In this document: in pieces, positions 1 to 64,000 of the stretch
Numbering within the stretch: the first letter of the stretch is position 1
How the letters are laid out: every line of letters starts with the position of its first letter
Source of the DNA: Desulfosporosinus nitroreducens
Lineage (GTDB): Bacteria > Bacillota > Desulfitobacteriia > Desulfitobacteriales > Desulfitobacteriaceae
DNA: 64,000 bases
Assembly: GCF_023897015.1 (NCBI RefSeq)
Contig: NZ_JAMHFY010000014.1
Location: 62,001 to 126,000 of the forward strand
Reading direction: 5' to 3'
The notes under the pieces: model-generated
Seen by the model: only the letters and a program-made list of their open reading frames with translations
Databases searched by the model: none
What the model was told of the DNA's origin: nothing
Program-made: the position numbers and the translations under genes

Positions 1-135
1 ATTGGGATCATCAATATCCTGGATGTATCCACCTTTGTCGAAATCTTAAACAATAAAGGGGAGTTAGTGTTGCAGAATCTGCAAAACACTCCAATCAAGG
101 GCCGGCTTCGCAAGGTAAGCAAAGCGGACAGGTAA
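1..135 (+). CDS. C-terminal end of a DEAD-box RNA helicase (DbpA-type RNA-binding domain), partial
   Basis: The frame is open from base 1 to a TAA at 133-135 and gives 44 residues. The string STFVEILNNKG followed by NTPIKGRLRKVSKADR matches the pattern of the C-terminal DbpA RNA-binding domain, an RRM-like fold with a conserved TFVEV/I strand and a basic IKGR(K)VRV ending, found behind the two RecA domains of DbpA/CshA-type helicases. These proteins remodel structured RNA, often rRNA, in the cytoplasm. The body of the gene lies to the left of the window, so helicase motifs cannot be checked. A strong hairpin follows 50 bp downstream and would end the transcript. The family is inferred from this short tail only. 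Confidence 0.6.
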   Translation: MGIINILDVSTFVEILNNKGELVLQNLQNTPIKGRLRKVSKADR

Positions 136-184
136 AAGGAGCCCTGATTTAGATCTCAACTCTCGGTAAAGTGCCGAACACTCA

Positions 185-224
185 AAAACAAGGTGTTTCG
201 CTGTTTAGCGGGACACCTTGTTTT
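185..224. terminator. Strong hairpin, probably a bidirectional terminator
   Basis: A perfect 12-bp stem, AAAACAAGGTGT at 185-196 and its complement at 213-224, encloses a 16-nt loop. It is A-rich on the left and T-rich on the right, so it can end both the helicase gene from the left and the minus-strand gene at 269-565 from the right. Confidence 0.85.
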
Positions 225-268
225 ACTAGTTAACACTAATCAAGAAAAAGCAATTTCACATAACGACC

Positions 269-565
269 CTATTTCATAGTAAATTCGGTTGCTATCGCGT
301 TCGTAAGCATTTCTTTCCAAGAATTAAATTTGGTAGTCTTTACTACATGAGCATCTATGTCTTCATCTGAGATAGCTTCATAATCTTCTTCAGAATTTAC
401 TTCAAATCCACCAGATGACAGCAACTCGTCAATGGAATCAAACTGTGTGTACTGTTGCATAAATTGAGACGAAAAAAGATCGGTAAATGGAATTGAACCT
501 TCTGCGGCATTAGTTGCATTCTGCTGTTGATCGGGCTCAGCTTCAATATTATTGAAATCCTCCAT
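269..565 (-). CDS. Small acidic protein of unknown function
   Basis: Encodes 98 residues from the ATG at 565 (MEDFNNIEAEPD). A GTG at 577 gives four more residues but lies inside the Shine-Dalgarno GGAGAGGTGATC, so the ATG is preferred. The product is acidic, Gln/Asn-rich at the start, has no signal peptide or membrane helix, and ends FNSWKEMLTNAIATEFTMK. No family is recognised. It is a single gene between two terminators. The real ribosome site and clean frame support translation. Confidence 0.6.
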   Translation of the reverse strand: MEDFNNIEAEPDQQQNATNAAEGSIPFTDLFSSQFMQQYTQFDSIDELLSSGGFEVNSEEDYEAISDEDIDAHVVKTTKFNSWKEMLTNAIATEFTMK

Positions 566-942
566 CAAAATGATCACCTCTCCCTTGATTTTCTTTACAT
601 TTTAGTATTGTCCATAGTTACATTGCAGATACCATCTCGTCTTTTTCAATCCTGCCATCCCGGAAACGAACTATACGGCGAGTATAATTCACATTAAACG
701 AAATGATCGTTTATTATTGGTCCATGAGAAATAAAGATGAAAACAAAAGTGAAGCCATTTTTTTTGAGACAGCCCCATGTTCTTTTAATAACCAGTGGGA
801 TACTGCTGGCCGGCAAGGTTTTAGCAGTCTTTAGCGAAGTTATTCCATACTTTTGAGGACAACAAGACCTCTTGGGTAAATCGCTCGGGAGGTCTTGTTT
901 CTTAGGTTAAGCCAACAACCCCCGCTCTCAAAAAGGTTTAAC
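566..942. other. Intergenic region with one hairpin
   Basis: No convincing gene. A hairpin with an 11-bp perfect stem (861-871 AACAAGACCTC with 889-899) sits just past the end of the beta-propeller gene and followed by TTTC on the plus strand. Upstream of it, at about 821-839, is the string GCAGTCTTTAGCGAAG, which also occurs after secF at about 5911-5926. It is a short dispersed repeat of unknown meaning. Confidence 0.5.
861..899. terminator. Hairpin downstream of the beta-propeller gene
   Basis: An 11-bp perfect stem with a 17-nt loop. The T run is better on the plus strand, but its place right after the minus-strand gene at 943-2121 suggests it ends that transcript. Confidence 0.6.
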
Positions 943-2121
943 TTAAAATAATAGAATTGGGGTAATCGCAATTCCAGAAGCATTGAATTCTGCCGGCAGG
1001 GTTGCAATGACCCCATTAATAGCCGTATCGAGCGCCATAACTGATTCATCGTTATTATTCGCGACATAAGCTCGAGAACCGTCGGGGGTAATCGCAATTC
1101 CAAAAGGATCGGTTCCGGCAGGTAAGATAATAGTAGTTAATATCGAATTAATTGCGGTGTTAATTACCGTAACCGAATCGGGCATACCACTATTTGTGAC
1201 ATAGGCTCGTGAACCGTCGGGGGTAATCGCAATTCCAGCAGGATTTCCGGCAGGTAAGATAATAGTAGTCAATATCGTATTCGTTGCCGTGTTAATGACT
1301 GTAACGGTATCATTACCAAAATTCGTAACATAAGCTCGTGAACCGTCGGGGGTAATCGCAATTCCTTCAGGATTGCTTCCGTCAGGTAAGGGAATCGTAG
1401 TCAATATCGTATTCGTTGCCGTGTTAATTACCGTAACCGAATCGGGCGTACCACTATTTGTGACATAGGCTCGTGAACCGTCGGGGGTAATCGCAATTCC
1501 AGCAGGATCACTTCCGTCAGGTAAGGGAATAGTAGTCACAATAGTATTCGTTGCCGTGTTAATTACCGTAACCGAATCAGGCGTACCTCTATTAGTGACA
1601 TAAGCTCGTGAACCGTCGGGAGTAATCGCAACTCCTTTAGGAAAGCTATCGTCAGGTAAGGAAATCGTAGTCAATATCGTATTCGTTGCCGTGTTAATTA
1701 CCGTAACTGAATCATTACCAAGATTCGTAACATATGCAAACAAAAGCTCCTGAATTCGGGAAAGTTCCCCTTCCAGTACATGTTTCTCGATGATTTGTCC
1801 GGCCGAATCTTTTTCCAAAACGGTAATGGCGATGTCGTTGGCACCGAGTCCGCTGGTGAGCACCCGAACCCCAAACACGTCTAGGTCAGCAAAAACGTTA
1901 TCCAGGGTAAAACCAGAATCGGGTGTACCAAATGGATTAAGGGGAACTAGACTGACCACATAGACCGTTTCACTGGTAAATCCGCCTCCAGGGGGATTTA
2001 TTTGGTATACTTCAATACCGACAAGCGCAGGTAGTCGACCGGTATTGAACAATCGAATCGTGAGCTGAGTCGTACGCGGTGTGTCCCTATTATCTATTGG
2101 CCCTGTATCGAAAACAGCCAT
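943..2121 (-). CDS. YVTN-family beta-propeller repeat protein
   Basis: Encodes 392 residues from an ATG at 2121 with Shine-Dalgarno GGGAGG. Residues 1 to about 130 form a separate N-terminal domain (MAVFDTGPIDNRDTPRTTQ...). Then come six blades of about 45 residues, each with the core AYVTNxG, DSVTVINTATNTILTTI and GIAITPDGSR, which is the 40-residue YVTN beta-propeller signature seen in surface and spore-coat proteins of bacteria and archaea. The blades are nearly identical at DNA level, period about 126-135 bp, which points to recent internal duplication. There is no signal peptide, so export is uncertain; spore or exosporium placement is possible but only inferred. A decayed piece of the N-terminal domain recurs near 52400-52545. 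Confidence 0.85.
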   Translation of the reverse strand: MAVFDTGPIDNRDTPRTTQLTIRLFNTGRLPALVGIEVYQINPPGGGFTSETVYVVSLVPLNPFGTPDSGFTLDNVFADLDVFGVRVLTSGLGANDIAITVLEKDSAGQIIEKHVLEGELSRIQELLFAYVTNLGNDSVTVINTATNTILTTISLPDDSFPKGVAITPDGSRAYVTNRGTPDSVTVINTATNTIVTTIPLPDGSDPAGIAITPDGSRAYVTNSGTPDSVTVINTATNTILTTIPLPDGSNPEGIAITPDGSRAYVTNFGNDTVTVINTATNTILTTIILPAGNPAGIAITPDGSRAYVTNSGMPDSVTVINTAINSILTTIILPAGTDPFGIAITPDGSRAYVANNNDESVMALDTAINGVIATLPAEFNASGIAITPILLF

Positions 2122-2547
2122 AATAATGCCTCCCTATCAAGTCATATTATATAGATTAGTGTATGTCTGATAGAGTTGATTGGTGTACAAGCCAATTTTG
2201 AAACTTCTAGTAATCGACCACTAAAAAATTTAAACTGCGTATTTGGTCAGTCAAACGCCCATTAGCTGTCGCAATTACATGGGAACATATTAACTTCCTG
2301 GGCGAGTATAAGTTTGATTCGAAGCAAATAACAACGTTAAAAACTTTACGCCCGCTAAATAGTTCAACCGGTTATTCCAAAGAGTAGGGAAAACTGTTTT
2401 TACCTCCCCTTAAATATCTTAGGGTATAATTTCGTTAAAATGTAGCGGTCCATTAATACTGCCAGATACATTTGTATGAAAATTATTTTTAAAACAGTGA
2501 ACCATTTAAGATATTCAATACACTTTAGTATAGGAGGGCAACTTTTA
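2122..2547. promoter_or_regulatory. Divergent intergenic region upstream of the YVTN gene and the sigma-factor gene
   Basis: About 430 bp without a gene. A TATAAT box lies at about 2427-2432 facing the sigma gene; no good -35 box at the right distance was found. That would fit dependence on a non-housekeeping sigma factor, possibly autoregulation, but this is weak. Confidence 0.3.
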
Positions 2548-2589
2548 ATGTGTAAGGAAGAAGGAACGATATGGAGAACACCGACTTAA
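2548..2589 (+). CDS. Short leader ORF overlapping the sigma-factor start
   Basis: ATG at 2548 follows a strong AGGAGGG and encodes MCKEEGTIWRTPT before a TAA at 2587-2589. It overlaps the first 19 bases of the sigma gene in another frame. The sigma gene has a weaker ribosome site (AGAAGGAACG) inside this ORF. Ribosomes reading the leader would end 16 bases past the sigma start, a layout that fits translational coupling. Expression is not shown. Confidence 0.4.
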   Translation: MCKEEGTIWRTPT

Positions 2590-3173
2590 TGAAACGATGT
2601 CAATTGGGTGATCTAGATAGCTTTAGCGAGCTTTATCACCTACACAGAAAGAAGGCTTTAGGAACTGCTTACCTTATATCCAACCAAAAAGGAATCGCAG
2701 AGGATATCGTACAGGAATCCTTTATCGAATGCTTCCGAAAAATCCGAACCCTAAAAAATCCAGAAGCCTTTGAGGCATGGTTTTATAAGATTCTGGTGAG
2801 AACAGGTTGGAGGATGGTAAAAAAGCACAACTACTTTCTCCTCGTTGGTGACCAAACTATAGAAGGATTAAGCGCAACCATCATGGATTCCAATTCCGAA
2901 TTGGATACCAGCGTGACCAACCTGATGGTACATGAAGCATTAGCTCAATTAAGTTTACCATTGAAAACTGTCGTCATACTATATTACTTTAATGATATGA
3001 CCATTGAGAAAATTTCAAAGGTTTTGGGCTGCTTTCCGGGAACTGTAAAATCTAGGCTTTATAATGCTAGAATACAGCTCCATGATGTACTTAATGAAAA
3101 CGAACTTAATGAGCCGGCTGTAAATATTTTTTTTAGTAAAAGAAAGGAGTATGGGCTTAATGGAAATACATGA
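2571..3173 (+). CDS. ECF-type RNA polymerase sigma-70 factor
   Basis: Encodes 200 residues. Region 2 is visible at about 10-75 (FSELYHLHRKKALGTAYLI, then EDIVQESFIECFRKI) and region 4 at about 125-175 (LPLKTVVILYYFNDMTIEKI followed by a helix-turn-helix with GTVKSRLYNAR). Length and the two-region layout fit extracytoplasmic-function sigma factors, which direct RNA polymerase to stress promoters. The 3-prime end overlaps a membrane-protein gene that starts at 3160, the classic place for the cognate anti-sigma factor. The C-terminal tail after region 4 is about 20 residues longer than usual. Confidence 0.92.
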   Translation: MENTDLMKRCQLGDLDSFSELYHLHRKKALGTAYLISNQKGIAEDIVQESFIECFRKIRTLKNPEAFEAWFYKILVRTGWRMVKKHNYFLLVGDQTIEGLSATIMDSNSELDTSVTNLMVHEALAQLSLPLKTVVILYYFNDMTIEKISKVLGCFPGTVKSRLYNARIQLHDVLNENELNEPAVNIFFSKRKEYGLNGNT

Positions 3174-3696
3174 ACTCGATAACAAAATAAAAAGGGCACT
3201 TTTTTGTAAAACAAATGAAATAGAATCGTCGGAAGAAACTTTCACACTAATTCTTGCCGGTCTTGAAAAGAAGCAAGCATGTAGGACTTTTAAAACAAGC
3301 TATAAACATTACATTATAGCCTTTATATGTGCGCTTTCTGTGATATTTGGAACAACATTAATCCTATCGGTGGATGTAAAGTCTTCTGACATGGAATTGA
3401 TAAACACCGTTAAAACAGTGATTATTTTGGATAAGAGTAATAAAGTTATTGAAAAGAATGCAGACGAAGTAATTAAACATGCTGCCATTAGCGATAATAC
3501 CCAGATAGCCAATGCTGATACTTCAAAAACAGTAGGTGTAAGTGTCTTCCTTTTACAAACATTAGCAGGATGTTTTTTGTTGAATCAAGTAAACGATTTA
3601 GAATTATATCTAAGACTTTTGATCATTGGAAGAATGACACTTGCACAAACCTGGTATGATAATAAGTTTTGGCATAGACAAGTCCCATCTTATTAA
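3160..3696 (+). CDS. Single-pass membrane protein, probable anti-sigma factor
   Basis: Start chosen at ATG 3160 (MEIHELDNKIKRALFC) because GGAG at 3146-3149 is 10 nt away; an upstream ATG at 3151 is only one base from it. The gene overlaps the sigma gene by 14 bp. The product has a cytoplasmic N-terminus of about 45 residues, one membrane helix (YIIAFICALSVIFGTTLIL) and an outer domain. This topology, with the sigma gene upstream, fits a membrane anti-sigma factor of the kind whose outer part is DUF4367-like. The C-terminal 45 residues (from LLQTLAGCFLLNQ) look short for that domain, so it may be truncated. No zinc-binding HxxxCxxC motif is present. Confidence 0.6.
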   Translation: MEIHELDNKIKRALFCKTNEIESSEETFTLILAGLEKKQACRTFKTSYKHYIIAFICALSVIFGTTLILSVDVKSSDMELINTVKTVIILDKSNKVIEKNADEVIKHAAISDNTQIANADTSKTVGVSVFLLQTLAGCFLLNQVNDLELYLRLLIIGRMTLAQTWYDNKFWHRQVPSY

Positions 3697-3711
3697 CAGG
3701 GAGGAAAGCAG

Positions 3712-4950
3712 ATGAGAAGGGGAAACATCATCAAATTGGTAGCGCTTGTGCTATTTGTGGCAGTAGCTGTTGCCTTATCGATTAAACCCCTTGTGGATCC
3801 CGCAAAGGGCATACCGTTGGGACTTGACTTACGCGGTGGAGTGCATTTGGTACTACAGGCTGAACCAAATAAAAACGGCGCTCTGATAACTAGTGATGAG
3901 ATGGACAAAGCAAAAGCGATCATCGCCAAGCGGGTCAATGATCTTGGGGTATCTGAACCCATAGTTCAAGTAGACTATGATAAGAAACGGGTCGTTGTCG
4001 ATTTAGCCGGTATTACTGATCCTGACAAAGCTGTGGATATTCTAAAAACTACGGCAAAGTTAACGTTTAGAGATCCAAAAGGAAATATTGTGTTGCAAGG
4101 TGATGAACTAACGGATGCTAGGGCAGGGCAAGGTCAGGATCCAAATCAAGGGTTTATTGTTAATTTAACATTCTCGTCTGACGGGACCAAAAAGTTTACT
4201 GATTTAACGACCAAGTATATCGGTCAACAAATTGGCATCTATCTGGATGATAAACTTTTGAAAAATCCAGAGGTTAGAATGCCAATTACTAATGGTCAAG
4301 CTTACATCGACCATTATGCAACCTTGGAGGCTGCAGCAAATGATGCTGTCCTCATGCGTTCCGGCTCATTGCCGGTGAGCATGAGCATTGCTGAGAAGCG
4401 TCAGGTGGGAGCATCTTTAGGGATTGACTTCTTACACAAAAGCATTAAGGCTGGAATTTATGGTTTAATCTTTATCTTTCTCTTTATGCTTGTTTTCTAT
4501 CGGTTACCGGGGGTTGTGGCCGATTTCTCCTTGATCGTATATGGTCTAATTGTCCTTTGGATTTTTTGGATGTTTCGAGTGGTACTTACTCTTCCGGGCA
4601 TCGCGGGTTTTATCCTTTCCATTGGGATGGCCGTGGATTTTAATATCATTATCTATGAACGTGTTAAAGAGGAAGTTCTGGCCGGGAAATCCCTGCGGGC
4701 TGGGATAGAATCCGGGTTTAGCCGGGCCTTCATTACGGTTATTGATGCCCACGTTACGACGTTCATAGCTGCGATGACCCTTTATTATTTCGGAACTGGC
4801 TCCATCAAAGGATTTGCGCTGACCTTGGGTGTCGGGATTATTGCGAGTTTGTTTACTGCGATTACATTTACGCGGTTCGTGTTACGATTAATCGTAGGGA
4901 TCAGTCCCAAATTAGAGACAACATGGTTTGGCGTTAGGAGGGCTATATAA
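3712..4950 (+). CDS. secD: Protein translocase subunit SecD
   Basis: Encodes 412 residues with a good GGGAGG ribosome site. SecD forms a membrane complex with SecF that uses the proton or sodium gradient to help late steps of Sec-dependent export. An N-terminal membrane helix (residues 6-24) precedes GIPLGLDLRGGVHLVLQAEP, the LDLRGG(V/I)H signature. A large outer P1 domain follows, then the five-helix RND-type membrane domain from about residue 245 with GMAVDFNIIIYERVKEE. The length is short compared with E. coli SecD but normal for Firmicutes. It overlaps secF by one base. The sigma/anti-sigma pair just upstream ends 15 bp before it, so read-through is possible. Confidence 0.97.
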   Translation: MRRGNIIKLVALVLFVAVAVALSIKPLVDPAKGIPLGLDLRGGVHLVLQAEPNKNGALITSDEMDKAKAIIAKRVNDLGVSEPIVQVDYDKKRVVVDLAGITDPDKAVDILKTTAKLTFRDPKGNIVLQGDELTDARAGQGQDPNQGFIVNLTFSSDGTKKFTDLTTKYIGQQIGIYLDDKLLKNPEVRMPITNGQAYIDHYATLEAAANDAVLMRSGSLPVSMSIAEKRQVGASLGIDFLHKSIKAGIYGLIFIFLFMLVFYRLPGVVADFSLIVYGLIVLWIFWMFRVVLTLPGIAGFILSIGMAVDFNIIIYERVKEEVLAGKSLRAGIESGFSRAFITVIDAHVTTFIAAMTLYYFGTGSIKGFALTLGVGIIASLFTAITFTRFVLRLIVGISPKLETTWFGVRRAI

Positions 4951-5879
4951 TGGAAGAAGGTCATCCGGCGACTTATGATGAAGTTCAAAAGATACATCCA
5001 CTCTATTTTAACATTGTTAAGAAACGGTATTGGTGGTTTGCTCTTTCGTTATTGATTATTGTGCCAGGAATTATTTCCCTCTTTATGCAAGGCTTAAATT
5101 TAGGGATTGATTTCAAAGGCGGAACGATGATTGAGATGACGTTCAAGAATCCTGCCAACCAGGCGGCTATTACAGATACAATGAAATCTGTTGGACTTTT
5201 AGGCCCATCTGTGCAGATGTCCAGTGGAAATACTGCTTTGATCAGAACCTCGGCACTTGACCAAGATAAACAAAACGAATTAATGACGGCTTTGCAAACC
5301 AAGGTTGGAGAGTATGAGAAAACGACTCTTAAGGTTGACTTAGTAGGCCCGGCGATGGGGCAAGAACTGACTCGAAACGCTTTTAAAGCTTTAATCATTG
5401 CCATTGGATTAATGATCGCCTATATTTCGTTTAGGTTTCAGTTTGTCTTTGCTATCTCCGGGATTATCGCTCTATTACATGATGTTTTAGTAGTCGTGGG
5501 CCTTTTCTCGTTGTTTCAATGGCAAATCGATTCGACGTTTGTGGCGGCAGTCTTGACAATCTTTGGTTACTCCATAAACGATACTGTGGTTATCTTTGAC
5601 CGAATTCGTGAGAATGAAGCCAAGATGAAGCGTGGAGACAGTTATGAGGACATGGTTGATAAGTCCGTCTGGCAGACCATGCACCGATCCGTCAATACGG
5701 TCACAACGGTCTTGATCGCCTTGTTCTCGATATTTATTCTAGGTGGGGAATCGACAAAAGTCTTTTCTTTGGCTATGCTAATTGGGGTATTCAGTGGAGC
5801 ATATTCCTCGATCTTTAATGCTAGCCAAATCCTCGTGGAAATCAAGAAACATATGAAGCCCTACCCCATTTATGAATGA
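4950..5879 (+). CDS. secF: Protein translocase subunit SecF
   Basis: Encodes 309 residues and starts within the SecD stop codon (TAATG arrangement), so the two are translationally coupled. A first helix at about 22-43 is followed by GLNLGIDFKGGTMIEMTF, the SecF version of the FKGG motif. The C-terminal membrane domain has TIFGYSINDTVVIFDRIREN, the conserved SecF signature. It is the partner of SecD in protein export. A hairpin 280 bp downstream is the first visible stop for the transcript. Confidence 0.97.
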   Translation: MEEGHPATYDEVQKIHPLYFNIVKKRYWWFALSLLIIVPGIISLFMQGLNLGIDFKGGTMIEMTFKNPANQAAITDTMKSVGLLGPSVQMSSGNTALIRTSALDQDKQNELMTALQTKVGEYEKTTLKVDLVGPAMGQELTRNAFKALIIAIGLMIAYISFRFQFVFAISGIIALLHDVLVVVGLFSLFQWQIDSTFVAAVLTIFGYSINDTVVIFDRIRENEAKMKRGDSYEDMVDKSVWQTMHRSVNTVTTVLIALFSIFILGGESTKVFSLAMLIGVFSGAYSSIFNASQILVEIKKHMKPYPIYE

Positions 5880-6368
5880 TTTCTATCCTTCTTTTTGTGT
5901 CAACACATTTGCAGTCTTTAGCGAAGGTTTAATACTTCGTCACACTCCGCAGGGTACATGGATTAAAGTAAAATGAATCTACTGCCCAAACCCTCATACT
6001 TCATCTTTTTCGCCTCCCCGCTTGTACCAGAGTAACCTTCACTAAAAAAATATACATTTCCTTTCTTGATACAACTGTTATTGATAATTATCCTTATTGT
6101 TTCGGTATTCCGAATAATTATTACGCACTTAAACTGTAAAATGTGATCACCATAATGCTGAAGGGATTAAGCTGAGAGCTTAGTCCCTTTTCCATGAAAA
6201 CATCTTCAATCCTCTCAACACACCAATTGCAACTCGAATGAAAAGACAGTTTATTCCGCTCGACCTATCTGTGGAAGCTTGACCCACGACTTTGCAATTG
6301 ATGCTTCCCTCAATCTATGACAGTATTTGTTAATCTAAATTAACTCCCTCTGAGCATAGCATATATCG
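5880..6368. other. Intergenic region after secF with one terminator-like hairpin
   Basis: No gene was found on either strand. It holds a second copy of GCAGTCTTTAGCGAAG near 5911, and the hairpin described at 6161-6192. The remainder is AT-rich and contains no clear promoter pair. Confidence 0.5.
6161..6192 (+). terminator. Hairpin terminator, 13-bp stem
   Basis: AAGGGATTAAGCT at 6161-6173 pairs with AGCTTAGTCCCTT at 6177-6189 (one T-G wobble, 3-nt loop), followed by TTT. It could end the secDF transcript or a short RNA. Confidence 0.6.
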
Positions 6369-7550
6369 TTGTCATTTCATTTTGGGGGGAGGAGTGTAAT
6401 TGGGACTATAAAAGGAGGCTGGAACCTCCTTAGTGTAATGCTGTTAATTCTAATAGTTCTCATGGTATCCGACGTCAGCAGTGCAGCTAGTGAATCGAAG
6501 ATAAGAATTACTCAAGTAGAGGCTAACTTACCGGACATTACGTTATTTGTGCAATTGGAAAACATCGATATGGATAGTGCTAAACTTAAAAAGAATTTGA
6601 GTATTAAAATTAACAATAGCCCTACCCAAATAACCGACATTCAGTCTGTCAAGAAAGGGAGCGGAGTCTCTGAAAACACTGCCTACCTGGTCCTAGTCGA
6701 TACATCGGTATCTATGCGAAACCAGTTGAGTGAACTTCAAATTTTATTGGAAGAATTATTAGGCTTTGGCACATCGAAGGATGCAACGACTGTCTTTGGT
6801 GTCAGCAACAGGTTACAAACAATTAAGGATTTTGCAGAAACCGATGCTGTAGAAACTGTGATTAAATCTACTGGAAATGCTATTTCTTTGGGTTCAAAGA
6901 CAGGGACCTATCTATACTCGGGAATCCGGGAAGCTTATGATGAAGGTAGGACGGCCCAAGACATTCCTGCGCGGCGTATCATTGTACTTATCACCGACGG
7001 CGGCGTTGATGGGGACTGTTTGAGTCGTGATGATCTTAAAAACTATCTCGATGTTGACAGATTACCTGTTTATACCTTAATTTTAAACGAGCAAGCTTCG
7101 ATGGATCAGGAGTTCAAGAACGCAGCTGACCAAATTTCCCAGAAGACGGGTGGCCAATCCTTTATTAGTACGAGCGGAAATGAGCTCTTCGCTCAGTTTA
7201 AAGCGTCGATGGAGAAAGGCAGCGTCATTAGGCTGCGCTGTGATAATTTTAAAGGGTTTAATCTGCAGGCTAATTTAAACCTATCATTGGCAGGGGATCA
7301 GGGGGAAATCAAAGAAACGGCCAAATTTACAGCCACTCCAGCCCAAAAAGATAAAGATGGGGTTAATAATCAGCAAAATTTAAAAACAAGCTATTATGGA
7401 GTTGCAGTGATCCTAATCCCTATGATCCTAAGTTTGGCCATTATCTTTGCTTCAGTGTGGTTATTAATGAAACGAAGTACTCAACAAGGCTTGACGCCTG
7501 ATAGCACATGCCGCATTGAAAAGGGAGAAGAGTCACAGTATAAGGAGTAG
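6369..7550 (+). CDS. VWA-domain membrane-anchored protein
   Basis: Encodes up to 393 residues. A secretion signal (WNLLSVMLLILIVLMVSDVSSAAS) leads to an outer part, and a membrane helix near residues 348-370 (VAVILIPMILSLAIIFASVWLL) is followed by a short basic/acidic tail. The von Willebrand A fold at about 100-280 shows the metal-site motif LVDTSVSMRNQ (DxSxS) and IVLITDGGVDGD with its second Asp. VWA domains bind protein partners through a metal ion. The start is unclear: the Shine-Dalgarno GGGGGGAGGAG at 6382-6394 lies after the TTG at 6369, an in-frame ATT lies at 6399, and the first in-frame ATG is 6438, which lacks a well-placed ribosome site and would remove the Lys in the signal n-region. 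A terminator at 7582 follows. Confidence 0.85.
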   Translation: MSFHFGGRSVIGTIKGGWNLLSVMLLILIVLMVSDVSSAASESKIRITQVEANLPDITLFVQLENIDMDSAKLKKNLSIKINNSPTQITDIQSVKKGSGVSENTAYLVLVDTSVSMRNQLSELQILLEELLGFGTSKDATTVFGVSNRLQTIKDFAETDAVETVIKSTGNAISLGSKTGTYLYSGIREAYDEGRTAQDIPARRIIVLITDGGVDGDCLSRDDLKNYLDVDRLPVYTLILNEQASMDQEFKNAADQISQKTGGQSFISTSGNELFAQFKASMEKGSVIRLRCDNFKGFNLQANLNLSLAGDQGEIKETAKFTATPAQKDKDGVNNQQNLKTSYYGVAVILIPMILSLAIIFASVWLLMKRSTQQGLTPDSTCRIEKGEESQYKE

Positions 7551-7581
7551 GGAAAGACTAGAAAACTTGGTGAGTAGTACA

Positions 7582-7620
7582 AGAAATGCGAGGCAACGTT
7601 GCGGCCTCGCATTTCTTTCT
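7582..7620 (+). terminator. Rho-independent terminator of the VWA gene
   Basis: A perfect 13-bp stem, AGAAATGCGAGGC at 7582-7594 with its complement at 7604-7616, loop of 9, followed by TTCTTTC. Confidence 0.88.
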
Positions 7621-7737
7621 TCAATTTATGAGAGATATCCAGGCTAAGAAGTGCTATTATAATGTTATTGCAGAAGAGCCAAAAGGATTGTATGGACGCT
7701 GCATGTTGAAGTTACTTAAAGGATGGAGATAATCACA

Positions 7738-8658
7738 ATGCCAACAGGAAAGAAGCTAATTTATTTGACATTGGTGTTAGTTGTCATGTCTTGGGGTTTG
7801 AATGTTGTAATGATTAAGTTCCTAACACAGCAGATGTCGCCAATATTGGTAGCCGCAATAAGAATGCCCCTTGCGGGAATCATTTTGTTACTTTTAGCTT
7901 TTAAAAAATACGGGTTATATAATCCAACTAAAAAACAGTGGGGATTGCTTTTATGGATTGGATTAATCTCTGTCTGCATACATCAGTTGCTATTGGGCTA
8001 TGGAGTTTCTGTCACATCATCCACAAATGCTTCCCTAATTCTCGGCTTAAATCCTCTGACGACTGCGCTTCTGGCATCCGTATTTGTAGGCGAAAAATTC
8101 ACAAGGAATTTAGGGTTCGGAATTCTCTTAGGATTTGCAGGGGTTGTTTTGGTAGTATTCTCAAAATCCCCAGATGGATCCTTCGAATTTTCGTTAATCG
8201 GAGATGTCATTATGTTCTTAGCCATGTTGACCTATGTCATTGGGGGTTTGCTGATAAAAAAATTGTTGGAAACGACGATTCCAACCTTAGTAGTGACCGC
8301 CTATTCTACCTTAATAGGAGGGGTATTGCTAAATATCGGAACGCTGGCTTCCTTTGGGCCTTCGGTTTATGGACAGATTCATTTATCTTCAACGGCTGTA
8401 CTTATCTTATTATTATCAGCCTGGGGAGCTACAGCATTAGGTACATTGGGCTGGAACGACGGTATTAGACATTTGGGTGCCAACAGAACGGCTATGTTTT
8501 TAAACGGCATGCCTTTTGCGGGCATGATCGGTGGTGTCGTCTTTTTAAATGAGACAATTGGTTGGATACATATTCTAGCCCTTATTTTCACTACCTTGGG
8601 AATCGTCATCGGGAGTATGAAGCAAAACAAGGTCATTCTGGAATCGTGTGAATTGTAA
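7738..8658 (+). CDS. EamA/DMT-family transporter (RhaT-like exporter)
   Basis: Encodes 306 residues from ATG 7738 (MPTGKKLIYLTLV). An ATG at 7723 lies inside the ribosome site GGATGGAGAT, so the later one is chosen. About ten hydrophobic helices are visible in two similar halves, the EamA repeat arrangement; LSWGLNVVMIKF-type and SSTNASLILGLNPLTTALLA segments in the first half are typical. Members export amino acids, metabolites or toxic compounds, but the substrate cannot be read from sequence. It stands alone, convergent with the next gene. Confidence 0.9.
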   Translation: MPTGKKLIYLTLVLVVMSWGLNVVMIKFLTQQMSPILVAAIRMPLAGIILLLLAFKKYGLYNPTKKQWGLLLWIGLISVCIHQLLLGYGVSVTSSTNASLILGLNPLTTALLASVFVGEKFTRNLGFGILLGFAGVVLVVFSKSPDGSFEFSLIGDVIMFLAMLTYVIGGLLIKKLLETTIPTLVVTAYSTLIGGVLLNIGTLASFGPSVYGQIHLSSTAVLILLLSAWGATALGTLGWNDGIRHLGANRTAMFLNGMPFAGMIGGVVFLNETIGWIHILALIFTTLGIVIGSMKQNKVILESCEL

Positions 8659-8679
8659 CCTTCGATCATGACACTATTA

Positions 8680-9567
8680 TTAATTTATCTTGGATTTTCG
8701 GTCATGCTTCTGTTTTCTGTTTGAATCATATAATTTATCCAAGATAACCACAGATAGGTACATCCCAAAAATATTTGCTGTAGAAACTGGCAGAAACCAG
8801 CCTTCCTTAATCCAAATCAGATTTAGTTTGTAACCAATATAATATATTATGTAAAGCGCTATTATAACCAATGCTTTCCAAATGAAATTAAATCTTAAAA
8901 AATATATAAGCATTATTGGAATAGATAACAAATGAAAATGTACCGAGAATAACAGGAATCGGCTAGTAACTGGATCGGGGAATAATGTTGCATTGAAATC
9001 TTGATGTCTGGTCAATATAAAAAACATATGTGTTAGGGTAGCACTACTAGGGAGAAATAACCCCAAATAAATATATCCATAGTATAATGACGGCTTTATA
9101 CCTCTGATGATTTTCTCATACATTTTTTTTGCTACCCAGAAATATATAGGCAACGAAATAACAGTCATCCAGGTTTGATACCAATTATGACTATAGATGC
9201 CTAAAGACAAAAACAATTCTTCGATAATACCATACATCACGGCAAATATAATAAACCAATAATACTTTAAATTAAGAACTGCAACCAAAAGTGCTGTCGC
9301 TGATACGGAAGTCTGGGAAAAAAGATTTCCCATAAGCATATCGTCAATTGGCATTGGTGGGTTTTTAATTATCATAGGATAATAGGCATACGCATCCATA
9401 AAAATAAAGATTATCGTTTCAAAATGAAGAACAATACCCAATAAAGTTAGGTAAAAGGCAATCGTTAGCTTGCGGTTTTCCACTCTAACCATAACAAAAA
9501 TTAATTCGATTAAAGTCAAAATACCTAATAAAACATACCATATTGTGTTAGTCCAAAAGTAGTTCAT
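8680..9567 (-). CDS. CBO0543-like multi-pass membrane protein
   Basis: Encodes 295 residues with about eight to nine hydrophobic helices, rich in Tyr, Trp and Phe, with a basic C-terminal tail (NRKQKHDRKSKIN). The opening MNYFWTNTIWYVLLGILTLI and the stretch SQTSVSATALLVAVLNLKYYW resemble the CBO0543 family of Firmicutes, whose function is unknown. The start is the ATG at 9567; no strong Shine-Dalgarno is visible because the upstream DNA is a transposase scrap, so native regulation may have been lost. Confidence 0.65.
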   Translation of the reverse strand: MNYFWTNTIWYVLLGILTLIELIFVMVRVENRKLTIAFYLTLLGIVLHFETIIFIFMDAYAYYPMIIKNPPMPIDDMLMGNLFSQTSVSATALLVAVLNLKYYWFIIFAVMYGIIEELFLSLGIYSHNWYQTWMTVISLPIYFWVAKKMYEKIIRGIKPSLYYGYIYLGLFLPSSATLTHMFFILTRHQDFNATLFPDPVTSRFLLFSVHFHLLSIPIMLIYFLRFNFIWKALVIIALYIIYYIGYKLNLIWIKEGWFLPVSTANIFGMYLSVVILDKLYDSNRKQKHDRKSKIN

Positions 9568-9609
9568 ATATTTAGACGATACCTCATTCCATTACTAGTG
9601 CTAAATATA

Positions 9610-9742
9610 CGTTCATGCTCTACTCTAAGGGTCTCACATGCTGTTTCAAACGCATTACATATAAATTGTGGGCCATTATCAGTTAGAATGGTTTGGCGAG
9701 CTCCCTGTTCAAATAGTTGGTGCCAATGTCCTTTGGACTAGC
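9610..9742 (-). pseudogene. Remnant of an IS3-type transposase (rve integrase domain)
   Basis: Reading the minus strand gives KGHWHQLFEQGARQ, then TILTDNGPQFICNAFETACE and TLRVEHERIF. The TDNGPQF string with the following AFxxxCExLxxEHxRI is the second catalytic Asp region of DDE integrase-type transposases of the IS3/IS150 group. Only about 44 codons survive, with no start and no third acidic residue. It abuts the start of the membrane-protein gene at 9567, so an insertion and later deletion happened here. Confidence 0.75.
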
Positions 9743-9838
9743 TGAGCTGATATGCCGAGAGAGGAGAGAACGCACTAATTTGTAGGTTCTCTCTTGGTAT
9801 AGAAAATATACGTAACAGACCCTAAAAAGGTAAATTAT

Positions 9839-9940
9839 TTATTGCTGGCGAATCAGATTCGCATTTATGGAATATAGGTATTCACAGATATAAAAAAATC
9901 CTGTCATGGATGGCAGTAACCTTTTGCTGAAGGCAGTCAT
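9839..9940 (-). pseudogene. Fragment of an Xre-type regulator
   Basis: The minus strand gives LLPSMTGFFYICEYL, almost the same as residues 43-58 of the intact Xre protein at 50715-51026 (SLPSMTGFFYICEYLNL). Neither the helix-turn-helix before it nor the tail after it survives. It is a scrap of a paralogue. Confidence 0.7.
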
Positions 9941-10007
9941 AAGATAGAGGTGATCATGTTTGAACAACCTCGCATAGGTGAGAAACGGTTCATCTCTCGA
10001 TACCCCT

Positions 10008-11096
10008 TTAACTGGAATGGACTCCTTTGGAAGAATAGGCTGCAAGGATTTGTTGGATAAGCTCCTGCCGACTTTCAGGGGTCTCGATTTTGAAGTGCTC
10101 AAGATAATCAGATACTTGCTCAGGGGAACCTCTTCGGCCGACGATAGCATAAGCTAAGTAGAATAAAGAAGTACCCCAATTGACCTTCTCGCCCTGTTTG
10201 TTTTTGAGTCCATTGCGAGGGAAATTTAAGAGATCATCTCCCATGTCATGAACGATTTCATCCAGTTCCCCAATGGTTTTCACGCCCAGGTAACTAAAGA
10301 CTGTGGTGAGATAGCCAAAAAAACGATCCTTTAATTCCAAATCAGCCTTGACGATTTGACTGATTTTCTGGTCGAGGCTACGGATAAGTTCAGATTTTAG
10401 AACATAGGATTTCAGCGAGGCCTGATTGATAAGCACCATAGTGGGGGTCTTTTCGATCTGAGCTTCAACTTCGGCCTCATAATTAGCGAGGTTGGAACGA
10501 ATTTTGATAAACTCTTCATCCGCCAACTCCAGTAATCCGGCCAGTCGCGAGAAGCTTCTCCGGATTTCGCGGGGCACGGCGTGTTCATTTTTATACCCTA
10601 AGTCATGTTCAATTTCAGCCCAGGTATGCTGCAGAATGGAGCGGACTTGAATTTCCAACTTGCAGTCTTTAAAGCGTTGGTACTCAATAAGCTGGAGCCT
10701 AAAGGAGGGAAGTTTGACGACATAGTGAAGAGATAGATAACCAAATTTCTCAGGGTCAATCAATTCCCGCTTGTCCACGGAGTTTGACCGATCCACTTCA
10801 AATTCCTCCTCCACGAAACCCGCGATAAGATCCACTTGGTCAGCGAAATAAGTGATAATCCGAATCCCGGCTAAATCGGTGATGTCTTCCAGCTTGGTGT
10901 ATTTATCATCTTCCCGATTGACCTTTCTCTTTAAGCTTTCCCGGCTTTTTACCCGGGAAGTGATGGAGTGAACGTTGATGCCCTTAAGCTGAAGTATTCC
11001 TTTTAACAGGTTTTCGGTGACATTTGTAAAATCGGCATAGACGGGATAAACTTGATCAAATTTAGCAATGATGTTAGCTGAATTTTGATTGGTCAT
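10008..11096 (-). CDS. RelA/SpoT-domain protein (putative small alarmone synthetase)
   Basis: Encodes 362 residues; start ATG 11096 with AAGGGAAAT upstream. The RelA_SpoT nucleotidyltransferase domain spans about 40-180: SRVKSRESLKRKV, ITDLAGIRIITYF, FGYLSLHYVVKL and LEIQVRSILQHTWAEIEHDL, matching the motifs of (p)ppGpp synthetases. There is no HD hydrolase, TGS or ACT domain. The C-terminal half (about 190-362) is helical and of unknown role. Such stand-alone synthetases make alarmones under stress, and some act as toxins or phage-defence effectors. The C-terminus ends QQILAAYSSKGVHSS. Confidence 0.88.
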   Translation of the reverse strand: MTNQNSANIIAKFDQVYPVYADFTNVTENLLKGILQLKGINVHSITSRVKSRESLKRKVNREDDKYTKLEDITDLAGIRIITYFADQVDLIAGFVEEEFEVDRSNSVDKRELIDPEKFGYLSLHYVVKLPSFRLQLIEYQRFKDCKLEIQVRSILQHTWAEIEHDLGYKNEHAVPREIRRSFSRLAGLLELADEEFIKIRSNLANYEAEVEAQIEKTPTMVLINQASLKSYVLKSELIRSLDQKISQIVKADLELKDRFFGYLTTVFSYLGVKTIGELDEIVHDMGDDLLNFPRNGLKNKQGEKVNWGTSLFYLAYAIVGRRGSPEQVSDYLEHFKIETPESRQELIQQILAAYSSKGVHSS

Positions 11097-11574
11097 CTTA
11101 AATTTCCCTTCGGCTTCGTTAGTTTCTTTCTAGGTATTATGTTATCACATTTAGTTTACTATTTAAAAGGCTAATGATCTTGTCTGTAAAAGAGCAAAGC
11201 CACCGTTCACAATGAAACGGCGGCTTGTATTCTAAAAGACGTCAGACCCTGGCCAGTCTGACCTTTGACCATTAGAGAATCGTTTCCTCTAATTTACTTA
11301 ATTCTTGGTTCGATTACAGACACTTTCATTATAATAACAAGTGGTAAATATACAAGTACTCACCTTTTTGTGCCTGTGAACATATAAATGATATAGTTAA
11401 CTATCTGTATTAGTGCAATTTTCTCCATGTAGGGCAATTTACCACCAACTTTTCTACTGGTATAGTTTTAAAAGGCCTGGTGATTGGTGGAAGGAAAAGT
11501 AAGACCTTCGACGAAATAGTAAAGGATCAGCAAATTTCACCCCATTCCGGATAGGGTTAAAAACGGAGGTAAAA
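11097..11574. other. Intergenic region with two hairpins
   Basis: No gene seen. A terminator-like stem (11197-11207 with 11216-11226, one mismatch) and a smaller hairpin GTCAGAC...GTCTGAC near 11242-11262 are present. The string TGGTGATTGGTGGAAGGAAAAG near 11478 recurs at about 17263, another sign of copied DNA between these places. Confidence 0.5.
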
Positions 11575-12044
11575 ATGAAAAGCAAAATACTCTTAGCAGC
11601 AATGATAGTTGCCCTACTTGCAGCAGGATGCGGAAAAACAGCTCCAACTAATACCCCCCAACAACCCAGGGAGGCATCACCCGCAGTGGGGACTGCAAAA
11701 CCTTCCATGCCCGCTCCAACCCAGGAGGCAGCCATATACCGGCAGTATTTTATTTAACCGATGAAAAGGGGGATATCCTTTATAATTTTCAGGCAACCTT
11801 CCCCTATATGGTAGACGTTAAAGCAGTTTCATTTAAAGATGTGAGTAAAGACGGGCTGAAAGATATCATCATCATTGTTGATGATGGTTATGCTGGACAA
11901 GGGAATGCTCCCTTAGCTACCGTCTACTTTCAAAAGGCCGACGGGTCCTTTGCTAATGATCTGAAGTTGGATCAAGAAATAAACGATTCAAAGAACAATA
12001 ACGATGTAAAAACCGTAAAGAGCTACCTGGCTGGAAAACTATAA
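11575..12044 (+). pseudogene. Frameshifted small lipoprotein
   Basis: The first frame (11575-11757) begins MKSKILLAAMIVALLAAGCG, a lipoprotein signal with lipobox LAAGC and Shine-Dalgarno GGAGG, followed by a Pro/Thr-rich linker. It ends at a TAA at 11755. The protein clearly goes on in another frame: HIPAVFYLTDEKGDILYNFQ, then ATFPYMVDVKAVSFKDVSKD (to 12044), similar to FG-GAP/VCBS-like domains that bind calcium. A one- or two-base indel near 11725-11735 explains the break. It is either a true pseudogene or a sequencing error; the reading frame is otherwise clean. Confidence 0.75.
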
Positions 12045-12084
12045 CTTGGATTATTGCTTCAGGAGGATGGATACTGGTCAAGGC

Positions 12085-12215
12085 AAAAAGCAAGTCCTCG
12101 ATGAGAAGGCAGCGATAAGAGAGCAGAACTGAGACTGAAAGAGGCTATAAAGATAAGTAAAGAAGAAGGCATAGAAAAAGGCAAGAAATGGTCTCAAACT
12201 CAATCTTTTGATTAT
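12085..12215 (+). pseudogene. C-terminal scrap of an Rpn/PD-(D/E)XK nuclease-type protein
   Basis: VLDEKAAIRE, then after a one-base slip ELRLKEAIKISKEEGIEKGK, parallels VLDEKAAVREAELRSREAIQ at 48515-48580. This helical tail is typical of Rpn-family (recombination-promoting nuclease, transposase_31-like) proteins. No nuclease domain remains. Confidence 0.55.
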
Positions 12216-12278
12216 TGAACAGGGAGCGGCAGCAGTCGGAATAGGGCGTAGGGCCCTGGAAGAGCCCAACACGCCAAG

Positions 12279-12454
12279 GTCAGAACCCGGGCTATTTCAA
12301 AATGGCCCGCGCAGGCCAATTTGTCACCCTCATGAGTCTGGCCACATATTCTGTGAAAAAGGAACAGAAGAGACATACAGGTACAGTGTCTGCAAGAAGG
12401 GCTAATTCGTGCGAAGACAGTGTCTTCGTGTGTGTGTGGGCGCTGCCAAGTTTT
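12279..12454. repeat. Dispersed repeat, copy 1 (GGCC-palindrome element)
   Basis: Starts GGTCAGAACCC and holds AATGGCCCGCGCAGGCCAATTTG. It matches 52560-52805 closely, but lacks the second hairpin because of a deletion between the two GGCCAATTTG strings. It continues into the small gene on the minus strand at 12455. Confidence 0.7.
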
Positions 12455-12673
12455 CTAATTGTCCGTGATAATCTCAGAGAGGCGGGTTTTAATTCCTAAC
12501 TCCAAGAAATAGAAGCCCATGCCTCGGGAAAGCTCGGCGTTAGCCCCCCTTGCCTGCAGATAAGCGGTTCCCAGTTTCCATAAATCTTGGGAGCTATGTT
12601 TGGACAAAAACGAATAACGCTTACGGACATATTCATAGCCAATCTCAAAATCACTGAGGTCTTGTCTGGACAT
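12455..12673 (-). CDS. Small protein paired with an Xre regulator
   Basis: Encodes 72 residues, MSRQDLSDFEIGYEYVRKRY through RGMGFYFLELGIKTRLSEII. It starts inside the last 23 bases of the Xre gene at 12651-12884, in another frame, so the two are coupled. No known family. The C-terminal 45 residues recur in a truncated copy at 52806-53009. The pairing with a small DNA-binding protein is the usual layout of toxin-antitoxin or phage-type control modules, but nothing in this sequence proves that. Confidence 0.6.
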   Translation of the reverse strand: MSRQDLSDFEIGYEYVRKRYSFLSKHSSQDLWKLGTAYLQARGANAELSRGMGFYFLELGIKTRLSEIITDN

Positions 12674-12884
12674 CGTTTTCCTCCCGCTGTTTAGAGGATT
12701 GTTCTCCGATCAGTTCGGCAATACTAACACCGAGAGCGGCAGAAAGTTTCTTCAGGATAGGATAGGTAGGCTGTTTTCTGTTGGCTTCCAGTTCAGAAAT
12801 ATAGGTTTGGGAAACACTCGAGCGTCTGGAAAGCTCAGCCTGAGACAATTTTTGTTTGGTTCGAAAATAGTTTAGATTTTGCAT
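12651..12884 (-). CDS. Xre-family transcriptional regulator
   Basis: Encodes 77 residues. The helix-turn-helix fills residues 6-60: RTKQKLSQAELSRRSSVSQT, YISELEANRKQPTYPILKKL, LGVSIAELIGE. The tail is polar. It is divergent from another Xre gene at 13005 and the DNA between holds three CTTT(A/T)GCG boxes, the likely operators. It overlaps its downstream partner. Confidence 0.88.
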   Translation of the reverse strand: MQNLNYFRTKQKLSQAELSRRSSVSQTYISELEANRKQPTYPILKKLSAALGVSIAELIGEQSSKQREENDVQTRPQ

Positions 12885-12910
12885 ACACCATACTTCCTTT
12901 TATCAACAAT

Positions 12911-12995
12911 TATAATTGCTTTTGCGATATACTTCAACCGCTTTAGCGTGCTATGGAGTGGCTTTTTTATTTGTTATAATTGCTTTAGCGATAGG
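12911..12995. promoter_or_regulatory. Three repeated operator-like boxes between divergent Xre genes
   Basis: Box 1 TATAATTGCTTTTGCGATAT at 12911-12930; box 2 CGCTTTAGCG at 12939-12948, with CGCT and AGCG half-sites in dyad symmetry; box 3 TTATAATTGCTTTAGCGATA from about 12974. The shared core GCTTT(A/T)GCG in a divergent region between two HTH genes suggests mutual or self repression. Confidence 0.6.
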
Positions 12996-13004
12996 AGTGA
13001 AATA

Positions 13005-13316
13005 ATGGGAATCGATTATGGCTCTAAATTCTTGGAATTAAGAAAAAAGAATAAGTTAAGTCAAAAAGATTTGGCCAATATTGCGGAGATTGGGCAAACT
13101 ACAATTAGCGACATAGAAGCTGGGAAAAAATCACCAAACGCTATCACGATTGAAAAGATATGTTTGGCTCTTAATATTACGCTTACAGAATTTTTTGCCG
13201 AGGAACGCCCGCAGCTTGAGCCGGAACTTCGCCGTCTGGTGGATACAGCTCGAAAGCTTTCGCCGGAACAAATAGAATATCTTCAGAAGTTGTTGGAATC
13301 GATGAGTAAGGATTAA
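13005..13316 (+). CDS. Xre-family transcriptional regulator
   Basis: Encodes 103 residues from ATG 13005 (MGIDYGSKFLELRKKNKLSQ), with GGAG 8 bp upstream; a longer frame back to 12879 lacks a ribosome site. The helix-turn-helix covers 8-62 (SQKDLANIAEIGQTTISDIE). The C-terminus PELRRLVDTARKLSPEQIEY with LQKLLESMSKD is a dimer-type helix shared almost word for word with the next regulator at 13691, so the two are paralogues. Confidence 0.9.
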   Translation: MGIDYGSKFLELRKKNKLSQKDLANIAEIGQTTISDIEAGKKSPNAITIEKICLALNITLTEFFAEERPQLEPELRRLVDTARKLSPEQIEYLQKLLESMSKD

Positions 13317-13473
13317 CTTTTTGGCTTTAGGGTACCAAGAAGCTACCATAGTGTCTTGCCCAAAAAATGTTAAACAGGGGAACCGGTAAAAGATGAAATG
13401 AAGGATTACATAACTGAAGAGCAACTTTTATTTTAACTGATATTTAACCTATAAGAATAATCCAGCTTATTTC

Positions 13474-13558
13474 AAATTGGCCTGCGCAGGCCAATTTGGG
13501 ATAAGAAAGGTTATGCCTATTCTAAAATGGACGGCGAAGTCCAATTTGGAATAGGCAT
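13474..13558. repeat. Dispersed repeat, copy 2 (two nested hairpins)
   Basis: The first hairpin is a perfect 24-nt palindrome at 13474-13497, arms AAATTGGCCTGC. The second is a longer stem at 13513-13558, outer arms ATGCCTATTC and GAATAGGCAT, inner arms TGGAC/GTCCA. Copy 3 at 52580-52665 keeps both hairpins, copy 1 only part. It follows the Xre gene and may also end transcription. Confidence 0.75.
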
Positions 13559-13690
13559 TTTATATGAGGTTTGTCACCCTTATAGAATTATATTCAGCAT
13601 GTCGATGCTAAAAATGAATAAAACTCATGATACTTACATTTGTGCGATTCAGATATAATTGAACATGAATTATATTCAGGATGTGATGAA

Positions 13691-13996
13691 ATGAATTACG
13701 GACAGCGAATAAAGTTCTTTCGTAATACAGTTGGAATTTCAGCCAATGCTTTAGCGAAGAAAGTTGGACTGGACCCGACTACAATTTATAAAATTGAAGC
13801 CAACGATTCTAAACCCTCTCTTGGTTCCCTCGAAAGCATATGCGCTGCTCTCAGCATTAGTCTTGCGGAATTCTTCACTGAAGAAGAACAGGTCTTAGGA
13901 CCGGAAATCCAACGACTACTGGGTACCGCGAAAAAGCTTTCACCGGAACAAATCGATTATCTTCAGAAGTTACTGGAATCGCTTAGTAAAGATTGA
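13691..13996 (+). CDS. Xre-family transcriptional regulator
   Basis: Encodes 101 residues from ATG 13691 (MNYGQRIKFFRNTVGISANA). The helix-turn-helix reads LAKKVGLDPTTIYKIEANDS, and the tail (PEIQRLLGTAKKLSPEQIDY, then LQKLLESLSKD) matches the regulator at 13005. The last codons and the terminator are copied again at 17098-17215 without the rest of the gene. Confidence 0.88.
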   Translation: MNYGQRIKFFRNTVGISANALAKKVGLDPTTIYKIEANDSKPSLGSLESICAALSISLAEFFTEEEQVLGPEIQRLLGTAKKLSPEQIDYLQKLLESLSKD

Positions 13997-14056
13997 TTTT
14001 TGGGCTTTTGGGTACCTATAGGGTACCCTTTATAGTTTAATCTATCGAGAGTAGTC
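13941..14056 (+). repeat. 116-bp direct repeat, left copy (end of Xre gene plus terminator)
   Basis: Matches 17098-17215 with only a few substitutions and two single-base indels. It includes the last 18 codons of the Xre gene and the GGGTACC hairpin. The two copies flank a 3.0-kb segment with the FMN-reductase, HxlR and nitroreductase genes. Confidence 0.85.
14010..14032 (+). terminator. Terminator of the Xre gene
   Basis: GGGTACC at 14010-14016 pairs with GGTACCC at 14022-14028 over a TATAG loop, followed by TTTATAG. The same structure recurs in the right copy near 17169-17192. Confidence 0.75.
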
Positions 14057-14080
14057 GGCGGAACATGCTTACGGTCGTCC
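14055..14080 (+). repeat. Partial copy of the TCGGCGGAAC inverted-repeat element
   Basis: TCGGCGGAACATGCTTACGG at 14055-14074 matches the left half of the element found complete at 41039-41084. The right arm is missing. Confidence 0.7.
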
Positions 14081-14116
14081 ATTGCGTAACTCGTAAATTT
14101 TAGTTCCTCCAAAGAA

Positions 14117-14152
14117 AAAAGATGCCGACGATTTCAAGCGTCGGCATCTTTT
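14117..14152. terminator. Strong bidirectional terminator
   Basis: A perfect 14-bp stem, AAAAGATGCCGACG at 14117-14130 with its complement at 14139-14152, loop ATTTCAAG. It has A and T runs at both sides and would end the minus-strand FMN-reductase gene. Confidence 0.9.
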
Positions 14153-14177
14153 GGGATTTCACTCATCCTGCGGCTGC

Positions 14178-14821
14178 TTAGGAAACTAAATTTTTACCTA
14201 CTTGGTAAGCTTGTTTCAGCAACGACTGGGCATTTTCGTAAACAGCCTGCCCCTGGGCTCCGAAAATTTTCTCCAGTTTTTCGGCCTCAAGGTTAACTAG
14301 GCCAGGGATTGCCATCCCGTCAGCATTAATTTCCTGGATTGTTCCATTATTCTTGTGCTGAGCCAGATTAAGTTTTAAAAATTGCAGTACGGCATCGGTC
14401 ATACCAGGCATACTTGAGGCGCAGACCCCGATAGCCACACCATTTCTGTCTTTAGGGGCAGGGCACTGGTGATATTGGCTTTACCCTCTGTAAAGTCAAA
14501 TTTCATGACCTGCCCCACCAGTCTGTCGCAAAGGGCTTTAAACTGTCCGGGTACATGACCTGAATAGACCGGTGCCCCCAGAACAATGCCGTCGGCACGG
14601 TCCAGCTTTTCTACCACCATATTGACATCATCCGGCGCTAACCGGCAGACCCGATCAGCCCTGCATTTCATACACCCGACACAGGGGGCAAATTTTAAAT
14701 CGCTGATGTAGATTTTTTCAACTTCTGCTCCGGCATCTGCAGCGCCTTTAAGTACTTCATCCAGCAATAGATCTGTGTTGCTTCCCTTTCGGGGGCTGCC
14801 TGAGATACTGAAAATGTACAT
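14178..14821 (-). pseudogene. Frameshifted flavodoxin/NADPH-dependent FMN-reductase family gene
   Basis: Codons from ATG 14821 give MYIFSISGSPRKGSNTDLLL, the FMN-binding SGSPRKGSNT loop, then CVGCMKCRADRVC, a Cys-rich segment common in iron-sulfur flavoproteins, and GAPVYSGHVPGQFKALCDRL. Near 14440-14475 the frame slips: the continuing protein is APKDRNGVAIGVCASSMPGM in the second frame to 14178. A one- or two-base indel in a C/G-rich stretch is the cause. Together the parts make about 214 residues, a normal length. The gene is on the opposite strand to the related flavoprotein at 15449. It could be a recent pseudogene or a sequencing error. Confidence 0.8.
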
Positions 14822-14881
14822 GTTTTATTCCTCCTCGTTATGCAGACCGGCACGGTTCCGCGCCCTGTCATTTCTAAATGG

Positions 14882-15250
14882 TTAAGAGTCCCCCGGTTCG
14901 GTTTCCTGTGCTTTTTCGCAATTAATTTCCAGCTGCTTGTTTACCCACTCATCAAGATTCTTTAAGATAGGAAGCAAACTTTTGCCGTTGTCCGTTAAGG
15001 AATATTCCACCCGAGGCGGCATTTCCAGGTATTGAACGCGCTTGATTATTTTGTAATGCTCTAATTCCTGCAGGCAGTTACTTAGGGACATATTTGTAAT
15101 TCCGGCTAATTCTCGTTTTAACTCATTAAAGCGCAGGACGTCTTTTTTGCTTAAGGTACATAGTATGGGCAATTTCCATTTGCTGCCGAGTACTTGCAAC
15201 AAATATTGAACAGGGGTAGTTAACGGCTTATCACTTCGGTTATTTCCCAT
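14882..15250 (-). CDS. HxlR-family transcriptional regulator
   Basis: Encodes 122 residues. The winged helix is typical of HxlR: PVQYLLQVLGSKWKLPILCT, VLRFNELKRELAGITNMSLS, LQELEHYKIIKRVQYLEMPP, RVEYSLTDNGKSLLPIL. HxlR proteins sense quinones, diamide or formaldehyde and control nearby reductases. It lies head to head with the flavoprotein gene at 15449 and upstream of the broken FMN reductase, so it likely controls one or both. The promoter region between holds TTAGTA-AAAAATAATATACTTAGT-like repeats at 15271-15310, a candidate operator. Confidence 0.93.
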   Translation of the reverse strand: MGNNRSDKPLTTPVQYLLQVLGSKWKLPILCTLSKKDVLRFNELKRELAGITNMSLSNCLQELEHYKIIKRVQYLEMPPRVEYSLTDNGKSLLPILKNLDEWVNKQLEINCEKAQETEPGDS

Positions 15251-15448
15251 CTATCGAGCCCCTTTAGTAAATAAAATATACTTAGTAAAAAATAATATAC
15301 TTAGTCAAAATAATTTGCGTACTTGTATAGTTTGTACCAAGTACTATAATTATAGCATGTATTAAGGTAACGAAAATAGCTGTGCAAAATGTGTTTTAAA
15401 AGTTAAACAGTATTTAAAAATTCAACATCATTGAAGGAGAGAACTATA

Positions 15449-16099
15449 GTGAAGATTATTGCTCTTAACGGCAGCCCGCGAAAAACCTGGAATACAGCAA
15501 CCTTGCTGAACAAAGCTCTTGAAGGGGCTGCTTCCCAAGGAGCTGAAACTGAATTGATTCATCTCAATGATTTGAATTTCAAAGGGTGCATCAGCTGCTT
15601 TGCGTGTAAACGAAAAGACGGGCAGCATGGAAAATGTGCCATGAAGGATGATTTAGCAGAGATACTGAAAAAATTAGAAACAGTTGATGGGATTATTTTT
15701 GGTTCACCGATTTACTATATGAGCATTACAGCCGGTATGAGGGCACTTTTAGAGCGTTTCTTGTTTTCCCATAGCATCTATAATCCGGAAATACCAACAG
15801 TGTATCCCAGGAAAATCCCAGCCGGGTTTATCTATACTTTGAACGCATCAGAAAAACAAATCGAGCAATTTGGGCTTAAGCAAAGTTTAAATTTACATGA
15901 AATGATGATTGCCAAAACCATTGGAAATCCTCTTACAACTCTATACAGCTATGATACTTATCAATTTTCTGATTATGAAAAATATGAATCATCGATGTTC
16001 TCTGAAGAGGCTAAAGCAAAACAGAAAGCTGAACAATTTCCGCTTGACTGTCAAAGGGCTTTGGAAATGGGAATCAGGCTGGCATCCACTGAGATCTAA
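15449..16099 (+). CDS. NADPH-dependent FMN reductase/iron-sulfur flavoprotein family protein
   Basis: Encodes 216 residues from GTG 15449 (MKIIALNGSPRKTWNTATLL), with AAGGAGAG nine bases upstream; an upstream TTG at 15431 is before that site. The flavodoxin-like loop NGSPRKTWNT, the Cys cluster GCISCFACKRKDGQHGKCAM, and FGSPIYYMSITAGMRALLER are family marks. These flavoproteins reduce quinones or other electron acceptors. Next comes the ferredoxin-nitroreductase at 16225, so they are probably one operon under the divergent HxlR gene. Confidence 0.88.
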   Translation: MKIIALNGSPRKTWNTATLLNKALEGAASQGAETELIHLNDLNFKGCISCFACKRKDGQHGKCAMKDDLAEILKKLETVDGIIFGSPIYYMSITAGMRALLERFLFSHSIYNPEIPTVYPRKIPAGFIYTLNASEKQIEQFGLKQSLNLHEMMIAKTIGNPLTTLYSYDTYQFSDYEKYESSMFSEEAKAKQKAEQFPLDCQRALEMGIRLASTEI

Positions 16100-16224
16100 C
16101 AACAGGGGGATTTACCAAATTACTCATGATGAAAGGGAGACAAGAGCTTCCACATCAATATATCGGTAAGCATATGAAGAATTTACAAAAGTCCGAAAAA
16201 GAGGGAAGTAGGAGTGATGAATGT

Positions 16225-17046
16225 ATGAGTATGGATCTGATTCAAGTTAGCCAGGAAAAATGTATCCGCTGTGGAATCTGTGCAGAAATCTGTCCCACAG
16301 GAAGTATCATTATCGAAAACCAAATGCCCCAGGCCACAGAACGGAATTGTATTGCCTGTGGACACTGCGTAGCTGTGTGTCCTGTGGCGGCAATAGATAA
16401 CGTGAAGGCACCGATGGCCAAACAGTTGCCCCTTGAAAATGTACCTGTCCTTGACGCTGACACTGCAGCCCGCTTTCTCCGCTCCCGACGGTCTATTCGC
16501 CGCTACAAAGAAAATCCCGTACCCCGGGAAAAAATAGTGCAGCTCCTCGATATGGCGCGTTTGGCCCCAAGCGGAGGCAACACTCAGGGGATTGCTTATC
16601 TCGTCATTGATAACGCTGAAATACTAGGCAAAATAACGGCTGCTACAGTTGATTGGATGGAAGAACAATTAAAAAAGGGTTCTGCATGGGCACAGTATTA
16701 TAGGAGAGTGGTGGAAACTTATCGCCAAACCGGTCAAGATGTCATATTACGAAACGCTCCATGTCTGATTGTGGCTATGACTGCAAAGGACTTTCACCCC
16801 CGTGGACGGGATAATACCCATTTTTCCCTTGCATACGCTGAGCTCTACGCCCCGGCTATTGAATTGGGAACATGTTGGGCGGGATTCTTTGAAGGGTGCG
16901 CCTCTGCCAATTATCAGCCCTTGCTGAGTATCTTGAACCTGCCGGAAAACATGGTTGTCACCGGTGGATTGTTAGTAGGTTTTCCAAAGTATACTTATAA
17001 ACGATTAGTGGACAGAAATCCCTTGCAAGTGTCGTGGTGGGGCTAA
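16225..17046 (+). CDS. Ferredoxin-nitroreductase fusion
   Basis: Encodes 273 residues from ATG 16225 (MSMDLIQVSQEKCIRCGICA), with TAGGAG 10 bases upstream; longer frames lack a site. Two 4Fe-4S motifs, CIRCGICAEICP and CIACGHCVAVCP, occupy residues 13-60. A nitroreductase fold follows: SRRSIRRYKENPVPREKIVQ and LARLAPSGGNTQ-type FMN contacts, then GTCWAGFFEGCA near the end. Such proteins pass electrons from ferredoxin-like clusters to FMN to reduce nitro compounds or quinones. It shares an operon with 15449. Frame ends 50 bp before the right copy of the direct repeat. Confidence 0.9.
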   Translation: MSMDLIQVSQEKCIRCGICAEICPTGSIIIENQMPQATERNCIACGHCVAVCPVAAIDNVKAPMAKQLPLENVPVLDADTAARFLRSRRSIRRYKENPVPREKIVQLLDMARLAPSGGNTQGIAYLVIDNAEILGKITAATVDWMEEQLKKGSAWAQYYRRVVETYRQTGQDVILRNAPCLIVAMTAKDFHPRGRDNTHFSLAYAELYAPAIELGTCWAGFFEGCASANYQPLLSILNLPENMVVTGGLLVGFPKYTYKRLVDRNPLQVSWWG

Positions 17047-17097
17047 AGCAGCCCATATTCCGGTGAAAGTCTTCAAAATTGACCTCAACATGCAAAA

Positions 17098-17215
17098 CAC
17101 CAGAACAAATCGACTATCTTCAGAAGTTACTGGAATCGCTTAGTAAAGATTGATTTTTGGGCTTTTAGGGTACCTATAGGGTACCCTTTTATAGTTTAAT
17201 CTATCGAGAGTAGTC
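17098..17215 (+). repeat. 116-bp direct repeat, right copy
   Basis: Repeats the end of the Xre gene at 13941-14056 plus the GGGTACC terminator. It has no start codon here and is not a gene. The 3.0 kb between copies may have arrived or moved by recombination between such repeats. Confidence 0.85.
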
Positions 17216-17383
17216 ATGCTTGTTCGAAAATGGACGCCCCTTGCTATCGTTTTTAAAATATTTGGTGATTGGTGGAAGGAAAAGCAGGAAGTTCGGCGAA
17301 AAAGAAAATATACGTCAAATGATGTCCAAAAGACTGTTCGCTTGAAAATTGACTTAAAGCCAAAGACTTTGGGGGTTAAATAA
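17216..17383 (+). CDS. Short ORF, probable fragment
   Basis: Encodes 55 residues, MLVRKWTPLAIVFKIFGDWW to KIDLKPKTLGVK. The ATG is created at the repeat junction (AGTAGTC|ATG) and no ribosome site is seen. The basic, Trp-rich sequence looks like the tail of a longer protein. It ends with TAA directly before the ATG of the next gene (TAAATG), so it might have been its operon partner. Confidence 0.35.
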   Translation: MLVRKWTPLAIVFKIFGDWWKEKQEVRRKRKYTSNDVQKTVRLKIDLKPKTLGVK

Positions 17384-18469
17384 ATGCATTATATCGGAAT
17401 CGACTTAGCATGGACCTATGCCAATGAATCGGGAATTTGTGTGATCGCTGACAATGGGGAAATCGTCTATTGTGAGTCCCAGGTTTTCAGCGACGAAATG
17501 ATTGCGGACATCGTTGCAGAACATGCTCAAGAAGGAGCCATCGTAGGGATTGATGCTCCCCTAATCGTGAATAACGAAACAGGTTCCAGATACTGTGACG
17601 GAGCTATTATGAGAGAGAAAATTCATGGTAAGAATCTGTCCGTTTTCACCTGCAGTAAAAGCTTTATGCTCAACCACTTCGGAGTAGTTCGAGGAGAAGA
17701 GGTCGTCAAAGCCATTCGAAAGCGGATGCCGGCTTTTGCCCTCACCGGTGACCTAACCAATAAAAAGCACGTGATTATCGAAACCTTTCCCACGGGAATA
17801 ACTTTAGGCCTTTTTCCCGATGCTTTTCCTGTTAAATATAAAATCAAACATAAGATCAAATTTGAAACAACTAAAACGGAGATGGGCAGGATGGTTAACC
17901 TTTTAAAAAGGTTAAGTGATTTCAATCCCCCCGTCCATAATATAGAAGATTTCTTCAATCATTTATCGAGCATTCAAGCTATGTCTAAGAAGGGGTTTAA
18001 GAACCTTGAGGACAAGCTGGATGCTTTTTTATGTGCTTACGCCGCTTATTGGCTGGCCAAGCATCAGGGGAAGGTTTTCGGTGATGATCAGGATGGGTTC
18101 ATTACTATTCCAATAATAGACGAGAATGAGGTCCGTGACGGCAAATCAGAGAGGATACGAGTCTACAATAAACTGATTCGCGATAAGATACCCCAGATCA
18201 TCGAAGACAACGGCAAGAAAGCCATTATTGAAAAGGTTTCAGGCCCAGAATACCTGAATTTATTAAACGTCAAGTTAGGGGAAGAGCTTCAGGAGTACCT
18301 GGACAGCCAAAAGGTTGAAGAACTGGCGGATTTAGTTGAAGTCGTTTACGCCATCTTGAATTATGAAGGGGTCTCTCGGCAGGAATTCGAGGATATCAGA
18401 AAGCAAAAGGTCGAGGAGAGAGGCGCTTTCCGGGATAAGCCCCTGCTGAAAGAAGTAAGCGACAGTTGA
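17384..18469 (+). CDS. DUF429 (RNase H-like) and MazG-type pyrophosphohydrolase fusion
   Basis: Encodes 361 residues in two parts. Residues 1-250 are a DUF429 domain: MHYIGIDLAWTYANESGICV, IVGIDAPLIV, VIIETFPTGI, LEDKLDAFLCAYAAYWLAKH and GFITIPI, matching the conserved acidic residues of this predicted RNase H-fold nuclease. Residues 260-361 (YNKLIRDKIPQIIEDNGKKA, KLGEELQEYL, EELADLVEVVYAIL) form an all-alpha NTP pyrophosphohydrolase of the phosphoribosyl-ATP-pyrophosphatase-like MazG group with its E-x2-E...E-x2-D ladder. The two parts are common as separate proteins. The helicase gene starts 14 bp later, so they form an operon. Fusion of a nuclease-like and a nucleotide-hydrolysing domain beside a nuclease-helicase suggests nucleic-acid defence. 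Confidence 0.85.
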   Translation: MHYIGIDLAWTYANESGICVIADNGEIVYCESQVFSDEMIADIVAEHAQEGAIVGIDAPLIVNNETGSRYCDGAIMREKIHGKNLSVFTCSKSFMLNHFGVVRGEEVVKAIRKRMPAFALTGDLTNKKHVIIETFPTGITLGLFPDAFPVKYKIKHKIKFETTKTEMGRMVNLLKRLSDFNPPVHNIEDFFNHLSSIQAMSKKGFKNLEDKLDAFLCAYAAYWLAKHQGKVFGDDQDGFITIPIIDENEVRDGKSERIRVYNKLIRDKIPQIIEDNGKKAIIEKVSGPEYLNLLNVKLGEELQEYLDSQKVEELADLVEVVYAILNYEGVSRQEFEDIRKQKVEERGAFRDKPLLKEVSDS

Positions 18470-18483
18470 GGGGTTGAAGGGAA

Positions 18484-20751
18484 TTGACAGAAAAGATCAA
18501 GCAGAAGGGCAGCCTGGGCAGTGTCGCCAAAGACCTCTTCGTCGAGCTGTTTTGTGATACCTTTGGTCCGGATCAAGCGGAGTATCTGTTTCTTCAGTAT
18601 CCGGTCACCGATATTTATGGTAATAGACGCTCCATAGATTTTGCTCTGGAAAGTGAAGACTTAAAAATTGCCATTGAGATTGATGGTGAAACCTATCATA
18701 ACCCCAATAAGGTTTCTTCTAATAAATATTATGATGACCTTACCAAGCAAAACAGCCTGATCTATCATAACTGGAAGATTTACCGCTGGGTATACAATCA
18801 ATTGAAGCACCAACCTGAAAAGGTCAAGGACGAACTGCGGATTTTTGTCGGGGAAATACCCTCCTTCAGAATGCTGGAGGATTATCTGCCTAAGCAGAAG
18901 GGCAAGGTGATTGAACTGCGGGAACATCAACAAGCTGCTTTGGACAGCCTAGAGACCATGCGTGATCAAGGGGAGAGTATCGCTCTGCTTTATCATGCTA
19001 CCGGAACCGGAAAAACTGTGACCGCAGTCAGTGACGCCAAACGTCTGGGGAAACGAACCCTGTTTTTGGCTCATACCAAAGAACTAATAACCCAGGCTAA
19101 AGGTACCTTTGAAGAACTTTGGGATCAGGCGGAGACAGGTCTCTATTTTGCCGAAGAAAAAGCTAAAGACGCTTATGTTGTTTGCAGCAGCATTCAGAGT
19201 GCTGCCAGAAATCTGGAAGGGTTTAAACCGGAAGATTTCGGTTATATCATTGTCGATGAATGCCATCATGGAACGGCAGATACATATAGGAAGGTTTTGA
19301 GTTATTTCAAACCTGAATTCACTCTGGGTCTCACGGCTACCCCGGACAGAGCCGATGGCGAGAGCATCCTGGAGGACTTTAAGAACGTGGCCCATAAGCT
19401 GGATTTGCAGCAAGCCGTGGAATTAGGGGAACTTGTTCCCATCAGGTGTATCCGGGTCAAGACCAATGTGGATCTTTCCACGGTGAGAATCAATGGCATT
19501 AAATATTACGCTCAGGACTTAGAAAGTAAACTCTTTGTGCCGGAGAGAAATAAGCTTATAGCAGAAACCTATCTGAATTATGTTAGGAATAAGAAAACCG
19601 TGGTGTTCTGTGCTTCTGTAAACCACGCTCAGGAGATTTCAGCTTTATTTAAGGAAAAGGGAATTAATTGTGAGGCTGTTTCCGGTTCAATGAAGTCAGC
19701 AGAAAGGTCGAGGATTTTAGATCGTTATGAAAATGAGGATATCCAAGTCTTATGTGCCTGTGACCTTTTAAACGAGGGCTGGGACAGCCCGAAAACAGAA
19801 GTTTTGTTCATGGCTAGGCCGACGCTGTCCAAGACACTTTATGTTCAGCAGCTGGGACGGGGGATGCGCAAGTGCGCGGGTAAGGACTACCTGATGGTTT
19901 TTGATTTTATTGATAATGCGGGCTTGTTTAATATGCCCTACTCCCTACACAGGATGTTTAACCTGAAGGAATATAGGGCAGGAGAGTACGTTGTTGCTTC
20001 CCAGAAACAGTTTGAACTGGACAGAGATTTAATCGCCAGAGGAGAAAAGCCGTCTGTTTCTCTGGATTTCCCGGTGAATGCCGCGGATTACGAGCTGATT
20101 GATCTATTTAACTGGCAGGATGAAGTGAAAGGGATGATATCTCAGCTGGAGTTCGTAAGGATGGTTGATGTGCAAACAGAAACCATCGAACGGTACCTGC
20201 GTGAAGGAAAGATAACCCCTGATTTAGAGGTGCCTTTCGGGGATAAAAGGAACTTTAAATATTTTAAGGAAGCAACCGTGGAGAGCTATGCTAAACAGTA
20301 CGGCTGGGAGCTGATCAACCCTGCCAATATGAAAGATAGGTTTATGGACATGGTCAGGACGATGGATATGAGCTTTTCCTATAAGCCGATACTGCTCAAG
20401 GCCATGCTTGAGCATGTTGACGAAAAGGGAAGAGTTAAGGTCGAGGATATGGTTAATTACTACATGGACTTTTATAGGGCTAGAAAAGATAGCGGGCTGG
20501 TGGTTGAGAAGAAATCTAGCCTGTATTGCAAAGCCGGATATACGAGAAAGGATGTTGAGAGAAATATCTTTAGCAATCCTTTTAAGCGGTTTGAGGATAT
20601 GCGGTTTATGAGCCGGTGCCGGGATATTGAGTATGTGGAGTTTAATCGACATGTTTGGAAGAGGATGACTCAGGCGGATAAGGGCTGGATTGTTGGTTGG
20701 TGTGATGAGAAGTTGGAGGAGTATTATAGGAAGAGAATAATAAAGGGTTAA
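18484..20751 (+). CDS. SF2 DEAD/DEAH helicase with N-terminal endonuclease-like domain
   Basis: Encodes 755 residues from a TTG at 18484 (AAGGG site upstream). Residues 1-120 resemble a restriction-type PD-(D/E)XK fold of the DUF559/VSR kind: RSIDFALESEDLKIAIEIDG gives the D and E-x-D positions, then TYHNPNK. Residues 140-520 are an SF2 helicase: Walker A LYHATGTGKT, DECHH box at about 260, GLTATPDRADGE (motif III), motif V/VI region EGWDSPKTEVLFMARPTLSK and LGRGMRKC. The last 230 residues are unknown. It acts on DNA or RNA and is translated with the DUF429-MazG protein. A decayed helicase of another type occurs later in the window; the two are not close relatives. Confidence 0.9.
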   Translation: MTEKIKQKGSLGSVAKDLFVELFCDTFGPDQAEYLFLQYPVTDIYGNRRSIDFALESEDLKIAIEIDGETYHNPNKVSSNKYYDDLTKQNSLIYHNWKIYRWVYNQLKHQPEKVKDELRIFVGEIPSFRMLEDYLPKQKGKVIELREHQQAALDSLETMRDQGESIALLYHATGTGKTVTAVSDAKRLGKRTLFLAHTKELITQAKGTFEELWDQAETGLYFAEEKAKDAYVVCSSIQSAARNLEGFKPEDFGYIIVDECHHGTADTYRKVLSYFKPEFTLGLTATPDRADGESILEDFKNVAHKLDLQQAVELGELVPIRCIRVKTNVDLSTVRINGIKYYAQDLESKLFVPERNKLIAETYLNYVRNKKTVVFCASVNHAQEISALFKEKGINCEAVSGSMKSAERSRILDRYENEDIQVLCACDLLNEGWDSPKTEVLFMARPTLSKTLYVQQLGRGMRKCAGKDYLMVFDFIDNAGLFNMPYSLHRMFNLKEYRAGEYVVASQKQFELDRDLIARGEKPSVSLDFPVNAADYELIDLFNWQDEVKGMISQLEFVRMVDVQTETIERYLREGKITPDLEVPFGDKRNFKYFKEATVESYAKQYGWELINPANMKDRFMDMVRTMDMSFSYKPILLKAMLEHVDEKGRVKVEDMVNYYMDFYRARKDSGLVVEKKSSLYCKAGYTRKDVERNIFSNPFKRFEDMRFMSRCRDIEYVEFNRHVWKRMTQADKGWIVGWCDEKLEEYYRKRIIKG

Positions 20752-21266
20752 TTAAATATAGTTGATTAAGCCGCTATAGAAGCGATATTTGTGTTGGAAT
20801 TTAGGGAAGGGCAGTCCCTGCTGCGAGTGTAATAGAAATATGGAAACTTCGAAAAGGTAGACATGTGGTAAGAAATTCGGATCTGTGGATATGTTTCCTT
20901 GGACGGAGTACGTGGATACCTGTGTACTGCAATATACGGTAGGGGAAAAGGGAAAACAGGTAACGGTTGAGGTTGGAATGAATAAGTAAATGGAATATTC
21001 TCCTCATATTAAAGGCATCTGCTCAATGAAGGCAGGTGCTTTTCTACTTACCGTTACTCGACATATAGACTATAATAAAGAGGCATTTTACACAAGTTGA
21101 ATGTTAAATTTAGATTTATGTCGTAGTACTGTGGTAAAATATATTTTGTCTAAAATTAATCCAATTGACAAATTGTTTAGTATTGGTTACCGTTTAAAAA
21201 TGTAAGTTTTCACTCGACACCTATTCGTCAAAAAATGATAATTGTGTCATCATAGGAGGATAACAT
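20752..21266. other. Intergenic region: short coding scrap, terminator and promoter region of the four-gene cassette
   Basis: At about 20872-20989 the frame GKKFGSVDMFPWTEYVDTCV to VTVEVGMNK stop looks like the end of a lost gene. A hairpin ends the region of the helicase (21011-21043). The remaining 220 bp to the next gene are AT-rich, with TTGACA at about 21167-21172 but no clear -10 box 17 bases on; TAAAAAT-like boxes lie about 21190-21200. Confidence 0.4.
21011..21043 (+). terminator. Hairpin terminator between the two defence operons
   Basis: AAAGGCATCTGC and GCAGGTGCTTTT pair with one wobble and one bulge over TCAATGAAG, followed by TTTTC. It separates the DUF429-helicase operon from the four-gene cassette. 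Confidence 0.7.
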
Positions 21267-22433
21267 ATGGCGGAGAAAATAATGACTGTCTTGGCGAAGG
21301 AAACCGGAGGCAAAAGCTATAAGGCTCACAAATACGGACTTGATCACGCTGAACGCCCATTCATAGAATATGGAGATGATTCAATCATATGGAAAAAGAC
21401 CGCTGAGACTACTCCTCACCGCAAATATGTTTCTCTTGAAAATTTAGGAAAAAAACTTGCGGCAAGGAATGAGCAGTTGCTTACTTATTTTCTTGATGGT
21501 TCTCGTAGGGTGTTTAAAGTTGATGACATTGCCTATAAAGTGTCTAATGGCAGAAGTGTAATTTATCCAGTAATCGCTGGACAAATTGGAGTGGGCTGCT
21601 GTCGTAGAGTTAATAAGGCAGTCATTCCAGAGAAATTCAAACGAGAGATAGTACTGGCATTGCCAGATATTGCTGACGCTGACGGAATACCGGGTTTCTT
21701 TAATGCAACAGCCAAAAAGCTAAATGAATGTGCAGAGTTAAGACGGGTTGGTATAGAGTTTTCTACGATATTGCCATATAAAACAGCAAAGAATACAGAC
21801 AAGAAGTTTGAAGATAGGGGAACTGCGTGTATCCAAGACCGGATGATAGAACGTGAAAAAGAACTGGTCGCGGAGCTTGTTCGTGAGGGAAAGTTGAACC
21901 AAGATAACTATTTGGTTAAAGATGGTTCGCTTGAATATAAGCCAACCAAAGAGGACAAGGCTGACAAAAGGAAATACCAGATGTTCAAAAATAATTACAG
22001 TTGGGTATTAGGGGCCTCAAAGAATTTCAACCCAGAAGTATGTTTGGATATTAATGGGAAACCAAACCCGGGATTTATTGCTGACTTACCACTTTATCAC
22101 CGAACGCCTGTAGCCTGTTTTGTTAGCGATTTTTTAGGTGATGATATCCAGTTTGCGGTGTGGTACATCCGACTTAGGGATAAGAAACGGACCCGAACTC
22201 CTTTTGATGGAATATTGAAAGTCGAGAAAATTCTCGTGACACAAGAAGATGTTGACAATGGCATAGATAGTGACCTTGTAGATGTGCTTAGTGCGTACTT
22301 GATAAACGAACGAAATCCTGTTTGCTATGGTTCAGATTTGCGTTGGGCGAATCACATCTATCCTGTATATCTCACTGAGTCTTTTGTGAAGTCAAAATAC
22401 CTGAGTACAGAAAGTTTTCTGCATCTATTTTGA
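21267..22433 (+). CDS. NurA-like nuclease, first gene of a four-gene cassette
   Basis: Encodes 388 residues; ATG 21267 with AGGAGGATAAC. NurA marks are visible: YFLDGSRRVFKVDD (the DGS acidic site, residues about 72-86), a second acidic site LVKDGSLEYKP near 219-229, a Lys in WVLGASKNFNPE, FAVWYIRLRDKKR, and HIYPVYLTESFVKSKY near the end. NurA is a DNA end-trimming nuclease that works with the HerA translocase; the next gene encodes a HerA-like protein, which strongly supports the call. The long middle region (IYPVIAGQIGVGCCRRVN and the K/E-rich 190-250) departs from archaeal NurA. There are no close paralogues in the window. Confidence 0.75.
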   Translation: MAEKIMTVLAKETGGKSYKAHKYGLDHAERPFIEYGDDSIIWKKTAETTPHRKYVSLENLGKKLAARNEQLLTYFLDGSRRVFKVDDIAYKVSNGRSVIYPVIAGQIGVGCCRRVNKAVIPEKFKREIVLALPDIADADGIPGFFNATAKKLNECAELRRVGIEFSTILPYKTAKNTDKKFEDRGTACIQDRMIEREKELVAELVREGKLNQDNYLVKDGSLEYKPTKEDKADKRKYQMFKNNYSWVLGASKNFNPEVCLDINGKPNPGFIADLPLYHRTPVACFVSDFLGDDIQFAVWYIRLRDKKRTRTPFDGILKVEKILVTQEDVDNGIDSDLVDVLSAYLINERNPVCYGSDLRWANHIYPVYLTESFVKSKYLSTESFLHLF

Positions 22434-22448
22434 GGAGGATTAAAATTA

Positions 22449-24179
22449 ATGAATAGTAAAAATAAACTGATCGGGCGTGTACTTGCCACCGAAAAAACAC
22501 CGACCACAATGGATAAGTTCAACTTCTGGACAAACTCAGATTTGAAGCTTCATGCGTTCGATATAGTTAAAGTTAAACATATTGACAACTCGTTTTCGTT
22601 TGGTATGATTGAGAATATCTCTCATATAACCGACGCCCAGAGCTTTTTAACCAATTTCATCTCCAGCGACTTCGGAGATGTTAATGTCGAAGAGCCAACT
22701 TTGCGCGTAGGGATGAATTATGCTGAAGCAGCTATATCTTTTAACGATAAAAATCTTTATACTCCTGTTCATAATAACGCCCCAGTATATCTGGCTACAG
22801 CTGAAGAAATAACTATGGCATTGGGGCTTGACAAAGTTCAGAACCCTCTTGTTTGCGGTTCGCTGAAAATGTATGAGGGAACCACTGACGAGATTACCTT
22901 GCCTGTGAATCTCAATTCGAAATTCATACTGGGTCCCGAGGGCGCACATCTAAATATCTCAGGTATTTCAGGACTTGCATCTAAGACGTCATACGCTATG
23001 TTTCTGATGAAAGCTATTCAAGACCATTACATCATAAAAGCCGATATCGATACCAATGATAGTGTTGCTTTTGTTATTTTTAATGTCAAAGGCAAAGATC
23101 TTATGGCAATTGATAGACCCAATGACTTTATTGCCGACAAACCAGGTGAAAAAGAAAGAGTTTTTGCTGACTATGAAACCCTTAAACTTTCCACGGAGCC
23201 GTTCAAGAACGTCAAATACTATATTCCGTTTTCAAGCAATACATCAGCAAAAAGAAGCACCTATCTTGGCGCAGATGATGTAAAGGCATATATGGAATAT
23301 AAACAACTTAAAAAATTCAAATATTCGTATGAAGATGATAAGGAAAGCCTTGAAATGTTGTTTGCAGATGTTGATGACCCACAACAAACAATGGAGTCGA
23401 TAATTAGTAAAATTATTGATGATTTGGACCCTGATTTTGGTGGTGGGCGCGTTGTAACATGGCAAGACTTCAGAGATAAGGTAAATGAGCTTTCGCAAAG
23501 GTCGCAACCTTCAACAAAAGGTCAGCAAAGGGTTTCTAATGAAATATCTGTGCTTAGTTGGAGAAAGTTTAAACGTATTATCAACAAAGCAACTAAAAAT
23601 GATGATATGTTTGCAAATCGTCCAGATCAAAGCAAGCATGAATGCCGTTTGGCGGACGCTTTAAAACACATAAGTAAAAACGAGGTTTGTGTTATTGATG
23701 TTGCTAAACTACCTGAGGACAAACAAGCATTTGTTTTTGGAGACGCGGTGCGTACAATTTACAATTTGAAATTGGGTGAATATGACGGCGATGATGGCGT
23801 TAATCCACCATCGAGAATCATTGTATTCATTGACGAACTCAATAAATACGCCTCCAAAGAGACTCCAAAGACATCACCAATTTTGAGGGAAATTTTGGAT
23901 GTCACCGAACGTGGTCGCTCGCTCGGCGTTGTGCTTTTTGGTGCTGAACAGTTCCGTTCTAATATACATCAGCGAGTCACCGGCAATTGTTCTACTCACG
24001 CATATGGTCGAACAAACTCTATTGAAACTGCCACCAAGGATTACGGGAGTTTACCGAGTACGTATAAAAACATGTTGACTAGATTAGAACAGGGAGATTA
24101 TCTAGTTCAAAATCCAATTTTCCGCTCCTTGCTGAAAATAAAATTTCCAAAACCGATTTATAAGCAATTCAAGGATTAA
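22449..24179 (+). CDS. HerA-like ATPase/translocase
   Basis: Encodes 576 residues and starts 15 bp after the nuclease gene, with GAGGAGG. Residues 1-140 form an N-terminal HAS-barrel-like part (IGRVLATEKTPTTMDKFNFW). The ATPase domain starts near 155: KFILGPEGAHLNISGISGLA then SKTSYAMFLMKAI is a variant Walker A with SKT in place of GKT, and ASRIIVFIDELNKYA is Walker B. LFGAEQFRSNIHQRVTGNCS carries the conserved sensor/arginine region. A 60-residue insertion around 285-345 (YKQLKKFKYSYEDDKESLEM) is helical. HerA forms a hexameric ring that moves DNA and feeds NurA. The altered Walker A is notable; hydrolysis may still work because the Lys and Thr remain. Confidence 0.85.
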   Translation: MNSKNKLIGRVLATEKTPTTMDKFNFWTNSDLKLHAFDIVKVKHIDNSFSFGMIENISHITDAQSFLTNFISSDFGDVNVEEPTLRVGMNYAEAAISFNDKNLYTPVHNNAPVYLATAEEITMALGLDKVQNPLVCGSLKMYEGTTDEITLPVNLNSKFILGPEGAHLNISGISGLASKTSYAMFLMKAIQDHYIIKADIDTNDSVAFVIFNVKGKDLMAIDRPNDFIADKPGEKERVFADYETLKLSTEPFKNVKYYIPFSSNTSAKRSTYLGADDVKAYMEYKQLKKFKYSYEDDKESLEMLFADVDDPQQTMESIISKIIDDLDPDFGGGRVVTWQDFRDKVNELSQRSQPSTKGQQRVSNEISVLSWRKFKRIINKATKNDDMFANRPDQSKHECRLADALKHISKNEVCVIDVAKLPEDKQAFVFGDAVRTIYNLKLGEYDGDDGVNPPSRIIVFIDELNKYASKETPKTSPILREILDVTERGRSLGVVLFGAEQFRSNIHQRVTGNCSTHAYGRTNSIETATKDYGSLPSTYKNMLTRLEQGDYLVQNPIFRSLLKIKFPKPIYKQFKD

Positions 24180-24208
24180 CAAACAATTAAAGTGAGAGGA
24201 GTGAATTA

Positions 24209-25798
24209 ATGTACCAATATGTTTTCGGTGCAAATATATTAGAGAATCTTACGACAGGAATGTACCAAGATTCAAGAGTCATTTATCGCGAGTATATACA
24301 GAATGCATGTGATCAAATTGACAAGGCAGAACGCGACGGACTCTTGCTTCGAAGTGAAGGACGAATTCATATCTGGCTTGATCCCGATAGGCGTATAATC
24401 ACTATCGAAGATAATGCAACTGGAATTCCGGCCTCTGATTTTCAGAAAACTTTAGGTAACATTGCTGATTCTGATAAGAAAATAGGTGAAGATAAAGGTT
24501 TTCGTGGTATTGGTAGACTATGTGGGCTTGCTTATTGTAGAGAATTGGTTTTTACATCGACTGCAAAAGGCGAAACTATTATCTCCACTATGCGCTGCAA
24601 TGCTCGAAAAATGCGTGAATTGATTGTTGCAAATAGCAAAGGTGAAAAACATACTGCAAGTGATGTTCTTCATTCTATAAACGAATTTACGACTGAAGAC
24701 AAGGCGAATCCCAATGATCATTGGTTTAAGGTTGAACTTGTTGGTATTAATGATGCAAATACTGACTTGCTTGATTTTGCACAAATAAAGGAATACCTGT
24801 CTTTTGTGGCTCCTGTTCCATATATAAACACTTTTATATTCCGAAAAGAGATTCATAAACATGCTGAAGAAATAAAGTATAATATTGATGAATATGATAT
24901 CACGCTGAATGGTGAAGCAGTGCTCAAGAAGTATAAGACGAACTTTAAAACCTCCAAAGGCGATGATGAAATTTTTTCTATCGAATTTAAAGATATCAGA
25001 GATTTAGATGGGAATCTTCTCGCATGGATTTGGTGGGGTGTATCGCGTTTCAAGGCGTCTATTAATAAGGATTGCCAAATGCGAGGTCTTCGCTTGCGTA
25101 AAGAGAATATTCAGATAGGTGACGACGACGCACTGCAAAAACTATTCAAAGAAGACCGGGGGCATCATTATTTTATTGGCGAAGTTTTTGCTGTGGCAAA
25201 AGACCTAATACCTAACTCACAGAGAGATTACTTTAATGAAAATGAAACACGTAATCGATTTGAACGAGAACTTAAACTCTATTTTAATGATGAACTCAAA
25301 AGTATATATTATGGCGGTTCTGCCATAAATAGTGCGTTTGATAAGATAGATAACTTCGCAAAAAAAGAAGCAGAGTTTAAGGAAAAAGAAGCGAATGGCG
25401 TGTTCGTTGATACCGCACACAGAGAAGCAGAACTCGATGAAATTAAGAAAGCAAAATCCAAAGCCGAAGAAGCAAAAAAAGAAATTGAAAAGAAAAAGCA
25501 AAAGGCTGATGAAAAAGATAATAACGTCATGGGAAGGTTAATTGAACGTATTGAAACGGAACGCACTAAAAAACCACATATAGTAATAAGTGCAAAACCG
25601 CCCGAACCAGATACTACAAAGGACACCAAAATTCCGTGGAGAACGGATAAGCTATCAAATTACAGTAAAAAAGAACGGAAACTTATTTCAAAAATATTCG
25701 GCATTATTGTTACATCTACGAACAAAGAGATAGCTGAAACTATAATTCAAAAGATCGAGGGCGAACTGCAAAATGAATCGAAGAGTGTTGCTCATTGA
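24209..25798 (+). CDS. Hsp90-like GHKL ATPase
   Basis: Encodes 529 residues, 29 bp after the HerA gene, AGAGGAG site. The N-terminal ATP fold of Hsp90/Gyrase B/MutL type is clear: YREYIQNACDQIDKAE (N-box with E and N), ITIEDNATGIPASDF (G1 box), and GEDKGFRGIGRLCGLAYC (G2 box). A transducer-like domain follows to about 370, then a long coiled coil (395-440, EAELDEIKKAKSKAEEAKKE) and a Lys-rich tail. The length and layout resemble prokaryotic MORC/Hsp90-like proteins found in conflict systems. Such ATPases act as clamps on DNA or protein. It overlaps the radical SAM gene by 26 bp, so the two are coupled. Confidence 0.82.
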   Translation: MYQYVFGANILENLTTGMYQDSRVIYREYIQNACDQIDKAERDGLLLRSEGRIHIWLDPDRRIITIEDNATGIPASDFQKTLGNIADSDKKIGEDKGFRGIGRLCGLAYCRELVFTSTAKGETIISTMRCNARKMRELIVANSKGEKHTASDVLHSINEFTTEDKANPNDHWFKVELVGINDANTDLLDFAQIKEYLSFVAPVPYINTFIFRKEIHKHAEEIKYNIDEYDITLNGEAVLKKYKTNFKTSKGDDEIFSIEFKDIRDLDGNLLAWIWWGVSRFKASINKDCQMRGLRLRKENIQIGDDDALQKLFKEDRGHHYFIGEVFAVAKDLIPNSQRDYFNENETRNRFERELKLYFNDELKSIYYGGSAINSAFDKIDNFAKKEAEFKEKEANGVFVDTAHREAELDEIKKAKSKAEEAKKEIEKKKQKADEKDNNVMGRLIERIETERTKKPHIVISAKPPEPDTTKDTKIPWRTDKLSNYSKKERKLISKIFGIIVTSTNKEIAETIIQKIEGELQNESKSVAH

Positions 25799-27632
25799 GC
25801 CAGATTATAAAAATAAATATCCACCTATGGGGTTAATGAAATTAGCCACATACTATCGTCGCCTTGAAGATGATGTGCGATTCTTTAAGGGAAATCTTAA
25901 AGAGTTTGCTGCAAGGCTCCTTTGTGAGGAATTTTTTGATGAAGTTGGAGATGCTTCTCTTGGCAAACACTTTCCTAAACTGATTGAACACATTAAGACG
26001 GGAAAATATGCTCCATTAGATGCTATCCCCGACTTTCGGAATAGCGAGTTAGAGAGAAAAATTAAAGTATATCGCCTTCGGTACAAGGCTGAGGACTTTC
26101 CGAAATTTGACATAGTAGGCATTACTACGCTGTTTACTTTTTACTGGAGTAAAACGGTTGACACAATTAACTATGCAAAGAATTTTTGTAAGCACGACGG
26201 TAGAATGCTCGTGGGAGGTATTTCGTCAACCATTTTGCCAGATGAAATTATAAAAGAAACTGGAATTGACCCTCATAAAGGGTTGTTAAACGCACCCGGA
26301 ATTTTAGATAACGACAATAAAGATATCATTGATGAATTGCCGTTAGATTACTCTATCCTTGATGAGATAGATTATAAGTATCCCGCAAATAATGCGTACT
26401 TTGGTTACATGACGAGGGGCTGTGTAAATAAGTGTGAATTTTGTGCTGTGCCAAGACTTGAACCGGATTACAAGGATTATATAGCTCTAAAACAACAAAT
26501 CAAGGAGACAGAAGAACGCTTCGGTGCACAAAAAGACCTTCTTTTAATGGACAATAACGTATTTGCATCAAAATGTTTTGATGGAATTATTGATGAAATA
26601 AAAGAATGTGGATTTGCGAAAGATGCAACGTATATGCCCCCAAGTGAGTATAGCCTCGCCATAGATAATCTGAAAGCTAATTATAATATTAGAGCGTATA
26701 GAAAAAAGATGATTGGAATCTATGACCGTCTTTCAAAAAAAATGAGCGAAGAAGACGCTGGCGACTTCTATCGCAAACGGGAAAAGCTAAATTTACTGTA
26801 CGCCGAAGTGGCAACAAAAGACAATATCCTTGCTTTTGACGACACAGTTCGCCCACTGTATGATAAAGCTTTTAGAAACATGAGACGTGCACGCTATATT
26901 GATTTTAACCAGGGTGTCGACGCAAGATTGGTCACTGACGCAAAAATGGCAAAACTATCAGAAATCAATATTCGCCCGCTTCGTATCGCATTTGACCATT
27001 ATTCTATGAATAAGGTTTATATAAAGGCGATAAAATCAGCAGCTAAACACGGTATTACCGACCTTTCAAACTATCTACTTTATAACTATCAAGACAAGCC
27101 GGAAGAACTATACTATCGAATGAGGATTAACATAGATCTTTGTGAAGAACTTGGCGTCACAATTTACTCATTTCCAATGAAGTACCATCCGATTGATGAC
27201 CCAACTTATTTCCGCAATCGTGATTACATTGGAGATAAATGGAACCGTAAGTTTATTCGTGCAATACAAGCTGTACTTAATGCTACAAAAGGTAAAATTG
27301 GCCGTGGCAAAGCATTTTTTGAGGAAGCGTTTGGAAAGGATATTGATGAATATAATAAAATTCTTTGGATGCCAGAAGCATTTATTATTTACCGCCGAAA
27401 GTACGATGAAGAACTTCGGACTCGACTTGCGGAAAAATACCAAAGTCATTATGATGATGAAAGTAATCTTGTGAACGAATGGTGGGATAAATTCAACGCT
27501 CTCGACGAGAAACAATTGCAAGTTGCCAAAGATATAATCGCGAGGAACCGATTTGCATACGAGGATATTGAACATTGTCGGGATAAGTTTGTGCGTGAAG
27601 TATTGGAGTATTACCGGATAAAGAGAGATTGA
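25773..27632 (+). CDS. Radical SAM protein with B12-binding-like N-terminal domain
   Basis: Encodes 619 residues; start ATG 25773 lies inside the previous gene. RVLLIEPDYKNKYPPMGLMK and the later DIVGITTLFTFYWSKTVDTI resemble the Rossmann-type cobalamin-binding domain of B12 radical SAM enzymes, though the usual DxHxxG cobalamin ligand was not seen. GYMTRGCVNKCEFCAVPRLE gives the CxxxCxxC cluster at about residues 215-222. LLLMDNNVFASKCFDGIIDE and YIDFNQGVDARLVTDAKMAK match later TIM-barrel positions. It should make an adenosyl radical; the substrate is unknown. An about 80-residue insertion (300-385) interrupts the barrel. No other radical SAM gene occurs in the window. Confidence 0.85.
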   Translation: MNRRVLLIEPDYKNKYPPMGLMKLATYYRRLEDDVRFFKGNLKEFAARLLCEEFFDEVGDASLGKHFPKLIEHIKTGKYAPLDAIPDFRNSELERKIKVYRLRYKAEDFPKFDIVGITTLFTFYWSKTVDTINYAKNFCKHDGRMLVGGISSTILPDEIIKETGIDPHKGLLNAPGILDNDNKDIIDELPLDYSILDEIDYKYPANNAYFGYMTRGCVNKCEFCAVPRLEPDYKDYIALKQQIKETEERFGAQKDLLLMDNNVFASKCFDGIIDEIKECGFAKDATYMPPSEYSLAIDNLKANYNIRAYRKKMIGIYDRLSKKMSEEDAGDFYRKREKLNLLYAEVATKDNILAFDDTVRPLYDKAFRNMRRARYIDFNQGVDARLVTDAKMAKLSEINIRPLRIAFDHYSMNKVYIKAIKSAAKHGITDLSNYLLYNYQDKPEELYYRMRINIDLCEELGVTIYSFPMKYHPIDDPTYFRNRDYIGDKWNRKFIRAIQAVLNATKGKIGRGKAFFEEAFGKDIDEYNKILWMPEAFIIYRRKYDEELRTRLAEKYQSHYDDESNLVNEWWDKFNALDEKQLQVAKDIIARNRFAYEDIEHCRDKFVREVLEYYRIKRD

Positions 27633-27650
27633 TATTCAAGATATATGTAC

Positions 27651-27696
27651 TCGGCGGAACAGCTTACGGGCAGTCACTTTTTGTCGTTTCGCGTAG
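27651..27696 (+). repeat. TCGGCGGAAC inverted-repeat element, copy at end of the cassette
   Basis: TCGGCGGAAC at 27651-27660 begins the same element as at 41039. It lies 18 bp after the radical SAM stop codon and exactly at the left edge of the DUF1998 scrap, so it marks a break point. The right arm is degenerate (GTCGTTTCGCGTAGG). Confidence 0.8.
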
Positions 27697-27875
27697 GTTC
27701 CATGACCCTCCACAGTCATGGGCAAGGACGTGAATCACTCAACTTTGCGGCTTGCCATGCTTGTGCGCTGTTACCGGAAACGTGCTGTGAAGAACGCAAC
27801 GGTTTCCTCGATAGAGGACTTATTGTTGGTACGTATGGGGATAAAGGTCTTGGTTTTTATAAGGAGCTGCTGTGA
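27697..27875 (+). pseudogene. C-terminal scrap of a DUF1998 (DrmB-like) protein
   Basis: The frame reads SLNFAACHACALLPETCCEE then RNGFLDRGLIVGT, which is the conserved zinc-type end of DUF1998 proteins (ACHACxLLPETSCExxNxFLDRxLLVG), such as DrmB of DISARM and helicase-associated proteins. Only about 50 codons are left and the upstream part is replaced by the inverted-repeat element. It suggests a further defence system once stood here. A hairpin with arms GAGAGGTATT/AATGCCTCTC follows at about 27908-27941. Confidence 0.8.
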
Positions 27876-28183
27876 GGCAGTAAATGGTGACTGGATTAAT
27901 GTAAAGGAGAGGTATTATCCCCTGGGACAATGCCTCTCTCTCGCTTTTCCGTAGCGGTTTAGGGTATAGATCAACACGTTTCTTAACCCTCTCCCTTAAG
28001 CTGTGTGGGAATTAGCTGATTTCAGAGTCACTATGGTTATTATGATTTAATGACAAAAGAAGTTGAATGGAATTAAAGTGCTCAGCATGCTAAAATGGAT
28101 GTTACAATATCAGTTCTTAGAACGAAATCCTAATCTAGTGGACATAGTCTTCTAAAATGATGATATATGAGGAGGATGCGTAC
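27876..28183. other. Intergenic region before the dGTPase gene
   Basis: Holds the hairpin at about 27908-27941 and otherwise AT-rich DNA. No certain promoter; TAAAAT near 28091 and TTGAAT near 28063 are too far apart for a standard pair. Confidence 0.4.
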
Positions 28184-29617
28184 ATGTCTGAAATTCTCAT
28201 GAAATGTATTGATTTGGAGAAGAGCAAAAATGGGCTAATTAAAAAATGGGGGTATAAGCATCCGGAGAAGTTATATGAAGAAGAGACTTACAGAACAAAT
28301 TTTCGAAGACAAAGAGATAGAATTTTGTATACCGGTGGTTTCAGACGATTGCAAGATAAAACGCAAGTAATATCTGCAATGAAATCCGGAGACCATAGAA
28401 CCAGGTTAACCCATACTCTAGAAGTTGAGCAAATAGCAATAAGTCTATCAGATGCGCTAGGATTAAACTCAGACTTAGTATCTGCTATAGCTTGCGGACA
28501 TGATGTCGGGCATACTCCCTTTGGACATGCAGTTGAAAGAGCCCTAAATAAAAAACTTAACAAGCAAGGTGGCTTTTCACATGCAATTCAGAGTGTAAAA
28601 TACTTAAACGAGAAAATGAGAAAAGACAAAACGCCGAAAAAAGTCCAAAAGCTACAAGATTTAATATTTGAAGGGATTCTCAAACATGACACTGATGTGT
28701 ACGTAGGAGATTATGATAATAGGCAATGGGACTGTTCACAATATAAACTGGATGAAGCGGGCACGTTGGAAATGCAGGTTGTTTATTGGGCGGATAAAAT
28801 TGCGTACCTCACACATGATTTTGAGGATTTTTATAACACTGAAATATACTTACATGCAAAAAAAAATTACCCTCAGCTTGAAGTAGAGTTAAAGACTATC
28901 TTGGCAGAGTTAACAAAAAACCCCAAAATTAAGAAGAATATAAAGCTTTTTGAGACAAGAAATTTGATACGAAATATTATTGCTCAGCTCATTGATCAAA
29001 GTAAAAAAAATATTAAGTCAAAAACTTTAAAACCCAATGGTATTAGAATAGAAACTACACGACTGATAAAAGAAGAAGAATTAAAGCAAGCAAAAAAAGA
29101 GAAAGAAGATTCTGCAGTTGAAGTGAATTATGTTGAATATTTAGAAGTTAACAAAATAAAAGAACTAGAAGCTCAATTAGAAGACATTAAAAAGCGTAAC
29201 GACAAAGACCAACAAGAATTAGTTGACAGCACAATTAAGACTGTTAAAAAAATAAAAAAGAATGCGTATATGGATTGTTTAATGATAAACTTTACCGATG
29301 AGTATAGAAAAAACTATAAGGAACTAAGAAAACTTCTAGATGATTATTATATTTTTAGTCCTGAAATAACGAGATCTGATGCAAAAGCAGAAAAAATAGC
29401 AAATTGTTTATTTGATGATTTTGTTGCGAACATCAGGTTGTTGCCATTAAATATTCGAAAACGTATAAAAGATAAAGATAACAATAACGATAACGAACCA
29501 GTTGGAGCCAACTCGAAAGAGAGAATTGTCGCGGATTATATTGCAAGTATGACTGATAGGTATGCAGAAGTTATTTACACAGATTTGAACGCAATCGGTG
29601 GAAACTACGACTATTAG
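28184..29617 (+). CDS. HD-domain dNTP triphosphohydrolase (dGTPase-like)
   Basis: Encodes 477 residues from ATG 28184 (MSEILMKCIDLEKSKNGLIK) with GAGGAGG; an ATG at 28157 lies before that site. The HD metal site is clear: RTRLTHTLEVEQIA (first His), IACGHDVGHTPFGHAVERAL (HD pair and second His), then YWADKIAYLTHDFEDF (last Asp). These enzymes split dGTP into deoxyguanosine and triphosphate. An unusual Lys/Glu-rich coiled coil of about 70 residues (KEEELKQAKKEKEDSAVEVN) is inserted near 295-365. dGTPases that drain nucleotide pools are known phage-defence effectors. The next gene begins 17 bp later, so the pair is one operon. Confidence 0.88.
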   Translation: MSEILMKCIDLEKSKNGLIKKWGYKHPEKLYEEETYRTNFRRQRDRILYTGGFRRLQDKTQVISAMKSGDHRTRLTHTLEVEQIAISLSDALGLNSDLVSAIACGHDVGHTPFGHAVERALNKKLNKQGGFSHAIQSVKYLNEKMRKDKTPKKVQKLQDLIFEGILKHDTDVYVGDYDNRQWDCSQYKLDEAGTLEMQVVYWADKIAYLTHDFEDFYNTEIYLHAKKNYPQLEVELKTILAELTKNPKIKKNIKLFETRNLIRNIIAQLIDQSKKNIKSKTLKPNGIRIETTRLIKEEELKQAKKEKEDSAVEVNYVEYLEVNKIKELEAQLEDIKKRNDKDQQELVDSTIKTVKKIKKNAYMDCLMINFTDEYRKNYKELRKLLDDYYIFSPEITRSDAKAEKIANCLFDDFVANIRLLPLNIRKRIKDKDNNNDNEPVGANSKERIVADYIASMTDRYAEVIYTDLNAIGGNYDY

Positions 29618-29634
29618 AGTGAAGGTGTATACAA

Positions 29635-31047
29635 ATGGAAAAAAAAGATATGTTGAAAGATGACAAGTTGCATAATATTGTTGAAAAAAATTTAGGCAAC
29701 GTTGCTCAATTCATTAGTTTTTCTCCCATAAAGGAAGAAGGGCTAAAGTATGTCCATATAAGCAAATATAGACATTCGGATATGTGTAACATCCGTTTAC
29801 TGATTGAAAAGTTGATAGAAGCCTCATCATATAAGGCTGTAAATATTAGAAGCTTTAGTCCTGAAATGATGAAAGGTAACAGATTTGTTTATAACAAGAG
29901 CATCGAAGATTTAGATGAAATTATAAGTATAATTGAAGAAAATGCTGCTAATGGAAAGTACTCAATAGTTAATGAAAATATTGATGTCAATGATGGCGGT
30001 GTGTCAGGTGTAGTGCTGGGGGATATTATTGAGTTCTCACCAAATGACACACCAAAGTGCGTTGATAAGGAAGGGGTTTGCTCTTTACCCAGAGATATTG
30101 GAATGGCCCTATTGGAGAAAGTCTATGGTTTTAGACCAGAGGTGAATTTTGGTACAGATTACAGGGTCGAATTTAGTATCCATCCGCATAGACAGGGGAC
30201 TGAAAAACAACACACTATTATTTGGGAATACGAGCGATTTGAGAATGCAATTTCAAATAAAGAAATAATATGGCCTAATAATTTCTCGAAATTTATTGGG
30301 GATAAGACATTTGGTCTTCTCATAGCAGATATTTTAGGTCTAAAGGTTCCCAAAACAACAGTTTTAGCCAGAAATGTTGCACCTTTTACGTATGGAAAAT
30401 CTACTGGCTTAAATGAAGTATGGATAAGGACTTGCCCGGTTATTAAGGAACCGGGGAAATATTATACCGGAGATAAATGGATCGATCCGTTTGATCTGAT
30501 GAACAAAGAGGAGCAAAAAGGTGAAAATCCCATAAATATTGCTTCTATAATGTCTCAGAATGCTGTTGAATCTATTTATTCCGGAGGATGCATTATCAAA
30601 AAAGACCCTCAGGATGATATTATCGAAGGGGTTTTTGGAAAAGGTGATGCATTTATGATTGGTCAAGGAAGTATTGAAAAGTTGCCGCGTGAGATTATTC
30701 AAAAAGTTAAAAAGCTCAATAGCAAAATTAGAAGTCATTATAAACAGCTAGGTGAAGTATCTATTGAGTGGGTGTATGATGGGAAAGATGTTTGGGTTGT
30801 TCAACTTAATCAGATTAAAGTAAATAGTTCTCAAAATGTCATTGTTGAAGGCTCTCCAGAAAAATATATTCAGTTTAATGTGAACAAAGGATTAGAGGAG
30901 CTTCGAAAGACTATAAAAGAGTTAAATGAAACCGGTATTGGCATTGAATTGATAGGCAATATTGGGATAACCAGTCATTTTGGTGACTTATTACGTTTAG
31001 CAAATATTCCTTCTAGGCTAGTAGTAAAATCCAAAGTCGGGTTGTAA
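29635..31047 (+). CDS. Unknown protein with a PPDK-type ATP-grasp-like C-terminal part, partner of the dGTPase
   Basis: Encodes 470 residues. The first 200 residues (FISFSPIKEEGLKYVHISKY) are not recognised. Near 375-400, LGEVSIEWVYDGKDVWVVQL then NQIKVNSSQ has the pattern of the last strand and metal-binding end of the pyruvate-phosphate dikinase N-terminal ATP-grasp domain (xxIEWxxxxxxxxxLQxRPI), here with LNQIK in place of the usual RPI. GDAFMIGQGSIEKLPREIIQ precedes it. If right, it would use ATP to modify a substrate. Alternatively it is a sensor partner. The call rests on a short resemblance. It is in one operon with the dGTPase. Confidence 0.45.
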   Translation: MEKKDMLKDDKLHNIVEKNLGNVAQFISFSPIKEEGLKYVHISKYRHSDMCNIRLLIEKLIEASSYKAVNIRSFSPEMMKGNRFVYNKSIEDLDEIISIIEENAANGKYSIVNENIDVNDGGVSGVVLGDIIEFSPNDTPKCVDKEGVCSLPRDIGMALLEKVYGFRPEVNFGTDYRVEFSIHPHRQGTEKQHTIIWEYERFENAISNKEIIWPNNFSKFIGDKTFGLLIADILGLKVPKTTVLARNVAPFTYGKSTGLNEVWIRTCPVIKEPGKYYTGDKWIDPFDLMNKEEQKGENPINIASIMSQNAVESIYSGGCIIKKDPQDDIIEGVFGKGDAFMIGQGSIEKLPREIIQKVKKLNSKIRSHYKQLGEVSIEWVYDGKDVWVVQLNQIKVNSSQNVIVEGSPEKYIQFNVNKGLEELRKTIKELNETGIGIELIGNIGITSHFGDLLRLANIPSRLVVKSKVGL

Positions 31048-31211
31048 TAGCAAAGCTAATGGTATTGCGGGGCAATAATAGAAGCTATGAAGTGTGTGGT
31101 ATAATTGCCCCACACTTTACCTTTAGTGCCATTTTCAACTACAATAACCTTCCCAACTGAAGAAATCTTTGATTTGTCTGGAGAAGGATTCCCTGCGGTC
31201 AACCTTCTTAC
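31048..31211. other. Gap after the dGTPase operon with a hairpin
   Basis: GGGGCAAT near 31068 pairs with ATTGCCCC near 31101-31111 over a long loop, a weak terminator. The frame VPFSTTITFPTEEIFDLSGE near 31120-31190 looks like a short coding scrap. Confidence 0.4.
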
Positions 31212-31283
31212 TCGGCGGAACAGCTTACGGGCAGTCACTTGTTGTCGTTCCAGGAACCTGCACGGAACGACAAGTTCCGCCGA
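31212..31283 (+). repeat. TCGGCGGAAC inverted-repeat element, long form with nested arms
   Basis: Outer arms TCGGCGGAAC (31212-31221) and GTTCCGCCGA (31274-31283) are perfect. Inside are TTGTCGTTCC and GGAACGACAA, also perfect. The 72-nt unit folds into a long hairpin. Confidence 0.88.
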
Positions 31284-31411
31284 TTTAAAACGCACCTAGC
31301 CCAAAGTGCGTTTTATTGCTTTTCGCAGTTACTTGTTTTCTATGGATAACATCCTGAAAAATATATTTATGAATCCGTATTAAATGGGGGATACCAAATT
31401 TATCTTTTACA

Positions 31412-31627
31412 GTCTGCTCATTTCAAGTTCATATTGCCGAATCATATGTAATATCTGCGTATTCTCATGCACTCAAGAATGCCACCATTAAGCTTAAATT
31501 AAACGATATTGAACAGACGGATTTGTTTTATTACAGCTCTTCAGCCGCATTTGTGCTCGGCGGAACATGCTTACGGGCAGTTACTTTTTGTCGTATAATT
31601 ATAGGTGGTTCGATAAAGTTATATTGA
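31412..31627 (+). pseudogene. Coding scrap of unknown gene, cut by the inverted-repeat element
   Basis: The frame has no start codon at its left. It gives HIAESYVISAYSHALKNATI and KLNDIEQTDLFYYSSSAAFV, then runs into the repeat at 31557 (LGGTCLRAVTFCRIII). The sequence before the repeat has the look of real protein; what follows is translated repeat. Family unknown. Confidence 0.4.
31557..31593 (+). repeat. TCGGCGGAAC element, partial copy
   Basis: TCGGCGGAACATGCTTACGG then GCAGTTACTTTTTGTCGT; the right arm is missing. It abuts a coding scrap on its left. Confidence 0.75.
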
Positions 31628-31901
31628 GGATTATAATCATTTGTAAAGCGTAAGTATAGAAAAAATCAGGACAGGAAACGAGCAAGATAGTAGAGAATGA
31701 GGAGATTATCCCTCAGGTGTTGGGGACAGTAATGATGGGGGATATATCTATTGATGGCAGACAATCAGGCTGCCGACGGTTGTAAAAATCTATCCATCAA
31801 ATAACTCATTTCCAGCCGTCGAATCGTCATATATTAAACCGTCAAGACTAAGGCCAATACTCTGAGGGTCTTGAAGGTTTTTTCTGTATTTTCAGCATAA
31901 C
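31628..31901. other. Intergenic region with a hairpin near its right end
   Basis: No gene was recognised. A stem TCAAGAC...GTCTTGA near 31841-31875 precedes TTTTTT on the plus strand, and on the minus strand it follows the Xre gene at 31902, so it may end that gene. Confidence 0.45.
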
Positions 31902-32129
31902 CTATTTCTTGCGAGGATAGGGTATCTCTACATTCGTGCGGTTTACCAAATAATCGATGCTGGTTTCAAACAGGTCGGCTATTTTGTCCAGAACCTGCAG
32001 CGGTATATTTAGTTTGCCAATCTCATAGTCAGAGTAAGTTGTCTGATGAATTCTCAGATACTCTGCCATTTGGGACTGAGTCATGTCTCTATCTTCCCGC
32101 ATATTGCGGATTCTCTCATACACAAGCAA
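31902..32129 (-). CDS. Xre-family transcriptional regulator
   Basis: Encodes 75 residues: MLVYERIRNMREDRDMTQSQ, then MAEYLRIHQTTYSDYEIGKL with LNIPLQVLDKIADLFETSID. This is a compact helix-turn-helix of the phage-repressor kind. It is divergent from a 65-residue protein at 32235, and two near-identical palindromes fill the gap between, so it very likely represses both promoters. Confidence 0.92.
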   Translation of the reverse strand: MLVYERIRNMREDRDMTQSQMAEYLRIHQTTYSDYEIGKLNIPLQVLDKIADLFETSIDYLVNRTNVEIPYPRKK

Positions 32130-32151
32130 TCACCTCAGAATAATTATGCCT

Positions 32152-32197
32152 TAAGGGAATATCCCTTATTGACTTTTAAGGGATATTCCCTTAAAAT
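32152..32197 (+). promoter_or_regulatory. Sigma-A promoter with two palindromic operators
   Basis: -35 TTGACT at 32169-32174 and -10 TAAAAT at 32192-32197 are 17 bp apart. Operator 1 TAAGGGAATATCCCTTA (32152-32168) and operator 2 at 32175-32195 (arms TTTAAGGGA and TCCCTTAAA) are perfect palindromes; operator 2 fills the spacer. A repressor bound there would block RNA polymerase. Confidence 0.88.
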
Positions 32198-32234
32198 ATG
32201 TGTCAAATCTTTGCTTTTTATTCGGGAGGAGTCT

Positions 32235-32432
32235 ATGGAGCGGGAAGTCATTAACCTACAGGATAAACGGATAGAACGGATAATAGTCAGCATCAGCGCT
32301 ATGATTGCTGATGCTATCGAGGTTGCACAGAAAGCAAATGCCATGTCTATAGATTCGGAAAAGAAGCTTATTCTTGCGCAGTTAAAGTTGGAAAATTTAT
32401 ATATACAATTAAAAGAGTCAGAAAACATCTGA
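32235..32432 (+). CDS. Small helical protein under Xre control
   Basis: Encodes 65 residues from ATG 32235 with GGGAGGAG: MEREVINLQDKRIERIIVSI through KLENLYIQLKESENI. Two amphipathic helices are likely; no family recognised. It is divergent from the Xre gene and under a well-defined operator. It may be a phage-type control protein. Confidence 0.65.
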   Translation: MEREVINLQDKRIERIIVSISAMIADAIEVAQKANAMSIDSEKKLILAQLKLENLYIQLKESENI

Positions 32433-32818
32433 GTATCAGTTAGCAAAAATACACTATTTGTGGATCTATCAAAATCGGTAGAGCGTTCGATTTGGATGGG
32501 CTACTAATTAATATTTTAGTCGTTCTGTTTGTGCGACTACTATATTAACAAAGCTTCCCTAAGAGGTATTCTTCGGGAAGCTTTGTTAATGGGGAGTTAA
32601 TCTCAATGCCTATATTCTTAATTACCAATAAGCAGGAATTGATAAAAATTTGGAGAATTAAATCGAAAACGGTGAGTGATATAAATGCTAACAAGTGAGG
32701 GATGAACCTAAAGCCCAATGGTGGGCAATTGTTTTTGGGTGATCTAGGGGTTAAATATTAGCTAAAAATGTTGGTTGAGAGGTAGCAACAAGGGAATAAA
32801 GAGAAAGAGAGAAACAAA
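32433..32818. other. Intergenic region before the large helicase
   Basis: Holds the terminator at 32545-32589. The following 230 bp contain no recognised gene; GGTGAGTGATATAAATG near 32670 starts no useful frame. Confidence 0.5.
32545..32589 (+). terminator. Strong hairpin terminator
   Basis: A perfect 15-bp stem, TTAACAAAGCTTCCC at 32545-32559 with its complement at 32575-32589, and a 15-nt loop. The flanks have few T residues, but the stem is strong. It ends the small gene upstream. Confidence 0.8.
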
Positions 32819-35800
32819 GTGAATCTAAATACAATCCTGTATTGGCACAAATTAGAGCATTTCTATCCATATATTTTAGAGGAACAACATAACGAGAATA
32901 TCAAAACTTATCATATCAGCAAAGCTGATGGATTTCCCGATTTCTCTGCGCTTGATGATATACCTGAAAATAAGGCCGTGCGTTATTATGAGGTTTATTT
33001 CGGTATTTTTAAAGTCGACAGTGCTTTAGAAATTATCACCGAACAATTAAATGCCCAGAAAGAATTCAGGGACGAGAGTGACGAAGTTAGCTGTTTCTGT
33101 AAATTCCGCCTTGCTTCTGATGGATCATTTGATAAATCTAATTTTAGAATTTCTTCATTTCCATGGGCAGTTCAAAGAGTGAATAATCAGGAGATAAATA
33201 TCGAGGGTTGGGATGAAGATTTCCATAGGTATGAAAAAAGACTATTTATGGAACTGTTTGAAGCTCAATCCATGATTACGTATCCTTTGCTTAACGAAAT
33301 CATAATTAAGATAAGTGAAGATATAGGTTGGAAAATTGAATTCGCTGAGTGTTGGATGCGCATTGATCGTGTCATTGGTGATAAAAAGCAAACAAAACAT
33401 GGTGATCCGTCTGTCCCAGTGAAGACTGATAAAGAAATCGAAGAAGAAAACGCGTCGGTCGATGAACTTGTTAAGGCCAATGATTTGCTGAACAGCTTCT
33501 TTGCCCGTGATTTGGAAAGAATTATTTCAGATGTAAAAACTAACAACTTTGGGGTTTCTTTAGATGCCTATGTTGAGCATAATGCAGTAGAGCGGATTAA
33601 TATTGAAACTAATAAAGAGGCCCTTTTTGAAATTTTTGATCCTAGTCATTTGCCATATGGAAAATGGCCGAATGGTTATCCAGCGAGAAGTATGCAGCAG
33701 GTTGCAGTTAATATTTCAATGGATAGACAGAAACTAACCCAAAAAATATTTTCGGTTAATGGGCCTCCCGGAACGGGTAAGACGTTCCTTTTGAAAGATA
33801 TTATAGCAGCTAATCTGGTGGAAAGAGCATTACTGCTTTCAGAGTTTGAAAGACCGGATGATGCTTTCACAAATGAGATAGGCACAATCACCTATAAAGG
33901 ATTTGACAGTACTTTAAAGGATATAGACAATCGTCTCAAAGAATACGGTATATTAGTAGCCTCCAATAATAATGCAGCAGTAAAGAATATTACTATAGAA
34001 CTACCTAAGAAGTCATCGCTTAAATCGGAATATAAAGATCAATATACCTATTTTGATGATCTATCTAATCGGATTTTAGATGACGAGACATGGGGAATAT
34101 GCGCAGCTGCTCTGGGAAACAGAAAAAATTGTGCCGAATTCATGGACGAGTTCTGGCCGATTAAACCAGAGGAAAAAGAAAAATTTAAATTTAATAAACA
34201 TTTGTTGGATCTACATACTGGTAATGGTGAGAAGAAGAGAACCCCTGCTGATTGTGAGAAGTATTGGAAAGAGGCTAAAAGTAAATTTATTGAAGCCCTT
34301 CAGGCAGTACAAGCAGAATATGGAGAAATAAACGCCTGTTATCAAAAGCTGAAAGAAATAAATGGTTATTTAAAAGATCAACGTGATAAGGAAAATCAAT
34401 ATAGAGAGAACGCTAAGTTTTGTGATGAATTGGTGGCGCAAAAGGAAGAGTTGCAAGTGTTATGTGCAGAATTAGATGACGATTTTGAGAGATGCACGTC
34501 TCAGATGCAGGAGATCAGAAATATTCTGACCTTTTTCAGATTAAGATGCTTACTTCAACCTAAAAATGAAATGATTCAGCAATATAATATCATTGAAAAA
34601 AGGCGGCAAAATGCACTTAAACAAAAATTAGCAGAAGAAGATAAAATTGCTGCGTTAAATAAATCGATGATAAAGGTAAATAAGATAAAGGAACAACTTG
34701 AGAATGATCGATTGACATTAGTGCAGCAGATATCCGATTGTCAAAATTTCGTTGAGCCAATACGCAAGCGATACCAAGGATTATTACCGGATGACAGCTT
34801 TTTGTCAGATTTAGTGGGTAAAAATTCGGAAGAGGAACGTAAGGCAGCACAGAATACAGCACCGTGGAATGCGGATAAACTGACTGAATTACGTGAGAAG
34901 CTCTTTTTGGAGGCCATGAATCTACATAAAGCATTTGTGGAAAATTCACCGCAAATGAGAGTACAACTAGATACCTTTAATAAAATGATACGTGGAATGC
35001 TGACAAAGGCAGAGATGCAGAAATTTTCAGGGATACTATTCCAGAGCTTTATGCTTGTGGTGCCAGTTATCTCTACTACGTTTGCATCGGTTGGCAGCTT
35101 CTTAAAAAATATAGGGAAAGAAGAGTTCGGTCTTCTACTGATTGATGAAGCAGGGCAGGCATTTCCGCAATCGGCAGCAGGAGCAATGTGGAGGGCTAAA
35201 AAAGTTATCGCAGTCGGTGATCCGTTGCAGATTGAACCGGTAGTTACGATTCACGACACTACCATGGAATGTTTAAAACAATATTTTAAACAAACGGGTT
35301 TTATTGCATGTAAAGAAACGAGTGTTCAAAGTCTTGCAGATAAGGCGAATGTATATGTAGGTTCCCGGTCCATCGGAGAAAAAGATTTCTTTATAGGGTC
35401 CCCATTACTTGTTCACGGAAGATGTCAGCGCAAGATCTTTAATATTGCCAATAAGATAGCCTATAACGGAAAAATGATTTATGGGACAAAGGACATTGAA
35501 AAACCAGTCTGTAATTGGATCGATGTACATGGGCAGGCTGTTAACAAACATTTTGTACGCGCGCAGGCAGAGCAGGTTTTACCCATTGTGAAAGAAGCAT
35601 TTTTATCAGAGTGGCAAGCAAATGGAGTGGATAGTTGTCCATCACTTTTTATTATTAGCCCATTCCGAAGTGTGAAATCAGGGGTCATAAGATATTTGCG
35701 CGATAATGATTATTTATATCATGAATTATGTAAAGATAAAGATACAGTAAACAAAAAGGTAATCAATTCATGGATTTATTCTAATATTGGAACAATCCAT

Positions 35801-36022
35801 ACCTTTCAGGGAAGAGAGGCCACCACAGTCATTATCTGCTTAGGGGTCGATTCCGGATCGAAAGGGCAGGGCGCGATTCAATGGGCGAGCTCTAAACCCA
35901 ATATTCTAAACGTAGCAGTGACCCGTGCAAAAGAGAATCTTTATATTGTGGGGGATGTCTCCAAATGGGCGAATCAGAACTTTTTTATGGATGCCTATAA
36001 AATATGTAATGAAGATAGTTGA
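32819..36022 (+). CDS. Large SF1 helicase (AAA_11/AAA_12, Dna2/Upf1-like)
   Basis: Encodes 1067 residues; GTG start at 32819 with GAAAGAGAG upstream. An N-terminal region of about 300 residues is unknown (MNLNTILYWHKLEHFYPYIL). Walker A is FSVNGPPGTGKTFLLKDIIA near 315. A long coiled coil follows from about 470 to 680. The second RecA domain carries LLLIDEAGQAFPQSAAGAMW (DEAG motif II), VIAVGDPLQIEPVV (motif III), TFQGREATTVIICLGVDSG (motif V) and NVAVTRAKENLYIVGD (motif VI). The form is that of UPF1-like/Dna2 SF1B helicases often seen in defence islands. No nuclease domain is seen. It is a single-gene unit. Confidence 0.92.
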   Translation: MNLNTILYWHKLEHFYPYILEEQHNENIKTYHISKADGFPDFSALDDIPENKAVRYYEVYFGIFKVDSALEIITEQLNAQKEFRDESDEVSCFCKFRLASDGSFDKSNFRISSFPWAVQRVNNQEINIEGWDEDFHRYEKRLFMELFEAQSMITYPLLNEIIIKISEDIGWKIEFAECWMRIDRVIGDKKQTKHGDPSVPVKTDKEIEEENASVDELVKANDLLNSFFARDLERIISDVKTNNFGVSLDAYVEHNAVERINIETNKEALFEIFDPSHLPYGKWPNGYPARSMQQVAVNISMDRQKLTQKIFSVNGPPGTGKTFLLKDIIAANLVERALLLSEFERPDDAFTNEIGTITYKGFDSTLKDIDNRLKEYGILVASNNNAAVKNITIELPKKSSLKSEYKDQYTYFDDLSNRILDDETWGICAAALGNRKNCAEFMDEFWPIKPEEKEKFKFNKHLLDLHTGNGEKKRTPADCEKYWKEAKSKFIEALQAVQAEYGEINACYQKLKEINGYLKDQRDKENQYRENAKFCDELVAQKEELQVLCAELDDDFERCTSQMQEIRNILTFFRLRCLLQPKNEMIQQYNIIEKRRQNALKQKLAEEDKIAALNKSMIKVNKIKEQLENDRLTLVQQISDCQNFVEPIRKRYQGLLPDDSFLSDLVGKNSEEERKAAQNTAPWNADKLTELREKLFLEAMNLHKAFVENSPQMRVQLDTFNKMIRGMLTKAEMQKFSGILFQSFMLVVPVISTTFASVGSFLKNIGKEEFGLLLIDEAGQAFPQSAAGAMWRAKKVIAVGDPLQIEPVVTIHDTTMECLKQYFKQTGFIACKETSVQSLADKANVYVGSRSIGEKDFFIGSPLLVHGRCQRKIFNIANKIAYNGKMIYGTKDIEKPVCNWIDVHGQAVNKHFVRAQAEQVLPIVKEAFLSEWQANGVDSCPSLFIISPFRSVKSGVIRYLRDNDYLYHELCKDKDTVNKKVINSWIYSNIGTIHTFQGREATTVIICLGVDSGSKGQGAIQWASSKPNILNVAVTRAKENLYIVGDVSKWANQNFFMDAYKICNEDS

Positions 36023-36069
36023 AACTTTAATTCACGTAGGAGGACTCTTTGTGCAAGTGCTATGAAACA

Positions 36070-36219
36070 ATGATAACAAATGTATTAAAAAGTTACGCAC
36101 AAGCACATTCGGTTAATTTTAAGAGGTTGTATGAGAAATTTGTCCTCGGATATTTCAAACGAGAGTATCCGCAGTATTCTGCCAGAGTAGCTTATATCGA
36201 AACTTGTCGTTCCGCGTAG
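36070..36219 (+). CDS. Truncated small ORF ending in a repeat
   Basis: Encodes 49 residues, MITNVLKSYAQAHSVNFKRL to YFKREYPQYSARVAYIE, before it runs into the inverted-repeat at 36198. The amino acid use looks natural, but no ribosome site lies upstream. Likely the N-terminal remnant of a longer gene. Confidence 0.35.
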   Translation: MITNVLKSYAQAHSVNFKRLYEKFVLGYFKREYPQYSARVAYIETCRSA

Positions 36220-36248
36220 GAGAACCCTTCACAAAACGACAAGTTTCG
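36198..36248. repeat. Hairpin related to the TCGGCGGAAC element
   Basis: CGAAACTTGTCGTT at 36198-36211 pairs perfectly with 36235-36248 around a 23-nt loop. The string TTGTCGTTCCGCGTAGG also occurs in the copy at 27651, so this is a diverged member. Confidence 0.65.
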
Positions 36249-36270
36249 ACGAGTGGGCTATGAAGATAAT

Positions 36271-36292
36271 AAAAAGACCTCCTTTGAGGTCT
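36271..36292 (-). terminator. Terminator for minus-strand transcription
   Basis: AGACCTC at 36275-36281 pairs with 36286-36292; the minus strand then has TTTTTATT. It ends the small gene at 36372. Confidence 0.75.
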
Positions 36293-36371
36293 AGTTATAT
36301 AAATCTTTTGTTCAATTATATGCATAAACTCGTCATCGTCAATAATGCCGATTTCTGAAAAAGTCTTGACG

Positions 36372-36581
36372 TTAATTCCCTTTACATTTGTCATCTTCAA
36401 ACCACTCTTTATGTTGGGGATTATTAGGATCAAGTTCGATCATACCGTCTTTTCCAGTAAGGACAGAAGCTTTAGAACTAATTCTATCTAACTTTTCTTT
36501 AATTGTTTCTTCCTTTTTGCTTAAAGGAGTAGCCATGGCTTCTCCCTCCTCAGTAATACTATTTTTCTTATCTTTGTCCAT
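36372..36581 (-). CDS. Small hydrophilic protein of unknown function
   Basis: Encodes 69 residues, MDKDKKNSITEEGEAMATPL to DPNNPQHKEWFEDDKCKGN, with an AGGTGATATGAT site. A second frame (ATG 36394, MTNVKGINVKTFSEIGIIDD) overlaps its end and runs toward the terminator at 36292; it may be the next gene of the operon but is broken by the repeat. The leader and first codons (about 36575-36645) are shared with the gene at 55201-55431. Confidence 0.5.
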   Translation of the reverse strand: MDKDKKNSITEEGEAMATPLSKKEETIKEKLDRISSKASVLTGKDGMIELDPNNPQHKEWFEDDKCKGN

Positions 36582-36751
36582 ATCATATCACCTGCCAAAG
36601 GGTTATTCAATAATAGTATGCCCATTTATATCCACTTAGAAGGTGAGATTGAAAAGGATGTTGAATTATGCAAAATGGTAATAATTGGTTTAATTGGATG
36701 AATAACCTAGCGCTCAGATTCCTTGAATATAAGATATGACCACATATCCTA

Positions 36752-37230
36752 ATGAGTGAAATTAACCCCAATGAGTTTGGATACATGACTGATACAGTAA
36801 CTCAAGCTGATATCATCAGCGGACGCACCACCCAGGTAATGGCGACTGAAATTAATATGATCAAATACCAGGCTGAGAGGGTCTAGCTTGCAGCCGCCGT
36901 CGAAATCAGAAGGCAGCTGACGGAGGCCAAGGCCCTGCTAAGTATGGAGAGTGGGGTAAGTGGCTGGAAGAGTCGGTGGATTTCTCCCAGAGCAGGGCTA
37001 ATAAACTGATACGTATCTTCAAAGAGTACGGAGACGGACAGCCTACCTCCTCAAATTCGGATCCGGATCCGAATTTGAACTACAGCTAGGCGGTAATTCC
37101 TTTAGGGATCCCAAAGGAGGAAAGGGCGCAATTCATCATTGATATGGATATCGAAGGAATGACCAATCAGGAACTCTGGCAAGCTCTCAATGAACGGATG
37201 CAGACCCGGCAAGAAAAAGACAGGCCCTGA
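36752..37230 (+). pseudogene. DUF3102 gene, decayed copy 1 (keeps the original N-terminus)
   Basis: From ATG 36752 the frame gives MSEINPNEFGYMTDTVTQAD and ATEINMIKYQAERV, then a TAG, then LAAAVEIRRQLTEAKALLSM. A frameshift near 36945 leads to GKWLEESVDFSQSRANKLIR, another stop at about 37087, and PKEERAQFIIDMDIEGMTNQ. This is the DUF3102 pattern, phage/plasmid proteins of unknown role. Two stops and one frameshift make it dead. It shows the N-terminus missing from the longer copy at 54021. Confidence 0.85.
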
Positions 37231-37250
37231 GGAGACTGCGAGGCAACTAA

Positions 37251-37279
37251 AAAGCACCTGCGAATTACGCAGGTGCTTT
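37251..37279 (+). terminator. Rho-independent terminator
   Basis: AAAGCACCTGC at 37251-37261 pairs with 37269-37279, 7-nt loop, then GTCTTAT. It sits after the dead DUF3102 copy. Confidence 0.85.
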
Positions 37280-37402
37280 GTCTTATATTTATAGATTTGC
37301 AGTTTTTTTCTCTAATGCCCTTCCGTAATCTGTAACCATAGAGTGGTCCAACTCATCATGTCCGGCATATACTAATGCAAACGATGAAAGGAGTTCGTTA
37401 TT

Positions 37403-37996
37403 ATGTTTACAGAGAAACATGATACACTGCGTAATATTATAAAAAGATTTCAGAATTTGACCCTAAATTCAACCTGTTGTCATAAGAGAATAAAGTGTCT
37501 TAGACCATCCGCTTTCAGGGCTGTCAATAACTCTACTCAACAAAGTGTTGCTGCAGACATTCCCGTCGTTCCAGTGATGTATCCAAATCAAGTATTTGAC
37601 TTGAACAATGAATATGACCCGGTTTGCTCGACCTTTACTCCAAAACAAGATGGAATTTATTCAGTTATTGCCAGTGTTGATTTTTATCCGGATATTACTC
37701 AAGTTAATCATAGAGTGTTAATAAGTATCCAGATAAATGGAAATCCTGTCGTTGTTGATAACGATTTTTTTGGTGAAATCACGTTTCGAAATGTGACAAG
37801 TGTTTCTGCAATCCTCCAATTAACTGCAGGAGATGCAGTGAATGTCTCTGCTGTAAGTTCCACGAATGGTTTTCTCACGGATGTTCCACTAGGTATGCAC
37901 TTTGAAGCAGCAAGGCTTCCATCTCCACTAATTAACGATCCATCAACTACTATAATAACTTCCAGTTCCAGTATTTTCAGTGGGAGAGATCTTTAA
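37403..37996 (+). CDS. C1q/TNF-like domain protein
   Basis: Encodes 197 residues, AAAGGAG site. No signal peptide. Residues 60-175 form a jelly-roll beta pattern: FTPKQDGIYSVIASVDFYPD, VLISIQINGNPVVVDNDFFG and SAILQLTAGDAVNVSAVSST, as in C1q/TNF-like domains of spore-surface (BclA-like) and phage-tail proteins. A basic, Cys-containing N-terminus and a Ser/Thr tail flank it. It lies alone between repeats and ilvN. A spore-surface role is only an inference. Confidence 0.75.
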   Translation: MFTEKHDTLRNIIKRFQNLTLNSTCCHKRIKCLRPSAFRAVNNSTQQSVAADIPVVPVMYPNQVFDLNNEYDPVCSTFTPKQDGIYSVIASVDFYPDITQVNHRVLISIQINGNPVVVDNDFFGEITFRNVTSVSAILQLTAGDAVNVSAVSSTNGFLTDVPLGMHFEAARLPSPLINDPSTTIITSSSSIFSGRDL

Positions 37997-38282
37997 GAAT
38001 ATTTAACCGAATTCAGACCAAGCATATTAACTCGAGATAAGAATAATTTGCCTATGGTTATGACCAATAGGCTTTTTGTATTTTTACCAACCATCAGCCC
38101 TTAACAGATATCCATATCGTTCATGCTGCAACGAAGCATGTCTTGAGGAGTCACAAGAAATTCCAGGGTCGGACATTTGAGCCTCAAGCTCAAGTAGTTG
38201 ATCAACCAGATTATTGAGTCTCTATGCTTGCTTTTCTAGGCAGTCTGCATCTGCCTTTTTACGAGAATAAACGACCCTGTAA
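37997..38282. other. Intergenic region after the C1q-like gene
   Basis: No gene was seen. A weak hairpin CCTATGGTTATGACCAATAGG at about 38052-38072 with a following TTTTTGTATTTTT may be a terminator for the C1q-like gene. Confidence 0.5.
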
Positions 38283-38780
38283 TCACCGCTCAGTGATACT
38301 GATAGATTCTATGGCCACACTTCCGCCTCTAACCACTTCAATGCTTTGAAAATCACTGCTTAAGAGAGTAATCAGAGCGTTGTTCTTGCTTTCTGTTTGA
38401 ACGCATTCCATCAAGACACTTTCTTTATCATAATCGATGATTGAAACACCAAAGACCTCAGCAATTCTGAACAATTCGTCCAGATCCCCTTTAGAGCATT
38501 TTCTGACTTTAACAAAGAGCAATTCTTTCATATGAATGGGACTATTCGTAAAATCGATGACCTTGATGACTTCTATGCAGCGATTTAATTGCTTCTTAAT
38601 CTGTTCAAAGGTCTCATCGTCACTGATTAATCTTATGGTCATTCTGGAAACAGTCTCATCCTCTGTCATGCCCACTGTGAGACTTTCTAAATTATAGGCT
38701 TTGCCTGAAAACAGGCCTGAGATCTTGGACAGAACCCCGATATCATTTTCCACAAAAAGTGAAAGCCAGCGTTTTTCCAT
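38283..38780 (-). CDS. ilvN: Acetolactate synthase small (regulatory) subunit
   Basis: Encodes 165 residues; ATG 38780 with AAGGAGGGC. An N-terminal ACT domain (WLSLFVENDIGVLSKISGLF, AYNLESLTVGMTEDETVSRM) binds valine and regulates the large subunit, and the C-terminal part (ELLFVKVRKCSKGDLDELFR) activates it. It directly follows ilvB, 14 bp apart. Together they make acetolactate for branched-chain amino acids. Confidence 0.95.
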   Translation of the reverse strand: MEKRWLSLFVENDIGVLSKISGLFSGKAYNLESLTVGMTEDETVSRMTIRLISDDETFEQIKKQLNRCIEVIKVIDFTNSPIHMKELLFVKVRKCSKGDLDELFRIAEVFGVSIIDYDKESVLMECVQTESKNNALITLLSSDFQSIEVVRGGSVAIESISITER

Positions 38781-38794
38781 GTTTTTTGCCCTCC

Positions 38795-40522
38795 TTAATA
38801 TTCTAAAATCATCTCATACAATGGTTTGCCGCCTTGGACCATAGGCAGAACAAGATCGTCTTTGTCAATGATAAATTCGATGATCGTAGGACCATCCGTG
38901 TTTTTTAAGGCCTGATCGAAGGCGGCCCCAATTTCCCCTTCTGTGGTCACCCGGATACCTTCCGCTCCGTAAGCTTTAGCCAAGGCCACAAAATCCGGTG
39001 AATAGGGAGGACATTGATCACTTGTACCGCTGCATTTTCTGGGGCATGATTTCCTGCGTCTGGTACAGATACTTGAATAATTCTTTTCGAAAAAGAGGGT
39101 TTGAACTTGTCTTACCATGCCTAAAGAACTGTTGTTAAACAGGCAGATAATCACAGGAAGCTCTTCCGCCACAGCAGTAGCCAGCTCTTGAATGTTCATC
39201 TGCATTCCCCCGTCACCGGAAATGCAAATCACCGTTTTATGCTCATTACCCAGTTTGGCACCTAGGGCAGCAGGGAAACCATAGCCCATTGTTCCCATAC
39301 CCCCTGAAGTTAAGAGCTGCATATTCCTATTTAACTCTAAAAACTGAATGGTCCACATTTGGTGTTGTCCCACGTCCGTCACGACGATGGCGTCTTGGCA
39401 GGTTTCATTGATATGGTCAATGACTTTTTTAGCTGTCAGCCCGTTGTTACTTTGCATAGTAAGGGGGTGGGTCGCTTGCCAGGTAAAAAGCTGCTGCAGC
39501 CATTCCGCTGTCTCATGCTCGTTTACATAGTTAAGCATAGCTGTAATGGCTTCTTTGGCGTCGGCGACAATGGGTATATCCACCTTAATATTCTTGGAGA
39601 TGGCGGCTGAATCAATATCGATATGCACGATTTTAGCATTGCGGGCAAATTCACTGATTTTACTCGTAACCCGATCACTGAATCTTGTTCCGATGGAAAA
39701 GAGCAGATCACATTCCGTAACGGCCATATTGGCGGCATAACTGCCATGCATGCCTACGTTGCCGAGATAGTAGGGATGTTTCGTATCAATACTGCCTTTG
39801 CCCATCATGGTGGTGACCACAGGAATCTTGGTCAGTTCCACCAGCTTGGTCAGTTCAGCCTGGGCTCCGGCGATATTGACGCCTCCGCCAATCAGGAAAA
39901 TTGGTTTTTGGGAAGTATTTAATAAATCTACCGCCTTTTTAAGCTGTCCGATGTGGACTTTTGTACTTGGCTTGTACCCCCGGATATTCACCTTGTCCGG
40001 ATATTCATCACTGCCTAACTCCACCATAACATTCTTAGGCAAATCAACTAAGACCGGACCGGGTTTCCCGGTTCTGGCAATATAGAAAGCTTCTTTGAGT
40101 ATTCTGCCTAGATTCTTGCGATCGTTAACAATAACTCCATGTTTACAAATATTTCTGGTGATCCCGACGATGTCAGCCTCCTGAAAGGCATCGTCGCCAA
40201 TCAGACTGGAGGCAACCTGCCCGGACAAGCAAACCAGCGGCACACTGTCATAGTAAGCGGTTGCAATTCCGGTGACCATGTTTGCTGCGCCGGGACCGCC
40301 GGTAACCAGGCAGACTCCCACTTTACCTGTCGAACGTGCATAACCGTCTGCCTCATGAACCAGGGCCTGCTCATGGCGCGGCAAGACAACTTTAATGTCA
40401 TCATGGTGATAGAGTTCGTCGAAAATATCCGTTACCAGCCCGCCCGGATAGCCAAAGATTGTATCTACTCCTTCTTCCTGTAACGCTTTTACCAATAAAC
40501 TGGTGCCTCTGATTTGTTGCAT
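38795..40522 (-). CDS. ilvB: Acetolactate synthase large subunit
   Basis: Encodes 575 residues; ATG 40522 with GGAGGAG. ThDP enzyme: GYPGGLVTDIFDELYHHDDI (Glu-site region), PGAANMVTGIATAYYDSVPL, the FAD region GGGVNIAGAQAELTKLVEL, and the ThDP motif GDGGMQMNIQELATAVAEEL to NNSSLGMVRQ. An unusual Cys-rich insertion, CTRRRKSCPRKCSGTSDQCP, follows FFEKNYSSI where most IlvB proteins read RYSHTDLSDNPDF. Gene is under the T-box leader at 40557-40882. It is the first step to valine, leucine and isoleucine. Confidence 0.96.
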   Translation of the reverse strand: MQQIRGTSLLVKALQEEGVDTIFGYPGGLVTDIFDELYHHDDIKVVLPRHEQALVHEADGYARSTGKVGVCLVTGGPGAANMVTGIATAYYDSVPLVCLSGQVASSLIGDDAFQEADIVGITRNICKHGVIVNDRKNLGRILKEAFYIARTGKPGPVLVDLPKNVMVELGSDEYPDKVNIRGYKPSTKVHIGQLKKAVDLLNTSQKPIFLIGGGVNIAGAQAELTKLVELTKIPVVTTMMGKGSIDTKHPYYLGNVGMHGSYAANMAVTECDLLFSIGTRFSDRVTSKISEFARNAKIVHIDIDSAAISKNIKVDIPIVADAKEAITAMLNYVNEHETAEWLQQLFTWQATHPLTMQSNNGLTAKKVIDHINETCQDAIVVTDVGQHQMWTIQFLELNRNMQLLTSGGMGTMGYGFPAALGAKLGNEHKTVICISGDGGMQMNIQELATAVAEELPVIICLFNNSSLGMVRQVQTLFFEKNYSSICTRRRKSCPRKCSGTSDQCPPYSPDFVALAKAYGAEGIRVTTEGEIGAAFDQALKNTDGPTIIEFIIDKDDLVLPMVQGGKPLYEMILEY

Positions 40523-40556
40523 AATCTTGTCTCCTCCTTAAAATTTTAAAGGAAAT

Positions 40557-40882
40557 AAAAAACCCTAAGCTAAATTTTACTTTAGCTTAGGGCGAATCTA
40601 CTTCCGTGTTACCACCTAAATTCAGAGGAAAAACCTCTGCACTCTGTCAGTACGGAAAACATGTATGGTCCTGAATAAAATCAGCACGACTACTGTGATC
40701 GATACCGCTTTCCTTGTAACGGTGGAAACTCCGTTGAAGTCTACTAAAGATTTCTCTCGTTCGGTTCACTGCTCAAAGGCTACTTCCATACTTCCTCCAT
40801 GAAGATTCGCACCAACCATCTTCTCTCTTAAATATCGGGAGTATGTACTTCTCCTAATCATCGCATTGCAATTTGCTTTTGT
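40557..40882 (-). promoter_or_regulatory. T-box riboswitch leader of ilvB
   Basis: On the minus strand the T-box motif AGGTGGTAACACGGAAG lies at 40601-40617 and is followed by a terminator with a 12-bp stem (40563-40574 with 40581-40592) and TTTTTT. The 5-prime part contains the AGAGAG and GGTTGGTGCGAA strings of T-box leaders. T-boxes sense uncharged tRNA: when charging is low the antiterminator forms and ilvB-ilvN is read. The candidate specifier is GTA (Val) at 40781-40783 in the context GAA-GTA-GCC; this is tentative. Confidence 0.9.
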
Positions 40883-40888
40883 TTGGTC

Positions 40889-40917
40889 AGTATATCAAGG
40901 ATCTTAGCCGGTGTCAA
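40889..40917 (-). promoter_or_regulatory. Sigma-A promoter of the ilvB operon
   Basis: On the minus strand -35 TTGACA (40912-40917) and -10 TATACT (40889-40894) with a 17-bp spacer, just upstream of the T-box leader. Confidence 0.85.
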
Positions 40918-41038
40918 TATCAGGATAATGATTTGCAAAACAGTTATATAACACAATTTAACGCTATTTTTTCATAACCCGGTTCATAAGGCGCATAGAA
41001 CACATTTCCTCGCACATTGTGCTGCTGTCCTGATGTAC

Positions 41039-41084
41039 TCGGCGGAACATGCTTACGGGCAGTCACTTTTTGTCGTTCCGCCGA
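41039..41084 (+). repeat. TCGGCGGAAC inverted-repeat element, complete short form
   Basis: TCGGCGGAAC (41039-41048) and GTTCCGCCGA (41075-41084) are perfect inverted repeats around a 26-nt centre that includes ATGCTTACGGGCAGTCAC. It lies left of a helicase scrap. Copies at 14055, 27651, 31212 and 31557 share the centre. Confidence 0.9.
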
Positions 41085-41122
41085 TTTCAATCCTTTAACT
41101 CGAAGGATTTAACAGAGGTCAC

Positions 41123-41270
41123 TGCCCTGATTTCTACGATTATATTGTCATTGACGAATTCCATCACGCTAATGCCATTAATACTAAGCGTAATATTAAT
41201 CAGCAAGCTCTATGATCTTATCGAGACTAAACAGGAGCTAAAGGTCAGGGAGTTTTTCGAAAGTTATTGA
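41123..41270 (+). pseudogene. Internally deleted scrap of the DUF3427-type helicase
   Basis: DFYDYIVIDEFHHA (the DEFHH box, compare 45095-45141) is joined directly to INTKRNIISKL-like and KVREFFE codons that lie about 850 bp further on in the longer copy (about 45985-46065). Frameshifts and stops interrupt it. So this is a deletion derivative of the same gene. Confidence 0.85.
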
Positions 41271-41348
41271 AATTATCAAATAAATCTTGATTATATCTAA
41301 TATGTGTATATACTTATATTAACATTAAATGCTAAAGAGGGACTTTAA

Positions 41349-41813
41349 ATGCACAAAGAAACTACAAGGGAAGACTTAAAAAAAATGTCCAGGATAACGG
41401 GCAAGACTTGTGTCTGCTTCAACTTGCGCAAGGCCTCTAGGCTTTTGAGCCTGGTCTATGACCAAGCGCTAAAGCCAACAGGAATAAAAGCAACGCAGTT
41501 TTCTTTAATGATGGCCGTTGCCGGGAATCGTGGTATACCGATTGGGAAGCTGGCTCGTCCCCTTGGAATGGATCGGTCCACCTTAAGTCGTAATGCTAAA
41601 ATTTTAGAAAACAAAGGGTTACTAGAAATAGAAGAGGGGGAGGATCGCCGAGAACAGATATTTAACCTTACTGAAGAGGGAATTTCATTGCTGCAAGAGG
41701 CTATACCCATGTGGGAGGGAGTTCAATTAGAGCTGGCTGAGAAAATGGGCAATAAACGTTTGACTGTACTTTTGAACGACCTGCAGGATTTAGTGCGCGA
41801 AGCCAAACTCTAA
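41349..41813 (+). CDS. MarR-family transcriptional regulator
   Basis: Encodes 154 residues. The winged helix is clear: IKATQFSLMMAVAGNRGIPI, LARPLGMDRSTLSRNAKILE, KGLLEIEEGEDRREQIFNLT. The CVCF pair near residue 18 could sense redox changes. An operator-like palindrome GTGTATATACAC lies at 41835-41846, with a near copy at 41304-41313 upstream, fitting self-control and control of the ferredoxin gene at 41945. A 53-bp piece of this gene recurs at 43326. Confidence 0.93.
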   Translation: MHKETTREDLKKMSRITGKTCVCFNLRKASRLLSLVYDQALKPTGIKATQFSLMMAVAGNRGIPIGKLARPLGMDRSTLSRNAKILENKGLLEIEEGEDRREQIFNLTEEGISLLQEAIPMWEGVQLELAEKMGNKRLTVLLNDLQDLVREAKL

Positions 41814-41834
41814 AACGTTTTTTTACACAATTAC

Positions 41835-41846
41835 GTGTATATACAC
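41835..41846. promoter_or_regulatory. Candidate MarR operator
   Basis: Perfect 12-bp palindrome GTGTATATACAC between the MarR gene and the iron-sulfur gene; GTGTATATAC also at 41304-41313 before the MarR gene. Confidence 0.6.
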
Positions 41847-41944
41847 ACAATGAGTTAGAATTATTATAAAGTAAAAGTGCTTAAGAATTGCTAGTAAACT
41901 TAATATATAGGGTCAATTTCCTAATGTGAAAGGAGTATGGAATC

Positions 41945-42703
41945 ATGGAGAAAGAGATTCGCGAGTTTACTTTAAGCATAGGTGTTGATGATGTAGGATT
42001 TGCCAATGCGTTTGATTACAACAGCCCAAAATCTTATGAGATCACGAAGTTTCTACCTGATGCGAAATCTATAATAGTTTTAGCATTTAAAGTCTTATCA
42101 AGTTGCGAAAGTCCAAGTTTAAGTATTGCCCTTAATGGCTATTTAGATTTGGAGCAGTTCGCAAGGAACGCATGCTATCGAGTTGCTAGGTTTCTGGAGA
42201 ACAAATTCAGGGCAAAAGTAGCAAATATTCCATGGACAGCCCCGTTTGAGATCCATAATGACAGAAGGGCTATTGCCGACTTTTCTCATCGTCATGCAGC
42301 TATTGCTGCTGGGCTGGGGTCTTTTGGTCGCCACAACCTAGTAATTCACCCTCAGTTCGGTACCCGAGTTAATTTTGTTAGTATCATTACCAACCTTAAT
42401 TTGCATCCTTCGCCAAGACCTAACGAGGATTTCTGTATTCATTGTAATCTTTGTGTTGAAAATTGCCCAGGAAAAGCTTTGGATATAGAGGGAAAAACCG
42501 ACTTGATGAAATGTATGCCGCATTCACTTCCATACGGAGTGAGGACTGAGATAATGTTCTGGAACCAGCTTTTTGGGGCCTCGCCTGAAGAGAAAAAGAA
42601 AATGCTTATGAGTGAAGAGTATCAAAGAATACGTGAATCGCATCATTTAGGTAATCAGTATCAATGCTTTAATTGTATGAAGTCATGTCCTGTCGGCCAG
42701 TAA
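41945..42703 (+). CDS. QueG-like iron-sulfur protein
   Basis: Encodes 252 residues with GAAAGGAG. The C-terminal half carries FCIHCNLCVENCPGKAL, a 4Fe-4S motif, and later CFNCMKSCPVG. RHAAIAAGLGSFGRHNLVIH and GTRVNFVSIITNL match epoxyqueuosine reductase (QueG) relatives, as in the family of QueG/reductive-dehalogenase-like ferredoxins. True QueG is about 370 residues with a HEAT-like end, missing here, so the real job is likely another reduction. Its neighbours are a MarR regulator and a thioesterase. Confidence 0.75.
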   Translation: MEKEIREFTLSIGVDDVGFANAFDYNSPKSYEITKFLPDAKSIIVLAFKVLSSCESPSLSIALNGYLDLEQFARNACYRVARFLENKFRAKVANIPWTAPFEIHNDRRAIADFSHRHAAIAAGLGSFGRHNLVIHPQFGTRVNFVSIITNLNLHPSPRPNEDFCIHCNLCVENCPGKALDIEGKTDLMKCMPHSLPYGVRTEIMFWNQLFGASPEEKKKMLMSEEYQRIRESHHLGNQYQCFNCMKSCPVGQ

Positions 42704-42856
42704 TGATATGTAATATCGTAAAGGAGACGCGAAATCGTCAATTAAATTGAGTGTTCAACCGTCCGAATAATACTCATGCACAATAGTGGGCTGAGAATGG
42801 GAGTTGGGGGACCAAGGTGCTAATTTAAAAAACACAAAAGGAGATGAAACCAAACA

Positions 42857-43282
42857 ATGACAGAAAAAATTAGGAGAAAATTCGGGGACATGCCCATTCC
42901 CCCAATTGCCCGCCTGATAGGGTTTAATATTGTAGAAGTTGGTGTGGGTCAGGCAGTGATGGAGCTTGAAGCTGGAACGAAGCACACTAACCCCATGGGT
43001 ACTCTTCACGGAGGAGTAATTTGCGATGTTGCTGATGCTGCTATGGGTGCGGCTTATTATTCCACGCTCGGGGAAGATGAATCATTTACAACATTAGAGT
43101 TGAAGATAAATTTTATGAAGCCAGTATGGGAGGGATTAATAAGAGCCGAAGCCAAGGTTATTAAGATGGGAAAGACAATCGGTCTGTTACAGTGTGAGGT
43201 AACTGACAGTAAAAAAAGTCTGGTCGCCTTTGTTACAAGTACCTGCATGACTTTACGTGGAGAGTCTGCTGAGGGGAGATAG
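42857..43282 (+). CDS. PaaI-family hotdog thioesterase
   Basis: Encodes 141 residues; AAAGGAG site 13 bases before ATG 42857. The hotdog fold shows NPMGTLHGGVICDVADAAMG (the HGG motif with catalytic acid), then LGEDESFTTLELKINFMKPV and TCMTLRG. Such enzymes cleave acyl- or aryl-CoA thioesters. The neighbouring QueG-like protein and the MarR regulator suggest a small stress or aromatic-acid operon. Confidence 0.93.
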   Translation: MTEKIRRKFGDMPIPPIARLIGFNIVEVGVGQAVMELEAGTKHTNPMGTLHGGVICDVADAAMGAAYYSTLGEDESFTTLELKINFMKPVWEGLIRAEAKVIKMGKTIGLLQCEVTDSKKSLVAFVTSTCMTLRGESAEGR

Positions 43283-43325
43283 CTTGTTTAGTGGAATGGT
43301 TGCAGGTAACCATCGAACCTGAGGT

Positions 43326-43378
43326 TTCTAGAATAGAAGAGGGGGAGGAGCGCCGAGAACAGATATTTAACCTTACTG
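43326..43378 (+). repeat. Copied fragment of the MarR gene
   Basis: AGAATAGAAGAGGGGGAGG and the following GAACAGATATTTAACCTTAC repeat 41625-41672 with few changes, at the left edge of the next unknown fragment. Confidence 0.8.
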
Positions 43379-43675
43379 TGGCAGCTTAAGGGGACCTATG
43401 AGACTGACGACACACGTGCTTTGGGGGATAAGTCCAATGACAAGACCTTGAGAGAAGTTCTGGAATCCTTGCGGCTGGATCTGCCGGAAATTGAACTTCT
43501 GGCCTTGGAATTCACGGAATTCATTAAAGGTATACCTCAGTTAAGGGAGTTGTTATGTCGCCGGTCAGGGATGAAACAACCTCTATCTGACCTTTACAGC
43601 GATATGACTGCCAACCTTTATTCACCGGCGAGGCTGAAACACATGGACCTCTTCCAAAAATACCTCGATTCATAA
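43379..43675 (+). CDS. Fragment of an unknown protein
   Basis: Open frame WQLKGTYETDDTRALGDKSN through LREVLESLRLDLPEIELLAL to LKHMDLFQKYLDS. The first possible start is TTG at 43421, without a good ribosome site. Helical, hydrophobic patterns; no family recognised. It is the C-terminal part of something, joined to a copied MarR scrap. Confidence 0.4.
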   Translation, partial: WQLKGTYETDDTRALGDKSNDKTLREVLESLRLDLPEIELLALEFTEFIKGIPQLRELLCRRSGMKQPLSDLYSDMTANLYSPARLKHMDLFQKYLDS

Positions 43676-43773
43676 TAGCTTATAGACTGTTACCTCTGTA
43701 AATGATTTTTCACGGATATAAAATGTCATAGGGAATGATTACGAGGAGCGGAGGGGGATTCAAGTGGCAGAAA

Positions 43774-44020
43774 ATGCGAAACTGTCCAAAGGAGAAACGG
43801 GCGCAATTCATCATTGATATGGATATCGAGGGAATGACCAAACAGGACTCAGGCAAGCTCTTAATGAGCGTATGTAGACCTGGCAAGAAAAAGATCAGGC
43901 CTTGCAGGAGAACGCGGACTTCCAGAAAACGGTGAAGACCAAAGCGGTATCATCACCGAGGTGACTAGGGAGCTTGCCAATCTGAAGGGCCAATTGGAGA
44001 GCGTCAAGACTTTGCAGAGA
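43774..44020 (+). pseudogene. DUF3102 gene, decayed copy 2
   Basis: PKEKRAQFIIDMDIEGMTKQ, then several slips, and GKTKAVSSPR-type frames; DNA from about 43790 matches 54285-54500 closely. Neither start nor end of the gene remains. Confidence 0.8.
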
Positions 44021-44092
44021 GGCGTATTTTGCGTGCCTGATTATAAGAAAACAGATACAATTAGCTTGCGGAAGTCTTAGAAATACACTTCA

Positions 44093-44474
44093 TGGAAAAA
44101 CAAATCAGGCCGCCCTCGTATTATGAGGCGGCCTAATCCCTAGAATAGTTAGGGATAATTTTCGTCCATTTGTCTGGAAAATCATGCTATAATATTTAAT
44201 AACAGGTTGTCGTGGGACGGTTTGCCACACCCTTTTAGAAAGGGGGTGGTAGGATGATCACAATGGTTGAGGCGATGTATTTAATGATTGCATTTGCTAC
44301 ACTCATTGTTATGATCATGAAGAAGAAATAACCGCCCCGGCTAGGATGGCGGTTATTTCTTATAACCTCTAATTCGGGCTAACCGTTTGGTTAGACAACC
44401 TGCCGGACTGGCGTGCTTGTGACACGTCAGTCCTTTTATAATATTATACCTATGGACTATAAAATATGCAACAG
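44093..44474 (+). repeat. Toxin cassette repeat A
   Basis: Block with a GGCCGCC hairpin on the left, extended -10 TGCTATAAT near 44187-44196, the toxin ORF, a terminator AAATAACCGCC...GGCGGTTATTT, and a hairpin region starting AATTCGGGCTAACCG with CTGGCGTG/CACGTCAG. Near copies lie at 56139-56495 and 60364-60737. Confidence 0.85.
44254..44331 (+). CDS. Holin-like small toxin (type I toxin-antitoxin), copy A
   Basis: Encodes 25 residues, MITMVEAMYLMIAFATLIVM then IMKKK, with GGGGGTGGTAGG as ribosome site. One membrane helix with a Lys tail: this matches the putative holin-like toxin family of Firmicutes (TxpA/BsrG-type). Such peptides damage the membrane unless an antisense RNA blocks the mRNA. 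An antisense gene is not provable here, but hairpins at both ends fit. Confidence 0.8.
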   Translation: MITMVEAMYLMIAFATLIVMIMKKK

Positions 44475-44715
44475 GTCACACTGGGTAAAGCTGAAGAGAT
44501 AAGGAAGTACAGTTAGTTCCTTTTTGACTGCCTTTCTTAAATCGTTTTTAAGTCCTTGATGAGGAAGGTCAGATCATTCAGGTCTGGCCTGAATTGTTTC
44601 CAAAAGCAAAGACCTGCAAAAGGTGGCTAATTCTTAGGTGAAATACATATTTTATAGTGTACAAAGTAGAATACAAATAATAAATTGCACTGGTTTTATA
44701 TGAGGAGGCAAAAAT

Positions 44716-44886
44716 ATGACCATGATAGGGGAAGGTTACAAGAAAAGATATAAAGCAGGAGAAACTCCTTGGGATCTTGGCAGACCTGATTTTAACCTTA
44801 TTCAGACAGTAACCACGATGGACATAAATCCTTGTAAGACACTGGAAATCGGCTGCGGTACTGGTAAAACAGGGGTCAGTGCCTGA
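44716..44886 (+). pseudogene. Truncated SAM methyltransferase (first 56 codons)
   Basis: ATG 44716 with GAGGAGG: MTMIGEGYKKRYKAGETPWD, then TLEIGCGTGKT, methyltransferase motif I. The frame then enters the GGGGTCAGTGCCTGACACC repeat and stops at 44886. It is cut right after motif I. Confidence 0.85.
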
Positions 44887-44943
44887 CACCAACTTATCAA
44901 AACAGGGGTCAGCAGGGGTCAGTGCCTGACACCAACTTATCAA
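44866..44943. repeat. GGGGTCAGTGCCTGACACC repeat, two tandem copies
   Basis: The unit CAGGGGTCAGTGCCTGACACC followed by AACTTATCAA occurs twice in tandem. A relative, GGACCAGTGCCAGACACC followed by AACTTATCAAC, is at 49789-49818 where it cuts the ParB-like gene. The palindromic core GTCAGTGCCTGAC resembles REP-like sequences. Confidence 0.75.
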
Positions 44944-45046
44944 CTTTTTGTTGAGTTTGTGAAACCTTGGGTCGACTGTCTGTGAGATCAAAGGGATGTG
45001 GTATGATCCCCTTATATTAGACATAAATTAACTAGGACCATACTTC

Positions 45047-46974
45047 GTGAAGGTTCCTGAACAAGGGCATACCAAAGGGGACTGGCCACAGATTACGCCT
45101 GACTTCTATGATTATATTGTGATTGACGAATTCCATCACGCCGCAGCCCCATCCTACCAAGAACTTTTAGAGTATTATAAGCCGAAGGCGTTACTAGGAC
45201 TGACGGCAACGCCTGAGAGAGCGGACGGACGAAGCATCTATACTTATTTCCAGGGCAGAGTTGCTGCCGAAATCCGGTTATGGGAAGCCATTGAACGGAA
45301 ATTGCTCAGTCCCTTTCATTATTTCGGTGTAACAGATAATGTTGACCTCAGTCAGGTTCAATGGGTTGCTAGGAATTATGATGAGAGGGAACAAGAGAAC
45401 CTCTAAGTGTTCGAAAAAGCCGTTGCCGAAAAACGAGTTGGTTTTATTATTGACGCCCTGGAACGATATTGTCTGGATCGTTCCGAAATCATCGGAATTG
45501 GCTTTTGTTTAAGTAAAAAGCATGCTGAATTTATGGCTCAGGTTTTTAACAAAAGCGGGGATTCCTTCAGAGTTTCTAGTCGCGGAGTCGGATAACGCAG
45601 TGAGGGACAGCGTGAAGCGGCGCCTGGTCACGAAGGAAATCACCTTAGTTTTTGTGGTGGATATATATAATGAAGGAATTGATATTCCTGAAGTGAACAC
45701 GGTTCTTTTTCTACGGCCGACGGAAAGCTTAACCGTCTTTTTGCAGCAGTTAGGCAGGGGGCTATGACTCTGTGCGGGAAAAGAAGCGCTGACGGTATTA
45801 GATTTTGTGGGACAAGCGCATCAGAGGTATTCCTTTGAAGACCGTTTTAAAGCCTTGTTATCAAGGAGTCGAAAAACCATTGAGCAGGAGATTAAGACGG
45901 GTTTTGGCAATGTTCCTAAAGGCTGCTCGATTCAATTGGAAAAACAATCCCAGGACTACATTCTAGAGAACATTCGAAATGCGATTAATACTAAACGTAA
46001 TATAATCAGCAAGCTATATGTTCTTATAGAAACCAGACAGGAGCTAAAGGTCAGGGAGTTTTTCGAGGGTTTATCATGTAACCCCGCAAGATATCTACAG
46101 CAAAAAGGTAACGGTTGTGGGATTGGCAGCTCAAGCCGGTTTACTTAAGGGCTATCAGGTCGATGCCGAGAGGGAACGATTGCTGGCTTCAGCGCTGGGG
46201 AGGCTGTCTTTGCTGAATTCCAGGCGCTGGATTAATTTTATGCAGAAGATCCTGCCGCAAATTCTTTTAGGTAAAGGTTCTTCATTGAATTCTTTGACCG
46301 CGGTGGAACGGACAATGCTAACCATGCTTCACTATACCTTGTGGGGTAAGGGGGGGAGTGATCTAGGAAATAGGTTTGCTTCTATAGAAGAGGCGATATA
46401 TTGGGTTATTAATGATCCGCGGCTTTACAAAGAACTGATGGATTTGCTGGATCTTCAATTCTGTAATATCAATTTTGTGGATAAGCCATTAGTTGGTTTT
46501 GAGGATGAATTCCCACTCGACTTATATTGTGCTTATACCTTTGATCAGATTTTAGTGGCTCTGGGAAAACATACGGAACAAAAGAGGAGCTCATTTCGAG
46601 AAGGAGTTCTCTATCTAGCTGAGAAGAAGCTGGATGTATTTTTCGTGACCTTGAACAAGTCTGAAAAGGACTATTCTCCCTCAACCATGTATCAGGATTA
46701 TTCTATCAATGAGGAATTATTTCATTGGCAGTCTCAGAGTCGGACGACAGAGGAATCGCTGACAGGGCAGAGGTACATTAACCAAGTAACCAATGGTGGG
46801 AATGTGTTGTTTTTTGTTAGAGAGTATAAGAAAGAGGGGGCTTTTGCCTCTCCCTTTACCTGTCTGGGCTTTGCCGATTTTCAAAGCCATTATGGTTCAG
46901 CACCCATTAGTATTGTCTGGAAGATGAAGGAGCCTTTGCCGGGGTTTGTGATGAAGAAGACGGTGAAGGTTTGA
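45047..46974 (+). pseudogene. PLD-DEAD-DUF3427 helicase, broken copy 1 (longest)
   Basis: Starts inside the helicase domain: WPQITPDFYDYIVIDEFHHA, LLGLTATPERADGRSIYTYF, then TAA at 45404. Further pieces in shifted frames: FEKAVAEKRVGFIIDALERY (45407-45595), FVVDIYNEGIDIPEVNTVLF (45522-45767, motifs V), TVLDFVGQAHQRYSFEDRFK (45790-46148), and the DUF3427 C-terminal part 46117-46974 (FHWQSQSRTTEESLTGQRYI to KEPLPGFVMKKTVKV). The N-terminal PLD region and Walker A are missing. At least four frame breaks. It matches the intact gene at 61695. Confidence 0.93.
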
Positions 46975-47025
46975 TTTTAATGGGGCTTTATCAACTAGCC
47001 CGGATAACGATTTAAAGGATGAATA

Positions 47026-47685
47026 GTGAAGATGAATAAGAGAGTTTATGGTAATATTTCATTAAAACTGAATTGGCAAGGTGAAATTGTAGCTATTCAA
47101 CCTAGAACCAGAGTCTGGAGATATCTTATGGATAATCGAACACACTATCACATAGGGTATAATCTCTTTATTGTAGGCGATAGCAGTGAGGGTAAAAATC
47201 AGTTTTCGGTTGCAATTTCTGAGAATCAGCAGGTTAAGGGTTTATTTCGAATAGGTGATGTACTTGAAGGTACAGCCTGGACAAAACAATATAAAGAAAG
47301 AGAATTTGCAGATTATTATAGAGCTGGCTCTTTAAAATGTTTGAGTAGAGCAGTCACGAATCTTGAAAATATACCACCGCCTTGGATGACGATGCCTCCA
47401 TCGATGCAGACATATGAAGAAAGAGGTGCCAGGCTATTAAGTAAAGGTTTGTGGGAAACAAAATGTTATAAATGTATCTAGGCAAATATGATAATGTTAA
47501 ATTCAATGGGATTTTGAGAAGAACATAAAAAATATAGATTTGAAGCCTTTTGTTATGGACCTAAGTCATGCAAATTTTACAAAATGGGTAGGCCACGGCC
47601 AGTTCCATATAAAAATAGAGGGTCAGCTATTGATGACGGGTGTCTAGATGAGCTTTTTACCGAAGGTAGAGATGAAGACGAATAA
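47026..47685 (+). pseudogene. Unknown protein gene with nonsense and frameshift, Cys-rich end
   Basis: Codons from 47026 give MKMNKRVYGNISLKLNWQGE to ETKCYKCI and an amber stop at 47479-47481. Downstream frames continue YRFEAFCYGPKSCKFYKMGR then KNRGSAIDDGCLDELF, ending TAA 47685. CxxC at the break and CxxxxC later suggest a zinc site. ATG has no strong ribosome site. It sits right behind the broken helicase, so it could have been its partner. Family unknown. Confidence 0.55.
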
Positions 47686-48006
47686 GAATATTTGATTCGC
47701 CAATCAGCTAAATCTTAAATCCTCCCTGATCAGTACGGATATGGGTATTAGCCTGAAAAGCAGATGTACCCCGCAGACGTCCTATGGAGAGTGTAAGCAA
47801 ATGATAATCAGGGGCTTATGTCAGCCGTTTAGTTGGCTAAGTTGTGAGCCGCGCGAAGATGTTTTATGACATAGCCAAACGCACGAAAGATTAATAGGTA
47901 AACTAAGAGCTTTTGAGACCAAATATAGGTTGGGGGTTGACCTGAACATATGTTTGGTTATATTATTACATTGTGACAATTTTTACAATATTTTGGAGGG
48001 GTTGCT
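47686..48006. other. Intergenic region with a candidate RhuM promoter
   Basis: No gene. -35 TTGACC at 47937-47942 and -10 TATTAT at 47961-47966 with an 18-bp spacer lie upstream of the RhuM-like gene. Part of the DNA (AGCCGTTTAGTTGGCTAAGTTGTGAGCCGCGCG) is GC-rich and unexplained. Confidence 0.45.
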
Positions 48007-48531
48007 GTGAAGGATTATAAGAAAAAAGCCGAGAATAAACTGCGAATCAGAAATAGTACAGCAGAATTTTTAATATTCACTTCACAAGCAAATGAAAATA
48101 CAATAGAAGTTCGAGTTGAAGATGAAACGGTTTGGCTCACTCAAAAATTAATTGCAGAACTTTTTGGTGTGGATCTTAGGACGGTAAATGACCATTTGAA
48201 AAATATTTACGCTGAGGGTGAACTAGTGGAAGAAGCAACTATCCGAAAAAACCGGATAGTTCAAAAAGAGGGAAACAGAGAAGTTAGAAGAGATGTTTTA
48301 TTCTATAACCTCGACGCCATCATTTCAGTTGGTTATCGGGTGAATTCGCTCAGAGCAACGCAGTTTCGACAATGGGCAACCGGAGTATTGCGTACTTTCG
48401 CCATCCGAGGATATATATTGGACAAAGAGAGATTAAAAAATGGAACCTTCTTAAACGAGGAATATTTCGAACATTTACTGGAAGAATGTGAGAGAAGAGT
48501 ACTTTGCGAGACGCAAGGCAGTTTTAGATGA
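48007..48531 (+). pseudogene. RhuM-family protein, C-terminally truncated
   Basis: Encodes 174 residues from GTG 48007 with GGAGGGG. EVRVEDETVWLTQKLIAELF, KNRIVQKEGNREVRRDVLFY and ISVGYRVNSLRATQFRQWAT are RhuM (virulence RhuM/Fic-partner) hallmarks. Family members run to about 330 residues. Here the frame jumps at about 48485 to an Rpn-type tail (ECERRVLCETQGSFR) and stops. DNA-binding-like protein often linked to mobile DNA. Confidence 0.85.
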
Positions 48532-48691
48532 GAAGGCGGCCGTCAGAGAAGCAGAACTCCGGTCGAGGGAAGCAATCCAGAAGGGAAAGGTAGAAGTTGC
48601 GAAGAATCTTTTGGACTTGGGAATGGAGATTTCAAAGATAGCTAAAGCAACAGGTATGACGGAAAACGAAGTTAAAGTGCTAAAAGATTGA
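48488..48691 (+). pseudogene. Rpn-type C-terminal fragment joined to RhuM
   Basis: MREEYFARRKAVLDEKAAVR then EAIQKGKVEVAKNLLDLGME and ISKIAKATGMTENEVKVLKD: the coiled tail and last helix-turn-helix-like segment seen in Rpn/PD-(D/E)XK transposase-family proteins. The nuclease domain is missing. The join to RhuM is a chimera. Confidence 0.75.
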
Positions 48692-49298
48692 GACTACTGA
48701 TCGAGGGAGGGGTCTGCTCCTTATAAGGGGCCCTGGGAGCACTGGTGCCTGTCGAATCAGAAAAAACTGTCCCCTACACTATTGAAGTGTGGGGCGATTT
48801 TTTGTCCGCAATTCGCTTTTTTGCCAAAGGGGACTGTCCATAGATAACCGGTTTGCTTTTGAAAATGATGTTCTTGTATAAGGCGAATTTCTAAAAGAGA
48901 AATTTTCAAGATGAAATGAATGCTTCAACGCCCATGAGTATTGTATGGAAGAAGAAGGAGCCGCTGCCCGGGCTTGTGTTGAAGAAGACGGTAAAGGTCT
49001 GAAGTTGATAAGTGACGTTTTCATTCATGTGGATGAGTGTTGGGGAAGTCCTTCAAGTTTAACCTTTGGCTGAGGGACAAATCAGGCCGCCTCGTTTTAA
49101 TTTAACGTGTAAACTAGAATTTGCTTGGCATAAGGTTTCAATTGCATCGTGAAGACTCAGCACTAAAAGTGTCATAACTTTCTTTATGGCTAGGACGCGA
49201 AACGAAAAGTTTTAGGAGTAAAGAGACTGGACGATTAGAGAATAGGACAATTTATTTCTCACATAACCTTTCCTTAGGAGGATTGGGGGTGTGTTCCT
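48692..49298. other. Region with helicase and toxin-cassette scraps
   Basis: Contains the helicase tail at 48904-49002 and AAATCAGGCCGCCTCGTTTT near 49078-49098, the left edge of a toxin cassette without its toxin. Otherwise no gene. Confidence 0.6.
48904..49002 (+). pseudogene. DUF3427 helicase, C-terminal scrap
   Basis: FQDEMNASTPMSIVWKKKEP then LPGLVLKKTVKV stop, the same ending as 46974 and 50514 (SIVWKMKEPLPGFVMKKTVKV). Only 32 codons remain. Confidence 0.88.
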
Positions 49299-49937
49299 AT
49301 GCCCGGGCTTATTGATTGGATTAGATTGTCCCAAATATTTCTGGACCCCTTATTTGGATGTGAAGAGGATACACGATTAACAGCCGATATCAGAAAGAAT
49401 AAATTAGACAATCCTTTAATCGTCGAGGGGCCAATCAACGATCACTATATTCTTGTAGACGGCTATAAGAGGTATATAAGTCTGGTTCACCTTGGATGGG
49501 AAAGTGTCCAATGTACTATCGAACCAGAATCAGATCCTGCCTATCGTATCGCAAAGCGGTTACGTCGGGACTACAATAAGCAAAAAATGCGTAGTTCAGA
49601 ACGGATCCGTTACGTTCATCGGTTGTTAGGTATGCAGTGGGATATCGACATGATTAGCAAGGAAACTGGCATTGCCAGGGCAGTTGTTCGTAAATACGAA
49701 AAGATTCGTGATATACCCCAGGAGTATAAGGACATTATTAAGTCCTTAAAGCTTGGCCACGAGGCACTTTTAGCTTTAGATAGAAAGGGACCAGTGCCAG
49801 ACACCAACTTATCAACTTATTGTTTAGGGTTGAGGCTCAATAGAATGTATTCCTTTGAGGTAAGCCCCATCCCTTTCCCAAGTGTAGCATCCGTCACCCC
49901 TATATTAAGTCTCACTCTAGGGTCAACATTGAGCTGA
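49299..49937 (+). pseudogene. ParB-like protein, truncated by a repeat
   Basis: Frame from ATG 49299 with AGGAGG: GLIDWIRLSQIFLDPLFGCE, NPLIVEGPINDHYILVDGYK, then SSERIRYVHRLLGMQWDIDM and DMISKETGIARAVVRKYEKI, a ParB/Srx N-terminal domain and its HTH. At about 49789 (LALDRKGPVPDTNLSTY) it runs into the GGACCAGTGCCAGACACC repeat, after which the amino acids are meaningless. Possibly a plasmid- or phage-derived partition or regulator protein. The first 165 residues may still be made. Confidence 0.75.
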
Positions 49938-49964
49938 CTCAGTTTAACAATGGGAGGCGGCAAA

Positions 49965-50514
49965 CTGCGGGTTATCACCACTTCCTATCTGGGAGCCACG
50001 GATTTTAAAGCCGTCGAATATCTCTGAGTCTGCCATGACAAGCGGATTGGAATGGAATATTAAGCTATCCCAATATGACTCAGACGATATTCTGGAGAAG
50101 ATCCGGGCCACCTTTGAAGGGTATTGGAATAATCTTGAGTTTACGCCTTTTATTGTAGCCCTTTTGAAGTTGGATGTCTTTTTTGTGACCAGAACAAGTC
50201 CGAAAAGGACTATTCTCCGTCAAACATGTATCAGGATTATTCCATCAGTGAAGAGCTATTTCATTGGCAGTCTCAGAGTCGAACAACCGAGGAATCGCTG
50301 ACAGGGCAGAGGTATCTTAACCAAGTAACCAGTGGTGGGAATGATGTTGTTTTTTGTGAGAGAGTATAAGAAAGAGGGGGCTTTTGCCTCGACCTTTACT
50401 TGTATTGGATTTGCCGATTTTCAAAGCCATTATGGTTCAGCACCCATTAGTATTGTCTGGAAGATGAAGGAGCCTTTGCCGGGGTTTGTGATGAAGAAGA
50501 CGGTGAAGGTTTAA
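49965..50514 (+). pseudogene. PLD-DEAD-DUF3427 helicase, deleted copy 3
   Basis: VITTSYLGATDFKAVEYL with a stop, then LEWNIKLSQYDSDDILEKIR, then a jump to the DUF3427 end: KLDVFFVT, EEQPRNR-type frames, FVREYKKEGAFAS and SIVWKMKEPLPGFVMKKTVKV to 50514. The PLD region is present, all helicase motifs are deleted. Matches 62220-62520 of the intact gene and 46620-46974 of broken copy 1. Confidence 0.88.
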
Positions 50515-50572
50515 GGTTAACAAGTGAAATGCTGAACAACATGACCTACTAAGGGAATCAGAGGAGTTGTAT

Positions 50573-50700
50573 TGATCATAAAAAAGCAATAACCGCCCCT
50601 GCTAGGATTGCGGTTATTGCTTATAACTTCTAATTCGGGCTAACCCTTCGGTTAGACAATCGGCTGGGCTGGTGTGCTCGCAACACGTCAGTCCTTTTGT
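50573..50700 (+). repeat. Toxin cassette fragment (right half only)
   Basis: ATCATAAAAAAGCAATAACCGCC and the terminator, then AATTCGGGCTAACCCTTCGG and the GGCTGGTGTGCTCGCAACACG hairpin. The toxin start is missing. Confidence 0.8.
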
Positions 50701-50714
50701 TTTGACTGCTTTTC

Positions 50715-51026
50715 TTACGTTGTTTTTAAGTCCTTAATGATAGCCAGAAGATGTTCCAACTGGCCGTCGCTTAGCTTCCTAGATTCGTTAATTAAATCAT
50801 TTAATTTTGTCGGAAAGCTTACTTCGTCATTAAAGAAATCCTTGGGAGGGAGATTAAGGTATTCGCAGATATAAAAAAATCCTGTCATGGAAGGCAGCGA
50901 CTTTTTGTTCTCAATTTTATTGATATAGCTTTCACTTTGACCTAAAGACAGGCTCATATCCCTTGCGGAAACTCCTTTTTGTGTGCGGAGCGTGGTTAAT
51001 CTTTCGTAAAATAAATCCTCATACAT
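50715..51026 (-). CDS. Xre-family transcriptional regulator
   Basis: Encodes 103 residues. Helix-turn-helix: ARDMSLSLGQSESYINKIEN, KKSLPSMTGFFYICEYLNLP. A C-terminal helix (LNDLINESRKLSDGQLEHLL) resembles the Xre proteins near 13 kb. It is divergent from a SLOG-type gene at 51185. A fragment of a near paralogue is at 9839-9940. Confidence 0.92.
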   Translation of the reverse strand: MYEDLFYERLTTLRTQKGVSARDMSLSLGQSESYINKIENKKSLPSMTGFFYICEYLNLPPKDFFNDEVSFPTKLNDLINESRKLSDGQLEHLLAIIKDLKTT

Positions 51027-51100
51027 TACAATTCACCACCTTGTATATGATTATAGACAATACATCGGCTCTTTATACGGAATTACAGCATATGTTTCTA

Positions 51101-51129
51101 TTGACATAGGGAATTGTATTCCGTATAAT
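51101..51129 (+). promoter_or_regulatory. Consensus sigma-A promoter with operator-like repeats
   Basis: TTGACA (51101-51106) and TATAAT (51124-51129) with a 17-bp spacer, the best promoter in the window. GTATTCCGTAT across the -10 and ATACGGAATTAC near 51076 are inverted copies, likely sites for the divergent Xre protein. Confidence 0.93.
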
Positions 51130-51184
51130 GCAAGAGGATATATGCCTTAATTCCTTATTATTATGAGAAAGGTGGTTGCCTAAA

Positions 51185-51730
51185 ATGGCAATGATTATTA
51201 AAGATGCCAATATAAGGACTGCCTGCTGCTTTTCGGAACCTCGCAATAAAAGCTTTCATATTGAGTTTGACGAAAAAAACGCAGGGAGCCTGCGATTGAA
51301 GCAGGTACTGATGGAACAGGCGGTCTATTTGATTGAAGCTATGGGAGTTAATCATTTCATCAGCGGTGTTGATTTATGTGTAGGCCAGTTTTTCGCAGAA
51401 ATCGTCCTTGACCTCAAAAGAGACTATCCCGAAGTTACCCTAGAGTGCGTTATTCCCTGTGAGGATCAGGCGGCAAATTGGACGATAGCGCAGCGTGATA
51501 GGTACTTTTCTATTGTAGAACGATGCGATAAGGAAACTCTATTGCAGCGTCATTATAGTAAAGATTGCATCAGAAAGAAAAAGGAATACATGGTCAAGCA
51601 AAGTAATTATGTGCTTGTGCTATGGAATGGCAAACACGGCGGCGCGGGGGAAATCCTTTCTATTGCTCGCACCCTGGGAAAGATGGTGATTCTGATTGAC
51701 TTCAATACCTATGAAGTTCGACTGATTTGA
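51185..51730 (+). CDS. DUF1273/SLOG-family protein (YpsA-like)
   Basis: Encodes 181 residues from ATG 51185 (MAMIIKDANIRTACCFSEPR); a TTG at 51176 overlaps the ribosome site GAAAGGTGG. Features: HFISGVDLCVGQFFAEIVLD (the SLOG nucleotide-binding G-x-A region), PCEDQAANWTIAQRDRYFSI and GKHGGAGEILSIARTLGKMV. SLOG proteins bind nucleotides or nucleotide signals, and some act in phage defence. Under the strong promoter at 51101 and next to a repressor gene. Confidence 0.85.
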   Translation: MAMIIKDANIRTACCFSEPRNKSFHIEFDEKNAGSLRLKQVLMEQAVYLIEAMGVNHFISGVDLCVGQFFAEIVLDLKRDYPEVTLECVIPCEDQAANWTIAQRDRYFSIVERCDKETLLQRHYSKDCIRKKKEYMVKQSNYVLVLWNGKHGGAGEILSIARTLGKMVILIDFNTYEVRLI

Positions 51731-51777
51731 AAAACTAGCGGCACAGCCCAATGCTATTAGCCCATAACTGGGGTGTT

Positions 51778-51921
51778 ATGAATGACGAACCGACAGTCAT
51801 CAGGGAATGTTATACATTCTGGGAAAATTTCCAGGGAGAAGGGATGCTGATTCTGGACTCTTTGGAGGGGGCCTCTCTGGCGGATGTGTCTCTGCAGGAT
51901 GATCAGAGGTCCGGAGAATGA
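51778..51921 (+). CDS. Short ORF of unknown meaning
   Basis: Encodes 47 residues, MNDEPTVIRECYTFWENFQG to LQDDQRSGE. No ribosome site is seen and the frame ends before the terminator at 51979. Could be a fragment. Confidence 0.3.
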   Translation: MNDEPTVIRECYTFWENFQGEGMLILDSLEGASLADVSLQDDQRSGE

Positions 51922-51978
51922 GCTGGTCTAGGTATATGCCGGTGCTTAGTTTATCTTGCCACAAGTTAGGCGAGAAGT

Positions 51979-52006
51979 GGCGGCCACACGGCCGCCGTTC
52001 TTTTTT
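51979..52006 (+). terminator. Rho-independent terminator
   Basis: GGCGGCC (51979-51985) and GGCCGCC (51990-51996) over ACAC, then GTTCTTTTTT. It ends the SLOG unit. Confidence 0.88.
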
Positions 52007-52014
52007 GGCTCCAC

Positions 52015-52187
52015 CTAAACTTGCGGAGGGTCGTAGAAGTCGTTGATCGTGGTTCCAACAACCTTAATATCCCGCTTTCCGATCAGCTCATCGCTGGACG
52101 TAAGGAATACATTCTTCTGAATGATCGTGTCCATTACAGCCTCGGTTTCAGCCTTATCCAAGTCTTCCCTCGGATCGGGGATGGCTA
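52015..52187 (-). pseudogene. DUF2922-like protein scrap
   Basis: Minus strand: AIPDPREDLDKAETEAVMDT, IIQKNVFLTSSDELIGKRDI, then KVVGTTINDFYDPPQV stop. The pattern resembles small DUF2922-type proteins of Firmicutes. A stop codon at about 52190 cuts the front. A second scrap of the same end is at about 53770-53820 (RDIKVIDTTTDDLFDPPQA). Confidence 0.6.
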
Positions 52188-52557
52188 CATATTAGCTTAG
52201 ATTTGTGGCTTAGTGTTGTAGGATAAAACGGAAAGATTTTGCATTTTAAGCTGATGTTCTGAAGATAGAACCGGAGAGAGTTTCAGTTGAGCGGATAACT
52301 AACAAAGGGAGCGAAACTGAGGGAATCTTAGGCTTCGCTCCTTTTTCACATAGAATTGTCTGAGCTGAGTCTTCAATTCGGGCTAACCCTATAACCATTC
52401 AGATTTCTGAATCTCTAACCCCAAACACGTCCAGTCGGCATAAATGTTATCCATGGTAAAGCCAGATTCCGCTGCGAAATGGATTGAGGACAACAAGATT
52501 AGTATGGGACAATACTACTTGCCTTCCCCGACAGTGACAACAATCCAAATTCGTCGC
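52188..52557. other. Region of scraps, including a piece of the YVTN gene
   Basis: TTCACATAGAATTGTCTGAG near 52347 recurs at about 60816. AATTCGGGCTAACCC near 52376 is from a toxin cassette. Between about 52400 and 52545 the minus strand matches the N-terminal domain of the YVTN gene (compare 1866-1965). No gene is intact. Confidence 0.6.
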
Positions 52558-52805
52558 CAAGGTCAGAACCCAGGCTATTTCAAATTGGCCCGCGCAGGCT
52601 AATTTGGGATAAGAAAAGTATGCCTATTCTAAATTGGCCCGCGCAGGCCAATTTGGAATAGGCATTTTATATGAGGTTTGTCATCCTCATGAGTCTGGCC
52701 ACAATTTTGTGAATAAAGGAGCAGAAGGGACATGCAGGTACAGTGTCTGCAAGAAGGGCTAATATGTGCGAAGACAGTGTCTTCGTGTGGGCGTAGCCAA
52801 GTTTT
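52558..52805. repeat. Dispersed repeat, copy 3 (both hairpins present)
   Basis: Matches 12279-12454 and 13470-13580. The strong hairpin with arms ATGCCTATTC and GAATAGGCAT is at 52620-52665. It continues into the truncated small gene at 52806. Confidence 0.82.
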
Positions 52806-53009
52806 CTAATTGTCCGAGATAATCTCAGAGAGGCGGGTTTTAAATCCTAACTCCAAGAAATAGAAGCCCATACCTCTGGAAAGCTCGGCGTTGGCCCCCT
52901 TTGTCCGCAGATAAGCGTTTCCCAGTTCCCATAAATATTGGTAGGGTACAAGAGCATCTAAAGGATGAATGATAATCTTACTTTTAGGTCTGCTTGGCGG
53001 GAAGGCCAA
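52806..53009 (-). pseudogene. Truncated copy of the small protein at 12455
   Basis: The last 45 residues LWELGNAYLRTKGANAELSR then GMGFYFLELGFKTRLSEIIS match 12455-12673. The N-terminus (MAFPPSRPKSKIIIHPLD) is unrelated and there is no Xre partner here. Probably not functional. Confidence 0.7.
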
Positions 53010-53068
53010 CTAAAACAAAGCATTTACGGTTAAAGATTTCGGGGAGATGCAGCGTTAATATCGGAGAT

Positions 53069-53320
53069 TCATGTGAGTTCTTGTTCTAAATTGCGAAAGA
53101 CATCCGTATTAAAAAAGTCCGATAGTGAGATTTCTAAACCATCACACAATTTTTTAATTGTTACAATACCAGGGTTCAGGCTCTCATCATTTAGGATGCT
53201 TTTTATAGTCGATTGTGGTACGGCGGCACGATAGCTCAAAGCATTGGGCGTAATATTCCGTTCTTTGCAAAGTTCAACGATTCTGTTCACTACTGCTTGT
53301 CTTGTATCCAATGAATACAC
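53069..53320 (-). CDS. Xre-family transcriptional regulator
   Basis: Encodes 83 residues: QAVVNRIVELCKERNITPNA, YRAAVPQSTIKSILNDESLN, IKKLCDGLEISLSDFF. Divergent from a 77-residue protein at 53449, with two TAGTG...CACTA operators between. Probably autoregulated. Confidence 0.92.
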   Translation of the reverse strand: MYSLDTRQAVVNRIVELCKERNITPNALSYRAAVPQSTIKSILNDESLNPGIVTIKKLCDGLEISLSDFFNTDVFRNLEQELT

Positions 53321-53324
53321 CTCC

Positions 53325-53389
53325 TAGTGGTTTATCACTAATCAAAGCATACAGAAAATACAAATATTTTGTTAGTGATATAGCACTAA
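53325..53389. promoter_or_regulatory. Two operator palindromes between divergent genes
   Basis: TAGTGGTTTATCACTA (53325-53340) and TTAGTGATATAGCACTAA (53372-53389) share TAGTG and CACTA arms. TATAAT at 53416-53421 is the likely -10 for the plus-strand gene. Confidence 0.72.
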
Positions 53390-53448
53390 GATTAATTTTG
53401 TGCCATAATTAGTTATATAATACTAATTATGGAGAGAGGTGTTTTCGC

Positions 53449-53682
53449 GTGCCGGATTATAAGGATATGTATTTTCGACTTGCTGCAGAAGTAGCAAATG
53501 TGGTTGATATTCTCGTTGAAGCGCAGCTGCAAGGAGAGTACGATTATACTGAAGAAGTAACCCCGGTTATTTCGCTCAAAAAATCTGGAGCTCAAAAGAA
53601 GGATAGTGATGAGGAATACAAAGGAACAGTTGAAAAACTAAAGAAGTCTTTAGTCATTGATCAGACAGCGTCAGACTGCTGA
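53449..53682 (+). CDS. Small protein under Xre control
   Basis: Encodes 77 residues from GTG 53449 with GAGAGG: MPDYKDMYFRLAAEVANVVD then ILVEAQLQGEYDYTEEV. Resembles the family of small proteins downstream of phage-type repressors. Function unknown. It ends near a palindrome TCAGACTGCTGACAAATATGACG that may stop transcription. Confidence 0.7.
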   Translation: MPDYKDMYFRLAAEVANVVDILVEAQLQGEYDYTEEVTPVISLKKSGAQKKDSDEEYKGTVEKLKKSLVIDQTASDC

Positions 53683-53716
53683 CAAATATGACGTTGTCAG
53701 CAGTCTGAACGCCGAT

Positions 53717-53929
53717 TCAGCCGGGGGTTACGTTAACGCTTCTTAAAAACTGCCGGTTAAGCCTGCGGCGGGTCGAAAAGGTCATCGGTCGTGGTATCAA
53801 TAACCTTAATGTCCCGAAAACCTCTATGTTAGATAGTCGATACTTGTTTAATAGAATTGCAAGTTTAATAAGCGAGGTACTCGGAATATCAAAGCCACCA
53901 CTTTCATATCTTGAATAGGATAATGACAA
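53717..53929 (-). pseudogene. Chimeric scrap: Xre C-terminal half joined to the DUF2922-like end
   Basis: YSRYESGGFDIPSTSLIKLA then ILLNKYRLSNIEVF resembles the last part of an Xre fold. The next codons are another frame of the DUF2922-like scrap at about 53770-53820. It has no start of its own. Confidence 0.6.
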
Positions 53930-54020
53930 TAAAGAAGAAGCCCGCTGAACTCTTAAAGAGCAGCGGGTTTCTTCCCTTTTTGATCCGCCCCAGGCTTAAA
54001 CACCGGGGATACAATATCTT

Positions 54021-54890
54021 ATGTTATGGCCGTCCAGGTTGTTCCATAGTAAAACTTTGCTTTGTCCAACTGCTTGGTTCCAGTTAATAAAGGGAAACTA
54101 TAGCTTTTCCAGTGGAGAATGGGGCAAGTGGCTGGAGGAGTCGGTCGATTTCTCCCAGAGCAGGGCCAATAAACTGATGCGTATCTTCAAAGAGTACGGA
54201 GCCGAACAGCTTACCTCCTCAAATTCGGATCCGGATCCGAATTTGAACTACAGCCAGGTGGTGCTTCTTTTAGGGATCCCAAAGGAGGAACGGGCGCAAT
54301 TCATCCTCGATATGGATATCGAGGGAATGACCAAACAGGAACTCAGGCAAGCGGTCAATGAACGGACGCAGACCCTGCAAGAAAAAGACCGGGTTTTACA
54401 GAAAAAAGACCAAGCCCTGCAGGAGAACGCAGACCTCCAGAAGACAGTGGAAGACCAAAGCGGTATCATCACCGAGCTGACTACGGAGCTTGCCAATCTG
54501 AAGGTCCAATTGGAGAACGTCAAGACGTCCAAAGCGGAACTCGATAAAACGGCCAGGCAGCTGAAGGATTCGCTGGAATCGCTCCAACAAAGCTCATCCG
54601 CCAAGGGCTACGAGAGGATGAAAACGAACTTCATTAATACCGCGCTCAAGGTCAGGGCCAACCATATCGCCTTCCTCTGTGAAAACCTGGATAAAACCAT
54701 TAAGGATGTGAAGCAAGAGCTGCTCAAAATCGCCCCCAATGACAAGGAGGCGTATATCACTTATAAGAATAAAGTATACGATCGTTTGAATGTGTGGCTT
54801 AAGGACGAGACGTGGAGCAGGCAAGCAAGAAATGCAGACTTGAACGACGAAACCCTGAAAATGACCAGAGATATGAGATATGAGATATGA
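54021..54890 (+). CDS. DUF3102 protein, best copy (altered N-terminus)
   Basis: Encodes 289 residues. From GEWGKWLEESVDFSQSRANK on it is a clean DUF3102 protein. A long coiled coil follows (DRVLQKKDQALQENADLQKT to KTARQLKDSLESLQQSSSA, about 115-200), and a C-terminal helical domain (VRANHIAFLCENLDKTIKDV). The first 32 residues (MLWPSRLFHSKTLLCPTAWF) are unrelated to the family start, which survives in the dead copy at 36752; so this gene lost its own beginning. No ribosome site was found. DUF3102 proteins occur on plasmids, phages and ICEs. Confidence 0.75.
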   Translation: MLWPSRLFHSKTLLCPTAWFQLIKGNYSFSSGEWGKWLEESVDFSQSRANKLMRIFKEYGAEQLTSSNSDPDPNLNYSQVVLLLGIPKEERAQFILDMDIEGMTKQELRQAVNERTQTLQEKDRVLQKKDQALQENADLQKTVEDQSGIITELTTELANLKVQLENVKTSKAELDKTARQLKDSLESLQQSSSAKGYERMKTNFINTALKVRANHIAFLCENLDKTIKDVKQELLKIAPNDKEAYITYKNKVYDRLNVWLKDETWSRQARNADLNDETLKMTRDMRYEI

Positions 54891-54958
54891 GCAAATTTGT
54901 GAATGTGGATATGACTGTTTTTGGGAACGAGCAAAGACCCCCCGATTTCTCGAAGATC

Positions 54959-55198
54959 TTATTTGCCAAGCTTGATTGAGTCAGTCGACAGCGACATAAA
55001 TGCAATAACATCAGCGTTTTCTTTATTAATTAAGAGATGAAGTTTTGAAATTTCAGCTTCCTGCAATCCCAATGCTTCATCTCTTAAAAATTCGTTATAC
55101 TCTTCAAATTCACAAACAAAATCACTCAATCTATAACCTTTAGACAAATCAACCAATTTAATCATGTCTTGCAAATCATATATATTTTGCAACATCAA
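54959..55198 (-). pseudogene. GNAT acetyltransferase, N-terminal part only
   Basis: Frame MLQNIYDLQDMIKLVDLSKG, YRLSDFVCEFEEYNEFLRDE, ALGLQEAEISKLHLLINKEN, ADVIAFMSLSTDSIKL. This is the start of the GNAT family of TacT/AtaT-like toxins (DxxDFxCG then N-terminal strands), which are about 165 residues; the acetyl-CoA part is lost. It follows the 76-residue gene at 55201, its likely antitoxin-like partner. Confidence 0.7.
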
Positions 55199-55200
55199 AT

Positions 55201-55431
55201 TTACTTCCTTAATTTTTTAACTAGATCTGAAGCCCTTTTATTTTTAATAATAGCATTAGGAGAGGGCTTACTCATCAGCTCTTTTATCACATCTTGAGCG
55301 TAATGACCTTCTATGACAGTTGCCTTTATAGGACTTGTTTTTACGGCATGCATATGTCTATTCCCTCCTCTAAACAATTTAATTACTTTATTTGCCTTGA
55401 TCTCTGTATCAACACCGATCTTCTTGTCCAT
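55201..55431 (-). CDS. Small protein upstream of the GNAT fragment, possible antitoxin
   Basis: Encodes 76 residues, MDKKIGVDTEIKANKVIKLF to RASDLVKKLRK, GGAAGGTGATATG site. Basic; no known DNA-binding fold. Stop lies 2 bp before the GNAT start, the normal layout of toxin-antitoxin operons. Its leader (about 55427-55497) is shared with the gene at 36581. Confidence 0.5.
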   Translation of the reverse strand: MDKKIGVDTEIKANKVIKLFRGGNRHMHAVKTSPIKATVIEGHYAQDVIKELMSKPSPNAIIKNKRASDLVKKLRK

Positions 55432-55802
55432 ATCATATCACCTTCCAAATGCTGTTTCAATACTGTATGGTTAGTTTTACCAACTTAGAAGGAGATAATC
55501 ATATGGATGTAGTATTAATATACTGGAATGTCACAATATCTTCAATCAAATTCAAACTTTAACGCTGATTCTTTGAAGGAGTTAATTTGATGTTCGCAAG
55601 GGGAAAAGACCTTAAATTATTCCAAATCAATCAACTTATGTTCCCCAAATTATCTCATAGATAAAGAACAGAGATGCAGCAAAAACAATCTTTCATCAAG
55701 GAACCAGGACAATGGAGTCCTGCAAGTGACATTATGAAGCAATGATTGAATTCTTCATGTACTTGGGTATGACGATTGCTTCTCGGTTAAATTGAGTCAG
55801 AG

Positions 55803-56060
55803 GTGGACAAAGTGCATTATTTTACAAAAGAATGGTATGAATTGGAGACTAGTGCTCATTTAGGGTTAGAAGAAGATAAGCAAGCAGAAGCTATTTCTGA
55901 AGAATACTTTCAAGAATTGTACAAGCAAAAATTTGAGGAATTATTAAAGGAATTGCAGATTGTACATGAGGAAATCGCTTTAAAACATCAAACTCATAAA
56001 GAAGGAAATCCTGATGATATCAGTCTGAAGTTGGAGTACCCAGAACAAATTGGTTGGTAG
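55803..56060 (+). pseudogene. DUF4085-like protein, truncated
   Basis: Encodes 85 residues, MDKVHYFTKEWYELETSAHL through SEEYFQELYKQKFEELLKEL. The start resembles DUF4085 proteins of Firmicutes, which are about 200-250 residues. It ends at 56060 inside the toxin-cassette repeat (PEQIGW); the same six codons appear at 60271, so the rest was replaced. Confidence 0.65.
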
Positions 56061-56635
56061 CAAAATGTTTCTGTTTAACTATACGCATCGCTGTGAGGAA
56101 CAGAGCCCTTGAAGTTTAACCTTTGGCTAGGAACAAATCAGGCCGCCTCGTTTTTAGAGGCGGCCTGAACCCTGTGAATAGTCAGGGATAAGTTTCATCT
56201 TTTTGTCTGGAAGATTATGCTATAATAGTTGCAACAGGTTGTCGAGGGACGGTTAGCCACACCCTTCAGAAAGGGGGTGGTAGGATGATCTCAATGGTTG
56301 AGGCGATGTATCTTATGATTGCATTTGCGACACTCATTGTTATGATCATGAAGAAGAAATAACCGCCCCCGGCTGGATGGCGGTTATTTCTTATAACTCC
56401 AATTCGGGCTAACCGTTCGGTTAGACAATCTGCCGGGCTGGCGTGCTCGCAACACGTCAGTCCTTATTTAATATTATATTCATAGATTGTAAAATATGCA
56501 AATGGTTACTCTTCCAAAAATAACACCTCCATTGTAAAATGGAACCATAGTCTAGTCGGTTTTAAAAGGCGAATTAGAATATGAATCAGCCAACACAATG
56601 TTTCTTAAGCATCGAGGGAAGGTGTGTGACTAAAA
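56061..56635. repeat. Toxin cassette repeat B and flank
   Basis: The copied unit runs from about 56037 to 56495 and matches 60271-60737: a hairpin with arms AGGCCGCC, promoter with TATGCTATAAT near 56217-56227, toxin ORF, terminator, and the AATTCGGGCTAACCG block. After that, ordinary DNA to the ACP gene. Confidence 0.85.
56285..56362 (+). CDS. Holin-like small toxin, copy B
   Basis: MISMVEAMYLMIAFATLIVM then IMKKK, 25 residues, GGGGGTGGTAGG site. It differs from copy A only at residue 3. The helix plus Lys tail fits a type I toxin. Confidence 0.8.
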   Translation: MISMVEAMYLMIAFATLIVMIMKKK

Positions 56636-56893
56636 ATGGAAGACAGAGTACTATTCACTTTAAATCATATTTTACAAAAGAAGAAGAGAAAGATAACCCT
56701 GGAGAGCCGTTTGCGGGAAGACTTGTTTGTGGATTCTATAGATATGTCGATGATTATTGGAGATCTGGAGGATGAATTCGAGATAACCATTACTGATGAC
56801 GAGTTTGCAAATGTGGTTACCGTCAATGATATTGTAGAAAACCTGAGAGCTAGAGGTTTATCCGATTACCGATCGATTATATATTCGGTGTGA
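56636..56893 (+). CDS. Acyl carrier protein
   Basis: Encodes 85 residues. LREDLFVDSIDMSMIIGDLE has the DSI motif whose Ser carries 4-prime-phosphopantetheine; the rest (DEFEITITDDEFANVVTVND) matches ACP helix III. It is not next to fatty-acid genes, so it may serve a special pathway. A ribosome site GGAAGG lies 15 bases upstream. It is the only gene between two toxin copies. Confidence 0.88.
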   Translation: MEDRVLFTLNHILQKKKRKITLESRLREDLFVDSIDMSMIIGDLEDEFEITITDDEFANVVTVNDIVENLRARGLSDYRSIIYSV

Positions 56894-57027
56894 TTTCTTC
56901 CACCATATAGTGTCACAGATGCAATTCGGGCTGTAAAACGAAATAGTGACTAATATTGAGCATAAAAAAATAAGCAACGCGGGACAACTTTTGTCTCGCG
57001 TTAGCTTTTAAGGCAGGGATTTCTTCA

Positions 57028-57081
57028 ATGATCTCAATGGTTGAGGCGATGTATTTAATGTTTATAGTATTAAACCCATGA
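57028..57081 (+). pseudogene. Holin-like toxin, deleted copy
   Basis: MISMVEAMYLM then a jump to FIVLNP stop; the end matches the TATACCCATGAATTGTAAAA stretch near 60713. A deletion removed the middle and the terminator. Confidence 0.85.
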
Positions 57082-57150
57082 ATTGTAAAATATGCAATCA
57101 GATAAGCAATTCCTCATAGAAGCAATCCTGGGCTTAACACCCCATACCTA

Positions 57151-60048
57151 TTATATCTTTTGAATCTCAGATCCATCTTGTTTCATCATATATACCGATG
57201 GATCCATTGACATGACAGATAATCCTCTTGTGAAAAAGACCCAATCACCCACAATAGTTATAGCCGATACTTCATCTTTATCCGTGAGTTTTGTCCGACT
57301 GGTACCATCAAGTTTAACTTTGTAAAGTTTGTACCCATCTGCTTTATTGCTGTAGTAGATCCAGCTATTATGCACATTTAAAGCTCCGGCAGCATCACTG
57401 GTAACTTCCCTTTTTCCTGTACCGTCGATATTCGTGGTGTATATTTTTCCATTGTTATAAGTGATATAGAAAAGCTTATTGTCACTGATGCTAAAGGATT
57501 TTACATTATCATCAACCATCAAAGTTTCCTCTGTCCCATCCATAGTTGCTCTGTAAATTGGATTTGGACCCATTGCTGATGCCTTCTGATAATAGATATA
57601 ACCGGAGTTAATAAAGACGTTTCTGGAATTATTCAAAATTTGCTTTGAAGCCAAAAAACCATTGCCGTCGATGAAGAGGCCCCCATCATTAGCATAGTAT
57701 ACTTGTTTAGCATCCGCGAAGACATAAGGCATAGCTGCAGACGAAATAAGAGAAGGTTTAGGGGAGTCCTCACTTAGGATCTTTTGATATGATCCAACAA
57801 CATTTGAGAAGTAAATGGAATCGCCTATGGCACTCAGATGTTCCGCACTATCGTCCAGAACTTTAGTCGCTTCTGATCCATCGGGTTTCATTTTATATAA
57901 TAGAGTATTATTTTGACCGCTCCGGTAATATATCCATCCATTACTTGCGGCAGCTAGTCCGGAGTTATGCAGGTTACTTTGAATATTACCGGGATCGAGG
58001 GCGCGCCTGGACTTAAGTGTGTTAAAGACAGACTCGGAAACGACGCTTGTACCACCTAGGACAACGACGGTCTTCTTTGAAAGGGAGTTGAGGTAGATCA
58101 AGCTTACTTTCTCAGGAATCTCGTTGGGTTTTACTAAAACGATAGGGGATTGGGTCGAGCCGGCAATAACTGAGCCGGAGAGGGCATCTGGAAAATTTGT
58201 TCCGGTTGCCACAAAAAGATTAGGACTTGAGTCGCCGAATAGTGCCTTAGCAATCATAGCCGAGGTTTCATACTGGTCATAACCGCCAAAACGTCGGATG
58301 TTTGCCTCTGGGAAAAGGTTTTGGATTTGTGCCTCCAATGTAGCACTCACTGCACCTACGCCGCCAACAATAGTGACAATCGTGGGCTTGACGTCTTTAA
58401 GATAAGATAGACTTTCAGCAGGGAGGTTGTTTTTCTCAACGAGAATCATTGGAATACCCTGTGCAGAAGCATAAGGGGAGATTGACAGAGCATCCGGAAA
58501 ATTTTCGCCGGTGGCGATGATGACTTCTCCGCCTCCGGAAGGCTTGACTTGTTTAGCAACCTCTGCAGCTGTCCCGTAGTGGGTAATGCCTGCCAGACGC
58601 TTAATATTATAGGGATGATAGGAATTATCGTTTAACTTGGCTTCAAGAGTCGAAGATACCACTGCTGTTCCGCCAAGGATATAGATTGTGCCTCCAGGTT
58701 CTAGAACTCGTCTTATCTCGGTGATTGTTTTCTGATTATCAGTATAAGGGTTGATCAGTAAAAGCGGAGCATTTTCCAGCACTCCGAGGCTTGCTCCGGC
58801 TAAAGCATCCGGAAAATTATAACCGGTGGCTAACAGTACGGCATCTGCGCTGTGAGTAACAGGAAAGGTTTTTTGAGAAATAGCTATAGAAGTACCAATT
58901 AAGTCATAACCGGCAAGTCGCATATTGTCAGGAAGAAGGGAGTCCACTACAGGGCTGGGTGTTGTGCGGTTATTGGCTGTGCCATCTCCCAATGTACCGT
59001 GATTAAAACCCCAGGTTAACATGGAGCCTTCAGTGGTTATGATGAGATATCCGCTTGGACCGGTGGCAATTCCTTGGACATCGGTTAGGTTGGGAACGGT
59101 AACAGGGCTTAAATTAAGATGATAACCCAGATCTGTCGGCTGATCCATGGGTTTAGTGAAATCGATCCCCCAAAACCAAACCGTACCGTCTTGGCGTAAG
59201 GCGATTGTGTTACGAACTCCAGCGGAAATCATTTTGACCGCAGTTAGCCCTGGAACTTGAATCGGACTGGTTCGAGAAGTTATCGTACCATCCCCTAATT
59301 GACCGCTATGGTTTTTTCCCCAAGCCCAGACGGTGCCATCGGCTTTAAGGGCAGCGAAATGATCATATCCTGCAGATACTGCAACAATGTCTGAGAGACT
59401 TTCAACTCTTTCAGGAGAAGAAATAGTGTCTCCCCATCTCCAAACAGATCCGTCATCAGTGAGGGCAAGAGTATGAGTTCCTTGGGCAGATACAGCGCTA
59501 ATATTCGCCAGACTGGGAATTTGTACGGGTGTTATTGAAGATTTGGTGGTACCATTGCCCAGCTCTCCACTGCTATTATTCCCCCAAGCCCAGACGGTTC
59601 CGTCATTTTTTAATGCCACAGTAAAGAAACTGCCGGCAGAAACAGCTTTTACGTCTGACAAACCGGTTACTTGGACAGGGTGATAGCTTTCTTTAAGGGT
59701 TCCGTTTCCTAATTCACCACTAAAGTTTGAGCCCCAGGTAAAAAGTTCACCGTCCTTTTGAAGTGCAACCGAATGTGTGGAACCGGAAGCAATGGCTTTA
59801 ACATCTGCTAATCCTGTAACTTTCACTCGATAGGGTCTTGTATTCGTAGTGCCGTCTCCGATTTGTCCATTTTGATTGATTCCCCAACCCCAGACGGTTC
59901 CGTCTGAGTTAAGAGCCAGCATAGACTGTGAGCCACCTGATGCCGCGATGAAATTATTGGTAACTCCATAGGCTGGTTGCTCAGTGAATAGTGAAGACAA
60001 CATAAAAACAATGATCATGAGTGCAAAGAATCCTTTATTCTTTTTCAA
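57151..60048 (-). CDS. RCC1 repeat/cell-wall-binding repeat 2 surface protein
   Basis: Encodes 965 residues. A signal peptide (FFALMIIVFMLSSLFTEQPA) leads to RCC1-type beta-propeller repeats at about 35-375 (GTVWGWGINQNGQIGDGTTN and six similar units). Three cell-wall-binding repeat 2 (CWB2) units follow at about 390-680 (VLLATGYNFPDALAGASLGV, IYILGGTAVVSSTLEAKLND and RRFGGYDQYETSAMIAKALF) that anchor proteins to the S-layer or cell wall in Clostridia. The end (680-965) resembles DUF5050/TolB-like beta-propeller blades (GWIYYRSGQNNTLLYKMKPD). The start ATG 60048 has GAGAGTGACC upstream. Likely a cell-surface sensor or adhesin; the target is unknown. Confidence 0.9.
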   Translation of the reverse strand: MKKNKGFFALMIIVFMLSSLFTEQPAYGVTNNFIAASGGSQSMLALNSDGTVWGWGINQNGQIGDGTTNTRPYRVKVTGLADVKAIASGSTHSVALQKDGELFTWGSNFSGELGNGTLKESYHPVQVTGLSDVKAVSAGSFFTVALKNDGTVWAWGNNSSGELGNGTTKSSITPVQIPSLANISAVSAQGTHTLALTDDGSVWRWGDTISSPERVESLSDIVAVSAGYDHFAALKADGTVWAWGKNHSGQLGDGTITSRTSPIQVPGLTAVKMISAGVRNTIALRQDGTVWFWGIDFTKPMDQPTDLGYHLNLSPVTVPNLTDVQGIATGPSGYLIITTEGSMLTWGFNHGTLGDGTANNRTTPSPVVDSLLPDNMRLAGYDLIGTSIAISQKTFPVTHSADAVLLATGYNFPDALAGASLGVLENAPLLLINPYTDNQKTITEIRRVLEPGGTIYILGGTAVVSSTLEAKLNDNSYHPYNIKRLAGITHYGTAAEVAKQVKPSGGGEVIIATGENFPDALSISPYASAQGIPMILVEKNNLPAESLSYLKDVKPTIVTIVGGVGAVSATLEAQIQNLFPEANIRRFGGYDQYETSAMIAKALFGDSSPNLFVATGTNFPDALSGSVIAGSTQSPIVLVKPNEIPEKVSLIYLNSLSKKTVVVLGGTSVVSESVFNTLKSRRALDPGNIQSNLHNSGLAAASNGWIYYRSGQNNTLLYKMKPDGSEATKVLDDSAEHLSAIGDSIYFSNVVGSYQKILSEDSPKPSLISSAAMPYVFADAKQVYYANDGGLFIDGNGFLASKQILNNSRNVFINSGYIYYQKASAMGPNPIYRATMDGTEETLMVDDNVKSFSISDNKLFYITYNNGKIYTTNIDGTGKREVTSDAAGALNVHNSWIYYSNKADGYKLYKVKLDGTSRTKLTDKDEVSAITIVGDWVFFTRGLSVMSMDPSVYMMKQDGSEIQKI

Positions 60049-60346
60049 ATGGTCACTCTCTCTTTCTATTGCAGCTTATTTTTGATCCGTAGGACAGGAG
60101 TTAATTCGTTTTAGCGAATGATATTTCCTTTTGGCAAAATAATCCTTGAGGATTCACCTGTTTAACAGGACTATTCCTGTTTATGGGAATCTGCTCAAGT
60201 GCCAATTAAATCCATCTTGTTTCATCATATAATACCGATGCTATTGACTGATTGACGCCAGAGGACATCTACCCAGAACAAATTGAATGGTAGCCAATAT
60301 TTCCGTTCAACGATTTGTATCGGTGTGAGGAACAGAGTCCTTCAAC
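60049..60346. other. Promoter-side gap of the RCC1/CWB2 gene
   Basis: No gene. The piece PEDIYPEQIEW at about 60262-60295 is the left edge of toxin cassette C. TTGTTTCATCATATAATACC near 60214 copies the end of the RCC1 gene (57176-57196). Confidence 0.5.
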
Positions 60347-60737
60347 TTGAATCTTGGGCAGCGGAACAAATCAGGCCGCCTCGTTTTAGGAGGCGGCCTG
60401 AACTCTGCGAATAGTCAGAGAAAAGTTTCATCTTATTGTCTGGAAGATTATGCTATAATATCTGTAACAGGTTGTCGAGGGACGGTTAGCCACACCCTTC
60501 AGAAAGGGGGTGGTAGGATGATCTCAATGGTTGAGGCGATGTATCTCATGATTGCATTTGCAACACTCATTGTTTTGATCATAAAGAAGAAATAACCGCC
60601 CCCTCCAAGGATCGCGGTTATTTCTTATAACCTGTAATTCGGGCTAACCGTTTGGTTAGACAATCTGCCGGGCTGGCGTGCTTGCAACACGTCAGTCCTT
60701 TTCTTATATTATACCCATGAATTGTAAAATATGCAAC
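60347..60737 (+). repeat. Toxin cassette repeat C
   Basis: Hairpin with arms CAGGCCGCCTC and GAGGCGGCCTG near 60370-60400, promoter ATTATGCTATAAT near 60445-60458, toxin, terminator AAATAACCGCC/GGTTATTT, and AATTCGGGCTAACCG to CGTCAGTCC. Confidence 0.85.
60518..60595 (+). CDS. Holin-like small toxin, copy C
   Basis: MISMVEAMYLMIAFATLIVL then IIKKK, 25 residues; same ribosome site. Third intact copy. Confidence 0.8.
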   Translation: MISMVEAMYLMIAFATLIVLIIKKK

Positions 60738-60863
60738 CGGTTCACATATGGAAAGGCTACAAAGAGGGAACGATTACTTACTTCAGTAACGGTCAGCAAT
60801 GCATGGAATCCTTTTCACATAGAATTGTCTGAGCTGAGTGTTATGGTTTACTCATAGTAAGTT

Positions 60864-60983
60864 ATGCAAGATAGATTATCAAGCAGAAGGTCTGTGCTGA
60901 TAGAGTATAATTTTAAAGAATATGGTAAAAAGGAACAGTTGTTGGCAGGGTTTTTACAGAATAAAGGAGAATTCAGGCTATAG
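60864..60983 (+). CDS. Short ORF, possible fragment
   Basis: MQDRLSSRRSVLIEYNFKEY then GKKEQLLAGFLQNKGEFRL, 39 residues. No ribosome site seen. Looks like the end of a longer protein. Confidence 0.25.
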   Translation: MQDRLSSRRSVLIEYNFKEYGKKEQLLAGFLQNKGEFRL

Positions 60984-61070
60984 AAAGTGTTTGGAGTTTC
61001 ACGAGCTATTAGAAATAGGATGCCAGATTTTTCGCTCACGGGTGACCCACGTAATGGGAGGATAGTGAGA

Positions 61071-61538
61071 ATGAAATATACTTGTACGTTGATTGCAGTA
61101 AGAAATATTGAGAAAGCAAAGCAGTTTTATCACGATGTTTTGGGGTTAGAGGTTGTTGCTGATTTTGGGGCAAATGTTACTATGACAGGCGGTATTGCAT
61201 TGCAGACAGCTGATACTTGGAAAGGCTTTATTCATAAGCAAGATGAAGAAATTGTTTTCGGAAACAATGCATGTGAGTTGTATTTTGAGGAAGATGACAT
61301 GGACAGCTTTGTTGCAAAGTTAAACATTATGAAAGGTATCGAATATATTCATCCGCTCTTTGAACATTCGTGGGGCCAGCGAGTAGTTCGTTTCTATGAC
61401 TTGGATAGGCACATTATTGAAGTAGGGGAAAACATGACTATTGTTGTTAAGAGATTTATAGAAACTGGACTTTCGATTGAAGAAACGGCCATTCGTATGG
61501 ATGTACCAGTTGATTATGTGAGGTCGTGCTCAACGTAA
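61071..61538 (+). CDS. VOC-superfamily (glyoxalase-like) protein
   Basis: Encodes 155 residues from ATG 61071 with GGGAGG 9 bases upstream. CTLIAVRNIEKAKQFYHDVL then LGLEVVADFGANVTMTGG and RFYDLDRHIIEVGENM match the beta-alpha-beta-beta-beta VOC fold with a metal-ligand Glu near the end. A C-terminal helix of 25 residues is extra. The substrate is unknown. Confidence 0.88.
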   Translation: MKYTCTLIAVRNIEKAKQFYHDVLGLEVVADFGANVTMTGGIALQTADTWKGFIHKQDEEIVFGNNACELYFEEDDMDSFVAKLNIMKGIEYIHPLFEHSWGQRVVRFYDLDRHIIEVGENMTIVVKRFIETGLSIEETAIRMDVPVDYVRSCST

Positions 61539-61694
61539 AAAATGAGCATACAGAGGAATCTATTAAAATAAAGGATATTAATGGTGCTTCGGAAAAGCTA
61601 AGGGTGAAGAGGTAATGACTGCCAAAAAGTATGGTCGGGCAAAAGACGTTCTAATAAATAATTCAGAAAAAACACATCATCTAAGGAGTTTTCT

Positions 61695-64000
61695 ATGTCT
61701 AACATCCAACTCTACGAATCTATTATCAATAAAACTTTAGAAGAAACCCTTAATAAGTTAGAAGCTTTAAAGGGCGTTCATAAAGATAAGTTAGATCCTG
61801 TTAGCTCAGGGTCTATTTTAGCTGCGTACATACAAACTGTCCTCGAATCGGGGTTACGGCATTATAAAAAGCCTGAACATTTGTCATTTCAAATAGACGT
61901 GGTGAATCAAGTGATTGAACACCTCGGTGGGATTCTTAAAGATAACGAACTCAGTCAGTTTCAGATTATGGAGGATCATTTATTAAGGGGAATTACTGAG
62001 AAACTACTTTCAAAGGATAGATTTAAGGAGCTTATGCCGGTGTCTTCTGTTGCTAGAAGTAGCTTGTTTACTGGTGGTGATCATGAACCGCCGGTTTATA
62101 TGGAGCTAAAGCGAGAAATCGCATCGGCAGATCGGATTGATTTGTTGGTGTCATTCATCAAGCATAGCGGTCTAAGGCTGATTTATGAAGATTTGGTAGA
62201 ACATACGAAGACCAAAATTTTACGCGTTATTACCACAAGCTATATGGGCGCAACGGATTTTAAGGCGGTGCAGCTATTGGCACAGCTTCCAAATACAGAG
62301 GTGCGAATTTCTTATGACACTAACCGCACACGGCTTCATGCAAAGGCTTATTATTTTCATAGGGAATCGGGTTTCAGTACGGCTTATATTGGCTCATCTA
62401 ATCTTTCAAAGGCAGCACTTAGTGAGGGGACTGAGTGGAATCTTAAGGTGGCTGAATATTCCTCAGTCGAACTGATTCAAAAATACCGCATCACTTTTGA
62501 AACATACTGGAATATTGGGGAGTTTCAAAGTTTTGATCCGAAAAAGCTTGAGGATGTGAAAAGACTTAAAGTTGCCCTGGAGGAAGAGTCAAATAAACAG
62601 GATGCTGGTAGTCCACAATACTATTTTGATATTATTCCCTATGCCTATCAGCAGACTATTTTGGATCGTTTGCAAATTGAACGTGAGGTTTATGGGTCTT
62701 ATCGGAACTTGATTGTAGCGGCTACGGGTACTGGGAAAACAGTTGTTGCGGCCTTTGATTTCAAGCAGTTTTATAAGGAAAAGCCAGGGGCGAAGGTTTT
62801 GTTCTTGGCGCATAGAGAGGAAATATTAAAACAAAGTTTGTCAGCTTTTAGAGGTGTTCTTAGGGATGCGAATTTTGGTGAGCTTTGGGTAGGTGGGTAT
62901 CAACCTCAAGATTATCAGCATGTTTTTGCTTCGATTCAGACCCTTAATAGTAGTGGACAGTATTTGAAATTTGAGCCGGAACACTTTGATTACATAGTTT
63001 TAGACGAATCGCACCACGGCGCCGCTGGTTCTTATCGCAAGGTTCTTGAGCATTTTACGCCCCAGATTTTATTGGGGCTTACTGCGACGCCAGAGCGGAT
63101 GGATGGTGTGGATATTCTAGCGGACTTTAATAATCGGATTGCCTATGAAATAAGGCTAAGAGAAGCCATTGATCGGAACTTGCTATGCCCTTTTCATTAT
63201 TTTGGAGTCTCAGACGAGACGGATTTGAGCCAAATTAAATGGCAGAGTGGGCACTATGATCTTGCAGAACTCGGTATTAAATTCATTGGCAACGAGCAGC
63301 GTAATAATGGGATTTTGAAGGCGATAGATCAGTATGTCATTTCGACTGTCAAGATGAAGGCGCTTGGCTTTTGTGTCACTAAGGACCATGCTCGTTATAT
63401 GAGCCAAGTGTTTAATGCGCGTGGAATACCTGCGGTGCATTTGGATGCTGATTCTTCCAAGGAAGAAAGGCAGAAGGTTCAAGGAAAGCTACTTAAAGGT
63501 GAGATTAAGGTCATCTTTGTCGTGGATCTTTATAACGAAGGTGTCGATATTCCAGAAATCAATGTAGTCATGTTCTTGAGACCAACTGAATCTGCTACGG
63601 TCTTTATCCAACAGTTGGGTAGAGGTCTGCGGCTTCATCCAGATAAGGAAGTTCTCACCGTACTCGACTTTATAGGACAGGCGCATATGCAGTATGACTA
63701 TCGTATGAAATTCCAAAGTCTCATCGGCCGTACCCGCGGCTCCCTTGTTACGGAGATAAACGAGGGCTTTACTACTTTACCGAATAATTGCCATATCCAA
63801 CTGGAAAGACTGGCTAAAGAACGAATCTTGAAGAACGTTGAATCGGCGTATATTAATAGAAGAAAATTGCAGCAGTTAATGACAGACTTTAGGATGAATA
63901 ACGTTCTAGAGTGCACTTTTCTTAACTTTTTAAAACGCTACGATCTTGAGCCGCTTGAGATTTACCGTTTTACCACCTTCTCGGAACTAGTAAATCAGCC
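61695..64000 (+). CDS. PLD-DEAD-DUF3427 helicase, intact copy, partial at window end
   Basis: Open to the last base, 768 codons from ATG 61695 (AAGGAG site). Residues 1-130 are helical (IQLYESIINKTLEETLNKLE). A phospholipase-D-like domain follows at about 135-275: RIDLLVSFIKHSGLRLIYED, then RLHAKAYYF (HxK) and TAYIGSSNLSKAAL, the HKD-type nuclease/phosphatase site. An SF2 helicase begins at about 320: Walker A VAATGTGKTVVAAFDFKQFY, DESHH box, GLTATPERMDGV, and LRPTESATVFIQQLGRGLRL. The C-terminal DUF3427 lies beyond the window. Such proteins occur in defence islands, acting as DNA-translocating nucleases. Four dead copies lie at 41-50 kb. Confidence 0.94.
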   Translation, partial: MSNIQLYESIINKTLEETLNKLEALKGVHKDKLDPVSSGSILAAYIQTVLESGLRHYKKPEHLSFQIDVVNQVIEHLGGILKDNELSQFQIMEDHLLRGITEKLLSKDRFKELMPVSSVARSSLFTGGDHEPPVYMELKREIASADRIDLLVSFIKHSGLRLIYEDLVEHTKTKILRVITTSYMGATDFKAVQLLAQLPNTEVRISYDTNRTRLHAKAYYFHRESGFSTAYIGSSNLSKAALSEGTEWNLKVAEYSSVELIQKYRITFETYWNIGEFQSFDPKKLEDVKRLKVALEEESNKQDAGSPQYYFDIIPYAYQQTILDRLQIEREVYGSYRNLIVAATGTGKTVVAAFDFKQFYKEKPGAKVLFLAHREEILKQSLSAFRGVLRDANFGELWVGGYQPQDYQHVFASIQTLNSSGQYLKFEPEHFDYIVLDESHHGAAGSYRKVLEHFTPQILLGLTATPERMDGVDILADFNNRIAYEIRLREAIDRNLLCPFHYFGVSDETDLSQIKWQSGHYDLAELGIKFIGNEQRNNGILKAIDQYVISTVKMKALGFCVTKDHARYMSQVFNARGIPAVHLDADSSKEERQKVQGKLLKGEIKVIFVVDLYNEGVDIPEINVVMFLRPTESATVFIQQLGRGLRLHPDKEVLTVLDFIGQAHMQYDYRMKFQSLIGRTRGSLVTEINEGFTTLPNNCHIQLERLAKERILKNVESAYINRRKLQQLMTDFRMNNVLECTFLNFLKRYDLEPLEIYRFTTFSELVNQ

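What the first reader, a model, noticed from the sequence alone, without database searches (positions are those of the whole stretch)
17384..20751. DUF429-MazG fusion in operon with a nuclease-helicase
Two domains that usually occur apart (an RNase H-like predicted nuclease and an NTP pyrophosphohydrolase) are fused and sit 14 bp before a helicase with a PD-(D/E)XK-like N-terminus. This suggests a two-gene defence unit that senses or destroys foreign nucleic acid and nucleotides. Domains are seen; role is inferred.
Basis: partly seen in the sequence, partly recalled or inferred. Interest (0 to 1): 0.65.

Follow-up and report, generated by a model that had tools for sequence, protein, structure and literature searches.

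The report
Nucleotide hydrolase paired with nuclease-helicase
In a sulphate-reducing bacterium, a gene that joins a predicted nuclease to a nucleotide-destroying enzyme sits directly before a nuclease-helicase gene at the edge of a cluster of anti-virus genes, and relatives suggest an undescribed defence unit whose constant parts are the nucleotide hydrolase and the helicase.

Summary
The 361-aa DUF429-MazG fusion and the 755-aa helicase with a PD-(D/E)XK-like N-terminus are both intact, 14 bp apart. This is no assembly error: 10 of 29 Desulfosporosinus genomes carry the full-length fusion, all with helicase sequence downstream (6 intact at 14 bp, 3 broken, 1 two genes away). All domains are under purifying selection (dN/dS 0.03-0.22) and keep their catalytic acids.

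The conserved partnership differs from the one proposed. DUF429 is a Desulfosporosinus addition. The recurrent pair is MazG plus helicase: of 44 helicase loci outside the genus, 23 have MazG on the same strand next to it (18 before, 5 after) and 6 have a HIT-family nucleotide hydrolase; none has both. A membrane-anchored nuclease is often a third gene.

Context favours defence: in Desulfosporosinus the pair heads islands with different defence cargo each time (RADAR, pAgo, Wadjet, Lamassu, IetS), and the helicase is patchy (11 of 398 genomes of the phylum). No activity is shown. Best reading: an undescribed accessory nuclease-helicase defence unit coupled to an exchangeable nucleotide hydrolase, a new variant of a known kind. 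Genome maintenance remains a serious rival.

The parts
17384..18469 (+). DUF429-MazG fusion gene, 361 aa
17384..18121 (+). DUF429 domain (aa 1-246), RNase H-like by family; D7, D57, E133 and D213 invariant in 13 aligned sequences
   Evidence: fold assignment from PMC3985635 (passages read)
18149..18466 (+). MazG / all-alpha NTP pyrophosphohydrolase domain (aa 256-361), ExxE...ExxD acids kept
18484..20751 (+). Nuclease-helicase, 755 aa, TTG start, 14 bp after the fusion
18520..18849 (+). PD-(D/E)XK-like N-terminal domain (aa 13-122), D52/E65/D67 invariant in 23 sequences
18889..19953 (+). SF2 helicase core (aa 136-490), close to RadD / XPB / SauUSI
19954..20748 (+). C-terminal part (aa 491-755), no Pfam match; conserved in the family
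17079..17153 (+). Remnant of an XRE-type HTH gene just upstream; relatives of the HTH gene lie close upstream of the fusion in other genomes (e.g. about 0.2 kb in L038)

Best explanation
It is an accessory nuclease-helicase defence unit whose constant parts are a RadD/XPB-like SF2 helicase with an N-terminal PD-(D/E)XK nuclease domain and a small nucleotide hydrolase, usually MazG and alternatively HIT. In Desulfosporosinus the MazG is carried on the C-terminus of a DUF429 (RNase H-like) protein, which adds a second nuclease, and the pair heads interchangeable defence islands. Proposed working: the helicase loads on foreign or replicating phage DNA, translocates and cuts it through its own nuclease domain; the MazG/HIT partner hydrolyses nucleotides at the same time, lowering the (d)NTP pool that phage replication needs or relieving nucleotide inhibition of the nuclease; DUF429 cleaves exposed DNA or RNA-DNA intermediates. 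Shown: gene order, recurrence, catalytic residues, purifying selection, defence-rich context. Inferred: foreign DNA as target, nucleotide hydrolysis as an arm of the response, and the role of DUF429.
For: Intact, selected and recurrent: 10 of 29 congeners carry the full fusion; dN/dS 0.03-0.22 for DUF429, MazG and the three helicase parts in 4 pairwise comparisons, one MazG value not computable. MazG-helicase pairing: in an unguided clustering of 841 neighbour ORFs at 62 helicase loci the largest neighbour family is MazG (35 loci, all 42 ORFs on the helicase's strand, median distance 22 bp); HIT and NERD follow with 8 loci each (HIT and NERD identity by Pfam on examples). Outside the genus 23 of 44 loci have MazG and 6 have HIT on the same strand, never both (chance of no overlap between 35 and 8 of 62 is 0.0007 before any correction for kinship). 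MazG is fused to a second, different N-terminal domain in another operon with this helicase (L166). Defence context in Desulfosporosinus: Lamassu LmuB-like, Dpd/DISARM-like, SduA + RADAR, SIR2-pAgo, JetC, IetS, MzaE + DNA methylase, Shango, and dGTPase and Mokosh-like genes in the window. In the phylum sample, 5 of 5 loci tested outside the class have strong PADLOC neighbours: type IV REase, Wadjet, Hhe/PDC-S37 + methylase, Orf5/HEC-06, BREX PglZ + Csm5. Patchy distribution, 11 of 398 genomes, this one included, and only 1 locus in a scan of 2.9 million viral contigs.
Against: No function has been tested. 13 of 44 non-genus loci show neither MazG nor HIT next to the helicase, 12 of them with enough upstream sequence, and 2 more have HIT only on the opposite strand (corrected for L118). 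In Heliobacteria the pair (helicase then MazG) lies among what look like housekeeping genes. The proteins scanned with PADLOC were chosen by eye as likely defence genes, so those hits show presence, not enrichment; the only control was 5 loci with standalone MazG, of which 1 has a Gabija-like neighbour and 1 a desulfurase scored as SspA/DndA. MazG and HIT enzymes are common housekeeping proteins (recalled).
Confidence: 0.5

Rival explanations
1. Genome maintenance rather than defence: a RadD/XPB-like helicase with a Vsr-like nuclease repairs damaged DNA, and MazG, HIT or NUDIX clean damaged nucleotides or adenylated intermediates.
For: Helicase core is closest to RadD, XPB and SauUSI. MazG is called a housecleaning enzyme in the literature (PMC10014863, title and abstract listing). 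Heliobacterial copies sit among apparent housekeeping genes. A NUDIX gene joins MazG and the helicase in L165.
Against: Patchy distribution (11 of 398), frequent decay and truncation within one genus, location at the edge of variable defence cargo.
Confidence: 0.25
2. Landing site: the fusion and helicase are conserved mainly as the flank of a recombination hotspot into which defence cargo is exchanged, without working together.
For: The DNA block w~17235-20733 has constant outer ends, and cargo starts at many points inside it (ends at w18163, 18270, 18517, 18721, 19146 and 20733; insertion inside the helicase in L035). Six genomes have the nitroreductase gene within about 3 kb upstream of the fusion, with different cargo in most.
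Against: Intact copies are under strong purifying selection, and the MazG-helicase pair recurs in distant Clostridia without this island.
Confidence: 0.15
3. Phage-derived replication helicase with a phage-type nucleotide enzyme.
For: The core matches PHROG 16 'DNA helicase' at E 1e-91 over aa 96-498, and 4232 phage records match the core.
Against: Only 1 of those phage records covers at least 80% of the protein (about 30% identical) and one contig of 2.9 million in IMG/VR encodes a relative found by the pattern scan.
Confidence: 0.05

Closest known systems
PADLOC PDC-S44 (DUF429 single-gene defence candidate)
   Same: aa 1-248 of the fusion match its model at E 2.8e-49
   Different: Profile lengths are 259 and 277; here a MazG domain is fused behind it and a helicase follows
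Gabija (GajA + GajB)
   Same: Works-like analogy: a nuclease-helicase unit tied to nucleotides; GajA is described as nucleotide-sensing (PMC8136825, title and abstract listing)
   Different: The fusion has no GajA match (E up to 0.1); the helicase here is SF2 of RadD/XPB type, not UvrD-like
Hachiman (HamA + HamB)
   Same: Two-gene helicase plus partner enzyme; HamB described as a sensor helicase (PMC12278908, abstract listing)
   Different: The partner has no HamA match and carries a nucleotide hydrolase domain
Type IV ATP-dependent restriction enzyme SauUSI
   Same: Helicase core, E 3.9e-50 over aa 146-479
   Different: Match ends at the core; N- and C-terminal parts differ
DefensePredictor MazG candidates
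   Same: MazG and other nucleotide-modifying domains were predicted as defensive, none validated (PMC13092281, passages read)
   Different: The main-text passages seen give no MazG-helicase or DUF429-MazG unit; its figure panels and supplement were not seen
DUF429 fusions with NUDIX or RelA/SpoT
   Same: DUF429 joined to a nucleotide-handling domain (PMC3985635, passages read)
   Different: MazG is not among the fusion partners named in those passages

Membership tests
DUF429 / PDC-S44 | Match to the family model | tested here: met
   PF04250 43.4 bits against 23; PDC-S44 E 2.8e-49
RNase H-like nuclease | Conserved acidic active-site residues | tested here: met
   D7, D57, E133, D213 invariant in 13 sequences down to about 30% identity (alignment)
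RNase H-like nuclease | RNase H-like fold | tested here: inconclusive
   Most of the DUF429 half has pLDDT under 50; best structural matches (Spt6, actin-like, Z about 8) are weak
MazG / all-alpha NTP pyrophosphohydrolase | ExxE and ExxD metal-binding acids | tested here: met
   E301xxE304 and E313xxD316 in 20 of 20 rows; motif recalled
MazG / all-alpha NTP pyrophosphohydrolase | All-alpha domain | tested here: met
   Helices 269-275, 287-308, 311-328, 332-346 at pLDDT above 90
MazG / all-alpha NTP pyrophosphohydrolase | Pfam curated cut-off | tested here: not met
   Only PRA-PH, 14.3 bits against 21.3; a standalone relative (L100) matches no Pfam family at E 0.01, so this subfamily seems to lie outside the Pfam models. 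The assignment rests on relatives annotated as NTP pyrophosphohydrolase, the acids and the helical model
SauUSI / type IV mREase | Full-length match | tested here: not met
   PADLOC mREase_IV aligns only aa 147-528 at best
RadD | NCBIfam equivalog cut-off | tested here: not met
   142.8 bits against 720
Hachiman | HamA-type partner | tested here: not met
   Fusion matches only PDC-S44 models in PADLOC at E up to 0.1
Gabija | GajA nuclease | tested here: not met
   Same scan
Anti-phage defence system | Protection against phage | not testable with these tools
   needs experiment

The most novel reading that the evidence does not exclude
A family of nuclease-helicase defence operons has a dedicated slot for a nucleotide hydrolase, filled by MazG, by HIT or (with MazG) by NUDIX, so that nucleotide-pool state and DNA cleavage are coupled; in Desulfosporosinus the slot is fused to an RNase H-like nuclease, giving a single protein that attacks both nucleic acid and nucleotides.
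Probability: 0.35. Interest if true: 0.7.

Novelty: new variant of a known kind. Interest (0 to 1): 0.5.

Why it matters
Nucleotide-modifying domains such as MazG have been predicted as defensive but not validated (PMC13092281, passages). This gives a concrete, compact operon, with natural swaps (MazG or HIT) and two different MazG fusions, in which to test whether nucleotide hydrolysis and DNA cleavage act together. It also flags a variable defence hotspot in a genus of sulphate reducers.

Tried and rejected
Assembly error or chance fusion: rejected, 10 genomes carry it in one frame. DUF429 as the conserved partner: rejected outside the genus. Mobile element with its own machinery: the block has constant outer ends, but no transposase or integrase was identified as part of it; not pursued further. 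Standalone MazG on plasmids: eight regions were opened; no helicase of this family lies beside the six standalone MazG copies; the Miltoncostaea plasmid has DUF429 with an annotated DEAD/DEAH helicase about 1.1 kb on, but no MazG hit; the phage record holds the helicase relative only. Structure of the DUF429 half: the model was too poor for a fold claim. Literature: searches listed no paper that I recognised as describing this operon; most subscription papers and bioRxiv are not in the library, and I read passages of three papers only (PMC13092281, PMC3985635, PMC12839542). mostly caught DUF4297. In the helicase tree (40 rows) the fusion label needs 4 changes and is not one clade; some labels are coarse: L092 counts as fused although its DUF429 is interrupted, L086 and L087 count as 'MazG upstream' although only fragments remain. 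One classification (L118, helicase C-terminus lost) was corrected by hand from 'none' to 'MazG downstream'.

Full report
What is there. The window lies in a 5.46-Mb genome of the genus Desulfosporosinus, as judged from named relatives of the pair. The fusion gene (17384-18469) and the helicase gene (18484-20751) are intact and 14 bp apart. The first 246 residues are DUF429; residues 256-361 are a MazG-type domain below the Pfam cut-off but about 40-48% identical to plasmid proteins annotated as NTP pyrophosphohydrolases, with all metal-binding acids kept and a confident helical model. The helicase has a PD-(D/E)XK-like N-terminus with invariant D52, E65 and D67, a core nearest to RadD, XPB and SauUSI and a conserved C-terminus without a Pfam match.

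Is it more than chance? In 82 genomes of the class, 10 of 29 genomes of the genus and 0 of 53 others carry the full-length fusion. All 10 have helicase sequence downstream: 6 intact at 14 bp (this genome, G011, G014, G024, G027, G035), 3 broken (G013 at 15 bp and interrupted, G016 at 14 bp and truncated, G018 with only the first codons left) and 1 intact but 1.8 kb away (G034). dN/dS between the window and four relatives is 0.03-0.22 in every part that could be computed, 19 of 20 comparisons.

The conserved pair. With the helicase as query, 32 of 82 class genomes, 59 loci among 84,980 species and 11 of 398 phylum genomes match. Of these, 62 entered the neighbour clustering and 60 had a helicase N-terminus. 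Clustering of all 841 neighbouring ORFs put MazG first (35 loci, always same strand), then NERD and HIT (8 loci each). By direct search, 16 Desulfosporosinus loci have MazG upstream in 14; 44 other loci have MazG upstream in 18, downstream in 5, HIT on the same strand in 6, HIT on the opposite strand in 2, and neither in 13, one of which is cut by the contig end (L118 corrected by hand). In two of the 18 (L165, L166) one gene stands between MazG and helicase. No locus has both MazG and HIT. MazG precedes the helicase in lineages as distant as Oscillospiraceae-like MAGs and Acetivibrio and follows it in Heliobacteria and a Tissierellia MAG. DUF429 is not part of the pair outside Desulfosporosinus; its own relatives are rare (4 of 398 genomes), and one of them is joined to a different C-terminal stretch.

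Further partners. In Desulfosporosinus and near relatives a membrane-anchored nuclease often completes the unit: NERD with a topoisomerase-type zinc ribbon after the helicase (L037, L040, L078, L080, L082, L083, and pieces in L036 and L038), or Mrr before it (L050, L129; also L073 from another genus), or DUF2726 with zinc ribbon (L042) (only L037, L050 and L042 were scanned with Pfam, the others by similarity; the membrane segment is read from the sequence). In another family a NUDIX gene stands with MazG (L165), and in the same genome MazG is fused to a different, unidentified N-terminal domain beside Wadjet genes (L166).

Surroundings. The fusion-helicase block (w~17235-20733 at the DNA level) occurs behind different upstream genes and is followed by different cargo; cargo replaces its 3' part from various points. 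The cargo scanned includes LmuB-like, Gabija/Dpd-like, SduA with RdrA/RdrB, PDC-S60, SIR2-pAgo, JetC, IetS, MzaE with a DrmMII-type methylase and PDC-M36A; Shango genes lie upstream of the fusion in L040; dGTPase and Mokosh-like genes lie in the window at 28157-29617 and 32819-36022 (30 proteins chosen by eye, mostly large cargo genes, of which 20 matched at E 1e-8). Genome G008 has the nitroreductase region without the module. In the phylum sample, five of the seven helicase loci outside the class were tested and all five have PADLOC neighbours; L171 resembles L170 and L168 was not tested. A further 10 proteins from eight non-genus clostridial loci were scanned, again chosen by eye: 7 of 10 matched at E 1e-6. 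A small control of five standalone-MazG loci gave one Gabija-like neighbour and one cysteine desulfurase scored as SspA/DndA.

How it most likely works. Shown: conserved operon, conserved active sites, selection, patchy distribution and defence-rich context. Inferred: the helicase engages invading DNA and cuts it with its N-terminal domain, while the hydrolase acts on nucleotides. Two versions fit: depletion of (d)NTPs for phage replication, or control of the nuclease by nucleotide level, as proposed for Gabija (PMC8136825, title and abstract listing). The interchange of MazG and HIT is the strongest hint that nucleotide hydrolysis itself, not MazG as such, is what the helicase needs. DUF429 then adds a second nuclease in one genus.

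Known or new. No PADLOC model covers the MazG half or the full helicase; the DUF429 part is a PADLOC candidate (PDC-S44). MazG has been predicted as defensive without validation (PMC13092281, passages), and DUF429 as an RNase H-like nuclease with NUDIX or RelA/SpoT fusions (PMC3985635, passages). The searches listed in Tried and rejected found no description of this operon. I file it as a new variant of the nuclease-helicase kind of defence system, with genome maintenance as the main rival.

Noticed in passing
window 21267-27632: Four-gene operon (388-aa unknown, HerA-like ATPase, HSP90/HATPase-type ATPase, radical SAM protein), about 96% identical DNA at the same place in another congener (L044); only weak PADLOC matches. 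May be an undescribed system.
   Followed up: partly
window 18030-18032; L044:6675-6772: Several congeners have a 98-138-base hairpin-rich insertion at the same codon (aa 216) of DUF429, and related pieces occur at 44 places in this genome: a dispersed MITE or REP-like repeat. The window's fusion copy lacks it.
   Followed up: partly
G000:C95 (L043:6136-6840): Second, broken DUF429 copy in the same genome, about 91% identical DNA, without the MazG half.
   Followed up: yes
window 12451-13321, 13580-14056, 17079-17215: Repeated XRE-type HTH genes, the first with a small opposite-strand gene upstream; a related remnant lies just before the fusion, and copies lie near the fusion in many congeners.
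   Followed up: partly
L166:8160-9173: MazG fused to an unrelated ~237-aa N-terminal domain of unknown kind, in an operon with the same helicase family and beside Wadjet genes.
   Followed up: partly
L170:259-7344, L171:784-7872: PglZ-BrxL-like-HIT-helicase gene order: the helicase with a HIT gene sits directly behind BREX genes (PglZ in L170; BrxL name recalled).
   Followed up: no
L034:49-9422: Three large genes directly behind the fusion (GajB/DRT-like 1080 aa, 950 aa without match, DpdE/DrmD-like 1096 aa), possibly one undescribed system.
   Followed up: no

What the first reader, a model, noticed from the sequence alone, without database searches (positions are those of the whole stretch)
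21267..27632. Four-gene cassette: NurA-like nuclease, HerA-like ATPase, Hsp90-like ATPase, radical SAM protein
Seen: four clean genes on one strand in 6.4 kb, gaps 15 and 29 bp, then a 26-bp overlap. Motifs: DGS and KDGS in gene 1, variant Walker A plus DELNK in gene 2, GHKL N/G1/G2 boxes in gene 3, CVNKCEFC cluster in gene 4. Known: HerA-NurA pairs resect or cut DNA; GHKL ATPases and radical SAM enzymes each occur in defence, but I know of no named system with all four. Inference: a module in which a radical SAM enzyme makes a modification or signal, the Hsp90-like clamp acts as sensor, and HerA-NurA destroys DNA. It lies between a nuclease-helicase operon and a dGTPase operon, in a defence-like setting.
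Basis: partly seen in the sequence, partly recalled or inferred. Interest (0 to 1): 0.9.

Follow-up and report, generated by a model that had tools for sequence, protein, structure and literature searches.

The report
Unnamed four-gene radical-SAM defence-like cassette
Four genes that travel together between unrelated microbes combine a DNA-pumping nuclease, a chaperone-like DNA clamp and a vitamin-B12-type radical enzyme, and look like an undescribed way for bacteria to tell their own DNA from invading DNA.

Summary
Four intact genes lie at 21267-27632 with the stated spacing. They form a conserved operon, NurA-like / HerA / Hsp90-like GHKL / radical SAM. It is intact and in the same order in 55 of 80 species loci fetched with the radical SAM profile, in at least eight phyla. 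All four genes lie together in 8 of 397 Lachnospiraceae genomes, and the HerA gene occurs in 30 of 189 Selenomonadaceae genomes. No PADLOC, NCBIfam (June 2026) or Pfam model covers the cassette, and no paper in the held library describes it. It behaves as an exchangeable defence block: a complete sister genome carries other genes at the same site, and its neighbours match 239 PADLOC families against 12 for an equal-sized control. The radical SAM enzyme has a class B (B12-binding) fold. With the GHKL ATPase it forms a portable core found with other effectors: DISARM-like DrmA/DrmB, or SNF2 + ParB/DndB. Best explanation: a restriction-modification-like system in which the radical SAM enzyme marks DNA, the GHKL clamp checks it, and HerA-NurA destroys unmarked DNA. 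The parts and their linkage are shown. The DNA mark, and defence itself, are inferred.

The parts
21267..22433 (+). Gene A: NurA-like nuclease, 388 aa (LDGS at 21492-21503, KDG at 21918-21926)
   Evidence: D77, E197, D219 and H363 invariant in 25 aligned homologues; profile-profile match to the first gene of NurA-HerA-Mre11-Rad50 operons (hhalign 96%, E 3.9e-9). Direct Pfam NurA match is below threshold.
22449..24179 (+). Gene B: bacterial-type HerA translocase ATPase, 576 aa (Walker A GISGLASKTS 22962-22991; Walker B DELNK 23832-23846)
   Evidence: PDB 7f6d D. radiodurans HerA, E 6.8e-41 (phmmer) and 2.2e-50 (profile); P-loop and DELNK present in 56/56 operons.
24209..25798 (+). Gene C: Hsp90/MORC-like GHKL-S5 ATPase with C-terminal coiled coil, 529 aa (N box 24287-24313, G1 24410-24424, G2 24497-24517)
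   Evidence: HATPase_c_3 1.1e-9; model pLDDT 89.6; VIA Z 24.8 Hsp90 N+M, 21.8 SMCHD1, about 20.7 MORC3/4.
25773..27632 (+). Gene D: class B (B12-binding-type) radical SAM enzyme, 619 aa (CVNKCEFC 26421-26444)
   Evidence: Model pLDDT 93.9; VIA Z 16.4 AprD4, 16.1 MgmA, 14.8 TsrM; the three cluster cysteines are the only invariant Cys; homologue L117 passes the Pfam B12-binding cut-off.
20889..27711 (.). Exchangeable block: the cassette with little else; 96% identical in Desulfosporosinus G006, replaced by other genes in complete genome G007
   Evidence: G007 is syntenic with window 14906-20733 and then carries a 498/220/804-aa operon instead; G007 has no HerA of this family anywhere.
17384..20751 (+). 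Upstream flank: DUF429 gene (PDC-S44 candidate defence gene) and helicase with weak REase match
   Evidence: shared with the cassette-less G007, so not part of the cassette.
28157..31047 (+). Downstream flank: dGTP triphosphohydrolase and a PEP-utilising-like gene (not part of the cassette)
   Evidence: TIGR01353 181 bits, cut-off 152.

Best explanation
The cassette is a horizontally moving, restriction-modification-like defence system. The class B radical SAM enzyme (D) places a chemical mark on the cell's own DNA. The GHKL-S5-coiled-coil ATPase (C) closes as a dimeric clamp on DNA and checks for the mark or for an invader's DNA structure. When the mark is missing it licenses the HerA hexamer (B) to pump the DNA into the NurA nuclease (A), which degrades it. 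D and C are the portable core; A-B is one of several interchangeable effectors. Shown here: gene content, conserved order, invariant catalytic motifs, co-inheritance, mobility, defence neighbourhood, folds of C and D, and exchange of effectors. Inferred from the biochemistry of the families: HerA-NurA DNA degradation and GHKL clamp action. Inferred only from context: that D's substrate is DNA, and that the whole protects against phages or plasmids. My separate estimates: a defence or anti-mobile-element role about 0.8; D modifying DNA about 0.45.
For: Operon: 55 of 80 GTDB species loci fetched with D have intact A-B-C-D in order, median gaps 12, 12 and -1 bp, and most of the rest are cut by a contig end. 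In 397 Lachnospiraceae genomes A, B, C and D occur in 9, 8, 10 and about 12 genomes, and 8 have all four together. Pairwise divergence of the four genes correlates at r 0.86-0.91, Mantel 0/500. Transfer: the Bacillota label needs at least 7 changes on the D tree, and the two Desulfosporosinus copies do not group. Defence setting: exchange at one site; 239 PADLOC families hit among 140 neighbours against 12 among 140 control proteins. Modification logic: the D-C pair recurs with DrmA/DrmB (3.5e-168 and 6.9e-48) and with SNF2 + ParB + DndB-type DGQHR genes, and no DNA methyltransferase motif was seen in the examples scanned. GHKL-S5 proteins of paraMORC type are described in restriction-modification operons (PMC2292703). 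D occurs alone in phages and in Synergistales, as orphan modification enzymes do. In searches anchored on B, no locus had intact A-B-C without D next to it where the contig continues.
Against: No experiment, and no DNA mark was detected. No radical SAM enzyme is known (to my knowledge) to install a DNA mark in a defence system. The best structural matches of D act on proteins (MgmA), small molecules (AprD4, TsrM) or RNA (MiaB). Orphan D would also fit other roles. One locus keeps A-B without C or D (L226), and Marinitoga virus 1 has A-B-D without C. In three Selenomonadaceae loci the end of C and the N-terminus of D were lost together, which is not the order a self-protecting enzyme predicts. 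The PADLOC comparison counts families, not proteins, and AbiE models inflate it.
Confidence: 0.45

Rival explanations
1. Defence without a DNA mark: D modifies a protein (for example C, HerA or NurA) or makes a small signal, and the modification arms or restrains the clamp, which senses invader DNA structure directly; HerA-NurA is the effector.
For: The closest folds to D include a protein glutamine methylase (MgmA, Z 16.1). C and D are adjacent, often overlapping by a few bases. In B-anchored searches intact C was not seen without D where the contig continues.
Against: D occurs without C in phages and in Synergistales and with unrelated partners such as ParB-like and type IV Cas7 genes, so no single protein substrate is always present. 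Viperin-like enzymes score lower (Z about 10) than class B enzymes.
Confidence: 0.27
2. DNA repair or recombination module: HerA-NurA resects broken ends, as in the NurA-HerA-Mre11-Rad50 operons, with C as a MutL-like organiser and D repairing a DNA lesion.
For: The most distant HerA relatives sit with Mre11-Rad50-like genes. Archaeal and D. radiodurans HerA-NurA are resection nucleases (PMC12977600, PMC9960219).
Against: Patchy presence (2% of Lachnospiraceae genomes), transfer between phyla, exchange at a variable site with other conflict-type genes, defence-rich neighbours, and pairing of D-C with DISARM-like genes.
Confidence: 0.15
3. A mobile-element maintenance or competition module: plasmids, integrative elements and prophages carry it to exclude rival elements or to protect their own DNA.
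For: The core lies on alphaproteobacterial plasmids, in phages and viral contigs and next to integrases.
Against: Many intact A-B-C-D copies are on long contigs with ordinary host genes nearby. This reading overlaps with, rather than excludes, the best explanation.
Confidence: 0.1

Closest known systems
MORC/paraMORC GHKL-S5 ATPases in restriction-modification operons (Iyer et al. 2008, PMC2292703)
   Same: GHKL + S5 ATPase beside nucleases, helicases and a modification enzyme; patchy, laterally moving distribution.
   Different: Those operons use DNA methylases and SF2 helicases; here a radical SAM enzyme and HerA-NurA. The MORC-specific S5 motif is absent in 56/56. The parts of that paper read here, and a term search of a follow-up paper (PMC8011034), do not mention radical SAM, HerA or NurA.
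Bacterial NurA-HerA (D. radiodurans 7f6d; NurA-HerA-Mre11-Rad50 operons)
   Same: Gene pair, HerA P-loop and DELNK, NurA acidic motifs.
   Different: Mre11-Rad50 is replaced by a GHKL ATPase and a radical SAM enzyme.
HerA-DUF4297 and Sir2-HerA anti-phage systems
   Same: A HerA-family ATPase drives an anti-phage effector.
   Different: The partner here is NurA-like, with two extra genes; the PADLOC HerA model matches only at E 0.001.
DISARM
   Same: DrmA/DrmB occur with the same D-C pair in two other loci (L203, L176/L182).
   Different: The window cassette has no DrmA, DrmB or methyltransferase; in those other loci D-C appears where a methyltransferase would be expected.
Dnd/Dpd DNA-modification systems
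   Same: DGQHR (DndB-family) genes accompany D-C in plasmid variants; both combine DNA modification with nuclease/helicase effectors.
   Different: No DndC/DndD, DpdA or 7-deazaguanine genes were seen among the cassette and the neighbours tested.
Class B radical SAM enzymes (MgmA, TsrM, AprD4, OxsB)
   Same: Rossmann B12-type domain + radical SAM barrel, CxxxCxxC.
   Different: About 10-18% identity; an added helical insertion and C-terminal domain; linked to DNA nucleases.

Membership tests
Bacterial HerA | HAS-barrel N-terminus plus RecA/FtsK-like ATPase with P-loop and DE Walker B | tested here: met
   Profile matches 7f6d HerA in both regions, E 2.2e-50; P-loop and DELNK aligned; 56/56 conserved.
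NurA | NurA domain by profile | tested here: inconclusive
   No Pfam NurA hit for the window protein; drNurA only E 0.74; bridge through operon relatives by hhalign E 3.9e-9, and those reach Pfam NurA only below cut-off.
NurA | Adjacent to HerA, acidic catalytic residues conserved | tested here: met
Hsp90 (HtpG) chaperone | Full HtpG including its C-terminal dimerisation domain | tested here: not met
   37 bits against a cut-off of 371; model shows a long coiled coil after the middle domain.
MORC | GHKL + S5 ATPase module | tested here: met
MORC | MORC-specific S5 motif GhXhhpXXRhl | tested here: not met
   0 of 56; so MORC-like or paraMORC-like, not MORC.
Class B radical SAM | CxxxCxxC cluster and radical SAM barrel | tested here: met
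   56/56; fold Z 16.4.
Class B radical SAM | B12-binding domain | tested here: inconclusive
   Fold present; Pfam PF02310 below cut-off for the window protein (18.5 against 32.1) but above it for homologue L117 (34.8). Cobalamin binding itself not testable.
DISARM | DrmA and DrmB plus methyltransferase | tested here: not met
   No DISARM model above noise for the four proteins.
HerA-DUF4297 / Sir2-HerA | HerA with a DUF4297 or SIR2 partner gene | tested here: not met
   The other three genes are NurA-like, GHKL and radical SAM.
Dnd / Dpd | DndA-E or Dpd modification genes | tested here: not met
   No such modification gene among the cassette and its nearest neighbours tested.
Anti-phage defence system (any) | Protection against phage | not testable with these tools
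   Only genomic context is available.

The most novel reading that the evidence does not exclude
Probability: 0.35. Interest if true: 0.93.

Novelty: new variant of a known kind. Interest (0 to 1): 0.8.

Why it matters
If right, radical SAM chemistry joins methylation, phosphorothioation and deazaguanine insertion as a way to label self DNA, and an unknown DNA modification waits to be found in common gut, rumen and environmental bacteria. The HerA gene of the cassette occurs in about 16% of sampled Selenomonadaceae genomes, yet the cassette has no name in PADLOC-DB or NCBIfam. It also gives eukaryotic MORC proteins another bacterial relative whose partner genes hint at how such clamps choose DNA. 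The question is directly testable by LC-MS/MS and nanopore sequencing of genomic DNA from natural carriers and non-carriers.

Tried and rejected
Named systems: PADLOC, NCBIfam and Pfam gave no system for the four genes, and ten literature searches found no description. The chance matches DUF4882, mad8 and Csm5 were judged spurious or generic ATPase matches. A viperin-like signal enzyme was considered and ranked below class B folds, but the listing cannot exclude it. A simple 'C always decays before D' argument for the modification role was dropped: the loci first used were selected on D, and in the B-anchored set three loci lost the end of C and the start of D together. The count of PADLOC families among neighbours was checked against a control of equal size because an uncontrolled list proves little. 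Phage and plasmid searches with HerA alone returned on plasmids mostly the Mre11-Rad50 type, which is a different operon. The 2013 review of DNA base modification systems is not held.

Full report
The observation. Searches confirm four clean ORFs with the spacing and motifs described. One search shows strong purifying selection on each (dN/dS 0.05, 0.04, 0.11, 0.11 against the 95%-identical copy in L014). The window lies in a Desulfosporosinus-like genome (Desulfosporosinus sp. HMP52 carries a 98% identical radical SAM gene).

What the parts are. Gene B is a bacterial-type HerA: it matches the solved D. radiodurans HerA at 6.8e-41, and at 2.2e-50 by profile. Gene A is NurA-like. Direct profile matches are weak, but it aligns with the first genes of NurA-HerA-Mre11-Rad50 operons, sits directly before HerA, and keeps D77, E197, D219 and H363 without exception in 25 aligned homologues. 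Gene C is a GHKL ATPase. Its model (pLDDT 89.6) superposes on the N and middle domains of Hsp90 (Z 24.8) and on SMCHD1 and MORC3/4 (Z about 20.7-21.8), after which comes a long coiled coil rather than the Hsp90 C-terminal domain. The MORC-specific motif is absent, so it is MORC-like or paraMORC-like. Gene D is a radical SAM enzyme with an N-terminal Rossmann domain. The model (pLDDT 93.9) matches AprD4, MgmA, TsrM, OxsB and MiaB at Z 14.5-16.4 and viperin-like enzymes at about 10. A homologue in a viral contig passes the Pfam B12-binding threshold.

It is one unit. A scan of GTDB genomes with the D profile gave 80 loci. Fifty-five have intact A-B-C-D in order and on one strand, with median gaps 12, 12 and -1 bp. 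Fifteen of the other 25 have under 5 kb of contig upstream of D. The remaining ten include an IS insertion between B and C (L070), frameshifts in C or elsewhere (L080, L086, L098), C-D only (L091, L107), D with a different GHKL gene (L095), D alone beside clpB (L049, L063) and one in which C is replaced by a weakly HNH-like gene (L072). Hosts span Bacillota, Synergistota, Planctomycetota, Chloroflexota, Chlorobiota, Spirochaetota, Cloacimonadota and a methanogenic archaeon; many are metagenome bins, so single host labels may be wrong. In 397 Lachnospiraceae genomes each gene is rare, and eight genomes have all four together, one of them split over two contigs. In Selenomonadaceae 30 of 189 genomes have HerA of this family. 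Of 28 such places read, two end inside C, one has A-B only, and 25 have D or part of D next to A-B. Divergence of the four genes is tightly correlated. All catalytic motifs of A, B and D are present in 56 of 56 operons; those of C are present in 47-56 of 56, depending on the motif.

It moves and sits among defence genes. On the D tree the Bacillota label needs at least seven changes, and the two Desulfosporosinus copies do not group. The complete genome G007 is syntenic with the window up to 20733 and then has a different three-gene operon; G006 has the cassette block 20889-27711 at 96% identity. G007 has no HerA of this family. Among 140 proteins next to the cassette in other species, 239 PADLOC models are hit at 1e-8 (AbiE, pAgo and others), against 12 for 140 control proteins from genomes of this set away from the cassette. 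Families are counted here, not proteins, so the ratio is only indicative. Resolvases, recombinases and Mob genes are also among the commonest neighbour families.

D and C are a portable core. On alphaproteobacterial plasmids and proviral contigs D-C follows a DndB-family DGQHR gene or ParB-like genes and an SNF2 helicase that resembles ZorD, DpdE and DrmD; a second GHKL gene paired with a PIN-domain gene often lies beside it. In a Lachnospiraceae genome (L203) and a viral contig (L176/L182) D-C sits with DrmA and DrmB (3.5e-168 and 6.9e-48 in L203) and two helicases. A crude motif search found no DNA methyltransferase in the 38 kb of G443 that were read, nor in the fetched parts of the other examples. 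Short D homologues (phrog_9298) are scattered in phages, in Marinitoga camini virus 1 beside NurA-HerA, and in others beside ParB-like genes.

Mechanism. HerA-NurA from archaea and D. radiodurans is a DNA-pumping nuclease (PMC12977600; PMC9960219), so the effector end is well founded on family biochemistry. For GHKL-S5 ATPases in restriction-modification operons, Iyer et al. proposed ATP-driven DNA looping that links recognition and cleavage (PMC2292703). In those operons the modification enzyme is a methylase; here the only modifying enzyme is the radical SAM. Its pairing with DISARM-like effectors where a methyltransferase would be expected, its pairing with the DndB family, and its existence as an orphan in phages make a DNA mark the simplest reading. 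The step is inferred. A protein substrate, as for MgmA, remains a serious rival.

Asymmetry test. In searches anchored on B, no locus had intact A-B-C without D where the contig continues, whereas D without C exists. This fits a self-protecting D but does not prove it: in three Selenomonadaceae loci a change removed the end of C and the start of D together and put an extra gene between them.

Novelty. No match to a named system in PADLOC-DB 2023, NCBIfam June 2026 or Pfam, and none in the papers that could be searched. Unpublished, subscription-only or newer lists could hold it. I file it as a new variant of a known kind, because multi-gene nuclease-ATPase-modification systems are known, and give the stronger reading in the novel case.

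Noticed in passing
L117:6342-10588 and L119 (viral contigs UViG_2820327087_000001 and 3300009826_000002): A type IV CRISPR Cas7 (Csf2-like, PADLOC 2e-89 in L117) lies shortly before a D-family radical SAM gene and a 415-aa gene; the same order is seen in both contigs.
   Followed up: partly
L070:11844-17820; also L051, L055, L062, L069, L095, L015, L187, L188: A 224-267 aa protein with a FIDxLG start motif (no Pfam hit) precedes a second GHKL paralogue; in L070 a DdmD-like helicase follows (PADLOC 6e-38). Possibly another GHKL-based conflict system.
   Followed up: partly
L226 (gene upstream of NurA), L220, L233, L237, L238, L072:9162-9998: A 265-279 aa protein with weak HNH similarity (in L072) sits in or next to the cassette, sometimes in place of part of C.
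   Followed up: partly
L022, L023, L024, L025 (alphaproteobacterial plasmids): A PIN_8-domain protein is paired with its own GHKL paralogue beside the DGQHR-radical SAM-GHKL module, suggesting a separate two-gene system.
   Followed up: no
L110:6251-7936, L111:6361-7926, L027:7585-8757: ParB-like proteins lie next to D-type radical SAM genes in prophage-like contigs and in an archaeal virus.
   Followed up: no
window 27647-27711, 31209-31283, 31556-31594, 41035-41081: A short repeat just after the cassette recurs in the window and in relatives' genomes; it may mark block boundaries.
   Followed up: no
window 17384-18469: DUF429 gene matches the PADLOC candidate single-gene system PDC-S44 at 2.8e-49.
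   Followed up: no
window 32819-36022: 1067-aa SF1-type helicase matching PADLOC MkoC (3.1e-67) downstream of the dGTPase genes.
   Followed up: no
L173:5704-8743 (viral contig 3300045912_000930): Divergent NurA-HerA pair without GHKL or radical SAM, directly after a 1127-aa ORF.
   Followed up: no
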